Shown piece after piece: positions 1-64,000 of a stretch of 64,000 nt of DNA. The stretch lies in NCBI GenBank assembly GCA_013180625.2, contig SNVD02003435.1, positions 62,001 to 126,000 on the forward strand. The letters are read 5' to 3'. The translations under genes were made by a program, and so were the position numbers. Below the pieces are notes generated by a model. It was not told the DNA's origin. It did no database searches and saw only the letters and a program-made list of their open reading frames with translations. Each line of letters begins with the position of its first letter. The first letter of the stretch is position 1. Origin of the DNA: Boswellia sacra. Taxonomy: Eukaryota > Streptophyta > Magnoliopsida > Sapindales > Burseraceae.

Positions 1-2040
1 CCGTTTTCTATTTTCTTTGAATTTTCTAGGCATGTATTCATGTAAAGACTTCAATTTCTTTCTTTTAGGAATACCACAAGAACAAGATGTGTGGGGTGTT
101 TTCTAGACCCCATAGTTGGTTTCTAGAGATAGAGAATAAGGCTGTTAGGAGTAGGATTGCTGATACCAAGTTCTATGAGTTTATCACTTGTCTTTTGCAT
201 ACCCTTTGGTACATCAATCGTCGAGCATTAGCTGCTTTGTGTGAGAGGCAGATGGACACGACCAACACATTCCATCTTTTGATTAGGGAGAAGACTATCA
301 TGCTTTTGGACATTGTTGCCTTGACCAGCCTTTCATATGGTGGTGAGCTAATTCCTATTAATGCATGCATTATGGATTCAAGGGATCAACAGGATTTGAT
401 TCGATAGCTTTTAAGATGTGAGGTGGAGGTTCAAAGTAATGTTGCCATTCGATACATTCCTTTGCACGAATATTGGAAATTGAGGTGCAACCTAACTCCA
501 GTCGAGGTAGACTAATATGCTCGCAGCTTCATTGTCTATCTACTCAGTACGACCCTCTTTGCCAATGCATCAAATACCATTGCTTTGACTTTACTTCCTA
601 CCCTCTAGGATCTCGATTGAGTGAAGGATTTTGATTAGGGTCGTGCTACTCTCGGTCAGCTATATTTTGGTTTGGATCGATCCTGTCGAGGCATTGCTAG
701 GATCACTAGATTTGCTTTAACTCTTGAGGTAACTTCTTTCTTCTTTGCACCTTCATATTTTGTCCGTATGACTTTCATTTCTAATTCTGTACTATCCATG
801 ATAGACGTGGACATATGAGTTAGGAGTTCTACCTTCTCCTCTTCCTGCTTATGAGGATTCTTTCTTCCCATGGATAAAGAGGTGGGCTAAACGTCTTGCT
901 GAGCTTAAAAGGTCTCATGAACTAGAGTTCTTTCATGATTACATTCATACGATGACCTGGGACAAGGTAAAAAGACATTATAGTCAATATTTTCATTTAT
1001 ATCAGAATCTTATCATGCTTTTCTACTCTTCACAGATTCACTCTGAGTGGTAAGGTCCTGAGGAGAATCGGTTCACTACTATGAGGGTTGCTTCCCCCTT
1101 CAACTTATACTGCATCCTCCTTCCTTATGTGAACAACATGATGCGGCATTTGGGTGATCACATGTGAGATTGGTACAAGGCCCAACACACTATATGAATC
1201 CTCATTCACCACTAGTTCTGATGATAGATTTAGCTGATTTGGCTATAGAGCCAGAGGTATTAGACTACACGACTGGGATTCACTTGAGCAGGATCGAATT
1301 CCCATTTATGACGACTTCCTACATTGACTGGGTTTGAGCCTTCTTGTTATATACTAGACCTAGCCGATCCACTGATGAGATTCCTCATCCCTTTGCTTTC
1401 TCCAACCGTGCTAGCAACTCTTTTGTCCGTTGTAGGAAGAGATTGAGAGCCTCCTCTTTAGGTATTGGCACATCATCTTCTTTTTCTACTATCGCTCAAC
1501 AACCATATCCACCTCCAGCTCCTTCAACTACCCCAGTTGTTCCAGCCGGTCATGTGATTGGTGACCTCCAAGCTCATCCCAACAATGTTATCTATACATA
1601 GGATGCCAACAAACAAATCAGTAGTTATGTGATCACTGAGGATCCGAACATGCCTATTCCTTTTGTTCCTCAAGACACTACTCTGGTAAGTCTTTTGAGT
1701 GTGTGTTTCTTAAGTTTTCTATCAGTCTTTAATCAATCATTAATCATAAAAAAAATATAATGCGATACAAGTACCATGAACTTCCATGGAGCGAGTTTTT
1801 CGTTTGCAGGCCACTTCTCATGGATATGTTTTGCATATGTCATATCAGTATCAGGTAGAATACCCTTCTATGCTTAATGTATGCATGATTTATGTTCTAA
1901 TAGTTTTTCTAACAATATGATTCTTTTGCTTGGTTAGACAAGTCATCAAGAGGTTGCTCGTCTAAAGCCTGAGGTTGAGCTTCTTTAGGCCCAGGTTGCT
2001 CCTTTCTCTTTCTATATCGACAATGATGGCAATGAGTAAG
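1..2040 (+). pseudogene. Plant-mobile-domain (PMD) gene remnant, multi-exon
   Basis: Plus-strand reading frames match the plant mobile domain (PF10536, MAIN/MAIL-like). The clearest block is at 87-407, with the FHLP-GEMT-like segment FHLLIREKTIMLLDIVALTS. A second block at about 510-729 has a YARSFIVYLLSTTLF motif and ends in a leucine-rich stretch. Probable GT-AG introns lie at about 730-804, 967-1034, 1687-1810 and 1856-1938, so the gene kept introns. Several in-frame stops and frame changes (for example after 407) make it a pseudogene. It lies just beyond the integrase end of a minus-strand Tat element and is antisense to it. Tat elements are known to carry extra antisense ORFs between pol and the 3' LTR, and I infer that origin. 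PMD proteins act in transposon silencing and as transposon passengers. The start lies outside the window. Confidence 0.65.
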
Positions 2041-2580
2041 GATTATCACGATCGACTTCTTTCGTGATTTCTTTTGTTTATTTTGCTTCTATGTATGAAC
2101 TTCTATGATGCCTAATCCAATGTAAACAATTTTCAGAAACCTAGTGAAAATTTTCTATTTTCAATTCCATACACTTTGTGTATTGTGCTAAGTTTACATC
2201 CAAATTTGTTCAAATATGTCTCTACATCATCATTTATTAATTCTAAATAAAACTATGAAATCTAAAAGCCACATGCTTGAAATCGCTCATTGGTACGGGT
2301 TACGAAAGTTGTGAAACTCACGAAAAAAGGAGTAGGACGGGCAATTTTGCCCTAACAGCCGCCAACCGGCCACCAGACCATCGGGCAGCTATTGGACAGC
2401 TGACTATCTGTCATACAATAATTGACTACCAATCAAATGATCAATTGGTGGTTCTCCAATGATTTTTCCTCTCTTTTTTCCTTTTCTATCTCGTTTTGTA
2501 CACTATTTAAGGGTTGTTCCTCTTTGCTACTTCTCTACACCTTTTCTCTCATTTCTTGAGATTTTTTTTCACTTTTCTCA
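2041..2580. other. Non-coding stretch between two antisense gene remnants
   Basis: This AT-rich stretch holds no convincing gene. A 61-codon frame at 2277-2462 has no recognisable domain and is probably chance. Pyrimidine-rich sequence just before 2581 could be the leader of the following gene remnant. Confidence 0.4.
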
Positions 2581-4025
2581 ATGCCTCTTTGTGCCATCCA
2601 ACATATCTACGACGTCTCTCAAGGTCCACTAGTCTCTTTTAAAGCCTTTGAAAGATGAAGGTTGGAAATAACTTGAATCTATCGGTCTTTATCATTTGAA
2701 GTTTCTTCGTCATGTCAAGCTCGACGTCCTTTTTCTTAAGGATTGTACAACCTTCTGGGATCCTCACGATCACATCTTCCATTTCAATGGGCAAGAGCTT
2801 TGCCTTCTGTATGAGGAATTCTCTGCAGTACTCGATCGTCACTCATCCAATTTTGAGAGCCTCATTCTTCCCACTATCCAGACACTATCAGCATTTGATC
2901 TTGCCCACTTCTTTGACTTCGTGATTTTCACCATACTTTACTCGGAATAATGGACAGGACTTCATATGTTGGCTTTGCCTTCTTCAATTCTACCTTCTTG
3001 TACAATTTCTACTGGTCTTATCCTACAGTTTTGGAGATCCATATCTTGTTACCATCATTCCTAATATGGGACTCAATTTCAAAATTGTTCCCTTGATTTT
3101 AGCCGAGACATTGATCAAACTAGATCGAGTTAGGATTGACCCAAGTCAGTGGTTTGGTGGCAGTCTCCTACTTCTTTAGGTTTTTCCTTTGTGATTCATT
3201 TCATTTCATTGGTAATTTTTTTTACGCTCTAATTTTTTTCTAAGCCACCCTTTTTTGGGTTTTCGACTTAGCCAGCTTGCCCTAACTTTTGCCTATGCCG
3301 GCCTTTTCAGGTTTTTAACTTAGAGGGCTCTTCTTTTTTCTCATGTCCTAACTTTTGCCTAAACTGCTATTTTTGGGTCTTTAGCTTAGCAAGCTTACCT
3401 TAATTTTTGCGTAAGCCACCTTTTTAGGATTTCAACTAAGTAGGCTCTTTTTCTTTTCTTATTTTCCTTTACTTCTTTTCCTCAAATTTTCTTACAAGAG
3501 AGGTTGTCTATTCGAGCATCACCTGAATAAGACATTTCGTGTTATAGCCCTCACCTTTATACGAGGAGAAGAGTTGAAAGGCGTTCCTCTTTGATTGACT
3601 TGATCCGAGTCATTCCTAATACTCAGATTTGCTAGCACTGTCTATGGTAGGGATTAGAGCATGCGACAATCTTGACCTATATCACATGCAGGCCTTTAGC
3701 GGGTTTCACCCATAGTTCATTTTATGATGCTGCTAGACTGCATCAACAGTATGGTCTAAAGCAAAGGATCGTGGATTTACCGACTGCTTTTGGTCTTGGA
3801 AGACTGTTCACTCGTTTCTTATAGCGTGTGAATGATTCTTTGCCATATCGCACCATCGAGAGGAATCTATTCTGTGACCTTAAGTTTAAGATAGATGACC
3901 AGTACAAGGATTAGGTGACCTTTCAAGCTTCCATCCCTAATCCTAATAATCGAGCTAAATGGTGTCGTGAGCGATACGACGAGCCTATTCGTAGTCCATC
4001 GAAGAGGCATAGGCAACATTGTTAG
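2581..4025 (+). pseudogene. DUF7745-like transposon-associated gene remnant
   Basis: Plus-strand fragments resemble the DUF7745 family found in and around plant gypsy elements. At 2696-2950 a segment reads TTFWDPHDHIFHFNGQELCL followed by an LYEEFSAVLD block, matching the family pattern of a W-D-P, an F-x-F and an 'ELTPTLEEY'-type motif. A later block at about 3500-4025 ends in a basic tail (RSPSKRHRQHC) and a TAG. The middle (about 3190-3500) is non-coding and repeat-rich, probably an intron. Stops and frame shifts make it a pseudogene. Its strand is opposite to the neighbouring Tat pol, so it may be a second antisense passenger of that element. No biochemical function is established for the family. 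Confidence 0.5.
3241..3450. repeat. Degenerate tandem repeat, about 50-66 bp period
   Basis: The motif CCTAACTTTTGCCT recurs at 3281 and 3347, with a variant at 3398. Each copy alternates with a 'TTTGGGTTTTCGACTTAGC'-like segment. The copies have drifted and lie inside the probable intron of the DUF7745-like remnant. Confidence 0.6.
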
Positions 4026-4247
4026 TTACTTAGATGTTTGATGTTTTTCTTTTGTTATCATATAGAATAATAAGACATTTCAAAAGGCATATTTATTCCA
4101 AACAATTTCATTTCATTAATAAGAGTACCATCTTTTGTCTTTCAAATGACATGTGCACAATGAGACACCTCATATCATTAATAAGCCATTTCTAATTTTC
4201 TGATTAATTATTTTTCCTCTCACTTTTCTCTTCACTCTTTGTTTTTT

Positions 4248-5480
4248 TATACATAATACTTCTTCAACCTGTCCATGTTAATAGGTTCAGTGAACTCATT
4301 CCCTTCCATGTTTGATAGAATGATGGCTCCAATGGACGTGACTTCGTTATAACAAATGGACCATCTTAGTTGGGTTTGAATTTCCTTTTCGGATCAAATA
4401 CAATTGGCCTTGCTTTCTTAAGGACTAACTCTCATTCTTCGAACTTCCTTGCCTTTATTCTTTAGTTAAAGGCTCGAGCAACTATTTCTAGTATAATTGC
4501 ATGTGGTATCTGGCCTTTATTCTTTTCTCATCGATAAAGGCCAATAGTTCACATTTATTACGAATCTACTCCCCTTCAGGAACTTCTACTTCAATCAAAA
4601 GTCTCACTGATTTCATTTCTATCTTGATTGGTAGGATCGCTTCTGAACCATACGCCAACAAGAAGGGCGTCATGCCTATCGAACTTCTGGGTGTTGTTTT
4701 ATTACCCCATGACATGAACAACAACTTCTCTACCCAATCTTTATATGTCTACACCACCTTGGCCGACATCTTCTTGATGTTTTTATTGGCTGCTTCTACT
4801 ACTCCATTAGGTTGTGGCTTGTCAGGAAATGATTTATGGTGTTCGATTCCATACTTCTCAAATAAGGCCTTATTTTCTGTCTAAAAATGAACCTTATTGT
4901 CAATTATGACATGGTGTGATACTCTAAATCTGCATATGATACTCTTCTCAATAACCTCACCATCTGCTTTACTCGTAGTTTACTATAGGACTCAACTTCT
5001 ATCCATTTGGTGAAGTAGCCAATCGCCACTACCACATATCGATGCCTATTAGAAGCTGACGACCTTATTTTGCCTATAATGTCAATACCCTATGTAGCAA
5101 AGGGCCATAATGTTGTCATCCCTTGTAGCTTTAAAGATGGCTGATGAATCAAATATTCATTGATCTGACATTGGTGACAATTTTTCATAAATCAAACACA
5201 GTTTGTCCCCTTGGTTAGCTAGTAAAACGCTCACCTCATAATCTTCTTCGCGAGAACTAGCCCATTCACGTGTCGCCCATATACACCACTATGGATTTCT
5301 TCCATTAGTCTCCTTGCTTCTTTCTCATCAACAAACCTCAGTTGCATCCCTTTTGGCATTCTCTTGTACATCACCCCCTAATGACCAGTAAATTGTTGGG
5401 CTAACTTTTGTAACACAACCCTATCCTTCTCGCTGGCCTCATCAGGCAAAATCCCCTCTTCTAACTATCTCTTCAAGTCA
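4248..5480 (-). pseudogene. Tat integrase remnant
   Basis: The minus strand gives an HHCC zinc-finger trace (HSGVYGRH ... CHQCQ) at about 5160-5300. It is followed by the first catalytic-aspartate block, GIDIIGKI, at about 5070. The C-terminal part at 4248-4440 reads PIVFDPKRKFKPNWDGPFVI, a typical gypsy integrase C-terminal segment. Frame shifts and in-frame stops interrupt it throughout. Integrase would insert the element cDNA; this copy cannot be functional. Confidence 0.75.
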
Positions 5481-6060
5481 TAGAACCATGGCTTCTCATT
5501 CACTTCTATTTCCATTACATAAGGTTCAATATAACAAGGACACCATGCTTGTGATATCACTATTGGTCTCATTAATAATTCTTGCGTGCTTGCCCAAACT
5601 GATGCCAATGAAGCCAATACGTCAGCCAGCTAATTCTTACTTCTAGAAAGATGGGTGAAGATGCACAACTTGAACCTCCCAATCAACCTTTTGATGTGTT
5701 CAAGGTACGGTTTTAACTTCCCTTCTCATAGATCCTAATCTTCATTAGCTTGAGAGATCACCAATCTTGAATCTTCCAACACTTCTATTTCATCAATGCC
5801 CATAGCAATCACAATTTCCAAACCAAAGGGATAGGTTTCTTATTCAACCATATTATTGGTGACTTTTAACTTCATCTTCTTAGTGAATGGAATGACTTCT
5901 TTAGTTAGTGACATTAGAATAACTCCTATTCTAGCACAATTGATTAACAGCTCCATCAAAGAACATCCTCCATCCCACTTTGAGATTGCCCCCGATGTTC
6001 ATCTTGGAATTCCAACCAGGTTTGTAGCCAAGAATTTCGCTACTACTCTTCCCTTCACTA
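5480..6060 (-). pseudogene. Tat second (archaeal-type) RNase H remnant
   Basis: Between the first RNase H and the integrase the minus strand reads a WDGG start, a VTNNMVE block and a VLEDSRLVISQANED block. These correspond to the D, E and D positions of the extra RNase H of Tat elements. At least one in-frame stop follows VTNNMVE. Its presence supports the lineage call. Confidence 0.65.
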
Positions 6061-6127
6061 CCTTCTTGGTCACGTACTCAATGTCGAATTTTGATAATTG
6101 TACTAGCCATCTTACTAACTTCCCCAC

Positions 6128-6470
6128 CTATTTTGATACCTCGTAAAGGTACTTCATCGGATCCTCCTTTAAGACAACATTAATTTTATAGGACTCAAAA
6201 TAATGCTTCAATTTCTTTGACACCCAAACCATGGCCAAGCATGTTTTCTCCACGTAGATATACTTTGTCTCATACGGTAGCAACTTCTGGCCAAGATAAT
6301 AGATGGCATGCTTTATACCCCTCTTGTCTTCTCGTGCTAGCATAAAACTGATGACTTCCTCCTTAAAAGCCAGGTAAAGAATTAAATTCTTCCCAGGTTT
6401 TGACGATCTCAAAACTGGGGGACTCTACAAGTATTTCTTAATCCTTTCAAATGCCTTTTGGCACTAATAA
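6128..6470 (-). pseudogene. Tat RNase H remnant
   Basis: An open stretch of 94 codons on the minus strand reads ILYLAFKEEVISFMLAREDK, then IYYLGQKLLPYETKY and KKLKHYFESYKINVV. This is the usual gypsy RNase H layout after RT. The first catalytic position is eroded. It would degrade RNA in the RNA/DNA hybrid during reverse transcription. Confidence 0.75.
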
Positions 6471-6559
6471 TTCCACTTTATTGGTTGATCCTTCTTCAAA
6501 ATCCTGAAGATCGATGGACAAACGGTTGTCAATTTAGAGATGAATCGACTGATATACTG

Positions 6560-7290
6560 GATCTTTCTAGAAACCCTTGAACTTCTTTTTTGATCTTGGG
6601 TGGTTGGATCTCCATAATGGCCTTGACCTTGTCTGGATCTACTTTTATCCGCTTCTTGTCAACTACAAAACCCTAATAACTTCCCTCAGGTAACTCCAAA
6701 CACACACTTCTTTGGATTTAGCCGCGGCTTGTATTTTTTCACCTTTTCAAGGAACCTATCTAAGGCCTCTAAGTGCCTCTCTCGAGTCTTGGATTTCACC
6801 ATCATCTCATCCATATAAACTTCTATCTCCTAATGCATCATCACATGAAACAGTATCATCGCCATTCGTTGGTAAGTGGCCCCTACATTCTTCAATTTGA
6901 AAGGCATCACCTTGTAACAATAGGTTCCGTATTCCATAATGGAGGTCGGCTTCATCTCATCTTGATTAGCCGTCATTATCTGGTTATATCTAGAAAACCC
7001 ATCTACGAAAGAAAACATTAAACTAGCAGCAGCGTTATCTACCTATACATCGATTTGAGGCAAAGGGAAATCATCCTTTGTTGAGGTCTTGTTCAAGTCT
7101 TGATAGTCCACACACATTCGAACCCTTCCATCCTTATTTGATACCAGCACGATATTGGCTAACCATTCTGGATATTTCATGACTCCTAGGAACTTGCCTT
7201 CAATTTGCTTGGAGACTTTCTCTTTGATTTTCTGAGCCCATCTGGTCTCATCCTCCTTAATTTATATTTAACTGGCTTTATATGTGGATA
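6560..7290 (-). pseudogene. Tat reverse transcriptase remnant
   Basis: Minus-strand motifs in order are NKDGRVRMCVDYQDLNK, then FSFVDGFSRYNQI, the YGTYCYKVMPF block, ATYQRMAMILFHVMMH and EVYMDEMMVKSK. The catalytic box, normally Y-x-D-D, reads YMDE here, so the second aspartate is lost. Frame breaks also occur near 6840. This would be the element's RT; it is dead in this copy. Confidence 0.85.
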
Positions 7291-7390
7291 AGTTGGAATT
7301 ATATGCTCAGCAATGCTTCTCTCGATTATGGGGATGTCATCATAGGACCAGGCGAAGACTTCTTCATGTTTCTTTAGTAATTTTTCAAAC

Positions 7391-7412
7391 CTCTCTCTCT
7401 CTCTCTCTCTCC
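7391..7412. repeat. (CT)n microsatellite
   Basis: About eleven CT dinucleotides sit within the protease-RT linker of the Tat element. Confidence 0.9.
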
Positions 7413-8213
7413 AAGTGTTGTATCAAATGTAATACATATCTTCTTTGGTTTTTCGATTGTACCAAGATTAATGTCATGAGTTTGAATGGTATGGATGTCA
7501 AATATGCTAATGAAATGCAAATTATCGTGTATAATGCCATTAGAAAAGACATCACACAAGTAAGCAAAATGATTCTTTATTGCATCAAATTTAGGAACAT
7601 AAACAATGTCCTCTTCTTTGAAGAGGTTGGATACAAATACATCCTCATAAGATACATCTTTGATTCCTTTTTTGATGAAAGCAACAAGGTCGATGGACGA
7701 GTCCGTTGGCGATGCTTGATCTTAAGGCTTCTCCTCCCTGATGGTCATCCTCTTCATTTCTTCAACCAATTCATTCCTCTTGGAGATTCTTGCCTGAAGG
7801 ATATCTTTGAAGATCTCAAATCCGGGCTTTAACATTCCCTTGAAAACCCATGGTTCAACAGCTCCCACATACTTCGTATCTTAGGCTTTGACAAACTTAA
7901 TGAATCTCCCCTTCTTGGTTTCGAAGTTTTCTTCTTCTTCTTTAGAACTGTAGCCTAAACCTCTTCTAGAAGTTTGGCCTTTGAAATCTAGGAAGGATGG
8001 TAAGCCACTTCAATTCCTCCCAAGCCTAGTTCTTGGCAAATATCTTTGTTTCTTCATTATTCTAGCTACAATTGGGCTGACTTAATCGAGTATGGCTACA
8101 TGAAAGCCTCTCATGTGAGGTATTTCTCCCACTTTCATGCTTAGAGTAACTGGTGCATTAGTTGAGGCTGCATGAATGGTTATAATCTCCTTATCCATGT
8201 TGAATCACATCTT
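7413..8213 (-). pseudogene. Tat protease-RT linker
   Basis: This segment on the minus strand joins the protease and RT. It keeps partial frames (for example a stretch reading ISKRNELVEEMKRMTI) but no recognised catalytic motif. A plus-strand frame of 182 codons at 7284-7832 crosses it; it has no domain and is an antisense shadow. Confidence 0.5.
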
Positions 8214-8531
8214 CTAATGTAAAGTGAAAAGGAGTCCACCCAGCGGATGGAATAATGCTTGTCCCAAAAAGGTAGCAAATGTTACTAAAATGTCGAGGAC
8301 TGTAAATTCGATAATGACTTCAATTGGCCCAGTTTTTACCAAGGCTTTGAAGATCCCAAGAGCACTCCTTTTTGAGTCATCGACCCTTATCACTATTTCA
8401 CAAGGCTTAAGTTCGTCTTCATTGACTCCATACTTGTGTAATAACTTCATAGGCACAATGTAAATGGTAGACCCATCATCCATCATGATGCAAAGAGATG
8501 TCTTTCCACCAATTTCTACAATGATAAACAA
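8214..8531 (-). pseudogene. Tat aspartic protease remnant
   Basis: A 105-codon minus-strand frame contains DDGSTIYIVPMKLLHKYGV. This aligns with the DxGS-S-N-hydrophobic motif of plant gypsy proteases. The conserved C-terminal part (VIRVDDSKRSALG ... IIEFTVLDI) follows. Protease would cleave Gag-Pol. Flanking frames are broken, so it survives only as a fragment. Confidence 0.75.
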
Positions 8532-9072
8532 TGGTCTGTTATGATTCCTTCATTCAAAAGGTAAATCTTCATCGGTAAAGGTGATCACTCCCTTCTCATT
8601 TACCCTCTTAGGTGCTCCTTTGATTAAGATAGTCAACATTTCATTTCTAGTGGCAGTTATTGATATTTCCATCTCTACGAAAGCCTTCGCCATGGCTTCT
8701 CTATGCTTTTAGGATGATATTAGCAAATCCCAAATGTTAGCATTTACTTGGGTCTTCTTCAATTGCTTGATAACTTGATCCACTTCTTCTTCCTTGGAAA
8801 CTTTTTTGCCTTTCTCAACTATCTTTTCAGTTGTTTTCTCCTTTTCCTTCTCATGGTAAAATCTACCACTCCTTGTCACTCTTTGGACATTCTTTCTCTT
8901 ACCCCTTAGTGTTTCTCCCTCATGTGTTTCTCCCTGAATTCTTATTTCTTCTTTTTCATCAACTCCTAAAGTCAGCCTAAAGTTTGGAAGGGTCTAGACT
9001 TTAGGGATGTCATACCGAATCCCTATGACTCTCACTTCTTTACACTTCCTAGGCAAACTCTCTCTTCTCACA
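8532..9072 (-). pseudogene. Tat gag-protease spacer (left side of the insertion)
   Basis: The minus strand gives a lysine/glutamate-rich low-complexity peptide (for example EKEKEKTTEKIVEKGKKVSK) that precedes the protease. It stops at the Athila insertion and continues on the other side at 20267. Confidence 0.6.
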
Positions 9073-9077
9073 AGACT
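9073..9077. repeat. Target-site duplication AGACT (left)
   Basis: AGACT directly precedes the LTR end at 9078 and is repeated exactly at 20262-20266 after the other LTR. Five bases is the usual gypsy duplication length. Confidence 0.92.
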
Positions 9078-10439
9078 TGACACATCCGAAAAAGGATTAT
9101 CCCCCAAGTATAGGAGTGTCGAAGTAATAAAACTTGGTGAGACCGGGGTCGATCCACGAGGAAGGAGATTTTAGCGCTCATATTATAAGCTAAGCAAATA
9201 CGATATGATGATTCAAAGATATGACAAGATAATATCAACAATGGATGAGAATAATTAAAATGCGCAAGTAAAAGGAATTAACACAATAATAATAAAAGCT
9301 AAGGTTAGGGGATCCGCCCTTGATATTTCGAATAAGGATAATTAGCCCATTTTAGTTATATGAAATATATTTGTTTCATTACCAACATTTATACCACTTC
9401 TTGTAAATGGGTTCAAGCATCCAAGGTGCCAATCACCATATGTCTACAACAAATCAAGGTTCCTAACTAGATTCGTGTCGGTAAGGAAGAACCATACATC
9501 ATCTAGAAAGGATCCAAGCATTTGATGTGCCAAGGATTGTCGACAATAGATCAAGACCTCCACTTTACGAGTGGCGTCAAGATTGATTAAGAAATTAAAT
9601 ATAAATCATATTGAATAAACATTATAAGATTAAGATTATTAAGCACATATTAAGGGTTAGAGAATCCTTATTCTCATATCAAGGGTTTCACCCTTTCACC
9701 TTAGCAAAAGAGAAATTAGAAGAACATTATAATAGAAAGAAAATAAAATGCAAGAAAAAGAAATTCATTAATAACATAAACACACAAAACACAATACAAG
9801 ATCCTAGCCAAAGCCAAAATGTTCCAGCCAAGGCCAAGATGCTGTAATGGGTCACAAGGCACCTCTATTTATAGAGACATCCAGGGGCAAACTTATCAAA
9901 TTACAAGGGCATAATTGTCAAATATTAGTTGTAAATATCTTTGACAATTGGGATCATTAGGCACCGACTTTGACTATCAATTTTGACATCGAAATGTTGT
10001 GAATTTTAATCACATGTCATCATGAAAGTTGTAGATATTTCTCTCATCTTTCTAGAACATATTTATTTGCACAATTTGGATACGTATTTTGAGAGATACG
10101 GTCCAAATACTGAGGCCTGGTTAGACTAGGTCGAGACAGTAGATAGGTTCACTTCAAGCCCAATTTTGGTCCACTAAGAGCCCGAATTTGATGATACTTA
10201 AATACAATCTTGTAGATAATTGAATCAGCTTTCCAAAACATTAAGAGTTGCACCATTCTGATCTATAAATAGAGAGTTATGCCCATTTTACCAAACCTGT
10301 AACAAAACCAAAATTAAAAGGAAGTTAATTCCAAAGATGCAAAGCTACAAATATGCTTAAGTTGAGGAATTTAATGACACTATTAATGCAATATGATGAA
10401 CTAAACTCTTATTAAACATGCATATTTAAGTGTTCATCA
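9078..10439 (-). repeat. Athila 3' LTR
   Basis: This 1,362-bp LTR starts TGATGAACAC and ends GGATGTGTCA when read on the minus strand. It is nearly identical to 18895-20261 and similar to the solo LTR at 59859-61386. A TATA-like CTATAAATAG on the minus strand lies at 9865-9874. A second TATAAATA, on the plus strand, lies near 10262. Confidence 0.93.
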
Positions 10440-10449
10440 CACCCCCCAA
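10440..10449 (-). other. Athila polypurine tract
   Basis: On the minus strand the sequence reads TTGGGGGGTG immediately before the 3' LTR start TGATGAAC. This is the expected position and composition for plus-strand priming. Confidence 0.8.
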
Positions 10450-10746
10450 CTAGCTTATTGCTAGTCCCTAGCAATTAAAGTGTTATTATTTAGAAGTGAT
10501 TTATAGAATTTTACATCTAAGGTGGTCATTATTGCACTCTCCTTGATTTTATCCAAATAAACAAACTCTCAACCAATTATTATTATTATTATTTTTATTT
10601 TTATGACTTATGTACCCTTCGGTCAAGATATCTATAAACCTTCTTTTTGTGCTCAGTCAACACATGACTATGGGACTTATTAGAAAGAAGCCATATCGGT
10701 TCTAATATTTGTTAAGGCTAACAACCTTAGGTAAGGGGCATTTATT

Positions 10747-10748
<2 letters not shown>

Positions 10749-10792
<44 letters not shown>
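10749..10792. repeat. (AT)n microsatellite
   Basis: About 22 uninterrupted AT dinucleotides lie within the Athila 3' non-coding region. Confidence 0.95.
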
Positions 10793-10795
<3 letters not shown>

Positions 10796-10814
10796 CTTTT
10801 TTTGTTAAAGGAAT

Positions 10815-10926
10815 GCATCTTTAACCCATGTAGCGAGCTTTAGGCTAATGACTCCCAGACCAATTGGTCTTAGGGCATTAGGTGTTAAGACACCCCTTCG
10901 AGCTTAACGACTCGGGTTGCCGATGC
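10815..10926 (-). other. Conserved Athila stem-loop, copy 1
   Basis: The outer arms GCATC (10815-10819) and AACCC (10823-10827) pair with GGGTT (10914-10918) and GATGC (10922-10926), leaving a 3x3 internal loop. Inside are the palindrome AGACCAATTGGTCT and the small hairpin GGTGT-TAAG-ACACC. The interior matches copies 2-4, but the outer arms do not, although each copy's arms are self-complementary. Confidence 0.65.
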
Positions 10927-10980
10927 TTTATTTTTGCTTAGAAACTTGTGGATAGTGCAATGTTCAATCCCATTAAGCTT

Positions 10981-11089
10981 TCTCCTTAATCCATGTAGCG
11001 AGCTTTGGGCTAATAGCTCCCAAACTAGTTGGTCTTAGGGTATTAGGTGTTGAGGCACCCCTCGGGCTTAATTGCTTGAATTAAGGAGG
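10981..11089 (-). other. Conserved Athila stem-loop, copy 2
   Basis: The outer arms TCTCCTTAAT (10981-10990) and ATTAAGGAGG (11080-11089) pair over 10 bases with one wobble. The interior is close to copy 1: CATGTAGCGAGCTTTGGGCT, then TTGGTCTTAGGGTATTAGGT and a GGTG...CACC hairpin. The outer arm sequence differs from copy 1 and from copies 3 and 4. Confidence 0.65.
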
Positions 11090-11755
11090 CTACGAGACCA
11101 AACTTATCCACAATTGCTCTCTTCTTTTTTTTTCACTTTTTTTTCACTTTTCTTCTTTTTTTTTAAAAAAAACTTTCCCCTTCCTTTGTGTTGTTATCCT
11201 AAACAAAACAAAAGAACTCAATATTACAACATTTCATTTTGCCATCCACAATCATGCATCAAGGTATGTGTGTATGTGAAGAAAGGTTCATGAATACTTG
11301 CTTAATGAGTACATAAGCACACAATTTTAAATGATAAGGTTGTGAGAGTTCATAGATTTGAATAATTCAAAGTGAAATGAATAAGACCTCCTTGTTATAA
11401 AATTCAAAAATCAAGACTAAATAATATCAAGTTAGCTAAAATGAGTTCACAAGATCAAAATAAAATGACAAATTGGTTAGAATGGGTTTCAAGAGTTCAA
11501 ACTGGCCCTCCCTACTCTGCCATTCCTAACCTAGAATGCGTCTCAAGAGGATTTGAACTCCTTACACCGCACTCTGAATCTAATTCAAGACACACTTATG
11601 TCTACTATCCTTCCGCCCCAACCAAATGAAACATTGTCCTCAATGTTTAAATGTAGAGAGATAAAGTATAGGAGACATTACCTGAAGCTTCTGTTATTCA
11701 AGAGAGATGACCTGAAAGACGCATAAAATAAAATAAAATAAAGCACAAGAAATCA

Positions 11756-12406
11756 TTACAAACGGAGATTCAGATCCAATTTGCACTTTTTGTTTTGCCC
11801 TCCTGCCCAATTAATTTGAGTACTAACTGGATCAGGTTCATACTCAACTTCTTGTAATTTGTCAAGTAACTCACCAGCAGAAGTGGCAGAAATAAGGATT
11901 TGTCTCGCCCAATGTGGGATAAAATTTTGTTCTACAGCTGCATCAACAAAACTTATTAAAGGATTAAAGAAATTGTTAACATTCAACAAACCTATGGGTT
12001 TTTTATGGAGGTTCAGTTGGGCCCAAGAGGCAATTTGAAAAATTTTTTCAAAAGTACCAAAGCCACCTTGCAAAGCAATAAAGGCATCTGAATTGATGAG
12101 CATATGTGCTATGCGTTCATGCATAGAGGAGACTTGTAACTCATGGCCAACCGTTTTTCCAACAATTCTTTCTATAGCCAAAGCATTAGGAATAACTCCT
12201 AAAACTTGACTACCTCCTACACGTGCAACTTTTGACACACAACCCATTAACCCGAGGCTACCTCCCCTATAAACCACATGAATATTTCTTTCAGCTAGTA
12301 GTCTACCAAGAGAATTTGCTGCCTCGACAAACTCTTCACTTTTACCCGGTTGAGATCCACAAAATACACATATCTTTTGGATTCGACCTTTTGAAGTTCC
12401 CTCCAT
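11756..12406 (-). CDS. LOG-like cytokinin phosphoribohydrolase homologue carried by Athila
   Basis: This is an intact 216-codon intronless ORF, the length usual for LOG proteins. Family members release cytokinin base from its riboside 5'-monophosphate. Visible blocks: KICVFCGSQPGKSEEF near the N-terminus, then VYRGGSLGLMG, SSMHERIAHM with the conserved Met-His-x-Arg, LQGGFGTFEK at the P-G-G-x-G-T-x-x-E position, ASWAQLNLHKKPIGLLNV and HWARQI. Three conserved positions are changed: the first Gly of GGGS is Arg, Pro of PGG is Gln, and the catalytic Glu is Lys. Activity is therefore doubtful. The C-terminus ends LDLNLRL, an EAR-type LxLxL motif. The start AAACATGG is a good context. It lies in the same orientation as gag-pol, between the Cys-rich ORF and the 3' non-coding region. 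Known plant LOG genes have several introns, so capture through an mRNA is likely. Confidence 0.9.
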   Translation of the reverse strand: MEGTSKGRIQKICVFCGSQPGKSEEFVEAANSLGRLLAERNIHVVYRGGSLGLMGCVSKVARVGGSQVLGVIPNALAIERIVGKTVGHELQVSSMHERIAHMLINSDAFIALQGGFGTFEKIFQIASWAQLNLHKKPIGLLNVNNFFNPLISFVDAAVEQNFIPHWARQILISATSAGELLDKLQEVEYEPDPVSTQINWAGGQNKKCKLDLNLRL

Positions 12407-12621
12407 GTTTATGCAACTCTCTAACTATGTGTGAAGAAGAGAACAAGTGATGTGGTATTTATGGAGTGTAAAAAGGTATGCTAATGATGACATCCAAATA
12501 GGTAGCTCGGCTGCTTGTTGAAAAATTCAACAATTATGCATAGAAATTCAAAAAAGATAATGAAATAAGACACCATAAGTCAAATAAAAGATACAAATTC
12601 AAAAATGACAGCTATAAGGCA
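12407..12621 (-). promoter_or_regulatory. LOG-like ORF leader with TATA-like box
   Basis: On the minus strand CCATAAATA (12456-12464) is followed by a CT-rich leader (CTTGTTCTCTTCTTCACACA) and the ATG at 12406. This looks like a plant core promoter and 5' leader. Short A-rich repeats containing ATTCAAAAA occur upstream at about 12546-12640. Promoter activity is inferred from spacing and composition only. Confidence 0.35.
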
Positions 12622-12855
12622 TTAAAATTCAAAAATGATAGCACGCATGCATATGTACAGGTAGTTGTGACTGTGGCTCACATCTTCCTCTGGTTTTACG
12701 TCCAGAAACGGCTTAAACACCTTCTCTGAGTTGGGGATATGCTTCCCATCCAGTTTTCTTATAAACTGGCAAACAGGGTCGTTTTGAGTCAGATTCCCAA
12801 GACTATAGCGTTCCTGCTCATCTCGGAATTGTGTCCACAAATTAAAAATTTCATG
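12622..12855 (-). other. In-frame continuation after the amber codon of the Cys-rich ORF
   Basis: After the TAG at 12856-12858 the same reading frame stays open for about 77 more codons to a TAA. The peptide includes RYSLGNLTQND, a VCQFIRKLDGKHIP segment and an acidic PEEDV stretch. No family is recognised. Either the amber is a recent nonsense mutation or it allows occasional readthrough; a separate start is less likely because no ATG opens this part. Confidence 0.45.
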
Positions 12856-13272
12856 CTACACAAGTCCACAAGAATGCGTCTCAAGAGTCATTCGGATATC
12901 ATCCAAAGACTCCTTACTCAGTCCATTCTTGATGAACTGTAGTTTATCCTCTCGATTGTTAGACAAATATCCCAAGGAGTGGCAACGCTGGTTACAAGTC
13001 CATCTTGCACATCTGGGACAAACTTGTAACCTTTTCGCTCTTCGCTTTTTGGCATAAGAGCTTTTTCTCATACCTAGCATGTGAGATACAAGATTATCTG
13101 AAAATTCATAGGAAAATTGAACCTTGGCTTCAATTAGCCATCTTACTTCGACAGGCATACCCTTACACATCAACATCCTTAGTCTTTCTCCACGAGCTTT
13201 GTAAATTTTAAGCAAATCATTTAGAGGAAGAGAGGGAAAATGTTTGTGCAGATTTGAGAGAATGGTGTCCAT
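12856..13272 (-). CDS. Basic Cys-rich protein resembling flexivirus nucleic-acid-binding proteins
   Basis: This 138-codon ORF in the post-integrase slot has a leucine-rich N-terminal half (LHKHFPSLPLNDLLKIYKA, then MPVEVRWLIEA). A strongly basic stretch, SSYAKKRRAKRL, is followed at once by CPRCARW and TCNQRCH, and then by KLQFIKNG. The order Ser-x-Ala-Lys-basic, Cys-x2-Cys, Cys/His, Lys-Leu-x-Phe-Ile-x2-Gly is the pattern I associate with the small nucleic-acid-binding proteins of Betaflexiviridae (Carla_C4, Viral_NABP families), several of which suppress RNA silencing. The match is by pattern, not alignment. It lies about 180 bases downstream of the integrase end and about 450 bases upstream of the LOG-like ORF. 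The expected Athila env-like domain is absent. An unrelated zinc-binding protein is the alternative. Confidence 0.6.
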   Translation of the reverse strand: MDTILSNLHKHFPSLPLNDLLKIYKARGERLRMLMCKGMPVEVRWLIEAKVQFSYEFSDNLVSHMLGMRKSSYAKKRRAKRLQVCPRCARWTCNQRCHSLGYLSNNREDKLQFIKNGLSKESLDDIRMTLETHSCGLV

Positions 13273-13450
13273 GCAAAAAAAGAAAGGAAAATGAATGCAA
13301 GGTGAGCAACAGTTTTTAGGAAACTGAAAAACCGACTTTAAATGTCACGGAGTACCGTATCCGCCACTTGACTGGAAAAAATCAATCCTTAAAAAAGATC
13401 GATTAAAGCAATGGACTCTTCGTTTTGGTCAAAATTTTCAAAGAATGGTT

Positions 13451-14632
13451 TTAACCGTTGTCCATTAACTTTAAACACATTACCATTCTTTGGGTTCTCA
13501 ATTTCAACTGCTCCATGAGGGAAAACATTTTTAACAATGAAAGGCCCAGTCCAAGAGACCGAAGTTTACCAGGAAACAAATGCAATCTTGAATCATACAA
13601 AAGAACTTTTTGTGAAGGTTCAAAAGATTTTCTAACAATGGATTTGTCATGAAAAACCTTTATTTTTTCTTTGTAGATTTTAGAATTCTCATAAGCCTCA
13701 TTCCTGATTTCTTCAAGTTCACTCAGTTGGAATTTACGTAATTTGCAAGCATCATTCAAATTTGTGTTGAATGTTTTAATGGCCCAATAAGCTTTATGCT
13801 CAATTTCCACAGGCAAGTGACAAGGTTTTCCATAAACTAGTCTATAAGGAGACATCCTAATGATGTTTTAAAAGCAGTTCGGTAAGCCCAAAGTGCATCA
13901 TTAAGTCTTAAAGACCAATCTTTATGATTTGGGTTAACCGTTTTTTCTAAGATCTGTTTTATCTCCCTATTAGCTAATTCAACTTGTCCACTTGTTTGTG
14001 GGTGATAAGGTGTAGAAATTTTATGGGTTATTCCATATTTCTTCATTAAAGTTTCAAATGGTTTGTTACAAAAAATGTGTACCCCCATCACTAATAATGG
14101 CTCGAGGAATTCCAAATCTACTTAAGATATTCTCCTTCAAGAATTTGACAACTGTTTTGTGATCATTGTTTCGACATGGAATTACCTCGACCCATTTTGA
14201 AACATAGTCTACTGCAACAAGGATGTACACAAAACCAAATGACGGTGGAAAAGGTCCCATAAAATCAATACCCCAACAGTCAAAGATTTCAACGACAAGA
14301 ATGAGATTCAAAGGCATCATGTTTCTTTTTGAAATAGATCCTAATTTTTGACAATTTTCACACGTTTTACAAAATGCATGTGCATCTTTAAATAAGGTGG
14401 GCCAATAAAATCCACATTGTAAGATCTTAGCAGCTGTTTTTCTAGATGAAAAATGTCCTCCACATTCTTCAGAATGACAAAAGTTAATGACATTACTTAC
14501 CTCATTGTCGGGTATGCATCTTCTCATTATTTGGTCTGGACAATATTTGAACAGATATGTGTCATCCCAGTAAAAATTTTTCACCTCGGTTAAAAATTTT
14601 CTTTTGTCTTGAGCATTCCAATGAGGTGGCAT
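13451..14632 (-). pseudogene. Athila integrase
   Basis: The frame at 14066-14632 has the HHCC zinc finger (HSEECGGH ... CKTCENC), the first catalytic Asp in GIDFMGPF and the second in SDGGTHF. A frame change near 14090 leads to the third block, [17 protein letters not shown], which contains the catalytic Glu. Another change near 13850 leads to the C-terminal part ([20 protein letters not shown] ... [19 protein letters not shown]). A third, near 13560, scrambles the last part. All three catalytic residues survive but the frame does not. Confidence 0.9.
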
Positions 14633-14652
14633 TTTCCCTGTCGCAAGAAAAT

Positions 14653-15262
14653 TTACAATGTTAGCAAACCAAGGTACAATGGCAACGGAAAATAAAATTC
14701 ATCAGGAAAAGAATCATTGATAGGTGAAGTTTCAATTAATGTCTTTGTCGTTAGTCTTGAAAGATGATCAGTAACGACATTTTCGGCTCCTTTCTTATCC
14801 TTTATTGTGATGTTGAATTCTTGGAGCAATAAGATCCACCGTATCAATCTAGGTTTTGCATCCTGTTTAGACATTAAATATCTCACAGCTGCATGGTCAA
14901 TGTAAACAATTGTGGGAGAACCAATTAAATAAGAACGAAATTTGTCCAATGCAAATACTACTGCAAGTAGTTCTTTTCAGTTGTTGTGTAATTCATTTGT
15001 GCATCATTTAAAGTCCTACTTGCATAGTATATTACATAAGCCTTACCTTCTTTTCTTTGTCCTAAGACAGCACCAACGACATAATGACTTGCATCACACA
15101 TCAATTCAAAAGGCAAGGACCAATCAGGAGATTGCATAATTGGAGCAGTTGTTAAAAGTCCAATTAGTGTATCAAAGGCATTTTGACATTCTTGAGTGCA
15201 TTCAAAGGAAGTATCTTTTATTAAGAGGTTACAAAGAGGTTTAGATATAGCACTGAAATTTC
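14653..15262 (-). pseudogene. Athila RNase H
   Basis: The minus strand reads an MCDASHYVVGAVLGQ segment, a [19 protein letters not shown] segment, [20 protein letters not shown] and DHLSRL. One missing base near 14975 shifts the frame between the TTTEK and DKFRS blocks. It follows RT directly, as in all gypsy elements, and would remove the RNA template. Confidence 0.85.
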
Positions 15263-16444
15263 TTATGAACCTCCTATAAAATCCAGCATGCCATAAGAAT
15301 GAACGAACCTCTTTAACTGTTTTTGTGGAGGCAAATGGGAAATTAATTCCACTTTTGCTTTATCCACTTCAATTCCTTTAGAAGACACCACATGACCTAA
15401 AACAATTCCTGAAGTGACCATATAATGACATTTTTCCCAATTCAAAATAAGACCTTTTTCTACACACCTTTTTAGGACTTTTTCTAAATTTTCAAGACAA
15501 TTATCAAAAGAGTTTCCAAAGACAGTTAAATCATCCATGAAAACTTCTAAACAATGCTCAACCATGTCACTGAAAATGCTTAACATGCATCTTTGAAAAG
15601 TGACTGGGGCATTACAAAGTCCAAAAGGCATTCTCCTAAATGCAAAAGTGCCAAAGGGGCACGTGAATGTGGTCTTTTCTTGGTCTTCAAGTGCAATGGA
15701 AATTTGATAGTAGCCTGAGTATCCATCAAAAAAGCAGTAGTAGGGGTTTCCTGCTACTCTTTCAAGAATTTGGTCAAGGAAGGGTAAGGAAAAATGGTCT
15801 TTTCTAGTGACAGCATTTAATTTTCTATAATCAATGCACATCCTCCAACTAGATGAGACATGAGTTGGCAATAATTCACCCTTTTCATTTTTAACTACTG
15901 TAATGCCAGATTTCTTAGGTACTACTTGTGTAGGGCTTACCCACTTACTATCAGAAATAGGATAGATAATTCCCACATCAAGTAGTTTGAGAACTTCAGC
16001 CCTAATGACCTCTTTCATGTGTGGATTTAATCTCCTTTGAGGTTGTTGAGATGTTTTGGCATTTTCCTCTAAATGTATTCTATGTGTGCAAATTAAAGGG
16101 TTAATGCCTTTTATATCTTTTAAAGTCCACCCAATTGCATTTTTATGCCTTTTAAGCACTTCTATCAACTTACCTTGTTGCTCGCATGTGAGGGATGAAG
16201 AAATTACCACCGGATATGTCTGATTCTCCCCAAGATATGCATATTTCAGTCCTTCAGGTAAGGGCTTCAATTCTAGCTTGGGAGCTTCATCTTCCTTGCT
16301 TTCATTCATTTGCCCCAATTCTTCAAATCTTGATTTTGAGCCTTTTTCCATCACCTGTGCACAATCCAATAAAAAGCATATATCAGAAAGATCAGACTCT
16401 AGTTCCATGCTTGATTCTAATGAATTCACTAGAGAAGTTTCCAA
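15263..16444 (-). pseudogene. Athila reverse transcriptase
   Basis: A long open frame (393 codons) covers the whole RT: WVSPTQVVPKKSG, SWRMCIDYRKLNAVTRKDHF, FFDGYSGYYQI, FAFRRMPFGLCNAP, and the catalytic VFMDDLTVFG followed by LGHVVSSKGIEVD. Both catalytic Asp of the FMDD box are present. The frame breaks at the RNase H junction (about 15263) and just after the protease (about 16440), so the polyprotein is not continuous. Confidence 0.92.
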
Positions 16445-17865
16445 GGGTCAGAATAACTCCCTTTTCGGATGTGATCTTCCACAATAGATTCAATTACATT
16501 GGCTTCATCAACTTCATCTTCTTCTTCATTTGGCTGTTTGCACATATTAAAAGCATTAAGTTCTAATGTCATGTTCCCAAACGATAGCTTCATGACTCCA
16601 TTCCTGCAATTAATCAAAGCATTAGAAGTAGCTAGAAATGGACGCCCTAAAATAACAGGAATTGAATTGCTTACTTCCACTGGTTGTGTGTCCAAGACGA
16701 TAAAATCCACTGGGTAAATGAATTTATCAACTTGAACTAATACATCTTCTACTACTCCTCTTGGTACTTTAATTGATCTATCAGCAAGCAAAAGAGTCAC
16801 AGAAGTCGGTTTTAACTCACCTAGATTGAGTTCTTGAAAAACCGAGTATGGAAGCAAATTCACACTAGCACCAAGATCAAGTAAAGTTTGTTCAATTTTA
16901 TGGTCTCCAATAACACATGAAATTGTAGGACAACCTGGATCCTTATATTTCACTGTATTATTGTTTTGAAGAATGGCACTTACTTGCTCAGCTAGGAAGG
17001 CCTTCTTTTTCACATTCAATTTTCTTTTCATAGTGCACAAGTCTTTCAAAAATTTTGCATAAGAAGGTACCTGTTTGATCACATCAAGCAAGGGAATGTT
17101 GACCTTTACCTGTTTGAAAATTTCAAAGATTTCAGAATTATGAGTTGCCTTCTTTTGTGTGGCTAATGCTTGAGGAAATGGAGGCACAGATGGGGATATG
17201 GTTTCCTCTTCGCTAGGTATTGGTTTGGCCACCTCTTCCTGTCCTTTAGAGATCGATTCTTCTTCTTTCTCACAAGGGTCAGGAATGTGTTTTTCAACAA
17301 TCTTACCATTGCGAAGGGTCATGACTGACTTGGCTTGGTCAAAATAATGGTTACTTGAACTCCCTGCATTTGAGTTAGATTGATCTTTGGGGTTTTGCAA
17401 TGTTTGAGAAGGAAATTTTCCCTTCTCTTTGATGCTAAATGCAGATGCAAATTTTGCAAGAGTTTCTGGCAAATTTGCTAATGTTTGAGCAGTTTGACTA
17501 TTGAAAGTCTCTTGCTTTGTAATGAATGAATGCAATGTTTCTTCAAAGTCATTCCTAAGAGGAGGAGCATATGCATGATCATGAGAATTTTGAAAATTTT
17601 GTCGTGTTTGAAAAGGGACTTGTGAAGATTGTGCATGATTGTCATTTTTCCAGCTAAAATTTGGATGATTTCTCCAACCAGGATTGTAGACTTGTGAATA
17701 TGGATTGTGATTTGGCCTTTTGAAAGTGTTTAAGGCATTGGCTTCTTCATGGAGACATTCCTTAAAGGTAGGCAAAGTTGGGCAATTATCAGTAGAATGG
17801 TCATTGTCATCACAAATGTTACAGACATTTTCTTGAATAGAATTCAATTGACCACTCTTTTTCAT
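16429..17865 (-). pseudogene. Athila Gag C-terminus and protease
   Basis: This is an open frame of 478 codons. Near its start a CCHC knuckle reads CNICDDNDHSTDNC. A Pro/Glu-rich linker follows, then SVMTLRNGKIVEK, a typical Athila segment. The aspartic protease core is LLDLGASVNLLPYSVF with the downstream ILGRPFLAT. It is separated by a stop at about 18000 from upstream gag and by a frame shift from RT. Confidence 0.9.
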
Positions 17866-18691
17866 TTCTAAAGCCTCAACTTTTCTGGCTAGGGATGCAA
17901 ATTTGGCTTGAAGGTCATGGTCTTCCCTAAGGTTGTAAATGCCTCTATTGAATGTCGAGGTTAGGGCCTTGCCTGGTACCTCATAGGTGCCAGTAGTGTC
18001 CTAATTTTGTGCCTTTTCTGCCAAGGAATCTAGGAAGTCAAGTGCTTCCTCAGGGTCTTTTTCTTTAAATTCTCCTTTACACATTAATTCTACTAGTTGC
18101 CTATCTTGAGGTGTTAACCCTTCATAGAAGTGTGCAACTATTCTCCAAGTTTCAAACCCATGGTGAGGATAGGTATTAAGCAGTTCCTTATATCTATCCC
18201 AACATTGGTAAAGGGTTTCTCCTTGTTTTTGAGAGAAATCAGAAATTTGTCTTTCAAGAGAATTTGTTCTATGGGTAGGAAAAATTTTTTTTCAAAAATT
18301 GTTGTTTCATCTCATCCCATGAACTGATGGAATTCGACCTCAAATTTTGTAGCCATGTTCTAGCTTTATCTTTTAAAGAAAAAGGAAAAAGCTTTAATCT
18401 AATGGTGTTTATGCTACAATTTGGGTCAGTGTAGGAGCTACATACCTCTTTAAAGAGTTTCAAGTACGAATATGGGTTCTCCATGTCAAGGCCATGAAAA
18501 GTGGGTAGAAGTCGAACAAAACTTGGTTTGAAATTGAAAAGGATTGAATCTGGAGGAGAAACTACACAAGATGGTGCACTAGTCCTTACCGGATTCATAT
18601 AGTCTCTAAGGGTTCTTCGTTGGTTTTGATCATTTTGTTGCGAACGGTTGTCCCCTTCATCCGTAAATATTTCCTCATGATTGTCGGCCAT
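17866..18691 (-). pseudogene. Athila Gag N-terminus
   Basis: The likely start is the ATG at 18691, giving MADNHEEIFTDEG; it lies 180 bases from the PBS. The capsid-like block reads FVRLLPTFHGLDMENPYSYL and continues with LKLFPFSLKDKARTWL (retrotransposon gag family, PF03732). A frame change at a T-rich run near 18285 and an in-frame stop near 18000 interrupt it. Gag would form the virus-like particle. Confidence 0.88.
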
Positions 18692-18870
18692 GTTTTCTAA
18701 GAAAGATGATGTTTTTCTAACAAGTCTACCACTAGATGTTCGTGACCAAATTTTCATGCAAGAAAGAGAGAAGAAAAGAGAGGAAAAGATGAACAAACAA
18801 AAAAACTAAAAAATTTAGATCTAAGATGAGAAAAGAGAATACTTACAATTTTGCACGCCAATTTTTACCT

Positions 18871-18888
18871 TCCCCGGCAACAGCATCA
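18871..18888 (-). other. Athila primer-binding site (tRNA-Asp type, decayed)
   Basis: Read on the minus strand, TGATGCTGTTGCCGGGGA begins six bases inside the 5' LTR. It matches the usual Athila tRNA-Asp PBS except at three places, each a transition in the CpG/GC-rich 5' part, as expected from methylated-cytosine decay. Confidence 0.8.
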
Positions 18889-18894
18889 AAAACT

Positions 18895-20261
18895 TGACAC
18901 ATCCGAAAAAGGATTATCTCCTAAGTATAGGAGTGTCGAAGTAATAAAACCCGGTGAGACCGGGGTCGATCCACGAGGAAGGAGATTTTAGCGCTCAAAT
19001 TATAAGCTAAGCAAATACGATATGATGATTCGAAGATATGACAAGATAATATCAACAATGAATGAGAATAATTAAAATGCGCAAGTAAAAGGAATTAACA
19101 TAATAATAATAAAAGCTAAGGTTAGGGGATCCGCCCTTGATATTTCGAATAAGGATAATTAGCCCATTTTAGTTATATGAATTATATTTGTTTCATTATC
19201 AACATTTATACCACTTCTTGTAAATGGGTTCAAGCATCCAATGTGCCAATCATCATATATCTATAACAAATCAAGGTTCCTAACTAGATCCGTGTCGGTA
19301 AGGAAGAATCATACATCATCTAGAAAGGATCCAAGCATTTGATGTGCCAAGGATTGTCGACAATGGATCAAGACCTCCACTTTACGAGTGGTGTCAAGAT
19401 TGATTAAGAAATTAAATATAAATCATATTGAATAAACATTATAAGATTAAGATTATTAAGCACATATTAAGGGTTAGAGAATCCTTATTTTCATATCAAG
19501 GGTTTCACCCTTTCACCTTAGCAAAAGAGAAATTAGAAGAACATTATAATAGAAAAAAAATAAAATGCAAGAAAAAGGAAATTCATTAATAACATAAACA
19601 CACAAAACACAATACAAGATCCTAGCCAAAGCCAAAATATTCCAGCCAAGGCCAAGATGCCCTAATGGGTCACAAGGCACCTCTATTTATAGATACATCC
19701 AGGGGCAAACTTGTCAAATTACAAGGGCATAATTGTCAAATATTAGTTGTAAATATCTTTGACAATTGGGATCATTAGGCACCGATTTTGACCATCAATT
19801 TTGACATTGAAATCTTGAGAATTTTAATCACATGTCTTCATGAAAGTTGTAGATATTTCTCTCAGATTTCTTGAACATATTTATTTGCACAATTTGGATA
19901 CGTACTTTGAGAGATACGGTCCAAAAACTGAGGCCTAGTCAGACTGGGCCGAGACTGTAGATGGGTTCACTTCAAGCCCAATTTTGGTCCACTAATAGCC
20001 CGAATTTGATGATGCGTGTGAAATGCAATCTTGTAGATAATTGAATCGGCTTTCTAAAACATTAAGAATTGTACCATTCTGATCTATAAATAGAGAGTTA
20101 TTCCCATTTTACCAAACCTGTAGCAAAACCAAAATTAAGAGGAAGTTAATTCTAAAGATGCAAAGACTACAAATATGCTTAAGTTGAGGAATTTAATGAC
20201 ACTATTAATGCAATATGATGAGCTAAGCTATTATTAAACATACATATTTAAGTGTTCATCA
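18895..20261 (-). repeat. Athila 5' LTR
   Basis: This is the 1,367-bp partner of 9078-10439. A minus-strand TATA-like box lies at 19683-19692, so transcription would run leftward through the element. It ends at the TSD copy 20262-20266. Confidence 0.93.
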
Positions 20262-20266
20262 AGACT
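20262..20266. repeat. Target-site duplication AGACT (right)
   Basis: Exact copy of 9073-9077, directly after the LTR end ...GTTCATCA. Confidence 0.92.
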
Positions 20267-21184
20267 CTCAACTCGTTTCCTTTTCTTAGCTTCACTGCCC
20301 CTCTTCCCCTTGAGTCTTTCTAGGCGGTCGGCCTTTTCTAACCTCTATTCTAACCATCCATTTCTTGGCAAAGGTGTTTGATGATGTAGACTTCTTCTCG
20401 ATGGGTGTTACTTCAACTGCCTTTTCTTCTTATTCTTGTGGCTTTTCTTCTTCTTGGTCACTAAGGTTCACAATTTCAGGTTCTAGGCTTTGCTTGACTA
20501 CCTTTACTGCAATATTGGCCCATCCACCTTTCTCGGTGTGAATCTTGGCCGCCAAAGGAATGGGCTCGTCTTCCACCCTCTTAATGATCTCCTTGGGTTC
20601 TTATTTTTTAGGTTCTTCAACCTTAGGCTCCTCAGCCTTGGGTTTCTTTTTCGAGGCCATCTTTTTAATGGATTGTTCAAGCTTGGATTTCTCGCTTCTT
20701 TTGGCTCTCTCGGCCTTACTTGATCTACTTTCTTCAAAATAGTTCATGACTTGCTTTTAGTCAAGCTTGACCTAATCATATTGGTTGATGGAGGAGGCAC
20801 CCGATTGTAATTGGTTAGAGGATTACTTCTCATGTTGGGCTCATGTGTTTTTGGGTCAGGAATCTGGCCTTTATCAATCAAACCTTAGATCTCATAGAGA
20901 AGGTAAGTGCAATCATCGGTTTTGTAATTAGTCACTTGTTGGAATTCACACCTCTTATGATGCCTTCAATTTCTTGATAACGGATTTGGAAGCTCTCTTG
21001 GTGGCAATGGCTACAAGATCCCTTCAGCTCTTAATCTTGCAAAGATTTTGGAAAGTGGCCTTCACAAATGACTGAACTTTCTTTGTTGGGCGACTGCCTT
21101 CACCTCAACATGCTTCGTGTTAAATCCAACAACTTAATGATATTGCCCTAGACTTCTTCGAGTGTAGCTATGACTACTTCTCTT
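20267..21184 (-). pseudogene. Tat Gag C-terminal, Lys/Glu-rich region (right side of the insertion)
   Basis: The minus strand gives charged low-complexity peptide (for example SKLEQSIKKMASKKKPKAEE) joining the gag core to the spacer at 8532-9072. Frames are broken. Plus-strand frames here are Leu/Phe-rich shadows of the charged sequence. Confidence 0.6.
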
Positions 21185-21655
21185 CTACCTAGATTCCAAC
21201 TCTTCTATTTGAATGCCTGAATCATAGAAGTCCTCAAATGTCTTAATAGGGAAGCCTGCCAGTCTATCGCTGATGAAGATATAGGCTTTATTAATTACAA
21301 TGCAAACCCGGCCCTTCTCCGCAAGCCTGGTGGTCATCTTGGCTGCCTTGGCCCTCCAGCAAACTAGATATTCTGTAAAAGTTTTACTAGGCTTTTGCCT
21401 CGTTGCCTCCAAATATCTCAAGGTTACCCCCAGTTGGATATTATGATAGGACTGCTCCATAAATTGTTGTGAAAGCTCTACCCAATCTTCTAAAACTTTC
21501 TTAAGGAGGTCATGATACCACGCTACTACATCATCTTTTAAGGATAGCCTAAAATACTTCAATACATGCTCCTTTGTCAAAAGAGTAGTAGACATGATAG
21601 ATGCATATTGCCTCAAGTGTGTCGTTGGATTACACTCTCTGTTGAACTTGGGCAA
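21185..21655 (-). pseudogene. Tat Gag capsid core
   Basis: A 156-codon open frame reads PKFNRECNPTTHLRQYASIM, then FRLSLKDDVVAWYHDLL and FMEQSYHNIQLGVTL. This is a retrotransposon_gag (PF03732) block of the form used by Tat elements. Upstream gag is out of frame. It is the continuation of the pol at 4248-9077. Confidence 0.85.
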
Positions 21656-22791
21656 GTCTATTGGGCAAAACTATAAAAGCAAGTCTTTGTCTCCAATGAA
21701 CAAGATATTGTCTAGGTCTTTGCCCCTTTTCAATCCCTTCTTCTTCAAAAGGGATCAGGCCTTCTCTATGTCTTTGGCCAACTGTCTAACTAATTCAAGT
21801 TCTTCCTGGTTGACTGGACTTTTCTCTCTATCTCTGCCTTGGCTTGTCTTGCCATTATCACCATCATTACCCTTAGGTGGAGGCTAATTCATATGGCTAG
21901 ACCTATTTTGGAGTGCTTCAATGAGTTAGGCCATTTTTTGTCAGAGTGTGGTCATATTAGCTCCCAATTGGACAAATTCAGCATTCTTATTGTTAGGTTC
22001 AGCCATTTCGTCAACTGGTTCTTCTTGCCTTGTCAAACAATAACCTCGTCTAACCTAAGCTATGATGGCCACAAAGCAAAGGTGTTAATGCCATGCATGC
22101 ATGCATGTATGCATCATATGATACATGCTCATACAAGGGCATGGACACACTTTCAGCCTTCTAACCTTATTTCTTTCACACACATGAGATCGAGTCTCTT
22201 TTCCTAGGATTTTTGGCCTCATTCCCAAGTCATCATCATAGGATGTGAGAATGCGAGATTCTCTCTCCTAATTCTAACATTCATGTTGATGTTGGACGCT
22301 TCATGATTAAAGGTCATGATAACCTTAACGCATGGCACATGTTCCTATTTTATTCTTATGGATGACTTGACGTGTTGCATTCGTTCATGATTCCATGAGG
22401 TTTGACTTGATGTTATTCTAATCAAAGGGAATTTAAATCCATATACATGCAATTTAATATAGGTTTTGGATATTTACCATATTGAAAATTTCTAGAGTTG
22501 TCTACATGGGCTTGAGTGTCAAGGGTATAATGGCCTAGGCTCCTTCGAGTAAGAGATGCCCCATTAGGCCGGTCTTTTTTTATACCAATTCAATGGTACA
22601 TACTCAAAGGTGGTGACACCAACATGAGTCATATAGGGGTCAAATGGAGCCAAAGACTTCTCATGCCATTGCCACACAACTGATTTAGATAATTCGTGCT
22701 TATTGTGTGCAAAAGTGTAGTGATACAAGGACTCATTATACCAGCATGAGGTATTAGAATTTGGCATCCCCATCGAAATCAACTTCTCTTA
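21656..22791 (-). other. Tat gag N-terminus and 5' leader
   Basis: Charged, broken minus-strand frames at 21656-21900 are probably the gag N-terminus. The rest to the PBS is non-coding leader. A CATG-rich alternating stretch (ATGCATGCATGCATGTATGC) lies at about 22092-22112. Confidence 0.45.
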
Positions 22792-22809
22792 TCCCCAGTG
22801 GAGTCGCCA
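22792..22809 (-). other. Tat primer-binding site
   Basis: The minus strand reads TGGCGACTCCACTGGGGA, one base inside the LTR end. It is an 18-base tRNA 3'-end complement of the type seen in Tat/Ogre elements. Confidence 0.8.
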
Positions 22810-22810
22810 T

Positions 22811-24471
22811 TGTGAGGGGGGATTTCTTTCTGCCAAAGCGTTTGCGACCACGATATTGTGTCAAAGCCTCTTTCGAGACTTAAGGGAACACAAATGGGCC
22901 ATGGGCACAGCTGGAGAATGGAATCACCACCCAATTATTCAATTGGGAATGAATGAGGACAATCTGATCGCTTGCTTCAGGACCTAAACTACCCTCATCC
23001 CTTCAAAGATGGGTTCGAGAAGTTAGGTACGAGTCATTCGACCCGCCCAAATCGAAATCTGGCCTCCACTAGGAAATACCAAATAATTACATCTTATGTC
23101 ATTACTTATTCCATTTAATTTTGTTCATTTTATGCACACATTGTTCATTTTTATCTTTATTAATCGTATGACGCGATTATTCAATAAAAACAGTTGTATA
23201 TTCATACAAAAGAAAGAAGAAGGAGAAAAGATTACATCGCTTTGTTATTCAACAATAAAATAATCTATGAAAATATTACATACATCCATTCATCATGAAT
23301 TCAAATGTTAAGTAATGATGTTCAATTCGAGACCCAATAGATCATGAATTCCTCACCACCATACGTGAGTCTATTCAACGTCTATTAAACCTCTATTCAT
23401 GCATTAAGTCATTCATTCCCAATGATGGTCTCTCACCATCAATGTGAGTCCACCACCACTTCATGGCATCACACAATTACACTTCTAATCATGCTACAAA
23501 CATGCTTTCATACATTCATAAATAAACAAATTATAAATTAAGCAAAGCCACAATCTAGAATCATGGCATTCTAGCTTAGATTTGATAAATTCTATCCTGG
23601 TAATTCTACCTATTGCAATTCTAGCATTATTCACATTAATTCATGGCATTTCTAACCTAAACATGGCACTCATGGTATATTCTAGCCTAATTCAAACAAT
23701 TAAAATCAATCATAGCATCCAAGGGTACAATGGTAATTTTGACCTATTCTATGCTATTTCCCCACGTTCATCAAAGCAAATATAAATATGTCTTAGCATG
23801 ATTCTAATTATGTGCTCCTAGGCATGATTCTAAGCACGTGCTCTTAAACATGTTTATAAGTATTGCAAAGAAATTAAACTCTTAAGCTTGATTCTAATAA
23901 AGGAGGGATAGCAGACTTATCTTGACACGCTTATCCATCTCGTAAAATAAACAAGGGTTAGAACAATTCATAATAATCCTAAACATGCTCCAAGCGTAAA
24001 ATTAAACCCTAAACATGTTTATTCCAAGCAAGGAAAATAAAAGAGAAGATAGTAGGGAAGAGAGAATTCTACTGTCAAGACGTACCCTTTCTAGGTTTAG
24101 AGCAATAGAACGCATGAAAACTTTAAACTAGAAAATACTACTTAAGCTCTCAAGTATGTCTTCAAGAGGAAGAAGAAAGAATTCTTTAGAATTTGGTGTG
24201 CCCTCAAAAGTGAGGAGGGGGGCGAGGGTAGGTATTTGGGTTTTATATAGATGAGGATTGAAGAAAGAATCTAAAGGTGTATAACTCACCTTTAGATTCT
24301 TCTTGGATTAATTTCTATGAATTTTTGAAGTTACATGTCAATTTTTGAGACCTTTCACCAATTCTTTCTCACCATTCTCCTCTTAGCCTACAAAGGCATT
24401 TTGGTCATTTTCTTTGGTCGATATTCATCTTCGTTCCTTCATCGAGCCTTAAAAATTTAGTGTCTACAACA
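22811..24471 (-). repeat. Tat 5' LTR
   Basis: This 1.66-kb LTR begins TGTTGTAGACAC and ends ATCCCCCCTCACA on the minus strand, next to the PBS. A related copy lies at 24798-26320 (shared segments include CTTGCTTCAGGACCTAAACT). No gene lies within it. Confidence 0.82.
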
Positions 24472-24797
24472 TCTCAACAAGAAAAGAAATAATCTCTAGA
24501 AGAAGTTTTGGCCCAATTAATAACAACCACAACTAGCTTTGTAAAAATAACTGATCAATTCATGGCTGAAACCTACAATAACTTTCAAAACCAATCAGTC
24601 CAAATTAGAAGGTTAGAAACTCAAGTAAACCAGCTGGCCAATATGATGGGTGGAAGAATACAAGGTAATTTATCTAGTACTACTGAAGTGAACCTCAAAG
24701 AGTATTGCAAAGCTATTACTTTGAGGAGTGGTAAGGAATTGAAAGAACATGTGAAAGTTGACAGACCAAAGGAGAAGGTAGAAGATGAATTAGCAAT
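24472..24797 (+). pseudogene. Athila-type Gag fragment
   Basis: The plus-strand frame contains VQIRRLETQVNQLANMMGGR and YCKAITLRSGKELKEH, the conserved segment before the zinc knuckle in Athila Gag. It is cut abruptly at 24798 by a Tat-type LTR. It is in the same orientation as the env-like remnant at 28577, so both may come from one element. Confidence 0.75.
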
Positions 24798-26320
24798 TGT
24801 TACCCCCTATGATCGGGGCTTTTATCCTGCCAGAGCATTTGTCACCACGACACTACATCAAAGCCTTTTTTGAAACTTAAGGGAACATAAACAAACCATG
24901 GGCATGTATTGAGAAAGGAGTCGCCGCCCAATTATTCAATTAGGAATTAATGGGGGCAATCCGATCCCTTGCTTCAGGACCTAAACTACCCTTATCCCTT
25001 CAAAGATGGGTTTGGGAAGCTATGTACGAGTCTTTCAACCTGCTCGGATCAAGAGCCGGCCTCCAATAGGAAATATTAAATAATCACATCTCATGTCATT
25101 ACTTACTCCACTTAGTGTTGTTCATTTTATGCACATATTTCTATTTTATCTTTATTAGACATGTGAGGTGATTATTCAATCAAAGTAGTTATAATCATCC
25201 TTAGAAAGAGGGAGGAGAGTGGATTACATTTCCTTTCAAACATGGGGAAAGGGTAAGAGGATTACATCGCTTTTATTCTTAAATAAAAGAACATTTAAAA
25301 TGTACATTCGTCCATAATATCAAATACAAATGGTCTATTTGAGACCCAATAAATAATAAACTCCTCACCACTATATGTGAGTCTATTCAACATCTATTGA
25401 ACCTCTATTCATGTATTAAATCATTCGTTCCTAGTGATGGTCCCTCACCATCAATGTGAGTCCACCACTACATTTATGGCATCACACAATTACACTTCTG
25501 TAATACAAACATTCATATATTATAAATCATATAAAGTCATAAGCTAATATCATGGTCTTCTAGCTTAGATTTGATAAATTCTATCGTGGCAATTCTATCT
25601 ATGACTATGCTAGCATTATTCATATCAATTCATGGCATTTCTAGCCTAATCATAGTTATCATAGCATATTCTAGCCTAAACATGGCACTCATGGCATATT
25701 CTAGACTAATTCAAGCAATTGAAATCAATCATAGCATTCAAGGGTAAAATGATAATTCTTATCTACTCTATGTTATTTCCTAGCATGCATCAAAGCAAAT
25801 ATAATTCTTCATTAGCATGATTCTAATCATGTACTCTTGATCATGATTCTAAGCATTCATAAAGAAATTAAATTCCTAAGCATAATGCTGATGGCTGCTC
25901 GGCCATTGGCCAATAGCTGATCAACTGTAAGATGGTCGGGCAGCTCTTTGATGGTCGACTGGGTAATTTCCTTTTGGCCCCGTCCTTTTTTATCATCCTT
26001 TGATGTAGTCCTTTCAAACCTTTCCTCCTTCGATCTCATATAACTTTTTGAATTTAACTTTGATTTGTGAACCATAAATGTCTATGAAAACTAGACACCT
26101 GTAGATTTGCAACGGTATAAGACTTACCATTAGATTCCTTTTGGATTATTTTCTGTGATTTTTCAAAGTTATGTGTCAGTTTTCTAGACTCTTGACCAAC
26201 TTCCCTTCACTCTTCTCTTCACTCTTCTCTTCTTAACTCTCAAGGGCATTTTGATCTTTTTTTTTTTGTTCAACATTCATCTTTACTTCATTCTTGAGCC
26301 TTAAATATCCATTGTTTACA
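24798..26320 (-). repeat. Tat-type LTR, solo or truncated
   Basis: This is a diverged copy of 22811-24471 in the same orientation, starting TGTAAACAATGG on the minus strand and ending ...GGGGGTAACA. The flanking pentamers GCAAT and ATGAT do not match, so a simple insertion followed by LTR recombination is not shown. Confidence 0.7.
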
Positions 26321-28558
26321 ATGATGTCTCTTCTTCCCCTAGAAAAGACCTAAAATACGCCTATTTATACTTTTAATGAGAAAGAACCCGAATCCGAACT
26401 GAAATAGGACTTCTAAATTTTTTGGCGCCACCTCTCTTGTGCGGGAGTGCCGTTTCTTTTGTTCTGAAATCCTGATTTTTATTCTTCAAGCCCTTTAACT
26501 CCTATTTTTATTGTGCTTATTATGAATCAGGTTCACTTCCAAAAATTTGCAATTAACTTAATTAGCACCTTATTTCCCTTTTATTTTACTTACAAACTAA
26601 TCAAAAATTAAATTTAAAGGTTATTGACTTAGTAAATAAAATTCAACTGACAAATACCTCCAAACTTAAAATTTGCTACTCCTCAAGCAAAACAATAAAA
26701 ATAAAAAATAAAAGAAAACAAACATAATAGAATCAAAAGTTATCATTCAATTTTAACTTATGCTTAACACTACAATTGGCCTAAAAAATTACGTCATTCA
26801 TAACTCCAAAGAAATTTAAAACTTGCAAATCATCTAGGATTCTTACTAAAAGTCAGTCAAGTCCATTTCCAATTTCCCCAAGAGTGTGTGCGCTAAGTCA
26901 TTTGCAAATCATTGATTGTAGTTAAAATGAGATTATGCAACAAAATGAATCAAATAATTTTTTTTAATATATATGCTATATGAAAACTTAGACTTCATAA
27001 GCTTGTTAGTCATGCTACTCTTTATTAATGTAGATATGCTTAACATTAAGGATCAAATAGGACTTTTCAAAGCTTGTAATGTATGGCTAGGGTAATGAGG
27101 GTGTGGAAAGAGTCAAATTTTTCAGTCAATTTACTCATAAAGCGTATAAAATCTCTGAAATCTCTATAAAAATTCAACCCTCATCAATCAATGTTCTCAT
27201 TATAACTTCGGCAAGCTTCAACTAGACTCACTTCTGCTTTTTGAGTTTTGACACTTACTCATTATTTATGTATCTGCACCATCATCAGATTCCAAACGAG
27301 TCTCTCTCAAATCGCATTTTTCTTTCCAGGTGGTACTATTCACCGTCGTGATTACTGTTCATCCGGTGGGCACTGTTCATCAACCTGACCATATTGCTTC
27401 TCAGGCTATTTCACGCAACTTTACTTTTTAGTAAATACACACATAATCCCACATTCTAAATTCTTTTGCAAGATTCTCTCTCTCTCTCTCTCTTCCTTTT
27501 TTTTTCAATTGGGTAGTGCAATGTTGATTCCCTTAAACTTTCTTTTTAGTTTGTGTAACAAGCATTCAACTAGTAACTCCCAATCCAGTTGACCTTAGGA
27601 TACTAGATTTTAAGACATCCCTAAGAGCTTACATGCTTAAACTAAAAAGGCTACAAAATTAACTTATCCAAATTTTTTTTATATGAGAAAAATAATGCAA
27701 AAGGATTAAAACTACAATAAACAGAAATTGCACCAACTACATATCCAACGGTAATACATATTATCAAAAAACCTCCCATCCTCCCTTATGCACCCTTATT
27801 AATGCAAAACACCAAAAAGTTTTGAAAGTTGAATATGCTTATGAGTAAGGGACATTGTTTAGATATCTTTCAAAGGTGGCTGGGATAAATTTTTGAGTTA
27901 GGAAAGAACAAGGCTAAAACAGGCTCAAAAGGGACAACTATAGATCAATTTAAATTCACGGGTTGGCTTTAAAGACACAAACGATCTAAAGATGGCCCAC
28001 ATCATTTCCCTAATGTTGCATTGTCTGTGATTTCGACTCAAGCAACAATCAAACAAGTTCTAGAATCTTTTTGAAATCTAATGAAACATTTGCATTACAT
28101 AAGCTTTCTTTGGATCAACAATCAATTTCAATGACCATGACTTGATGTGCTCAAACGATGTTCAAGGAATTGAAAATAAGACAAAACTACCAATGAGAGG
28201 AAACCTATAGATTGCATGCAAAATTTTTCAATTTATAAGAGTTATCCATGTTAAGCAATCATCATCCTATCATTAGCCATCACAGTGCAAGCAAGAATTT
28301 TTTTTTTTGAATAAAAACACACATTGTATGCAAAACACACAAAACCAAACAACCATTAACAAAAACAAAGTAACGCACCCCTAAACTTGATAAGCACAAT
28401 GCCCTCAATGTGCACAAAAACAAAGAAAGATAGAAAGAAGAAAGCTTCCCTGAAAACTCAAAAGTCTGCCAAATTCTAATCATCCTGAAAATCATCTCCC
28501 AAAAAATCACCAAGGTCAATACCAAGATCTTTGAACTGTGTGCAGGGTCATGGCACAT
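26321..28558 (-). mobile_element. Athila 3' end fragment, inverted
   Basis: On the minus strand this reads env-like C-terminus, then 3' non-coding region, PPT (AAGTTTGGAGGTA) and the first 332 bases of an LTR (TGTCAGTTGAATTTTATTTAC, ending at 26652). It is the reverse complement, with divergence, of 29720-31880. It holds stem-loop copy 3 and a (CT)n run near 27476-27493. The LTR is cut at 26321 by the Tat-type LTR. Confidence 0.75.
27541..27650 (-). other. Conserved Athila stem-loop, copy 3
   Basis: The arms TCTTTTTAGTTT (27541-27552) and AAACTAAAAAGG (27639-27650) pair along their whole length with one wobble. The interior carries AGTAACTCCCAATCCAGTTG and CCTTAGGATACTAG, matching the other copies. 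Confidence 0.65.
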
Positions 28559-28576
28559 AAGAAATGAAAGTTTTGT

Positions 28577-29740
28577 ATGATCGCTGAAGCATCCACATCA
28601 GCCCCTCCTTCATTTGATCAGCATGTGTTCAAAAGCCCCAACACTGTAACCCGTTATCGCAATACTGTTCTAGCCAAACGTTGTTTAAGGGAGCGAGGAA
28701 TTGAAATGAATTATAATGGAGCACATTTGACAAGGACACATGGTAGAAATTCATGGAACAGCCTGAAAAATGTGATTGTACCCATCGTCCAAGAGTTTTA
28801 TGCAAATGCCATTGAGAGGACTGGATACAATGTGTATGTGTGTAGGAAGCAAATTTCTTTCAATCCTATTGTGATTAACTGATTTTACAAGCAACGCAAT
28901 ATTGGTGAATGTGAATATTACTGATACAAGTAGAATCTAAATTTTGATGACATCCTCACCTATCTCACTCTAACGAGTACTTAATGGGGTTCTTCCAGAG
29001 CTAATAGAAGGGAGGCTAGCATGTTTCCGACTTTAATAATGAGAGTTGAGTTACGGGCACTGAACCTTTTTTTATGTGCTAAAATGTTACCTAACTCTAA
29101 TCATAGAGAGGTTTCAAAGGAGAGGGCCACTCGTTTATATGCATTCAAGCAAGGGATGTCAATAAACATGGGGCAGTTAATTGCGAACAATATCATTCAT
29201 TGCGTTTGAGCTAAGACTACTGGAGGACTCCTACATCCATCTCTTTTCACATCTCTTTGTTGAGCTATTGGGGTAGTTATGGATGCAACTGAGAAGCGAT
29301 CACCACCTTGGCCTATCATTGATATGTGGTTCTTCAAGACACATGAGCAGGCACACGTGAATGCTACCATGAGACAACAGCTCCAGCAATAGCCACCGCC
29401 TCCATCTTGCCCATTGACCATTTCACAACGGCTAGATCGTTTTGAGCATCAGCTTTAGAAGACTCGACGCGAGCTCACTTTGGTTCGCCACAATGTCGCT
29501 TATGTCAAGCAAGTGGCCACATATATGATTAAGACCCAGCAAGCATTTCAGCAGTTCTTCATTAGTCAGGACGCTTCTTTAAGCCTATTTCCCCCTCCAT
29601 CGCTCTTTGCTGAGGATAAGCGACAACCCACTAAAAAGCTTCCCCAGGATCCATCAATCGATGCGAAGGATGATGCTACTAGGGCAGTTGATTTTGTCTA
29701 CACTAGTATGCCTGATGATAATCTTGGTGCTTACCTTGGT
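28577..29740 (+). pseudogene. Athila env-like ORF remnant
   Basis: The plus strand reads HVFKSPNTVTRYRNTVLAKR, then VIVPIVQEFYANAIE and ISFNPIVIN. This is the putative plant transposon protein domain (PF20167) found after pol in Athila. A second piece at 29021-29209 (FCAKMLPNSNHREVSKERAT) and a third at 29480-29740 continue it in other frames. Many stops. A role in entry or spread has been proposed for such ORFs but not shown. Confidence 0.75.
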
Positions 29741-31454
29741 GACATTTTGGAGATGATCTTTAGGATGATCAGGATCCGAGAAACTCTTGAGTTTTCAGGG
29801 AAGTTTTCTTATTTCTCTCTTTCTTTGTTTTTGTGCACATTGAGTGCATTGTCATTCTCAAGTTTAGTGGTGTATTACTTTATTTTTCTTAATGGTTGTT
29901 TGTTTTTGTGTGTTTTGCACATAGTGTGTGTGTGTTTTTTTTTTTAAATTTGCTTGCACTGTGATGGTCAATGATAGGATGATGATCGCTTAACATGGAT
30001 AATTCTTAGAAATTTAAAAATTTTGCATGCAATCTATGGGTTTGCTTTCATTGATAGTTTTGTCTTATTTTCAATTCCTTGAACATCATTTAAGCACATC
30101 AAGTCATGATCATCGAAATTGATTACTGATTCAAAGAAAGCTTATGTAATATAAATATTTCATTAGACTTTAAAAAGATTTTAGAACTTGTTTAATTGTT
30201 GCTTCAGATGAAATCATAGATAACTAAACATTAGGAAAATGATGTAGGTCATCTTTGGATCGTTTGTACCTTTCAAGCTAACCCATGAATTTAAATTGAT
30301 CCCTAGTTGTCCCCTTTGAGCTTATTTTAGCCTTGTTCTTTCTTAACTTAGAAATTTATCCCAGCCACATTTGAAATACATCTAAACAGTGTCCCTTACT
30401 CATGAGCATGTACAACTTTCAAAACTTTTTAGTGTTTTACATTAATAAGGGTGCATAAGGGAGGATGGGAGGTGTTTTGATAATATGTATCACTGTTGGA
30501 TATGTAGTTGGTGCAATTTTAGTTTAGTGTAGTTTCAATTCTTTTCTATTCTTTTCTCTCATTTTAATAAAATATGAATAAGTTGGTTTTGTAGCCTTTT
30601 TAGTTTAAGCAAATGAGCTCTTACGAATGTCTTGACATCCAGCACCCTAAGATCAACTGGCTTAGCCGTTACTAGCCAAAAGCTTGTTACACAAACTAAA
30701 AAGAAAACTTAAAGGAATCAACATTGCACTATCAAGTTGAAAAAAAAAAGGAAAAAAAAGAGAGAGAATCTTGCAAAAGAATTTAGAATATAGGGTTATA
30801 TGCATATTTGCAGAAATAATGAGTGGGTGTCAAAACTAAAAAAAGGGAAGTGAGTCTAGTTCAAGCTTGATGAAGTTATAATGAGAACATTGATTGATGA
30901 GGGTTGAATTTCTTTGGAGATCTAAGAGATTTTATATGCTTAATGAGTAAATTGACTGAAAAATTTGACTCTTGCCATACCCTCATTACATTAGCCATAC
31001 ATTATAAGCTTTGAAAAGTCCTATTTGATCTTTATGTTGAGCTTGTCTATATTAGTGAAGAGTAGAATGACTAGCAAGCTTATAGAGTATCAGTTTTCAT
31101 ACAACATATATATTAAACAAGTACTATTTGATCCTTGCTGTTGAGCTTGCCTATATTTCGTTGCATAATCTCATTTGAATTACAATAAATGATTTGCAAA
31201 TGACTCAACACACACACACTTGGGGGATTGGAAATGGACTTGACCAACAATTTTTAGTAAGAATCCTAGATGATTTGCAAGTTTGAAATTTCTTTTGAGC
31301 TATAAATGATACAATTTTTAAGGCCAATCACAGTGTTAAAGCATAATCTAAATTTTGAATGAATAACTTTTGATTCAATTATGCTTGTTTTCTTTAATTT
31401 TTTATTCTTCTTGCTTTGTTCGAGGACTAGCAAAAGTTTAAGCTTGGGGGCATT
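29720..31454 (+). other. Athila 3' region, plus orientation
   Basis: The end of the env-like frame (to 29947) is followed by non-coding sequence and a PPT (AAGCTTGGGGGCAT) just before the LTR at 31455. It is inverted-repeat partner to 26653-28558 and contains stem-loop copy 4. No other gene is visible. Confidence 0.7.
30595..30703 (+). other. Conserved Athila stem-loop, copy 4
   Basis: The arms CCTTTTTAGTTT (30595-30606) and AAACTAAAAAGA pair over about 11 bases. The interior is the reverse complement of copies 1-3 in plus-strand coordinates, as expected because this fragment lies in the opposite orientation. It therefore sits in the same sense relative to its element. Confidence 0.65.
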
Positions 31455-32744
31455 TGTTAGTTGAATTTTATTCACTAATTCAATAACCTTAAATTTAATT
31501 TTTGATTAGTTTTTAAGTAAACTAAGAGGGAAATAATGTGCTAATTAAGTTAAATGTAGATTTTTGGAATCAAATTTGATTTATGATAAAGCATAGCATA
31601 AATAGGAGTTAAAGGGCTTAAAGAAGAAAACCTTAGGATTTTAGAACCAGAGAAAGGGCACTTTTACGCAAGATGTGTAGCACCACGGCACAAGTTCCAA
31701 GAAAACATATGAAAAAAAAAAAGGTTTGAGATGCGGCGCTCCTGCGCAACTCCAGTCGTGCTCCTACATGAGTTTGTATCTAGAAAAATTCAGAAATCCT
31801 ATTTCAGTTAAGATTAGGGTTCCTTCTCATTAAAAGTATAAAGATGCATATTTTAGGTCTTTTCTAGGGTAAGAAAAGACGTCATTTGAGGTGCTTTGAA
31901 GGCAAGAAAGCAGATTGCAACTCTTGGAGACGCAAATCAAGATTGAGTCTTCAAGGAATCTTCAAAATTGCTAGCTCTTTCTTCCTTTTTTATACTCAAT
32001 GATTTCAATTCAATTTTATGTTGTTTTTCGTTACATTGTGAACTAAATTCTTTTTCTAGGGTTAGGATGTAGCCATGTTTGATACTCTAATTATTTCAAT
32101 TCAATATATTGATGTTTATTCAATCCTTGTTGAGTGAATTATTCATATGTTTAATACTTGCTATTGTCTTGCCAACTATTGCATGAATTGAGATATAAAT
32201 TAGACTGAGAAGTTGATTTATATTAGCTCTTGAATAATTTGCCATGATTTCACTTGAGATATGATTTCACTTGAGATAGAGATATGATTGTGAGTTATGC
32301 AACTGTGTATGATTTCTTATGCTTAATGGATAATTATAGGTTGTTAGATGAGACAGCGATATGATTCTCCCTATAATTATACATTATTATTATTTGGGAA
32401 AGAATAACAAATACTTAACAAAAACTGGATGTCAACAAGATGACAAACATTAGTTAAATTGGATTGAAATAATAGAGTGGATAACTTAGATGAACCTTGA
32501 TACCCTAGATTTTAATTCATTGGATTCTTCTCATTGTAATTCAAACATTAGTTAGTAGTGTTAATTCTTATTCAGTTATTTAGTTAGTTAATTCTTTTTA
32601 AATTTGTCATTAAAATTTCATTATTTAAATAAACTCAGAGTTAGATTAAGTTTAGTAGTTAATAACCAATCCTTGTGGGAATGATGCTCATTCATCATTA
32701 TATTACTTGTTACGATTATAGGCACTTGCAGATTTTGCATAACA
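31455..32744 (+). repeat. Athila 3' LTR joined to the TNL gene
   Basis: The LTR starts TGTTAGTTGAATTTT after the PPT. It ends ...GGCACTTGCAGATTTTGCATAACA, resembling usual Athila LTR ends (a 'CCTTGTGGGA' segment precedes). The next base begins TNL coding sequence, so this LTR forms the junction of the transposon block with the host gene. Confidence 0.75.
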
Positions 32745-32992
32745 GAACACCTGAAAATGAGGTGCACGTGAGAGTAAGTGCTCAAGCATTTTCAAAGATG
32801 ATAAAGTTGAGATTGCCTAAAATTAGTAATGTGCAACTTTTTCAGGGACTCGAAAACCTTCCAAACAAATTAAGTTTACTTGAGTGGCATGGATATTCTT
32901 TAGAATCACTGCCATCAAGTTCGAAATTGGAAAAAATTGTTATACTTATAATGCAATATAGTCACATCAAACAACTGTGGAAGGGAATAAGA
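32745..32992 (+). pseudogene. TNL exon: start of the LRR region
   Basis: It reads AFSKMIKLRLPKISNVQLFQ, then NKLSLLEWHGYSLESLPSSS and YSHIKQLWKGIR, the LRR_3-type entry to TNL LRRs. A GT donor follows at 32993, and the intron runs to the AG at 33127. Confidence 0.9.
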
Positions 32993-33127
32993 GTAAGATT
33001 CATTTAATCATATATTTATATATTCTTTTTTTTTTAATTAATGAATATTTATTGATAATGTTTTACATTCATAATGTGGTAAATTAAAAAAAAAGTAAAA
33101 TTTTGTTTCTTTTTTCACATTCAACAG

Positions 33128-33876
33128 CCTTTAAACGAGTTTAAAGTTGTTAATCTTAGTCACTCCAAGAAGCAAGCTTAGAATGACACCAGATTTCTCC
33201 AAGGTCCCCAATCTTGAAGAGCTTATTCTTGAAGGATGTACAAAACTCTATTAGATTCATCCATCTTTGCTAGTTCGCAAAAAGCTTATGTTGTTGAATA
33301 TGAAAGATTAAACAAGTCTTACAACTCTTCCAAGTGAGATTGCTATGGAGTCCTTGGTAAAACTTGTTCTTTCTGGGTACTTGAAACTTAAAAAGTTTCC
33401 AAAGATTGTGCATAGTATGCAATGTCTTTTAGAGCTTTTTCTCGACAAACTCCTATTACAGAGCTATCATACCAATTGAACTTTTACCTGGACTTGTTTT
33501 GTTGAGTTTGGCAAGCGTCTAGTGAGACTTCTAAATAATATAAAGAGTTCAAACTCTCTTAAAACTCTCAAACTCTCGGATTGTTGTAGATCTAAAAATC
33601 TGCGAGAGAATATAAATGCAACGGAAAGTTTGGAGGAGCTTGATATATGTGGAACAACTTTAAAACTATCAATGTTAGTTTATGTTCTTTAAGTCATTTG
33701 AATCTAAGCTATTGTGATCTAGAGATAATTCCTTATGACATTGGGAGCTTAACTTCATTACGGTACTTACTTCTAGCGGGGAACAATTTTGTCTCACTAC
33801 CTGCAAGCATCAATCATCTTCCTAAGCTTGTATCTCTATTTTTGGACAATTTCAAGAGGCTTCAATCAATGCCAGA
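33128..33876 (+). pseudogene. TNL exon: leucine-rich repeats
   Basis: The blocks are PNLEELILEGCTKLY, then KSLTTLPSEI-like text, LKTLKLSD, LNLSYCDLEIIPYDIGSLTS and RLQSMPD, in shifting frames. A stop at about 33253 and a frame change near 33178 break it. The exon is cut at 33877 by the first chromovirus, and its next codons appear at 39387. Confidence 0.88.
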
Positions 33877-34394
33877 TGTTACAGCCCACCAATTTTGCTT
33901 GCCAGAGTGGCCCAAGTGTGCACAAGGCTTGGCCTAGTTTCTAGAAAGCTTGCAAGTCCAAGCCCATTTTCTAGAATTCTCTAGCAAGCCCATGTGCTAG
34001 AAAGTCCCATGTAAATATCTATGGAAATATCTAGATATTTTAGATGATAATTCTAGATAACAAATTTAGACCATCGGATATAATAAATCTTGGTCGTCCA
34101 TTTAGGAGGTGGATTACTATAAATACCCCTCCAAGCTTCATCTATAGGCCAAGTTATAACCAAGCAATTGTAAAGAGTTATTGTGTAATAAAAAGCTTTC
34201 CTTCTTAAAACAACTCTAGTCTCCATCTTCCATCACTTCTCTGCTTTGCCTAAAAGCTCTTTAGCTCAACAATCCAAGCCTCTCAAGCTTTTACTTGAGT
34301 GAAGCAAGTCAACAACAAGGTTTACTTAGCAACTTTGAGTTCGAGTTATCTAAGTGTCATACAAGCGTGCTACGCAAATAGAAAGCTCATTACA
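33877..34394 (+). repeat. Element 1 5' LTR
   Basis: It starts TGTTACAGCCCACC and ends ATTACA, with a TATA-like CTATAAATACC at 34118-34128. It pairs with 38882-39386. Confidence 0.88.
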
Positions 34395-34396
34395 GT

Positions 34397-34408
34397 TGGT
34401 ATCAGAGC
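34397..34408 (+). other. Element 1 primer-binding site
   Basis: TGGTATCAGAGC, two bases after the LTR, is the initiator-Met tRNA type. Confidence 0.88.
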
Positions 34409-34591
34409 ACGGTTCGAGCATAAGAGCATCATGACATCTGACATTTAAGTGACTATGGAGGAGCAAGTTCGTGGATGAGAGGAACAACCTCTGCCACAAC
34501 CTCGCCCATGAGGCAAGTGTGGCAAGTCCAAAGCTCCACCAACGGAAGCCTTGGAGCCTCATGTTGCTAGCATTAAGCAAGCTATCTCGGG

Positions 34592-35601
34592 GTGGACAAT
34601 GTTACTGAGGGCCTAAATGGCCCTCTTGATAGCCTAGACACAGACTATGGGGAGATCACTCAAGCCACAAAGTCCAGCATTCTCAAGTTTAGCAAGTCCT
34701 ATAAAGAGGAGCTTCATAACCTTACACGAGAAATCCACAACTTGCAAACCTTTGTGGAGCACAAGTTGCGGCCAATCCATGCGGAAGTGGAGGAAACTCA
34801 TACGGAATGGGAAAAGCATCGATGTGACCATGCTAGACCATCCTACATAAGCGCTAGTTGGCTAAGCAATATGCAAGTGCCTACTCCTGCAACCTACCAT
34901 GGCACCCGTAATGCCACAGTGATTAAAAACTTCTTGTTCAGCCTTGAGCAATACTTCGAGGCCAAAGATGTATATGATGATGCTTCGAGAATCGGTATTG
35001 CGCCCACATTCCTGCGGGATGTAGCCCAGTTATGGTGGCGTCGTCGAAAGCATGACGATGCAAGCAAGGGCATTTGTTCTCTCAACACATGGGAGGACTT
35101 TAAAAGGGGGCTTTAGAAGCACTTATCCACAAGCAATGCCGAGAAAGAGGCAAGGGGCCCCTTAGTCGATTGAAGCAAAGCGGCACCATCCGAGATTATA
35201 TCAAAGAGTTCATGACAATCATCTTGGAGATCGAGGATATGTCTGACAAAGATTCCCTCTTCTGCTTCCTTGACGGGCTCAAGGATTGGGCGAGGGTCGA
35301 GCTTGAAAGGCGTGGTATGCAAAACCTTGACGAAGCTATAGTCACGATCGAGTCCCTCAAGGATTATGCATCCCAATCCAAGGATAGGAAAGCCAATCAC
35401 GGTAAAGGTAGGGGAGAGAGGAGCATCAAGAAAGGTCATGACCAAAAAGAAAGATGTGCAAGCAAGTTTTCTGGAGGCGACAAGCATGACAAGCCAAGTA
35501 AAGGTAAGTCCGATGCCCTTAAGCTTAAGAGCCCTTGTTTTATTTGTGATGGCCCTCATTGGATGCGTGATTCCCAAATAGGAAGACACTCAACACCCTA
35601 A
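34592..35601 (+). pseudogene. Element 1 Gag
   Basis: Two frames (34592-35116 and 35170-35601) give the capsid block NATVIKNFLFSLEQYFEAKD, then LRDVAQLWWRRRKHD and IRDYIKEFMTIILEIEDM. The zinc knuckle reads CFICDGPHWMRDS, so the last Cys of the CCHC box is a Ser. A frame change and stop lie at about 35117-35169. Confidence 0.85.
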
Positions 35602-35689
35602 CCACTTAACATGAAGGCATACATAATGAGGAGCCACAAGCGGAGATAGGTTCTTTTTGCATAATTGGCATGCTCAAAAGACCCACACA

Positions 35690-36083
35690 TGCTAAAAAGG
35701 GTCTAATGTACGTAAATGCCATAATCAATAGGAAGAGTGTGCGGGCGATATTTGATACAGGAGCCACGCACAACTTCATTTCTATGGAAGAGGCCAAACG
35801 GTTAGACCTCAAATATACCAATGGATGAGGCACCATCAAGGTGGTAAACTCACCCGCCAAAGCAATATTAGGATTATCCAAGGTGACACCAGTGCAATTG
35901 GGTACATGGAGCGAAAAACTTGATTTCTCTATCGTTCCCATGGATGATTTTCAAGTCCATACTTTCTCCATACTAGCCTCTAACTCCCTTAGCATCCTCA
36001 ATGGGAGTCAATCATGCATGGCCATGATGAAATGTGTAGCAAAGGTTGAGATAAAAATACTATCCATACTACAATTCAAATAA
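35690..36083 (+). pseudogene. Element 1 protease
   Basis: The active-site block is AIFDTGATHNFISMEEAKRL, with a conventional D-T-G-A. A stop (TGA at about 35826) follows within the domain, and the frame then continues with the KVVNSPAKAILGLSK block. Confidence 0.82.
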
Positions 36084-36086
36084 GGA

Positions 36087-36930
36087 ATGAAAAAGGATCC
36101 AAGTTTCCTTGCCACCGTTCGGGAGCTAAATGATGAAGAGGACATCGCCATTTCCAAGAACCCAATGCCAAGACAATTCCAGGCCATCCTTGAGGAATAC
36201 AAGGATGTCATGCCCCAAAAGATCCCAAAGAAGTTGTTGTCACGACGAGAGGTGGACCACCAAATCGAATTAGAGCCTAGTGCCAAGCCTCTAGCCATGG
36301 TGCCGTACTACATGGTGCCACCTTAGCTTGCAGAGTTGAAGAACCAACTCCAAGACTTACCCGATGCGGGATATATTCAGCCCTCGAAAGCTACATGTGG
36401 TACACCCATTCTCTTCCAAAGAAGAAGGATGGATCCCTCCGCATGTGTATCAACTACCGAGCATTCAACAAGATCACCATCAAGAACAGAGACCTGATAC
36501 CTTTAATTACAGAGTTATTTGATCAACTTGAGAGGGCCCGCTACTTTACAAAGCTTGATTTGAGACCAAGGTACTACCAAGTGCGCATTGCAAAGGGTGA
36601 TGAACCGAAGATGGCGTGTGTAACAAGGTATGGTGCTTTCAAACTTTTAATCATGCCATAGTGGTATATAGCACCACCCTTGAGCAGCATGTTCAACATC
36701 TTAAGCAAGTATTCCAAATGCTTCGCAAAATGAACTCTATGTCAAGAAAGAAAAATCTTCCTTTGCTCAAAAAGAAGTAGAGTTCCTTGGTCACCGACTA
36801 CCGCATGGGAGACTAATGATGGATCAAGTAAAGGTGAAGGCCATTCAAGAATGGGAACCTCTCATAAAGGTACCGGAGCTACGCTATTTTCTTAGATTGG
36901 TAAACTATTATCGACGATTCATCAAGTAAT
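36087..36930 (+). pseudogene. Element 1 reverse transcriptase with the palm motif deleted
   Basis: N-terminal blocks are present (KKKDGSLRMCINYRAFNKIT, FTKLDLRPRYYQVRIAKGDE). After AFKLLIMP at about 36660 the sequence jumps to a segment corresponding to VVYSTTLEQHVQHL. The stretch that should hold the Y/F-x-D-D box is absent. Later frames reach the [11 protein letters not shown] block. Confidence 0.83.
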
Positions 36931-36934
36931 ACTC

Positions 36935-37540
36935 CCCTAAGACAACCCCTCTTACTGATCTACTTAAGAAGAACAATACAAGGCACTGGTCTGAAAAGTG
37001 CCAAAGCGCGTTTGAATAACTAAAAAAGGCGGTTATGGAAGAACCCATATTGGTGCTATCAGACCATGCAAAACCCTTTGAGTTGCACATGAATGCCTCA
37101 GACTTCACTATTAGAGGAGTTCTTATGCAAGAAGGACATCCAGTTGCATATGAGAGCCGTGAGCTAAATGAGACAGAGCATTGATACGCGGTCTTAGAAA
37201 AGGAACCATTATTCATTGTCTACAGGTTTGGAGACATTACTTGCCTGGCTCGCATTTTGTCATCAAGACCGACAAAATGGCCACAAGCTATTTCCAAATA
37301 CAAAAGCAGCTAAGCCCCAAGCAAGCTCAATGGCAAGACTTCTTAGCCGAGTTTAACTACCGGCTTGAGTACAAACAGAGCAAGGCGAATGTTATGGCCG
37401 ACTTGCTAAGTCATAAAGCAAAGCTTGTAACCTTAAGCATGAGTCAACCCCAAGGCATGCTAATCGACCGCACCAAAGACGACCTAGATCACGACCCCAC
37501 AGCAAAGAACCTCCTAAAGTTGGCCAATGAGGGGAAGACA
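36935..37540 (+). pseudogene. Element 1 RNase H
   Basis: The blocks are FELHMNASDFTIRGVLMQEG and VAYESRELNETEH, later AQWQDFLAEFNYRLEYKQSK. The first catalytic Asp (normally M-D-A-S) is Asn here. Stops occur near 37180. Confidence 0.8.
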
Positions 37541-37559
37541 TGATGGTTTTGGCATGATG

Positions 37560-38550
37560 AAGGCATGGGAGCCTACGAAGAGAGATCATCAAGGAATGCC
37601 ATGATTCCAAGTGGGCCGGTCATCCATGTATGGCACAAACTCTTGCACTCGTACAAAACTCCTATTATTGTCCTCAAATGCCAGAGGATGTGGAAAGCTA
37701 TGTGAGAACTTTCCTTGTGTGCCAATAAGACAAGGTCGAGCACTAACACCCGGCGGGCTAGCTAAAACCCTTGCCAATTGCAGAAAGGCCATGGCAAAAT
37801 GTCTTAATGGATTTCATTGTGGCCTTACCAAAATTCGAGGGGTGTGGAAGCATCATGGTGGTGGTCGATCGATTCAGTAAGTATACCACCTTCATACCCA
37901 TTTTTGTGGATTGCACCGCGGATGAAATCGCTTGAGCATTCCTCAAGCACGTTGTGAAACTATGAGGAGTTTCGCAAAACATTGTGAGCGACCATGATCC
38001 TTGCTTTATAGGGCGGTTTTGGAAGGAGCTCTTCAAGCTATTGGGGATCGACTTTAGCTTCTCAACAAGCTTCCACACCTAAACCAATGGGCAAATCGAG
38101 CGCATCAATGTCTTACTTGAGCTATACTTGAGGCATTATGTGAGCGCTTACTAACAAGATATTGCCCAATTCTTATATAACCTACAAAGAAGCGAGGCAA
38201 CGGGCAAGAGTTCATTTTAGATCATGATTGGACAACAACTAATGACTCCACACGCCATTGCCTCAACATACAAAGGAAAGAGCCTCGTAGCCTAGAAGCT
38301 CGCAAGGGAGTGGCATGAGCGAGCCAATCTTACTAGGGCAAGCTTGGACAAGGCCGCTAAAAGAATGAAGAAATGGTAGGACACAAGGAGACGTCACCTC
38401 ACATTTTAAGAAAGGGAATTGGTACTTATCAAGATGCTACCCCAACAATTCAAATCACTTCACAAAGTCCACAACGGGTTAGTAAGAAAATATGAAGGCC
38501 CCTTCCCAATCATCAAGCTAGTGGGCGAAGTCTCCTACCAAGGTCAACTA
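37560..38550 (+). pseudogene. Element 1 integrase
   Basis: In several frames I see the HHCC region (HDSKWAGHP ... YVRTFLVCQ), the first Asp in NVLMDFIVALPKF, the second in IVSDHDPCFIGRFW and the Glu block NGQIERINVLLE. The later part (YEGPFPIIKLVGEVSY) leads into the C-terminal tail. Many stops. Confidence 0.82.
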
Positions 38551-38870
38551 CCCCTAACCTCAAGATCCATTCGGTCTTCCATGTGAGCTTCATAAAGTCC
38601 TATCACAAGGACAACGAAGATCCAAGCTGAAGCGAGTCCAAGAGAGCACCTACAGTCGTCATCACCGTATTCAATAAGGACATAGAGTGCATCATTGCGG
38701 ATCGAGTGATTCGAAGGAGGGGAGTTCCATCATACACCGAATAATTAGTAAAATGAAAAACCCTTCTGGATAGTAAGGCTAGTTGGGAACGCGAAGACAA
38801 CTTGTGGCAATTTGGGAAGCACATCAAACGCTACAAGGGCGAGAACATGTCAAGGACATCGCGAAGTTAG
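38551..38870 (+). pseudogene. Element 1 chromodomain-like tail
   Basis: It reads CIIADRVIRRRGVPSYTE, then LLDSKASWEREDNLWQFGKH. This fits the chromodomain at the integrase end of chromoviruses, which directs integration into heterochromatin. Three stops interrupt it. Confidence 0.78.
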
Positions 38871-38881
38871 GTGGGGGAGGA

Positions 38882-39386
38882 TGTTACAGCCCACCCAATT
38901 TGCTTCTTAGACTACCTAAATGTGCACAAGGCTTGACCTAGTTTATAGAAAGCTTGCAAGTCCAAGCCCATTCTCTAGAATTCTCTAGTAAGCCCACGTG
39001 CTAGAAAGTCCCATGTAAATATCTATATATTTTATATGATGATTCTAGAAAACAAATTTAAACCGTCAGATGTAATAAATCTTGGTTGTCCATTTAGGAG
39101 GTGGATTACTATAAATACCCCTCCAAGCTTCATTTGTAGGCCAAGTTATGACCAAGCAATTGTAAAGAGTTCTTGTGTAATAAAAACTTTCCTTCTTAAA
39201 GCAACTTTAGTCTCCATCTTCCATCACTTCTCTACTTTGCCTAAAAGCTCTTTAGCGCAACGATCCGAGCCTCTCAAGCTTTTACTTGAGTGATGCAAGC
39301 CAACAACAAGGCTTACTTAGCAACTTTTGAATTCGAGTTGTCTAAGCGTCGCACGAGCGTGCTACGCAAACACTAAGCTTGTGACG
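38882..39386 (+). repeat. Element 1 3' LTR
   Basis: It starts TGTTACAGCCCACCC and ends GTGACG where CA would be expected, so the last base is mutated. A TATA-like box lies near 39109-39119. TNL coding sequence follows directly. Confidence 0.85.
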
Positions 39387-39442
39387 AAAGCTTCCATCCA
39401 GTGTAAAACATTTTGGACTTCGATATTGTACCTCACTAGAAA
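39387..39442 (+). pseudogene. TNL fragment between two insertions
   Basis: In one frame it reads KLPSSVKHFGLRYCTSLE, a typical TNL segment after the LRRs. It is only 56 bases long, between element 1 and element 2, and proves that both landed in the same gene. Its last five bases, AGAAA (39438-39442), are the element 2 target duplication. Confidence 0.88.
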
Positions 39443-41930
39443 CGTAATGCTCATTAATTTTTTTTAACTTAAGCCTAGCCCACTATGTTAGCAAACCAGC
39501 CCAATGTTTTAGCCCAGCCCTTAAGCCATTTTTTTTTCATTTTTTTCATGCAATTATATAAAGAAATAATTAAGAATTATTAGAAACAAAAATCTAGCAG
39601 GGAAGGCAGAGGGGGAGACGTGAGAGAAGAAGGAGAAGGGCAAGAGAAGGCTTGATTTTCAAGAAGAATTTGTAGAAATTGAGGTAAATTATTCATTTCC
39701 TAGCTTAATTAGATTGTATAATTTTAATTCTATCTCTAAATCAATATTGGGAGGAGGTTATTTGATATTTATAGATGTAATAGAGAGAGAGACTAGCGAG
39801 AGAAATGAGATTTCCATGCTTATTTAGGCTTCAATTTCTTGTATTTTAAAGGAATTGAAGTTTTGATGATAATTATGAAAAAATAGGTTTCTATGAACAG
39901 TATAGATTTCGAAAATTATAACAGTCTGTTGGATTTGAATCTGATTTTGAAATTATTATATCTCAAAATAGACGTCCTAAGGATTTGTTTAAAATTGGAT
40001 TCACAGAAAAATGTGGAGTATGCAATTTATTACGAATTTTCGAAGTTTACTATTTACCCCTGGAAATTTAGTTTTTCCGCAGAAAATCAGTTTTGGGCAA
40101 GTTAATTGAGTTATCTAGAAGTCTTCAAAAAATTATGAAATTTGGGATATGAGTTTGTATATATGTTTAGTTTAAAACTGGAGATTTTTGTGAATTTACG
40201 AATTTAGTACAAATTATCATGTATTTTGGAATAGGGAGAAGTCAGTTCTGGAAATGAATTTATAGAATTTGTGTATCTGGAAAAAATGAAGGATTTGAGG
40301 TATCTAATGAGCATATAATGCTATGAAATTTTATATGGTATTATAAATGTATGTGTAGAAGATGTTTATAAAATATTAGACCATCTAGATGAGTCAATTA
40401 ATTATTAAAAATCGGAGAACCAGAATTGATCTGTTTACGAAGTGTGGAAATGGAGTTAATTAGGAGAATTAGTATGTTATTGGTGAGACTGGGGTTTTGT
40501 GCTATTAAAGAATTTTATTTGGCTTTTCTCTTAGGTGAGACTGCGGTTCCTAATATATACCGGGATTCGATCACGGAAGGGGTTGCCACACAAGTTGATC
40601 CACGAGATTGTGAGTGAGAAAAATATTATTTTTACCAACAATTGAACAATAAATTATAAATTTCTATTTTTTTATAATTGTTAGCAAAACTTTATTATGT
40701 TAGTAAATAAATATTCCATTATTCTAGTATGAAGCATATTTTATAGTTTATCAAATTTTGTCTATGCAGTTATCGGAAATGATTGTTTAATGTTTTAGAG
40801 ATTTAAAACTAAATAATTGAATTTTTATGTTTTACTAAGATAGTACCCAATTCATTCAGATAGTAAAATTATAGAGGTCTTTGAGACCCATTCAGGCACA
40901 CATAGAGGCTTTGAGTCGTGTGATCTGGATGTTTAGCCCTTTGGGGACAGCTCTGCACATGCGTAGGATCAGTATAGTGATATCTTGGCCTGAGCGATCC
41001 TAGCCCCGCCAGGTCATGATCAGCAGATTAGTTTGGGTACTTGATTAGTGAAACTGTAATGACTTAGAAATTTAAATTATGAAATGAGTTTTATGAGATT
41101 TAGAAACTTAATATTTTTATCATGTTGAATGTTGAATGCAAGTAGAAATGCTTTAGAAGATTTTTATATTCAAATTTAGATTTTTTTGAAAGGCATAGAT
41201 ATTATTGAAAGAATTGCTTCCTCATTTTTGTATCTTTTCTAAGTAGTTTTCTTATTAATGTTAGTAAAGCATAATTTTTAATTAATTTATTATTATGATA
41301 TAGTATTTTATTTTATGCAAATTTTTATCTATTTTAATGACTCTATCCCACTCACTGAGGTTATACTCACCCTATTTTCTTTTCTTTAAAAAACCCCTTT
41401 TTCCCCAGGAGATTGTAGTGTTTAGTCGGAACGCCAGTAGCTGCTTGAGGTTGACCATTTGATGATGTTTTGAGAGCTTTCTTTTTGATATTTTATTGTA
41501 TTATTGTAGATGGTTTTCTTGCATATGTAAATATTTTGATATCGTATATGTATCAAAGATTTGTTTTAGTTTCTTTTAGACATTTTTGTTTATTCATCAT
41601 GCTTCAGTTTTTAAACTTATATAAAAATTTTAATTGTAAACTTTTTGAATCATAATTAATCACATTAGGCCGGAAGTCATATTTTATTTTAAAGACTATT
41701 TTGAAGATACAATTATTTTAACAGAGGACTTAAGGTCCCGAAAAGGAAGTTAGTGGTTATATAAATATTTTGGAAGTATTGAATTTTGTGTACTTGGCAA
41801 GGAGGTTAGTCCAAAATGCAGGGGAGACTCTACCAAAATTTTCGTAAATTTGCATATTTTAAGAAGTTAAATTTTGTTAGTACAGTTTTAGGCACGATTC
41901 GCCTGTGTTAGCTAGGGGCAGGTCGTGTCA
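39443..41930 (+). repeat. Element 2 5' LTR
   Basis: This 2,488-bp LTR ends GGTCGTGTCA; its first base is C where the 3' copy has T. Short frames in it (for example at 39893 and 40426) recur in the 3' LTR and have no known domain. Confidence 0.92.
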
Positions 41931-41933
41931 AAT

Positions 41934-41945
41934 TGGTATCGGAGC
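41934..41945 (+). other. Element 2 primer-binding site
   Basis: TGGTATCGGAGC, three bases after the LTR, is the initiator-Met tRNA type with one transition (A to G). Confidence 0.85.
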
Positions 41946-42036
41946 ATGGTTTTTTAAAATTTTGTTACCTCTCTCATGTTTGCATATACATGGTTTTGTA
42001 ATGATAAAAGAAGCGTTATATTTTGTATGCATCATC

Positions 42037-43310
42037 ATGAGCCAACATACAGGCAGACCTCGCACTAGAGGTAGGGGCGGACTGAACCAAACTGCAAATT
42101 CTTCACCACCACCACCACTTGAAGGTGAAGGGGAAAATGAACATAGTCGTGGAGAGGAAAGACAGTCAAATGCGAGAGGAAATGAGAATAGGAACCACCG
42201 TGACCCTCCTATCATTATACACTCAGTAGATGCACTAGCCCAGCTTGTTGCTACTGTTACTCAAAATCAAAGGCATGTTAGGGAAGAGAACACTATTGAG
42301 CGGGTTAGGATGTTAGGTGGTCAAAGCTTTGATGGTAATGTTGATCCTCCTAGTGTAGAGGCTTGGTTAAGCAAGCTAGAGCGTATCTTTGGAGTTATGG
42401 GGTGTATTGATGAGCAGAAGTTGCTTTTTGCTACATTTTTATTGGAGGATGGAACATACCACTGGTGGGAGTCAGTTCAACGTCATCATCCATCACAAGA
42501 AGTTATTACTTGGGCTTTGTTCAAAAAGGAGTTCTTTGACCACTACTTTCCTGCTATGTACAAAGATATCAAGCGTAGTGAGTTCTTGAGACTAGTTCAA
42601 GGGTCCAGATCAGTGGAGGAGTATGAGAAGAAATTTTTAGAGCTCTCCAGATTTGCTCCTTCTATTGTGGCTAATGAGGAGGAAAGGTGTAAAAAGTTTG
42701 AAGAAGGATTACGTAGAGAAATCAGAGTTGTACTTGCTGCCAACAATTATGGTGACTTTGGTAAGTTAGTCCAAGCTGTTATGAAAGTTGAGAGAAATTT
42801 GGGGGATGCTAACCGAGCTGATTCAAGTCATAAACGTCAGCAGAGTTGGCCAGTTGATAGTAGTAGCTACCGACCAAATAAGAGAGGGGGCAGTTATTCA
42901 GCTTATTATGATAGTTATAAGAGTACTCAGAGACAGGGTCCACCAGAGAGGCAAAAACAAAGTTCTAGCAGCGAGCTATGCAACAATCTATGGGAAGTAA
43001 TTCTAGAGATCAGCAGATTAGTAGAAAGGGGAGCAGACAACATGATGATCAATCCAGAATGACTCCATTCCCATTATGTGAGACTTATGGCAAGCTTCAT
43101 GAGGGAGAGTGTCGGTTTGGTAGACCTGGTTGTTATCATTGTGGTCAGAAAGGACATATCAAGAAATTTTGTCCTACTTTAACTCAAGATAGCAGTTTTA
43201 TTCAGAAAGATAGAGGACCAGGAAGGCTTCAAATCAGGACATCTACTTCTTCAGCTAGAAACCAGACGAATACCTCAAGAAATAGTAATAATCAACAAGG
43301 TAGTTAGCCA
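42037..43310 (+). pseudogene. Element 2 Gag
   Basis: The likely start is ATG at 42037 (MSQHTGRPRTRGRGG); the frame is also open from 41905. The capsid block contains SFDGNVDPPSVEAWLSKLER and FFDHYFPAMYKDIKRSEFL. The zinc knuckle, after a frame change near 43000, is CYHCGQKGHIKKFC. Stops at 43306 and 43318 precede the protease. Confidence 0.9.
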
Positions 43311-43334
43311 GTTCGATAGGCACGAGTTTTTGCC

Positions 43335-43676
43335 ATGACTCAGCAGCAGGCACAGGCTACGCCAGAGGTAGTTACTGGTACGTTGACTATCTTTGGTCGT
43401 GAGGCCCATATTTTGATTGATCCTGGATCCACCCATTCCTTTGTTTCATGTATGTTTGCTATGTATGCTGATAGAGATTTGAAACCATTGAAATGTAATT
43501 TAGCAGTAGCCACACCTATTGGGGATTCCATCTTGGTAGGAAATGTTCTTAAGGATTGCGTTGTGAAGGTAGGGAATCATGATCTATTAGCAAACTTAAT
43601 TCTTTTAGATATCCAAGACTTCGATGTGATATTGGGAATGGATTGGCTTACAACTCACCATGCATATGTAGATTGA
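43335..43676 (+). pseudogene. Element 2 protease
   Basis: The active-site block reads LTIFGREAHILIDPGSTHSF, and VILGMDWLTTHHAYVD ends the domain. The D-x-G-S/T triad is present (DPGST). A TGA at 43674-43676, where Cys is usual, separates it from RT. Confidence 0.88.
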
Positions 43677-43688
43677 TTCAAGAAGGAG

Positions 43689-44807
43689 GTGATGTTTAGA
43701 AAACTTGAAACACCTGAATTTATTTTCTATGGAGATCGACGAATCCTCTCTACTTGCATAATATCTGCCCTTGAAGCTAAACGATTATTTAAAAAGGGAT
43801 GTTCAGCCTACCTAGCTCATGTGATTGACACTTCAATGGGTGAAGCAAAGATAGAAGATATTCCTATTGTACAAGATTTCCCAGATGTGTTCCCAGAAGA
43901 TTTACCCGGCTTACCACCAGATAGGGAGGTTGAATTCATAATCGACCTAGCTCCAGGCACAACCCCTATTTTCATGGCACCATACAGAATGGCTCCAGCA
44001 GAGTTAAAAGAGTTAAAAGTTCAATTACAAGAGCTAGTTGATAAGGGTTTTATTAGACCTAGTGTTTCACCATGGGGAGCACCGGTCTTGTTTGTTAAAA
44101 AGAAGGATGGAACGATGCAGTTATGCATAGACTATCGACAGTTGAACAAGGTGACAATCCGCAACAAGTATCCTCTTCCTCGTATTGATGATTTGTTTGA
44201 TCAGTTGCAAGGTGCAAGGGTTTTCTCCAAGATAGATTTGCGCTCAGGTTACCATCAACTCAATATTAGAGAGGCCGATGTACCTAAGACTACTTTCAGA
44301 ACTCGTTATGGGCACTATGAATTTCTTGTAATGCCATTTGGGTTGACTAATGCTCCAGCAGCTTTTATGGACCTCATGAATCGAGTATTTTATCCTTATT
44401 TGGATCGCTTTGTTATCGTGTTTATTGATGACATATTAGTGTATTCGCGAGACAAGGAGGAGCATACAGAGCATTTGAAAATAGTTTTGCAGACCTTGAA
44501 GGAGAAACAACTTTATGCCAAATTCAGCAAATGCCAGTTTTGGCTGGACAAAGTTATGTTTTTAGGACATGTGATATCAGCTGAAGGGGTGTATGTAGAT
44601 CCTCAGAAGATAGAAGCTATTATTAAATGGGAGAGACCCACTAATGTAACAGAAGTCAGAAGTTTTCTTGGCTTGGTAGGTTATTATAGGAGATTTATTG
44701 AGAATTTTTTCAGAATTTTTGTTCCATTAACACGGTTGACTCGTAAGGAGGTGAAGTTTGAGTGGACTGATGCTTGTGAGCAGTGTTTTCAAGAGCTCAA
44801 AACATGA
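43689..44807 (+). pseudogene. Element 2 reverse transcriptase
   Basis: A 372-codon frame holds all RT blocks: [48 protein letters not shown] and [12 protein letters not shown] with both catalytic Asp, then [16 protein letters not shown] at 44805-44807 (CGA expected) separates it from RNase H. Apart from the flanking stops it looks intact. Confidence 0.93.
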
Positions 44808-45290
44808 TTAACTTCTGCACCCATACTTACTCTTCCATCCGGTAACGAGGGGTTCGTGATTTATAGTGATGCCTCTAGACAGGGGTTAGGTTGTGTTTTG
44901 ATGCAATACGGGAAGGTGATAGCTTATACTTCAAGACAACTAAAGAAGCATGAACAAAATTATCCTACCCATGACTTAGAATTGGCAACAATTGTATTTG
45001 CACTCAAGACTTGGCGACATTACTTGTATGGGGCAACATGTCAAATTTATACAGATCACAAGAGCCTCAAGTATTTATTCACTCAAAAAGAATTGAATCT
45101 TAGGCAGAAAAGATGGATTGAGCGTATCAAGGATTATGACTACACAATTGACTATCACCCAGGTAAAGCAAATATAGTAGCAGATGCACTCAGCCAGAAG
45201 TCCTCGAGCTTTATAGCCTATTTGAAGGTGACATATCTACCTTTATTGATTGAATTGAGGTCTTTGGGAATTGAGCTAACAATAAATGAC
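44808..45290 (+). pseudogene. Element 2 RNase H
   Basis: It reads [20 protein letters not shown], then [20 protein letters not shown] and the [17 protein letters not shown] block, with all catalytic acids present. The frame from 44856 runs on into the integrase. Confidence 0.92.
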
Positions 45291-46586
45291 TCAAATGTGC
45301 TACTAGCCAATTTCCATGTTAGACCTACTTTAATTAATAAAGTTAGAGATGCACAAGTACAAGATCCTCAGTTAATGAAACTGATAGAAGAAGTGAAGAA
45401 AGGTTTACGATCAGACTTTGTGGTTAGAGATGATGGAGCATTAGTTATGGTAAATAGACTTTGTGTGCCCAACATTGAAGAATTAAAGAAAGAGATTATG
45501 GAAGAAGCTCACTTTCCAGCCTATGTAATGCATCCAGGAAGTACTAAGATGTATCGTAATCTGAGAGAACATTATTGGTGGCAAGGTATGAAGCGAGAAA
45601 TTGCAGAATTTGTGTCTCGGTGTTTAGTTTGCCAACAAATCAAAGCTGAGCACCAGAAACCTGCGGGACTCTCTCAACCACTTCCTATTCCTGAATGGAA
45701 ATGGGAACACATTACCATGGATTTTGTGGTAGGACTTCCACGTACTATGGCTAGTCATGATGGTATTTGGGTAGTGGTAGATCGTCTTACAGAATCTGCA
45801 CACTTTTTACCTGTCAAGGCTACTTATTCATTGAATAGGCTAGCTAGTATTTATGTAGCAAAGATAGTCTGTCTTCATGGTGCACCTGTTTCAATAATAT
45901 CAGATAGAGATCCACGTTTCACTTCCAGATTTTGGCCTAGCTTGCAAAAAGCTTTAGGCACAAAATTGAATTTCAGCACAGCTTTCCACCCACAAACAGA
46001 TGGTCAATCTGAGCGTACCATTCAAACTCTTAAAGACATGCTTCGATCTTGTGTATTAGAGTTTAAAGGCAATTGGGATGTTTATTTGCCTTTAATGGAA
46101 TTTGCTTATAATAATAGTTACCAATCCAGTATTGAAATGGCACCTAATGAGGCTCTATATGGGAGGAAATATAGAACACCAATATGTTGGGATGAAGTGG
46201 GTGAGAGGAGACTATTGGGACCAGAACTGGTACAGGATACAAATGAAAAGATAGTTATTATTAGAAACAAGATGAAGGCAGCACAAGATCGACAGAAGAG
46301 TTATGCTGATAAGCGCAAAAGAGATCTAGAGTTTCAAGTAGGAGATAAAGTATTTTTGAAGATATCTCCTTGGAAAGGTGTGCTTCGTTTTGGTAAACGG
46401 GGGAAACTAAGTCCACGTTACATTAGGCCTTACGAAATTATAGAGCGTGTGGGCACAGTTGCTTACCGTTTAGCTTTGCCTCCAGAATTGTCGAAAATAC
46501 ATAATGTGTTTCATGTCTCTATGCTCCACAAGTACGTGTATGATCCAAGCCATATCCTTCAACAGCCGCCAATTCAATTAAAATAA
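45291..46586 (+). pseudogene. Element 2 integrase
   Basis: It is continuous with RNase H. The HHCC finger is at about 45510-45640 ([15 protein letters not shown] ... [11 protein letters not shown]). The catalytic residues are in [24 protein letters not shown] and [13 protein letters not shown]. The C-terminal GPY-like block is near 46400. The frame ends at a TAA (46584-46586) just before the chromodomain. Confidence 0.92.
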
Positions 46587-46767
46587 GACTTGACTTTTGA
46601 AGAAGAACCATTAGAGATCATAGAATGGAAACAGCAAGTACTTCATGCCAAGACTATTCCCTTAGTTAAGGTATGGTGGCGAAATCACTCGAAGGAAGAA
46701 GCTATGTGGGAGCGAGAAGACGTTATGCGAGCTCAATATCCACATCTTTTTCTCTCAGGTCAGTAAT
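46587..46767 (+). pseudogene. Element 2 chromodomain
   Basis: Directly after the in-frame TAA the same frame reads EIIEWKQQVLHAKTIPLVKV, then WWRNHSKEEAMWEREDVMRA and a stop. This is the Tekay-type chromodomain tail, which targets integration. Confidence 0.85.
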
Positions 46768-46780
46768 TTCGAGGACGAAA

Positions 46781-46801
46781 ATTTTTTTAGGGGGATAGTA
46801 T
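46781..46801 (+). other. Element 2 polypurine tract
   Basis: TTTTTTTAGGGGGATAGTAT precedes the 3' LTR start TGTAAAGCCC. Confidence 0.78.
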
Positions 46802-49288
46802 TGTAAAGCCCATTAATTTTTGTTAACTTAAGCCTAGCCAATTATGTTAGCAAACCAGCCGAATGTTTTAGCCCAGCCCTTAAGCCATTTTTTTTCATTT
46901 TTTTCATGCAATTATATATTGAAATAATTAGGAATTATTAGAAACAAAAATCTAGAAGGGAAGGCAGAGGAGAAGACGTGAGAGAAGAAGGAGAAGGGCA
47001 AGAGAAGGCTTGATTTTCAAGAAGAATTTGTAGAAATTGAGGTAAATTATTCATCTCCTAGCTTAATTAGATTTTATAATTTTAATTCTATCTCTAAATC
47101 AATATTGGGAGGAGGTTATTTGATATTTAGAGATGTAATAGAGAGAGAGACTAGAGAGAGAAATGAGATTTCCATGCTTATTTAGGCTTAAATTTCTTGT
47201 ATTTTGAAGGAATTGAAGTTTTGATGATAATTATGGAAAATCAGGGTTTTGTGAACAGTATAAATTTTAAAAATTATAGTAGTCTGTTGGACTTGAATCT
47301 GATTCTGAAATTTTTATATGTTAAAATAGACATCCTAAGGATTTGTTTAAAATTTGATTCACTGAAAAATGTGGAGTATGCAATTTATTATGAATTTTCG
47401 AAGTTTACTGTTTACCCTTGGAAATTCAGTTTTTCTACAGAAAATCAGTTTTGGGCAAGTTAATTGAGTTATCTAGAGGTCTTCAAAAAATTATGAAATT
47501 TGGGATATGAGTTTGTATATATGTGTAGTTTAAAACTGAAGAGTTTTATGAATTTACAAATTTAGTACAAATTATCATGTATTTTGGAATAGGGAGACGT
47601 TAGTTCTGGAAATGAATTTACAGAATTTGTGTATTTTGAAAAAATGAAGGATTTGAGGTATCTAATGAGCATATAATGCTATGAAATTTTATATGGTATT
47701 AGATATGTATGTGTAGAAGATGTTTGCAAAATATTAGACCATTTGGATGAGTCAATTAATTATTAAAAATCAGAGAACCAGAATTGCTCTATTTACGAAG
47801 TGTGGAAATGGAGTTAATTAGGAGAATTAGTATGTTATTGGTGAGACTGGGGTTTTGTGCTATTAAAGAATTTTATTTGGCTTTTCCCTTAGGTGAGACT
47901 GCGGTTCCTAATACATACCGGGATTCGATCGCGGAAGAGGTTACCACACAAGTTGATCCACGAGATTGTGAGTGGGAAAAATACTATTTTTACCAACAAT
48001 TGAACTATAAATTATAAATTTCTATTTTTTTATAATTGTTAGCAAAACTTTATTATGTTAGTAAATAGATATTCCTTTATTCTAGTATGAAGCATATTTT
48101 ATAGTTTATCAAATTTTGTCTATGCAGTTATCGGAAATGATTGTTTAATGTTTTAGAGATTTAAAAGTAAAGAATTGAATTTTTATGTTTTACTAAGATA
48201 GTACCCAATTCATTCAGATAGTAAAATTATAGAGGTCTTTGAGACCCATTCAAGCACACATAGAGGCTTTGGGCCGTGTGATCTGGATGTTTAGCCCTTT
48301 TGGGGCAGCTCTACGCATAGGATCAGTATAGTGATATCTTGGCTTGAGCGATCCTAGCCCCGCCAGGTCATGATCAGTCAGATTAGTTTGGGTACTTGAT
48401 TAGTGAAACTGTAATGACTTAGAAATTTAAATTATAAAATGAGTTTTATGAGATTTAGAAACTTAATATATTTATCATGTTAAATGTTGAATGCAAATAG
48501 AAATGCTTTAGAATATTTTTATATTCAAATTTAGATTTTTTTGAAAGGCATAGAAATTATTGAAAGAATTGCTTCCTCGTTTTTGTATCTTTTCTAAGTA
48601 GTTTTCTCATTAATGTTAGTAAAGCATAATTTTTAATTAATTTATTATTATGATATAGTATTTTATTTTATGCAAATTTTTATCTATTTTAATGACTCTA
48701 TCCTACTCACTGAGGTTATACTCACCCTATTTTCTTTTCTTTAAAAAACCATTTTTTTCTCTAGGAGATTGCAGTGTTCAGTCGGAACACCAGTAGCTGC
48801 TTGAGGTTAGCCATTTGATGATGTTTTGAGAGCTTTCTTTTTGATATTTTATTGTATTATTGTAGATGGTTTTCTTGCATATGTAAATATTTTGATATCG
48901 TATATGTATCAAAGATTTGTTTTAGTTTCTTTTAGACATTTTTGTTTATTCACCATGCTTGAGTTTTTAAACTTATATAAAAATTTTAATTGTAAACTTT
49001 TTGAATCATAATTAATCACATTTGAGGCCGGAGGCCATATTTTCTTTTAAAGATTATTTTGGAGATACAATTATTTTAATAGAGGACTTAAGGTCCCGAA
49101 AAGGAAGTTAGTGGTTATATAAATATTTTGGAAGTGTTGAATTTTATGTACTTCGCAGGGAGGTTAGTCCAAAATGCAGGGGAGACTCTGCCAAAATTTT
49201 CGTAAATTTGCATATTTTAAAAAGTTAAATTTTCTTAGTACAGTTTTAGGTACGATTCGCCCATGTTAGCTAGGGGCGGGTCGTGTCA
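46802..49288 (+). repeat. Element 2 3' LTR
   Basis: This 2,487-bp copy of 39443-41930 starts TGTAAAGCCC and ends CGTGTCA. Differences are scattered and mostly single bases; the TSD AGAAA follows at 49289-49293. Confidence 0.92.
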
Positions 49289-49293
49289 AGAAA

Positions 49294-49400
49294 CATTACC
49301 GAGTACACTAAAATCACGTCCATTATGTTGGATTGATTGTGTGGGATGCTTCAATTTGCTTGACTACGATGGGACTACTGTGATATTTTTGCCGTTGAAG
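49294..49400 (+). pseudogene. TNL fragment after element 2
   Basis: In one frame it reads TLPSTLKSRPLCWIDCVGCF, then NLLDYDGTTVIFLPLK. This continues the SLE text that ends at 39442. A probable intron runs from 49401 (GT) to 49478 (AG). Confidence 0.88.
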
Positions 49401-49478
49401 GTCTCTCTTCATCTCTATTTTGTATGTTAAACATTGGTTATCCAATATATGACTTTTTTTTCTACCTTGGTTTTACAG

Positions 49479-50052
49479 AGAGCACCTGACCGTGCACATA
49501 ACAGTTTCTTTGACACTATTGTTCCTCGAAGTGAAATTCCATGAGTGGTTCAGCTATCAAAGTGAGGGTGCTTCAATAAAAGTAAAATGTAGTCGAGATT
49601 TGAAGTTAAAAGGGAGTTGCTTTTGTGCTATTTTTTTCCTACATAAATTCCATAAACATCATTCTATTCACCTTGGTTGTAGCGTGAATTCAAGCCCCTG
49701 TCATCATTTTGGTTGCCGTTTGGAGGGTAACTTCTGCCAAGGTTTGGTAGACCATCTTTCGCTTACGCATATCCCTCTTGACACCAATCGTAGGCGTGAG
49801 TCAAATGTCTGGTATAATTGTGAGCTTAAATTTAAATCAGTGTATGGGCCAGAGAATTGCGATCGAGGATTATTGGAGGTGAGGAGGTGCGGGTTCCGTC
49901 CAATATATGAAGAAGACGTGTACGAGTTCGACCAATGGAGTAGCTCTGTCTCTGGGAATTTGATTGAATTCCATGAACAAGATCCTATTGTACCAGAAAT
50001 AGGAGTTGCCACAACCAACGCTTGCATTGCTGATAATTATGATGGGACATAA
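49479..50052 (+). pseudogene. TNL last exon: C-JID domain
   Basis: It reads APDRAHNSFFDTIVPRSEIP, then after one extra base near 49541 WFSYQSEGASIKV, and later LLEVRRCGFRPIYEEDVYEF. This is the C-JID domain that follows TNL LRRs. The frame ends at a TAA at 50050-50052. The rest of the exon is open, so the extra base is the main lesion here. Confidence 0.88.
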
Positions 50053-52131
50053 ACTAGTGAAACTTGTTGGAGCCTTTGTGTATTGATGAAGGAATTGATT
50101 GGAAGATTTTTTTCAATTTAGTAATTAATGGCTTCAATTGTGGACTGGAGGAACTGCTGTTCTTTTTTTTTTTCCCTTCTTATTACATTTCAAAACAGAG
50201 CATGATGTTATGAAAATTTCAATGGTACATTATATATGTGTTTACTTTATTGCTGTAAATTTCAGATCCATTAAAAACTAAAAATGAAAGAAATAGCTTT
50301 GTTCTGTTTTGGAAGTAATATGAGCGAAGTTCAAGTTTAGATTTATATGGAGAACAGGAAAGCGATTCTTCTGGCCACGTGAAATGACAAGGATTGATAA
50401 GAGCCTGATCCATTATGAGAAGTAGAAGCATAAGCATAGAGGTTATGAAGAGAACAGTGAAGCGATCGATTTGAACCATTAGACATATTGTTTAAAGTTG
50501 TTTTACGTCTGAGAAATCAACGGGTGCATGTTAAATTATCAATGAGCGATCATATTTTCTATCTTTAATATCCCCTGGATTAGCATTTCAAAAAAATAAT
50601 GTTATTACAAACATTTAATAGCCACTAGATGACCCTCTTAAAGGTCTGGCTAAATTCTTTGTTTGCTTGAAACTGCTCTAGTCATTTTGTGTTCTCTCAT
50701 GAATAATATCATGCTATCAAAAAGCTAGCTATTCATCAACCGACAGAGAAACCTTAAAATATTACCCGTCCAACATAGAAGTTATCGTCATCAACCACGT
50801 GGAAAGCTCTAAAATTTGGACTGAAATTTGACAATATTAGTATACAGTTCTTTTTGTTATCAGCCTGCTCCAAATGTTGACTAATTAAACTAATAGTCTC
50901 TGGCCATCTGCTAAAATAAGTTCTTCTCCCAATTATATTACATGACATGGCCCCGTGAACCTTCACTAGCAAAGGAATCTTACCCAAATTTTGTAAGAGT
51001 TGCTCTGTTCAGAGGGAAGCATTTGGGATGTCATGGTGCTTGACTGCCTGCTAAATACCTAAATTTGATCACAACAATATTGTCTACCATTGTGATGCAC
51101 CAAAATCTAGAATCAGGTCAAAATTCGATGAACGAAGTTTATTAAAAAAAGGAAAAAAAAAAGATAGAACAAGAAATATTATTGGATCATCATTCTGAAT
51201 ATCAGATAACAATAATAATTAATGATTGAGAGTAAAACTATGTACAAGTTCTACCGAACTCAAAGCAATGCAGTCACCAGGCCATATCGCGGTTCGCTCC
51301 ACCAACGTCTTGATCCTTTGGCCCCCCGGAAGGAACTTTTATTTTTCATGTATTCAACTCTTCGACTGATTATGTATTAGACACTTCCACAAAATTATTC
51401 TTAAGCATTAAAAATAAATTATGATCGAGAAGATGGGAGACCGATGTACCAAACATGGACAACAAGGATCAGCCATAAGCAATTAAATATCCTTTCCCTG
51501 TCTCTCTCCAAATAGAAAATAAAGAAAAGAAGAAGATGATGATGGTGACAAAAATAAACTTCTCATGAAAAAGTTGCTAGTAAAAAGAACAATAACAAGA
51601 TAAGAATTAAGTTCTTGCAGACGAAACAAGTGAGATAAGCAGAAATCCTCAGGCTAAACCCTAATGCAAACATACCCATCCTAAGCTTCAGAAGAACAAA
51701 TTAAGATGTAATCTGTTGGCAACCATTTAAAATCATACACTAACGTCCACAACTTCTTTATCTACAAAGGTCAAAATTTAAAATTAAAAGATCAGTCTTC
51801 AAGTTGCACCAATTGGAATAAAAACTTTCCGGCTAACGACTACCAAGCCAGCAGTCCACCTGCACAAAACTACCTAACCACTATTATAGTACCTTCATTC
51901 ACATTTCTTGATGAGACGTACCATAAGAGTTCGTCATATATAATCCTTAACACTATCTTGATCCAAAAACTTAGCTTTAATACAAGCAGTTGAAAAGGAC
52001 CCTATTCATGGGGAGTGGAAAGAATAGTTATTAAAAATGCAACTGTGTCAAACAAGTTACTATTTTGTTTAAAAGTATTAGGCATCAATCCATTGCTTTA
52101 GCTGTAAACATCACACATTAGCTTCACCTCT

Positions 52132-53349
52132 GCCGGTGGCACAGCCAAAAACATTGTTTAGGGGGGGCCAAACTCAAACTATAAATGATTTTCTTGTTTA
52201 TAATGCAAGGTATCACACAATATTCCATTTATATACTATTTTGAACATGAGAAATTCAATACATAAAATGAGACAAAATAGCACTATTAAAATAATATGA
52301 TTTAGCATCACATAACTATCCAAAATTATATATAAGTTAATTTAAGCACTTTATAAATACTAAAACTAACTCATGACACAAATATCATAATTTTTTTATA
52401 ATCGTAAACCATCAAATTTCATTAACAAAATTTTGCTTAAACTAACTATAATCTAATTCCATCATAAAAAACCAAAACTAACTAATTCCATCATAAAAAA
52501 CTAAAACTAAAACTAACTCATATCACAAATATTGTGATTCTTTTATAGTTGTAACTGTCAAATGTAATAAATAAAATTTACAGAAACTAACTATAATATA
52601 GATCTTTTGAAAAATGTACATATAAAAACTAAAACTAACTCATGAAATAAATATTCTTTTATAATTGTAAATAACTATCAGATGTCATGAATAAACTTTA
52701 AACTAAGAATACAAATCTATTAAAAAATTTACATTTAAAAAACAAAAGGACGATTGTGAGACTAAAGAGTCTAACAAAAAGAGTAAAGTAGTTTATAAAA
52801 CAAGTAAAGAAGCTTTATGCTCATGAGAGAGAGAGAGAGATTTTTTTTTTTTTTATGTAATGGTAATCTTTGATTTCTATTATTCTATATACGTGCAATA
52901 TTGAAACTTAGGTTTATTAAATGGGCTCTAAAAAAAAATTTGATTTCAAAATGGTAATAATGAAAGAATAAATATTTATACGGGAGCAATAACGTAGGAG
53001 AAAGAAGTATAAGAGGGCTATAAGTAAACTTTAATGCATAAATTTAGTGGACTTTGAATCAGCAGGTCAATTGCCCCTTATTTACGGGAATGTCTACAAT
53101 ACAATCAATGTATTCATACATCATTTTTTTAAAATATATAAAAATTATAAATAGATATATAAAAATTAAAAATAATTAAAATAAAAGTTGTAATACAATC
53201 TTTATTTACTTATTTTTAACTTTTATATAATTATAATTTATAATTTTTATTCACTTATTATAATTTTTATACACTTTTTTCAATACAGTGGTACACCTAT
53301 TATACCGTAGTCGATCCCCTTATTCACCCTTAGTAGCTCCGTCACTGGC
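52132..53349. repeat. Possible decayed transposon with imperfect terminal inverted repeats
   Basis: GCCGGTGGCACAGCCA at 52132-52147 matches the reverse complement of TAGCTCCGTCACTGGC (53334-53349) at 12 of 16 bases. The interior is AT-rich without coding sequence. A non-autonomous element is one explanation; chance is another. Confidence 0.25.
52361..52740. repeat. Degenerate tandem repeat, three copies
   Basis: The block ACTAAAACTAACTCAT followed by a TTTTATAATYGTAA-like segment recurs at about 52361, 52507 and 52629, roughly every 120-147 bases. Confidence 0.6.
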
Positions 53350-53713
53350 CTCTGCGACGTTCGCTCCAGCTCAAGTTTTGACATTCAGCTTTTTATACGT
53401 GTGGCGGTGTGCGACGCAGCGTAAGCGCAATGTTCAATTTATTTTGTTAGTCAATAGTTAATTACTCTAATATATAATTAATCAAGACAATGATGACTAG
53501 CTTACAATTAGAATTGTTTGGAAATATGCCTTGTCATCCTGTATAGTTACAATGTTTGTTGAGTGCTGCCAAGTGTAGAAATCACATGAGCTTGTACGTC
53601 GGCATATGTTTCAATCAATACAGCACACCATTTACGCTGTCAAAATTCGTATGTTTCAATTTTCTCCGTTCTTCAACTTTAGCTAAGTAAAAGAGAAATA
53701 ACTATAAATATAA

Positions 53714-53718
<5 letters not shown>

Positions 53719-53748
<30 letters not shown>
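53719..53748. repeat. (AT)n microsatellite
   Basis: About 14-15 AT dinucleotides in AT-rich sequence just upstream of the Sirevirus LTR. Confidence 0.9.
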
Positions 53749-53751
<3 letters not shown>

Positions 53752-53990
53752 TGTGACAATTCATATTGTGTATATCGATTTATTTAATTATTTATATTAA
53801 AACATAAAATACGAATTCAACATAATTATTAAACATATCATCCATGAATTGTAATTGTATCATATTTAATTCATATAATTTACTTAATTGTTAAATTTAG
53901 TTATGCATAATATATTATATTTTATATATTTATATCAATTAAATATTTTTTAAAATATAAATAATTGTTAATCTAAAAATTTATGAAAAT

Positions 53991-54897
53991 TGTTGGTGTC
54001 AACGTGTGACACCTGCATGTGCTGTGCACATCTTGATTTTTGTCTAACTTGTGATAAAGCTAGAATAATATTTTCATTCCTATTTTACTATTTTTAGATT
54101 ATTAGTATAGAAAGTATTTGGTTTACAATAAATATCTCCTTAGATTATGATATTGTTTCTTGTATTCTAATTAAAGTAGGAGAATATTTATTTGTGTCCA
54201 AATTCCTTTATGAGTTTAATTATAACACTTCATATTATATTTTTGCATATCCTAATATGATTTTGATTAGAAGTTTTACAGGATTCTAAAAGAGATTTCA
54301 TCCAAGCCTCTCACTATATATATACAGCATTATTTCTACATAATGTGATAAAAAAAAGATTGGCAGCTTAGCTGATTTGGTTGTGTTTTTAGAGAGTCTT
54401 GATTTTGGCATTCCGTGAATTGATAGAAGAGCTTCAATACAAATTGAGAAGCTTCTTTATTTTGATTCTTTGAGTCTTTTAATTCACGTATGAGTTGTAG
54501 AAATTGTACATGAGTTGTCGATTGAGTTTGTGTGAGTTAGTAGACACTTGCGATAACTTGCTAGTTAAGTGTTTATGTAATTCAATGTCAAACGTTGTTG
54601 TTATGTATAACTTAACAATGTGTTGTTAAGTTATCTGTGATGGAGAGTGGGCAATGTCATTAGAGTTTAAGATCTTTGCGAAGATTTTGTTTTGCAAAGA
54701 TCAGATCAGTGTGTGAGGGTGAGTCAGCACTGTAAAAGGTCCTAAAGATTATCCAAACAAGAACTTAGTGAATTGCAGCTCTATAGTTGTCCGTGGACAT
54801 AGGTTTTATAACCAAACCACGTAAAAATTCTCCTGTGCCGATTTACTTTACAGTTTACTGTTATATTACTTATAACTGTATACTTCCAGAACTCTCA
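53991..54897 (+). repeat. Sirevirus 5' LTR
   Basis: It starts TGTTGGTGTCAACG and ends AACTCTCA. A TATA-like run (CTATATATATAC) lies at 54313-54324. The matching 3' LTR would lie beyond 64000. Confidence 0.8.
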
Positions 54898-54899
54898 AT

Positions 54900-54911
54900 T
54901 GGTATCAGAGC
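54900..54911 (+). other. Sirevirus primer-binding site
   Basis: TGGTATCAGAGC, two bases after the LTR, is the initiator-Met tRNA type. Confidence 0.88.
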
Positions 54912-54960
54912 AGGTTCACTGATAGACAAGTGAAGAAAACGATCACGTTGATCTGGAAGG

Positions 54961-55862
54961 ATGGAGTTTATTCGCAATGGAGGATCCGAAATACAACCAC
55001 CTATTCTTGATGATAGCAATTACTCATATTGGAAGGTAATAATGATTATGTATATCAAATCTCTTGATGACAGGGCATGGACTAGTGTGCTTAAAGGATG
55101 GACACCGCTGACAAAGTTGAATGCTTTTGGTGATTCCGAACCCAAACCTGAGGATGAATGGATTGATAAAGAATATCGACGCTCCAACTGGAATTCAAAG
55201 GCTCTCAATGAAATTTTTGCTATAGTGGACCTAAACAATTTCAGACAGATTTCAAGGTGCAAAGTTTCCAAAAAAGCATGGGACATACTTGAGGTAAAGT
55301 ATGAAGGTACTGCATTTGTTAAAAAATCTAAATTGATGAGATTAAATTCTCAATTTGAAAATATGATGATGCATGAGGATGAGTCAATTTCTGAGTTTTA
55401 CTCTAAGACATGTCATATCACAAATTCGGCATACATGCTTGGAAAAACCTTCACTGATGTAGAAATTGTTAGTAAAATAATTAGGTTTGTCCAGATAAAT
55501 TTCAACCTAAAATTTTAGTCATTGAGAAAGTTAAAAACACTGATGAGATGAGGGTTGATTAACTGATTGGCATTATTCTCTAAAATTTTGAAATCAATCA
55601 AAGTACTAGGAAGCAAAAGGGAAAAAGCATTGCATTCAACGTTAAAACTGAAAAATCTGATGAGGAAAGTAATAATGAGCTTGATAAAACTGATTCTAAA
55701 CAAATTACTTTTCTAAAAAGAAATTATGTCAAGTTCATGAAAAGAAATTTCAAGAAAAAGAATCAAGGAAAGCCATCAAACTGAAACGAAGATAAGTTCA
55801 AGAAGTTCAGCAAGGAGAATAACAAGAAGAAAGTGAAACAACCAGATAAGAAAGGACAGATT
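54961..55862 (+). pseudogene. Sirevirus Gag, N-terminal part
   Basis: A 185-codon frame reads PPILDDSNYSYWKVIMIMYI, then WDILEVKYEGTAFVKKSKLM and ISEFYSKTCHI, a copia gag (UBN2-type) domain. After a frame change near 55515 it continues as a Lys-rich linker up to KKGQI at 55862. There the solo LTR interrupts it, just before the zinc knuckle. Confidence 0.88.
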
Positions 55863-56210
55863 TGTTGACCCAGGTATGGCAACCCAAGAGGGGGGGTGAA
55901 TTGGGTTTTTATTTATAAAAACAGATTTAGAAAACTTTTCTTGAAAGATCAAAATTATTTAACTCTTTCTTTGATAATTAAGGTGAAGAAGATGAAAATA
56001 GAATGTAATCAAGAGAATGGCAATAAAGAACAATCACAAGTGCAAGTAAATGTAAAGAGGATAGGGATAGAGAGAGTACAAACTCGATGTACGTGGTTCG
56101 GCAAACCTTACCTACGTCCACGGGCTCCTAGCTCAACGAGCTAAGCTTTCCACTAAGTTGTAGAAATCTTTACAACTTGCTTGATGAGCAATCTCACCAA
56201 GACTTTTTCC

Positions 56211-56340
56211 TTCAACTCTTGATAACACCACACCAAGAGTTCTTCTTGATGAACAACCTCACAAAGGTAACTGTCTTCAACTCTTGATAACACCACACCA
56301 AGAGTTCTTCTTGATGAAAAACCTCACCAAGGAAAGAGTT
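56211..56340. repeat. 65-bp tandem duplication
   Basis: TTCAACTCTTGATAACACCA starts at 56211 and again at 56276. The copies diverge slightly at their ends (AACAACCTCACAAAGG against AAAAACCTCACCAAGG). Confidence 0.85.
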
Positions 56341-56652
56341 CTCTCAAGGATAAATTTTATTCTTTCCAAGAAGATCTCACTCTCACCACAATACAAGAAT
56401 AAAGAAAATTTTTACAACAAAAGTATAACTCTCTTCAAAGAGTAGATAAAGAATATAAAAGCTCTCTAGACTTGATATTTCTCTTATTTTTTACTTGATA
56501 GATGCTTCTCTTCTTCTTTTCTCTTTTCTTGCTGAATGCATGGGAGAAGGGCTCCTTTTATAGGCAAATGAGATGAACTTAATCAAGTGAAGACACCAAC
56601 TCTAAATTTTCTACCCACCATAAAAACCGTAATTTTGTCTGCCATTTTTGTC

Positions 56653-57340
56653 AATGTTCTGTTTGAAATTTGAAAATCTACAAAACATCAAAGATCTGGA
56701 AATTGAATAAGCTTTCCAACGCATTATAAACCAAGTCATTTGGATATATCTAGCTCAAGATATGGCCAAAACACCATTCAGTGCTCATGTGACTTGATTT
56801 TTCTTCCTTGTGTCAGTCCACCGAATTGAATGATAATTCTGTCAGTCTTTCGTTTGAAATTTGAATTTTTTCAAAACATAAAAGATATGCATATTTGAAT
56901 AATCTTTCCAAAACTTTAAGAATCAAAGCATTTGGATATCTCTATCTTAAGATATGGACAAAATATTATTCGGTGCTCATATGAGTTGATTTTTCTTCTC
57001 TGTGTCAGTCCACCGAATTGCATGTCAATTATGTCAGCCTTCCATTTGAAATTTGAATTTCTTCAAAACATATGAAATGTGCCTCATTAAGTCATCTTTC
57101 TAATTCCATAAGAATCAAGTCATTTTGATATTTTTATCTCAACATATGTCCAAACGAGTCTTCAATGCTCATGTCAGCTGCTTCCATTTGTCTTTCAAAT
57201 TGCATGATGATTTGGACAACCTTGCACTTGAAATTTGAATTTCTTTAAAACATATGAAATGTTATAAATTGAGTAGACTTTCTAAAGGCTCAAGAATCAC
57301 GTCATTTGAACATCTATATAGATATATATGACCAATTGAT
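56653..57340. repeat. ~190-bp tandem repeat, four diverged copies
   Basis: The block TTTGAAATTTGAA followed by TCTTTCCAA-like, CATTTGGATAT-like and GCTCATGTG-like segments recurs at about 56662, 56853, 57045 and 57228. Confidence 0.78.
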
Positions 57341-57577
57341 TAAACATTGCTCATGTGTCACATTCCTTAAGTCAAACCTTGTTCTTAAACTTTGGTGCCT
57401 TTAACATGTAGTCTTCTCCTTAGCTTCAACACTTCATTTTAATAAGCCTCTTCTTGATTTTATAATTATTTCAATGATATTACTCTTGCACATAAATAAA
57501 CATGTTAGTAAATCACAATGAATCAATATGTATTATTATCATCAAAATTATCATGTAGCCTTAGGGCTAACAAGATT

Positions 57578-58414
57578 TAGTGTTATGAATGTTCTGGTTA
57601 TGGACATATTCAGTCAGAATGTGCTAATCTTAAGAAAAAGAACAAAGGCCTAACAGCAACCTGGAGTGATGAATCATAATCGGAGTCAGAAGATCAAGAT
57701 TGCATGAGCAATTTTGTTGCATTTACTACATCTGCAGCTGATAAAGGGAAAGCTATTATGTATGACATAACAGAAAATTACAGAACCAGTGTTGATCATT
57801 TTGATGAAGAAGATGGACCAGAATACTATGAAGAGTTGCAAGAAACATATAATGCACTCTATGGTCAAAGGCTGAGTCAGAAAGAAGAAATTAAAACCCT
57901 GAAGAAGAAGATTGAAGTGCTGGAATGTGAAAAATCCTATGCTGAAAACCAGATCTCAGAACTGAAGACTATTTTAACAGACAAAAAAACACATATTGAG
58001 AAAATCACAACAGAAATGGTTGAAAGCAAAAAGTGTGTTGATCAACTTAAAATTAGAGCAGCCAAACTTGATCAGGTCTTGAGTCTTGGAAGAGACAACT
58101 CCAACAAACATGGATTGAGGTATACAAAAGGTAATGTTGCATCTTTATCAACAACAGTATTTGTGAAAGCCTCAACATCAGGTAAGAATTCGGAACTTAA
58201 CTCTTTAAAGTCAAGCCCTGATTCCAAGAGCAGTGAGACATTTTTCCCTCCACTGAGTTCTTTCAAATCCAGTCCTAAAAAGGTAAAGACATTCATTCCA
58301 ACATGTTATTTTTGTAGTAAAAAGAGGCATTTTAGACCTAGATGCTTTAAACTGTTGAATATTTTGCATAAGATATCAAAACAGTTCAAACTGTTACCAA
58401 AATCACAACAGTAG
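57578..58414 (+). pseudogene. Sirevirus Gag, C-terminal part with zinc knuckles and coiled coil
   Basis: After the insertion the knuckle CYECSGYGHIQSEC appears, preceded by a stop (TAG where Lys is expected). The frame at 57704-58414 has a heptad-rich coiled coil (EEIKTLKKKIEVLECEKSYA) and a second knuckle, CYFCSKKRHFRPRC. A coiled coil in this position is a feature of Sirevirus Gag and is thought to mediate protein contacts. Confidence 0.85.
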
Positions 58415-59094
58415 TGGGTTAAGAAAAGCAAGATAGTATGTCATGTTGCTCTTACTACTCTTAACCAATCATCTAACAATTTGTGGTATTTTGACAGTGG
58501 TTGTTCCAGGCATATGATAGAAATAAATAGTTTTTAATAGATTTTAAAGTATGCAGGGATGGTAATGTCACCTGTGGAGATGGAGCAAAGAGTAAGATCA
58601 TTGGTAAAGGCACTTTGAATGTCAAAGGCCTACCCAATTTTCAAAATGTCTTGCTGGTTGAAGGTATGAAAGCTAATCTTATTAGTATTAGTCAGATTTG
58701 TGATGACAAGTATATTGTTAATTTCACACAAAACAAATGCATGGTCTTAGATAATTTTGGTAAATGCATTCTAGAAGGTAATAGATCTTCGAATAATTGT
58801 TATTTGGTAAAGATTGCTTTTCAAGCAAGGATTTCGGATTTGGAATTGTGGCATCAAAAATTAAGGCACTTAAATTACAAAGACTTGGTTAAATTAACGA
58901 AGTTAGGTGCTGTAAAAGGAGTTCCTAAACTTGATGACAAAGTTAATGGAATTTGTGGACCATGTCAAATGGAAAAACAAATTAGAAGTTCACACAAATC
59001 AAATCCACATCTTAGCATATCTGAAATACTTGATTTGCTTCACATGGATTCAGAAGGCACATCCAACAAGCTCTATCATTGGAACACTAGATAG
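58415..59094 (+). pseudogene. Sirevirus protease, pre-integrase and integrase zinc finger
   Basis: The protease trace is LWYFDSGCSRHM (58480-58520), with D-S-G. The 58615 frame continues with the gag_pre-integrase block (LELWHQKLRHLNYKDLVKLT), CGPCQMEKQ and LDLLHMD, the first catalytic Asp of integrase. Right after that the rest of the integrase core is missing and unrelated downstream pol sequence follows. Confidence 0.83.
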
Positions 59095-59858
59095 CATGAT
59101 GAAAACTCGGAGCAAGGTAAGAAATCAGGTAAGGTTTGCATGTTATGTTTCTTTAGTTGAACCAAAAAAAGTGAAAGAAGCCTTAAAAAAAGATGTTTGG
59201 ATTCAATAAACTTAATCAGTTTGAAAGGAATGAAGTATAGGAATTAGTTCCCAGGCTGAAAAATACAAATGTCATTGGAACTAAATGGATATTCAAAAAT
59301 AAAACTGATGAAAGTGGACAAGTAGTAAGAAATAAGGCTAGGCTACTTGCACTAGTAGCTAGACTTGAGTCTAGCAGATTACTACTTGCAATTTCTTGTT
59401 TGCTTGATTTTAAGTTGTATCAAATGGATGTTAAAACAACATTTTTAAATGGCTATCTCAATGGAGAAGTCTTTGTTAAATAGCCTAAAAGATTTGAAGA
59501 TCCTAAACATCCTGATTTTGTGTACAAATTACACAAAACTTTGTATGGTTTGAAACAAGCTCCTAGAGCTTGGTATGAAAGGTTGACAAACTTTTTGCTC
59601 AACAGAGGTTATAAAAGAGGCAACAATGATAAGACTTTATTTATCAAACATGCATCTAACTATCTTATTGTTGCACAAATATATGTTGATGACATTGTTT
59701 TCGGATCAACTAACAAAAGCAAAACTAATGAGTTTGTTAAGTTGGTGCAGGAAGAGTTTGAGATGAGTATGGTAGCAGAATTAAATTTCGTTCTTGGATC
59801 ATAGGTTAAGCAAATGAATGATGGGATATTCATATCTCAATCAAAATACGCTAAAAAC
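59095..59858 (+). pseudogene. Sirevirus reverse transcriptase
   Basis: Blocks are KKVKEALKKDVWIQ, VIGTKWIFKNKTDESG, LYQMDVKTTFLNGYL, LHKTLYGLKQAPRAWY and IYVDDIVFGSTNKSK, with an intact Y-V-D-D. A run of about 17 residues expected after RNKARLLA is absent. Stops are frequent before 59520. The solo Athila-type LTR ends this part at 59858. Confidence 0.88.
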
Positions 59859-61386
59859 TGATGAACCCTTAAATATGTATGTTTAATAAGAGCTTAGTTC
59901 ATCATATTGCATTAATAGTATCATTAAATTCCTCAACTTAAGCATATTTGTAGTCTTTGTATCTTTGGAATTAATTTCTCTTAATTTTGGTTTTGTTACA
60001 GGTTCGGTAAAATGGGCATAACTCTCTATTTATAGATCAGAATGGTGCAATTCTTAATGTTTTGGAAAGTTGATTCAATTGTCTACAAGATTGCATTTCA
60101 CAAGCATCATCAAATTCGGGCTCTTAGTGGACCAAAATTGGGCTTGAAGTGAACCCATCTACAGTCTCGGCCCAGTCTGACCAGGCCTCAGTATTTGGAC
60201 CGTATCTCTCAAAATACGTATCCAAATTGTGCAAATCAATATGTTCTAGAAAGCTGAGAGAAATATCTACAACTTTCATGAAGACATGTGATTAAAATTC
60301 ACAACATTTCGATGTCAAAATTGATGGTCAAAGTCGGTGCCTAATGATCCCAATTGTCAAAGATATTTACAACTAATATTTGACAATTATGCCCTTGTAA
60401 TTTGACAAGTTTGCCCCTGGATGTATCTATAAATAGAGGTGCCTTGTGACCCATTAGAGCATCTTGGCCTTGGCTGAAACATTTTGGCTTTGGCTAGGAT
60501 CTTGTATTGTGTTTTGTGTGTTTATGTTATTAATGAATTTCCTTTTTCTTGCATTTTATTTTCTTTCTATTATAATGTTCTTCTAATTTCTCTTTTGCTA
60601 AGGTGAAAGGGTGAAACCCTTGATATGAGAATAAGGATTCTCTAACCCTTAATATGTGCTTAATAATCTTAATCTTATAATGTTTATTCAATATGATTTA
60701 TATTTAATTTCTTAATCAATCTTGACACCACTCGTAAAGTGGAGGTCTTGATCCATTGTCGACAATCCTTGGCACATCAAATGCTTGGATCCTTTCTAGA
60801 TGATGTATGGTTCTTCCTTACCGACACGAATCTAGTTAGGAACCTTGATTTGTTGTAGACATATGATGATTGACACATTGGATGCTTGAACCCATTTACA
60901 AGAAGTGGTATAAATATTGGTAATGAAACAAATATAATTCATATAACTAAAATGGGTTAATTATCCTTATTTGAAATATCAAGGGCGGATCCCCTAACCT
61001 TAGCCTTCATTGTTATTGTGTTAATTCCTCTTGTATTTTAATTATTCTATTATTTATGAACTTTTTATTTATTTACTATGGTAGGTTCTACCACCTTATG
61101 AAATTGTTCTTTAATTTACTATGGTTGGTTATACCACCTATTTCCATGGATGGTTTTACCTCCTCTTGCTTTTTGTTTTATATTTGAATGGTCGGAAATA
61201 CCGCCTACCATCTTACATATTTATTGATATTCTCTTGTTATTTCTTGGAATCATCCATATCATATTTGTTTAGCTTATAATTTGTAACGCTTAAATTTCC
61301 TTCCTCGTGGATCGACCCCGGTCTCACCGGGTTTTATTACTTTGACACTCCTATACTTGGGAGACAATCCTTTTTCGGATGTGTCA
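59859..61386 (+). repeat. Solo LTR of the LOG-carrying Athila family
   Basis: It starts TGATGAACCC, ends GGATGTGTCA and is flanked by AAAAC (59854-59858 and 61387-61391). It is close to the LTRs at 9078-10439 and 18895-20261 but lies in the opposite orientation. It is longer because of about 175 extra bases at 61049-61225. A TATA-like CTATAAATAG lies at 60427-60436. Confidence 0.93.
61049..61225. repeat. Hairpin-rich insert within the solo LTR
   Basis: Four imperfect palindromes follow each other: GGTAGGTTCTACCACC (61080), GGTTGGTTATACCACC (61122), GGATGGTTTTACCTCC (61147) and GGTCGGAAATACCGCC (61190). The other two LTR copies lack this block. Confidence 0.75.
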
Positions 61387-61391
61387 AAAAC

Positions 61392-62161
61392 CTTGTAAAG
61401 AAATTTGGGCTTGAAAATGCAAAACCAATAAAAACTCCTATCAGTACTAATCTAAAACTTTCAAAAGACAATACAGGTAAAGATGTTGATGCAAGTTTGT
61501 ACAGAAGTATTATTGGCAGCCTGCTATACCTCACAGCAAGTGACCGGACTTGTGCTTTAGTGTAGGACTGTGTGCAAGATTTCAAGCAAATCCAAAAGAA
61601 TCAGATCTTGCAGCAACTAAGAGAATCATCAGGTATGTTCATGGAACACATGATTATGGAATATGGTTTTCTAAATATACAAATGACTATCTTGCAGGGT
61701 TTAGTAATGCTGACTGGGTAGGAAATGCAGATGACAGAAAATGTACCTCAGGAGGATGTTTTTATCTTGGTACTAACTTGGTTTCATGGCACAGCAAAAA
61801 GTAGAAGTCTATTTCTTTGTCTACTGCTGAAGCCAAATACACAGCAGTAGGGAGTTGTTGCACACAACTATTGTGGGTGAAGCAAATATTGAGTGATTAT
61901 GGTATTGAACAAAAGCCTATAACTGTGTTTTGTGATAATACTAGTACTATAAATATTTCCAAAAATCCTGTTTAGCATTCTAAGACAAAACACATTGACA
62001 TAAGATACCATCTTATAAGGGAACTAGTAGAGTCTAAGGTGATACACCTTGAACACATTTCCACTGATAGACAATTGGCTTACTTGTTCACTAAGGCACT
62101 GGATACAACAAGTTTTGACAATTTAAGAAAAGCCTTAGGCATATGTCAGTTATCTGAATGA
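61392..62161 (+). pseudogene. Sirevirus RT end and RNase H
   Basis: After the solo LTR the sequence resumes with FGLENAKPIKTPISTNLKLS and DASLYRSIIGSLLYLTASD, then DLAATKRIIRYVHGTHDYGI. RNase H follows with SNADWVGNADDRKCTSGGCF and LSTAEAKYTAVGSCC, and ends at LGICQLSE and a stop. Two stops and one frame change are seen. Confidence 0.88.
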
Positions 62162-62871
62162 ACATTGTGTGCTGTTATGTTATTTGTAACTGTAATATCA
62201 TAAGTTTTCTTCTAATTAAGCATGTGTGAGCTATGATATAAAAATTGAGTGAATGATAAGATACTAGTTTAAAAATGAAAAATACGGAGAGGGCTACTAG
62301 TATATGATTTGTGAAAGCCATCCATTGAGAGTTACTTCATTGTATCTAGGAAATATGGTAAGGTTACCCACTCAAATGGAAAAGGGCTACCTCTATACAT
62401 GTATGAAAGCTACTATATGTATTTATAAAATTCATATTGAGACTAACTTTTGTGTGTGTAAGAAGCATGCTCAAGTTGATCACTCAATTGGATTAAGTAA
62501 TAAAATTAATAAAGGTGAATAATTAGCTCTGAAATATGCTTTTTCAAAATGATTCATATGATGTTCAGATATTGTTGTTATGTTATTATTAACTATTTTC
62601 TATTACGTTTTTCTTAACACCCGATGTTTTTGTGCTTATTCAAACATTTGATTTTCTTGTGTGTCCATGTGTAAAAAATGCCATGTCAGCATTATTGTAT
62701 TAAGGGGAGAAGTTTCAGTGACAGGAATCCTAATTCTATAATTCCTTATTCAAATGGGAATCAAATTTGAATTCTTGTCCATTAATGTCAGTTATGAAAC
62801 GGTTTTGGGAATGGAATTAATATTAAATTTTGTTAAAAACAAAAATTTTTTTAAACTCTGCCTAGTATATT
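62162..62871 (+). other. Sirevirus spacer between pol and env-like ORF
   Basis: There is no gene here. AT-rich sequence contains a purine block (AAGGGGAGAAG) near 62702 resembling a polypurine tract, but no LTR follows it. Confidence 0.5.
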
Positions 62872-64000
62872 ATGAATAATTTTTGGGCTTCTTCTGTTCA
62901 TACCATACTCCAACTACAATTTCTTCCCTATCCTGCGCCTTGCTTCTTTCTTCCTGTTCTGAAAATTTTCTATAGACCAGTAACCTTAACCATGGTGACC
63001 TTATCTGACTCGACAAAGATAACCAGTTCTTCATCTTCTCACAGCAACTCCAATTATAACAGGAGCAACAATGTTATTCATCTCTAACATAACAAGCACA
63101 TGCAGAGATCGCAACTGATCCAGCCATGAGCGAAGATGAGCTTGTTCCAGTAAAAAAGATAAAGGACAAAATCAAGCCGAAGTATAACAAATTCCTCACG
63201 ACAGCTATCAAACAGAAGTTTGAGAAACATACTTCAAAAAGGAAACTGCAGATGGAAAGGCCAGTGAAACTATCAGACTTCAACACCTATGGCCTGAGTG
63301 AGATGATTGAGTCTATTTATTGGACTCATACAGTAACAAACTTCCTATCCCTTGTGAAGGCTTTAATTCAGGAATTTTATGCAAACATCACTACTACTAT
63401 TGATGATCCTAAAAGCTTTCATTATCACAAAGTTTATTGTCAAGGAAAGTTTGTTAAATTCTCTCTGAATGTTATAAACACTTTCCTGGACATTCCCATA
63501 GGCAGTTTGCATGCATTAGATGAAGAATTTAACATGGCTGAAGTGATAAAGGAATTGACTAGTAGAACAAATATTGTTTGGAAACCGAAAAATGGTATAA
63601 ACCAGCAATACCTTAGGAAGAAATATTGAGTGATGCATAAGATAGCTCAGTTCAATTGGCTTCTTTATTCCCATCAAAATCAAGTTCAGGAAGACAGAGT
63701 GAAATTTCTCTATTTTTTAGGCACCAATCAACCAATTAACTTTGGTTTGCCAGCCTATAGATCAATTGTACAGATTGATTCATATCACTCTGATTATTAC
63801 TTGCTTGTATATCCATGATTAATCCAAGGAATTCTTGCACAGAATAACATCCCTATAAGTTCTAATGAATAGACAAAAATTCTATCTAAGTCAATCACCA
63901 AGGGATTTCTGCACAGATTGCATGATAAGTCTGAGTTGCCTGTCCCTGAACCAAAGCCTAAGAGAGTCAGGAAAAATCAGATGAAAAATGTTGAAGAACA
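62872..64000 (+). pseudogene. Sirevirus env-like ORF, continuing past the window
   Basis: A Ser-rich leader (TKITSSSSSHSNSNY) at 62992-63087 precedes the main frame at 63126-63629. That frame contains LVKALIQEFYANITTTIDD and KFVKFSLNVINTFLDIPIGS, the putative plant transposon protein domain (PF20167). After a TGA the frame continues at 63630-63818 with HKIAQFNWLLYSHQNQV and FGLPAYRSIV. Stops break it in two or more places. The function of such ORFs is unknown; an envelope role is only proposed. Confidence 0.7.

Follow-up and report, generated by a model that had tools for sequence, protein, structure and literature searches.

Introduction

Why should a plant LTR retrotransposon carry a homologue of LONELY GUY (LOG), a family associated with cytokinin activation, and does such a gene serve the element? 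The question is raised by a 64,000-nt stretch of the Boswellia sacra genome (hereafter the window, in which all coordinates are given). An initial annotation of the window described an intact LOG reading frame inside an Athila-type element, regarded such cargo as undescribed, and proposed a genome search for further copies, a tree with host LOG genes, and dN/dS among element copies; it named a separate, later retrocopy, missing from other copies, as the outcome that would overturn its claim. With regard to novelty the annotation has to be corrected, as a YgdH domain, known elsewhere from the LONELY GUY family, is already in print for gypsy elements: it occurs in LTR-retrotransposon consensuses of Citrus sinensis and C. 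clementina, and in those of P. trichocarpa when unfiltered, and its presence is said to agree with Steinbauerova et al. 2011 (PMC9289625). Among the papers listed in our literature search there was no account of the tail, selection, or function of a retrotransposon LOG. New relative to the annotation are a C-terminal tail that combines a basic cluster with an LxLxL motif and a carlavirus-like gene upstream of LOG. We give slightly better than even credence to the reading that LOG is a resident gene in an Athila-like lineage, and that its product would be a nuclear LOG protein recruiting or sequestering TOPLESS-type corepressors via this tail.

Results

The window contains a complete Athila-like Ty3/gypsy element of 11,184 bp on the minus strand (9078..20261), delimited by its LTRs and a target site duplication and recognised by gag, protease (PR), reverse transcriptase (RT), RNase H (RH), and integrase (INT) frames. 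The 5' LTR (1367 bp; 18895..20261, minus) and the 3' LTR (1362 bp; 9078..10439, minus) both have the form TG...CA, and AGTCT is found outside the 5' end (20262..20266) and the 3' end (9073..9077). The two LTRs differ by 58 substitutions and 3 indel events over 1362 sites (K2P 0.044); if rates between 2.5e-9 and 1.3e-8 are assumed, this corresponds to an age between 1.7 and 8.8 My. Directly inside the 5' LTR lies a PBS-like stretch (18871..18888, minus) that we take to resemble the tRNA-Asp type site of Athila, and a polypurine-tract-like TTGGGGGGTG, identified by eye, adjoins the 3' LTR (10440..10449, minus).

All internal domains remain recognisable on the minus strand, although gag-pol is broken across several ORFs, as initially annotated. 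They comprise a gag fragment (18269..18796; Retrotrans_gag, 2e-9), the aspartic protease (16429..17865; Asp_protease_2, 4.8e-5), the reverse transcriptase (15263..16444; RVT_1, 9.6e-30), RNase H (14653..14949; RT_RNaseH, 5.7e-11), and an integrase region in three ORF pieces (13451..14632), the first of which (14066-14632) matches Integrase_H2C2 and rve. The gypsy order PR-RT-RH-INT, followed by extra ORFs and a long non-coding region, is an Athila-type layout, and we call the element Athila-like, a placement made from this layout and from the PBS-like stretch. RT_RNaseH was the only RNase H type among the window ORFs scanned, where broken frames could conceal others; archaeal RNase H is a mark of Tat (PMC6317226). 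Athila ORF-1, which is present in 16% of Athila elements (PMC6317226), had no match among the 14 window ORFs scanned.

Other retroelement remains share the window. A solo LTR of the same family lies on the opposite strand (59859..61386, plus) with an internal interruption of ~170 bp, and AAAAC can be seen by eye at both of its flanks. Close to it, ORFs at 54961-59094 resemble copia-type gag/pol pieces, and a further retroelement at ~39530-49290 is marked by long repeats at a distance of 7.36 kb and by gypsy-like pol ORFs that reach 372 and 576 aa (both by eye). An RNase H fragment at 6128-6412 (minus) belongs to a different retroelement.

The LOG-like ORF (216 aa; 11756..12406, minus) is located where the initial annotation placed it, within the LTR and duplication boundaries, between the integrase and the 3' non-coding region, and in the orientation of the element. 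Its family assignment holds in profile searches: TIGR00730 is matched with an E value of 2.7e-44 and 151 bits, above the cut-off of 96.35, and Pfam Lysine_decarbox with 2.3e-33, while the best solved relative is Arabidopsis At2g37210 (2a33; E 3.7e-59). The match to the NCBI LOG equivalog NF058542 (cytokinin riboside 5'-monophosphate phosphoribohydrolase) reaches 96.8 bits, below its cut-off of 300. The word 'intact' is appropriate for the reading frame, which is open, but not for the enzyme, in which three conserved motif positions are changed. R47 (12266-12268, minus) replaces the G of most relatives in the GGG motif, and Q113 (12068-12070, minus) and K121 (12044..12046, minus) replace P and E in the PGGxGTxEE motif, such that the copy fails both active-site motifs, GGGxxGLMG and PGGxGTxEE. 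Among the 47 family copies read in the B. sacra genome, 33 have G/P/E at these positions and only the window copy has R/Q/K. Because these residues depart from the states usual in relatives, the window copy is probably an inactive enzyme, that is, a decaying family member with an open frame and a dead active site.

One could suppose that a host LOG transcript was inserted once, by chance, into this single element and has no role there; the ORF is intronless, and the three host LOG genes that we sampled (L073-L075) are intron-split. The distribution of LOG in the genome (638.6 Mb, 7431 contigs) decides the matter. A search with the window LOG protein returned 14,428 first-look candidates and at least 150 scored matches, window included, all of which cover at least residues 2-213; those other than the window are 87-92% identical, and by hand count 113 among 150 scored matches have no in-frame stop. 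Twenty copies picked by LOG (~10 kb each) all showed the same order of LTR, 3' non-coding DNA, LOG, and the adjacent CRP gene (described below), the last being complete or partial. An integrase match was absent in L011, L014, L020, L021, and L024, and only a piece was present in L025. Four of these copies (L011, L014, L020, and L024) have no RT or INT match, yet CRP (in part in L024) and LOG are kept at 94-96%; they are LOG-bearing non-autonomous derivatives.

Since these 20 copies had been picked by LOG, two further samples were drawn without regard to it. From 40 copies scored by 3' non-coding DNA we took 37, omitting the window, one copy already sampled, and one at a contig end; LOG was present in 25, over its full span in 23, and 11 of those were indel-free. 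Among 20 places hand-chosen from the upper part of at least 150 CRP matches, 18 carried LOG. The 12 copies without LOG in the 3'-non-coding sample form one subfamily (L032, L035, L038, L039, L042, L044, L045, L052, L053, L059, L061, and L062), with 84.6-98% similarity across the 761 bp seen; its members have lost INT, LOG, and all but the 3' end of CRP. This LOG-less subfamily has amplified.

A second LOG-bearing family was reached by searching the genome with a 44-residue host LOG exon (at least 150 scored matches), whose results began with a few host-like exons, matched over short lengths at high identity, and continued with more than 100 matches elsewhere at 41-52% identity. All seven loci sampled from the latter (L066-L072) encode a LOG 63-66% identical to that of the window, with LxLxL in all seven tails (e.g., LDLTLHL). 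CRP lies upstream of LOG in six of the seven, L067 having none, and the spacer between CRP and LOG is longer than in the first family. In 30 between-family comparisons, dN was 0.246 and dS 1.20 (dN/dS 0.2), with dS near saturation (60% of silent sites different) and L071 left out. By contrast with these loci, the host LOG gene L075 showed no LxLxL tail in the last exon read. We also considered an internal promoter for LOG, as CATAAATA occurs at -57 of the window LOG and is kept in 19 aligned copies; the idea was dropped because the second family showed no CATAAATA.

LOG thus stands at the same place in most copies that were picked irrespective of it, and downstream of CRP in a second family. 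The large family that the initial annotation considered as a possibility is borne out, the separate later retrocopy is not, and a one-off host insertion, already refuted by the copy counts, retains next to no credibility.

We then compared variants confined to one copy (private), which approximate decay after insertion for the most part, with shared variants, which approximate changes transmitted by replication. For the 23 rows of the 3'-non-coding sample, shared variants in LOG gave a ratio of nonsynonymous plus stop to synonymous changes of 48:42 (omega 0.45, P 1.4e-4) and private variants 104:43 (omega 0.95; Fisher private versus shared, 0.008). In the CRP-picked sample (17 rows) the shared ratio was 43:47 (omega 0.36, P 1e-6) and the private ratio 111:36 (omega 1.2; Fisher, 2e-5), and the pooled 40 rows gave 162:58 private (1.06) and 87:65 shared (0.51, P 4e-5). 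All of these P values treat variants as independent. Rows left out were L043 (chimeric-looking) and L048 (partial), reducing 25 to 23, and L083 (contig end), reducing 18 to 17; L008 was left out of the 'all' set. Indel-rich rows, among them L077, L087, and L093, stayed in the samples, and private nonsynonymous counts may be too high as a result. Six pseudo-frames in 20 copies, three each from the 3' non-coding DNA and the LTR, gave 0.90-1.30 in both classes, whereas RT, the positive control (15 copies), gave 0.17 for shared and 0.56 for private variants; the latter value means that private variants are not everywhere free of selection. CRP (18 copies, L021, L024, and L025 being left out) followed the same pattern as LOG more weakly, with 88:30 private (1.1) and 37:25 shared (0.56, P 0.019). 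No contrast was seen in the LOG-picked sample of 22 (private 0.58, shared 0.64), which we put down to choice by protein similarity; because such choice biases the ratio, this sample is not our main evidence on selection.

These data support the conclusion that LOG is under selection during element replication, and that inserted copies then decay in a roughly neutral manner. A LOG that had been a passive passenger, functionless ever since its capture, would account for the private values near 1 and for the lack of contrast in the LOG-picked sample. It would not account for the low shared values in both samples drawn without regard to LOG, set against non-coding controls near 1, or for the between-family ratio, and we consider it very improbable.

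For comparison across species, 'TE-type' LOGs were defined as the best 120 listed of 1150 protein database matches, and host LOGs as the best 120 listed of 7997, covering LOG1/3 and LOG8 types and leaving out LOG5/7/10 types. In a tree of 53 rows, 34 TE-type LOGs and the window LOG fall on one side and 18 host LOG1/3 and LOG8 proteins on the other (100/100), with P0085 and P0096 flagged as long branches. Transposon origin is demonstrated for the two families of the B. sacra genome only; for the database proteins we infer it from copy numbers, with cluster sizes reaching 327, and from LOG and CRP matches on contigs of equal size (8723 for P0005 and P0122; 2128 for P0018 and P0229).

The TE-type proteins are further marked by their C-terminus. 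The window LOG ends in KKCKLDLNLRL (11759..11791, minus), a basic cluster, putatively a nuclear-localisation signal, followed by an EAR-like LxLxL that is intact in this copy (LDLNLRL). LxLxL is present in the tails of 41 of the 47 family copies read in the B. sacra genome, and within the last 15 residues of 98/120 listed TE-type LOGs as against 0/120 listed host LOGs; even the last 40 residues of the listed host LOGs contain none (0/120). The basic cluster precedes it in 83/120 listed TE-type proteins, which is suggestive of a nuclear location. Leucine occupies columns 210, 212, 214, and 216 in 94, 101, 102, and 101 of the 120, respectively, while the residues between the leucines vary (S/T/N; R/S/H), and one protein (P0037) ends in DLNLTP, the other EAR type. 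We reject a chance origin of the tail on the grounds that leucines are kept while spacers vary and that the listed host LOGs have none; as LxLxL is short, shared descent could account for its conservation. In 22 of the 120 the motif is lacking, in some by truncation. P0104 and P0113, which branch off first within the TE clade, have the basic cluster and no LxLxL, and the EAR-like part may therefore have arisen inside the clade. SUPERMAN, with its DLELRL, and SRDX are familiar examples of the EAR type. The motif takes the form LxLxL or DLNxxP (PMC6479872) and docks TOPLESS (PMC10942257).

Does selection instead preserve LOG purely as a cytokinin-activating enzyme, whose product would keep cells dividing and the element replicating, with no corepressor role for the tail? 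Most motif residues are indeed kept in the listed TE-type proteins (R98 in 115/120, E120 in 117/120, E121 in 116/120, P113 in 111/120, and G47 in 113/120). A structure model of the database relative P0005 (mean pLDDT 89) has the LOG fold, its best solved match being 2a33 (TM 0.96 by target 2a33_B), and the solved folds nearest to it are LOG proteins, some of them solved with AMP; its tail is disordered (pLDDT 52-57). However, K99, the lysine after the conserved arginine, is present in 120/120 host LOGs and in 8/120 TE-type LOGs, the host-invariant H96 is kept in 49/120, and D94, which is D in 111/120 host LOGs, is T, S, or C in 111/120 TE-type LOGs. The purely enzymatic reading also leaves unexplained a conserved tail that the listed host LOGs do not have, and we regard it as a minority prospect, though a serious one. 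The same changes around the pocket, with the Rossmann fold kept, would suit a LOG fold turned to a different task in replication or packaging, either nucleotide-related or structural, such as binding or cleaving nucleoside monophosphates, with no hormone or corepressor function. Against this, the conserved arginine and glutamates are retained, and the LOG-less derivatives have amplified without LOG, possibly helped in trans; we judge it unlikely.

Between INT and LOG lies CRP (12856..13272, minus), an ORF of 138 aa for a carlavirus-like zinc-finger nucleic-acid-binding protein. The window CRP matches Carla_C4 (8.6e-7, 29.3 bits) above the gathering score of 20.9, and Viral_NABP with 18.8 bits, below the cut-off of 23. 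The TAG that ends it at 138 aa is found in three of 19 aligned copies, window included, and many relatives extend to ~182 aa. We found 204 relatives; the 48 that were aligned (mean column identity 68%) contain four cysteines and the basic stretch KKRRAKR; at E<=0.01, 46 of them match Carla_C4 and 47 match Viral_NABP. Their cysteines are spaced C-x2-C-x4-C-x3-C and do not match the carlavirus zinc finger, C-x2-C-x12-C-x4-C; because of this difference we call CRP carlavirus-like and not a member. The CRP structure model was poor (pLDDT 61.5). Scans of viral contigs for LOG and for CRP yielded no relative, and the open-access papers listed in our literature search gave no account of gypsy elements with a carlavirus-like protein. 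A block of 182 nt at the 3' end of CRP (12625..12806, minus) shows 95-99% similarity, for the greater part of its extent, in 33 copies, including the 12 LOG-less ones that have lost most of CRP. The block is a candidate cis-acting RNA element, such as a packaging, export, or splicing signal; RNA folding gave no decisive structure for it.

Discussion

The reading that we favour, a LOG kept by the lineage for its tail as well as its fold, can be put together as follows. Presumably the lineage acquired LOG at an early date from the mRNA of a host LOG gene, because host LOG genes are intron-split and the LOG of the element is intronless. It would occupy the place of the Athila env-like ORFs, downstream of CRP, and might be translated from a separate RNA, either spliced or subgenomic. 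In most copies its product would retain the LOG fold and the catalytic motif residues, and possibly a residual or altered LOG activity. The disordered tail, a basic cluster and then LDLxLxL, may serve as a nuclear-localisation signal and an EAR motif docking TOPLESS/TPR proteins, whereby the element would redirect or sequester host transcriptional repression in the dividing cells in which it replicates. A local rise in active cytokinin, and CRP as a nucleic-acid-binding protein, may act alongside the tail.

A more specific version is that the two proteins form a nuclear toolkit of a widespread lineage of plant retrotransposons, in which a LOG enzyme with an SRDX-like tail (nuclear-localisation signal plus EAR) and a zinc-finger protein of flexivirus-like type would couple local cytokinin activation to a hijack of TOPLESS, using the docking motif of secreted pathogen effectors. 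We hold this version tentatively, at somewhat less than an even chance. Carlavirus CRPs are nucleic-acid-binding proteins and weak silencing suppressors, and in one carlavirus the nuclear signal of CRP has been associated with cell proliferation and with the upregulation of a transcription factor of the host (PMC8839810).

If the tail binds TOPLESS, the element would encode the first retrotransposon protein to act on a host corepressor hub, in the manner of fungal, oomycete, and bacterial effectors. To our knowledge, no retrotransposon protein is known to act there. Moreover, the reason for extra ORFs in plant gypsy elements would become testable by means of a short peptide. Surveys of cytokinin gene families may also count transposon LOGs as host LOGs, a warning that we give because three TE-type proteins of Populus (P0039, P0059, and P0073) bear the NCBI name LOGL10, like host genes.

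The element can be set beside several known systems. With the Athila lineage it shares the gypsy domain order and the extra ORFs and long non-coding DNA between INT and the 3' LTR; its extra ORFs are CRP and LOG, with no ORF-1 match (PMC6317226). Its CRP resembles carlavirus CRPs in the basic stretch followed by four cysteines and in a Carla_C4 match above the cut-off, and differs in its length of ~182 aa, its cysteine spacing, and its encoding by a retrotransposon (PMC8839810). The YgdH domain of Citrus and Populus gypsy elements is likewise a LOG-family domain carried as an extra domain; the accessible text of that report gives its presence only, and here are added its position, family-wide selection, the basic and LxLxL tail, CRP, decay at the level of copies, and a second family (PMC9289625). 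The same source describes an AlkB-type RNA demethylase in Phalaenopsis gypsy elements, in which a host-type enzyme domain is also fixed as an extra ORF; the enzyme is a different one and is active in vitro, whereas the LOG is known from sequence. Finally, effectors with EAR motifs have been described from pathogens (PMC7446885, PMC8126959, and PMC5539180). The TOPLESS-binding effectors HaRxL21 (PMC7446885) and Jsi1 (PMC8126959) are, like the LOG of this lineage, parasite-encoded proteins with an EAR-type motif, but here the parasite is a genomic one and the putative docking motif is joined to a LOG fold.
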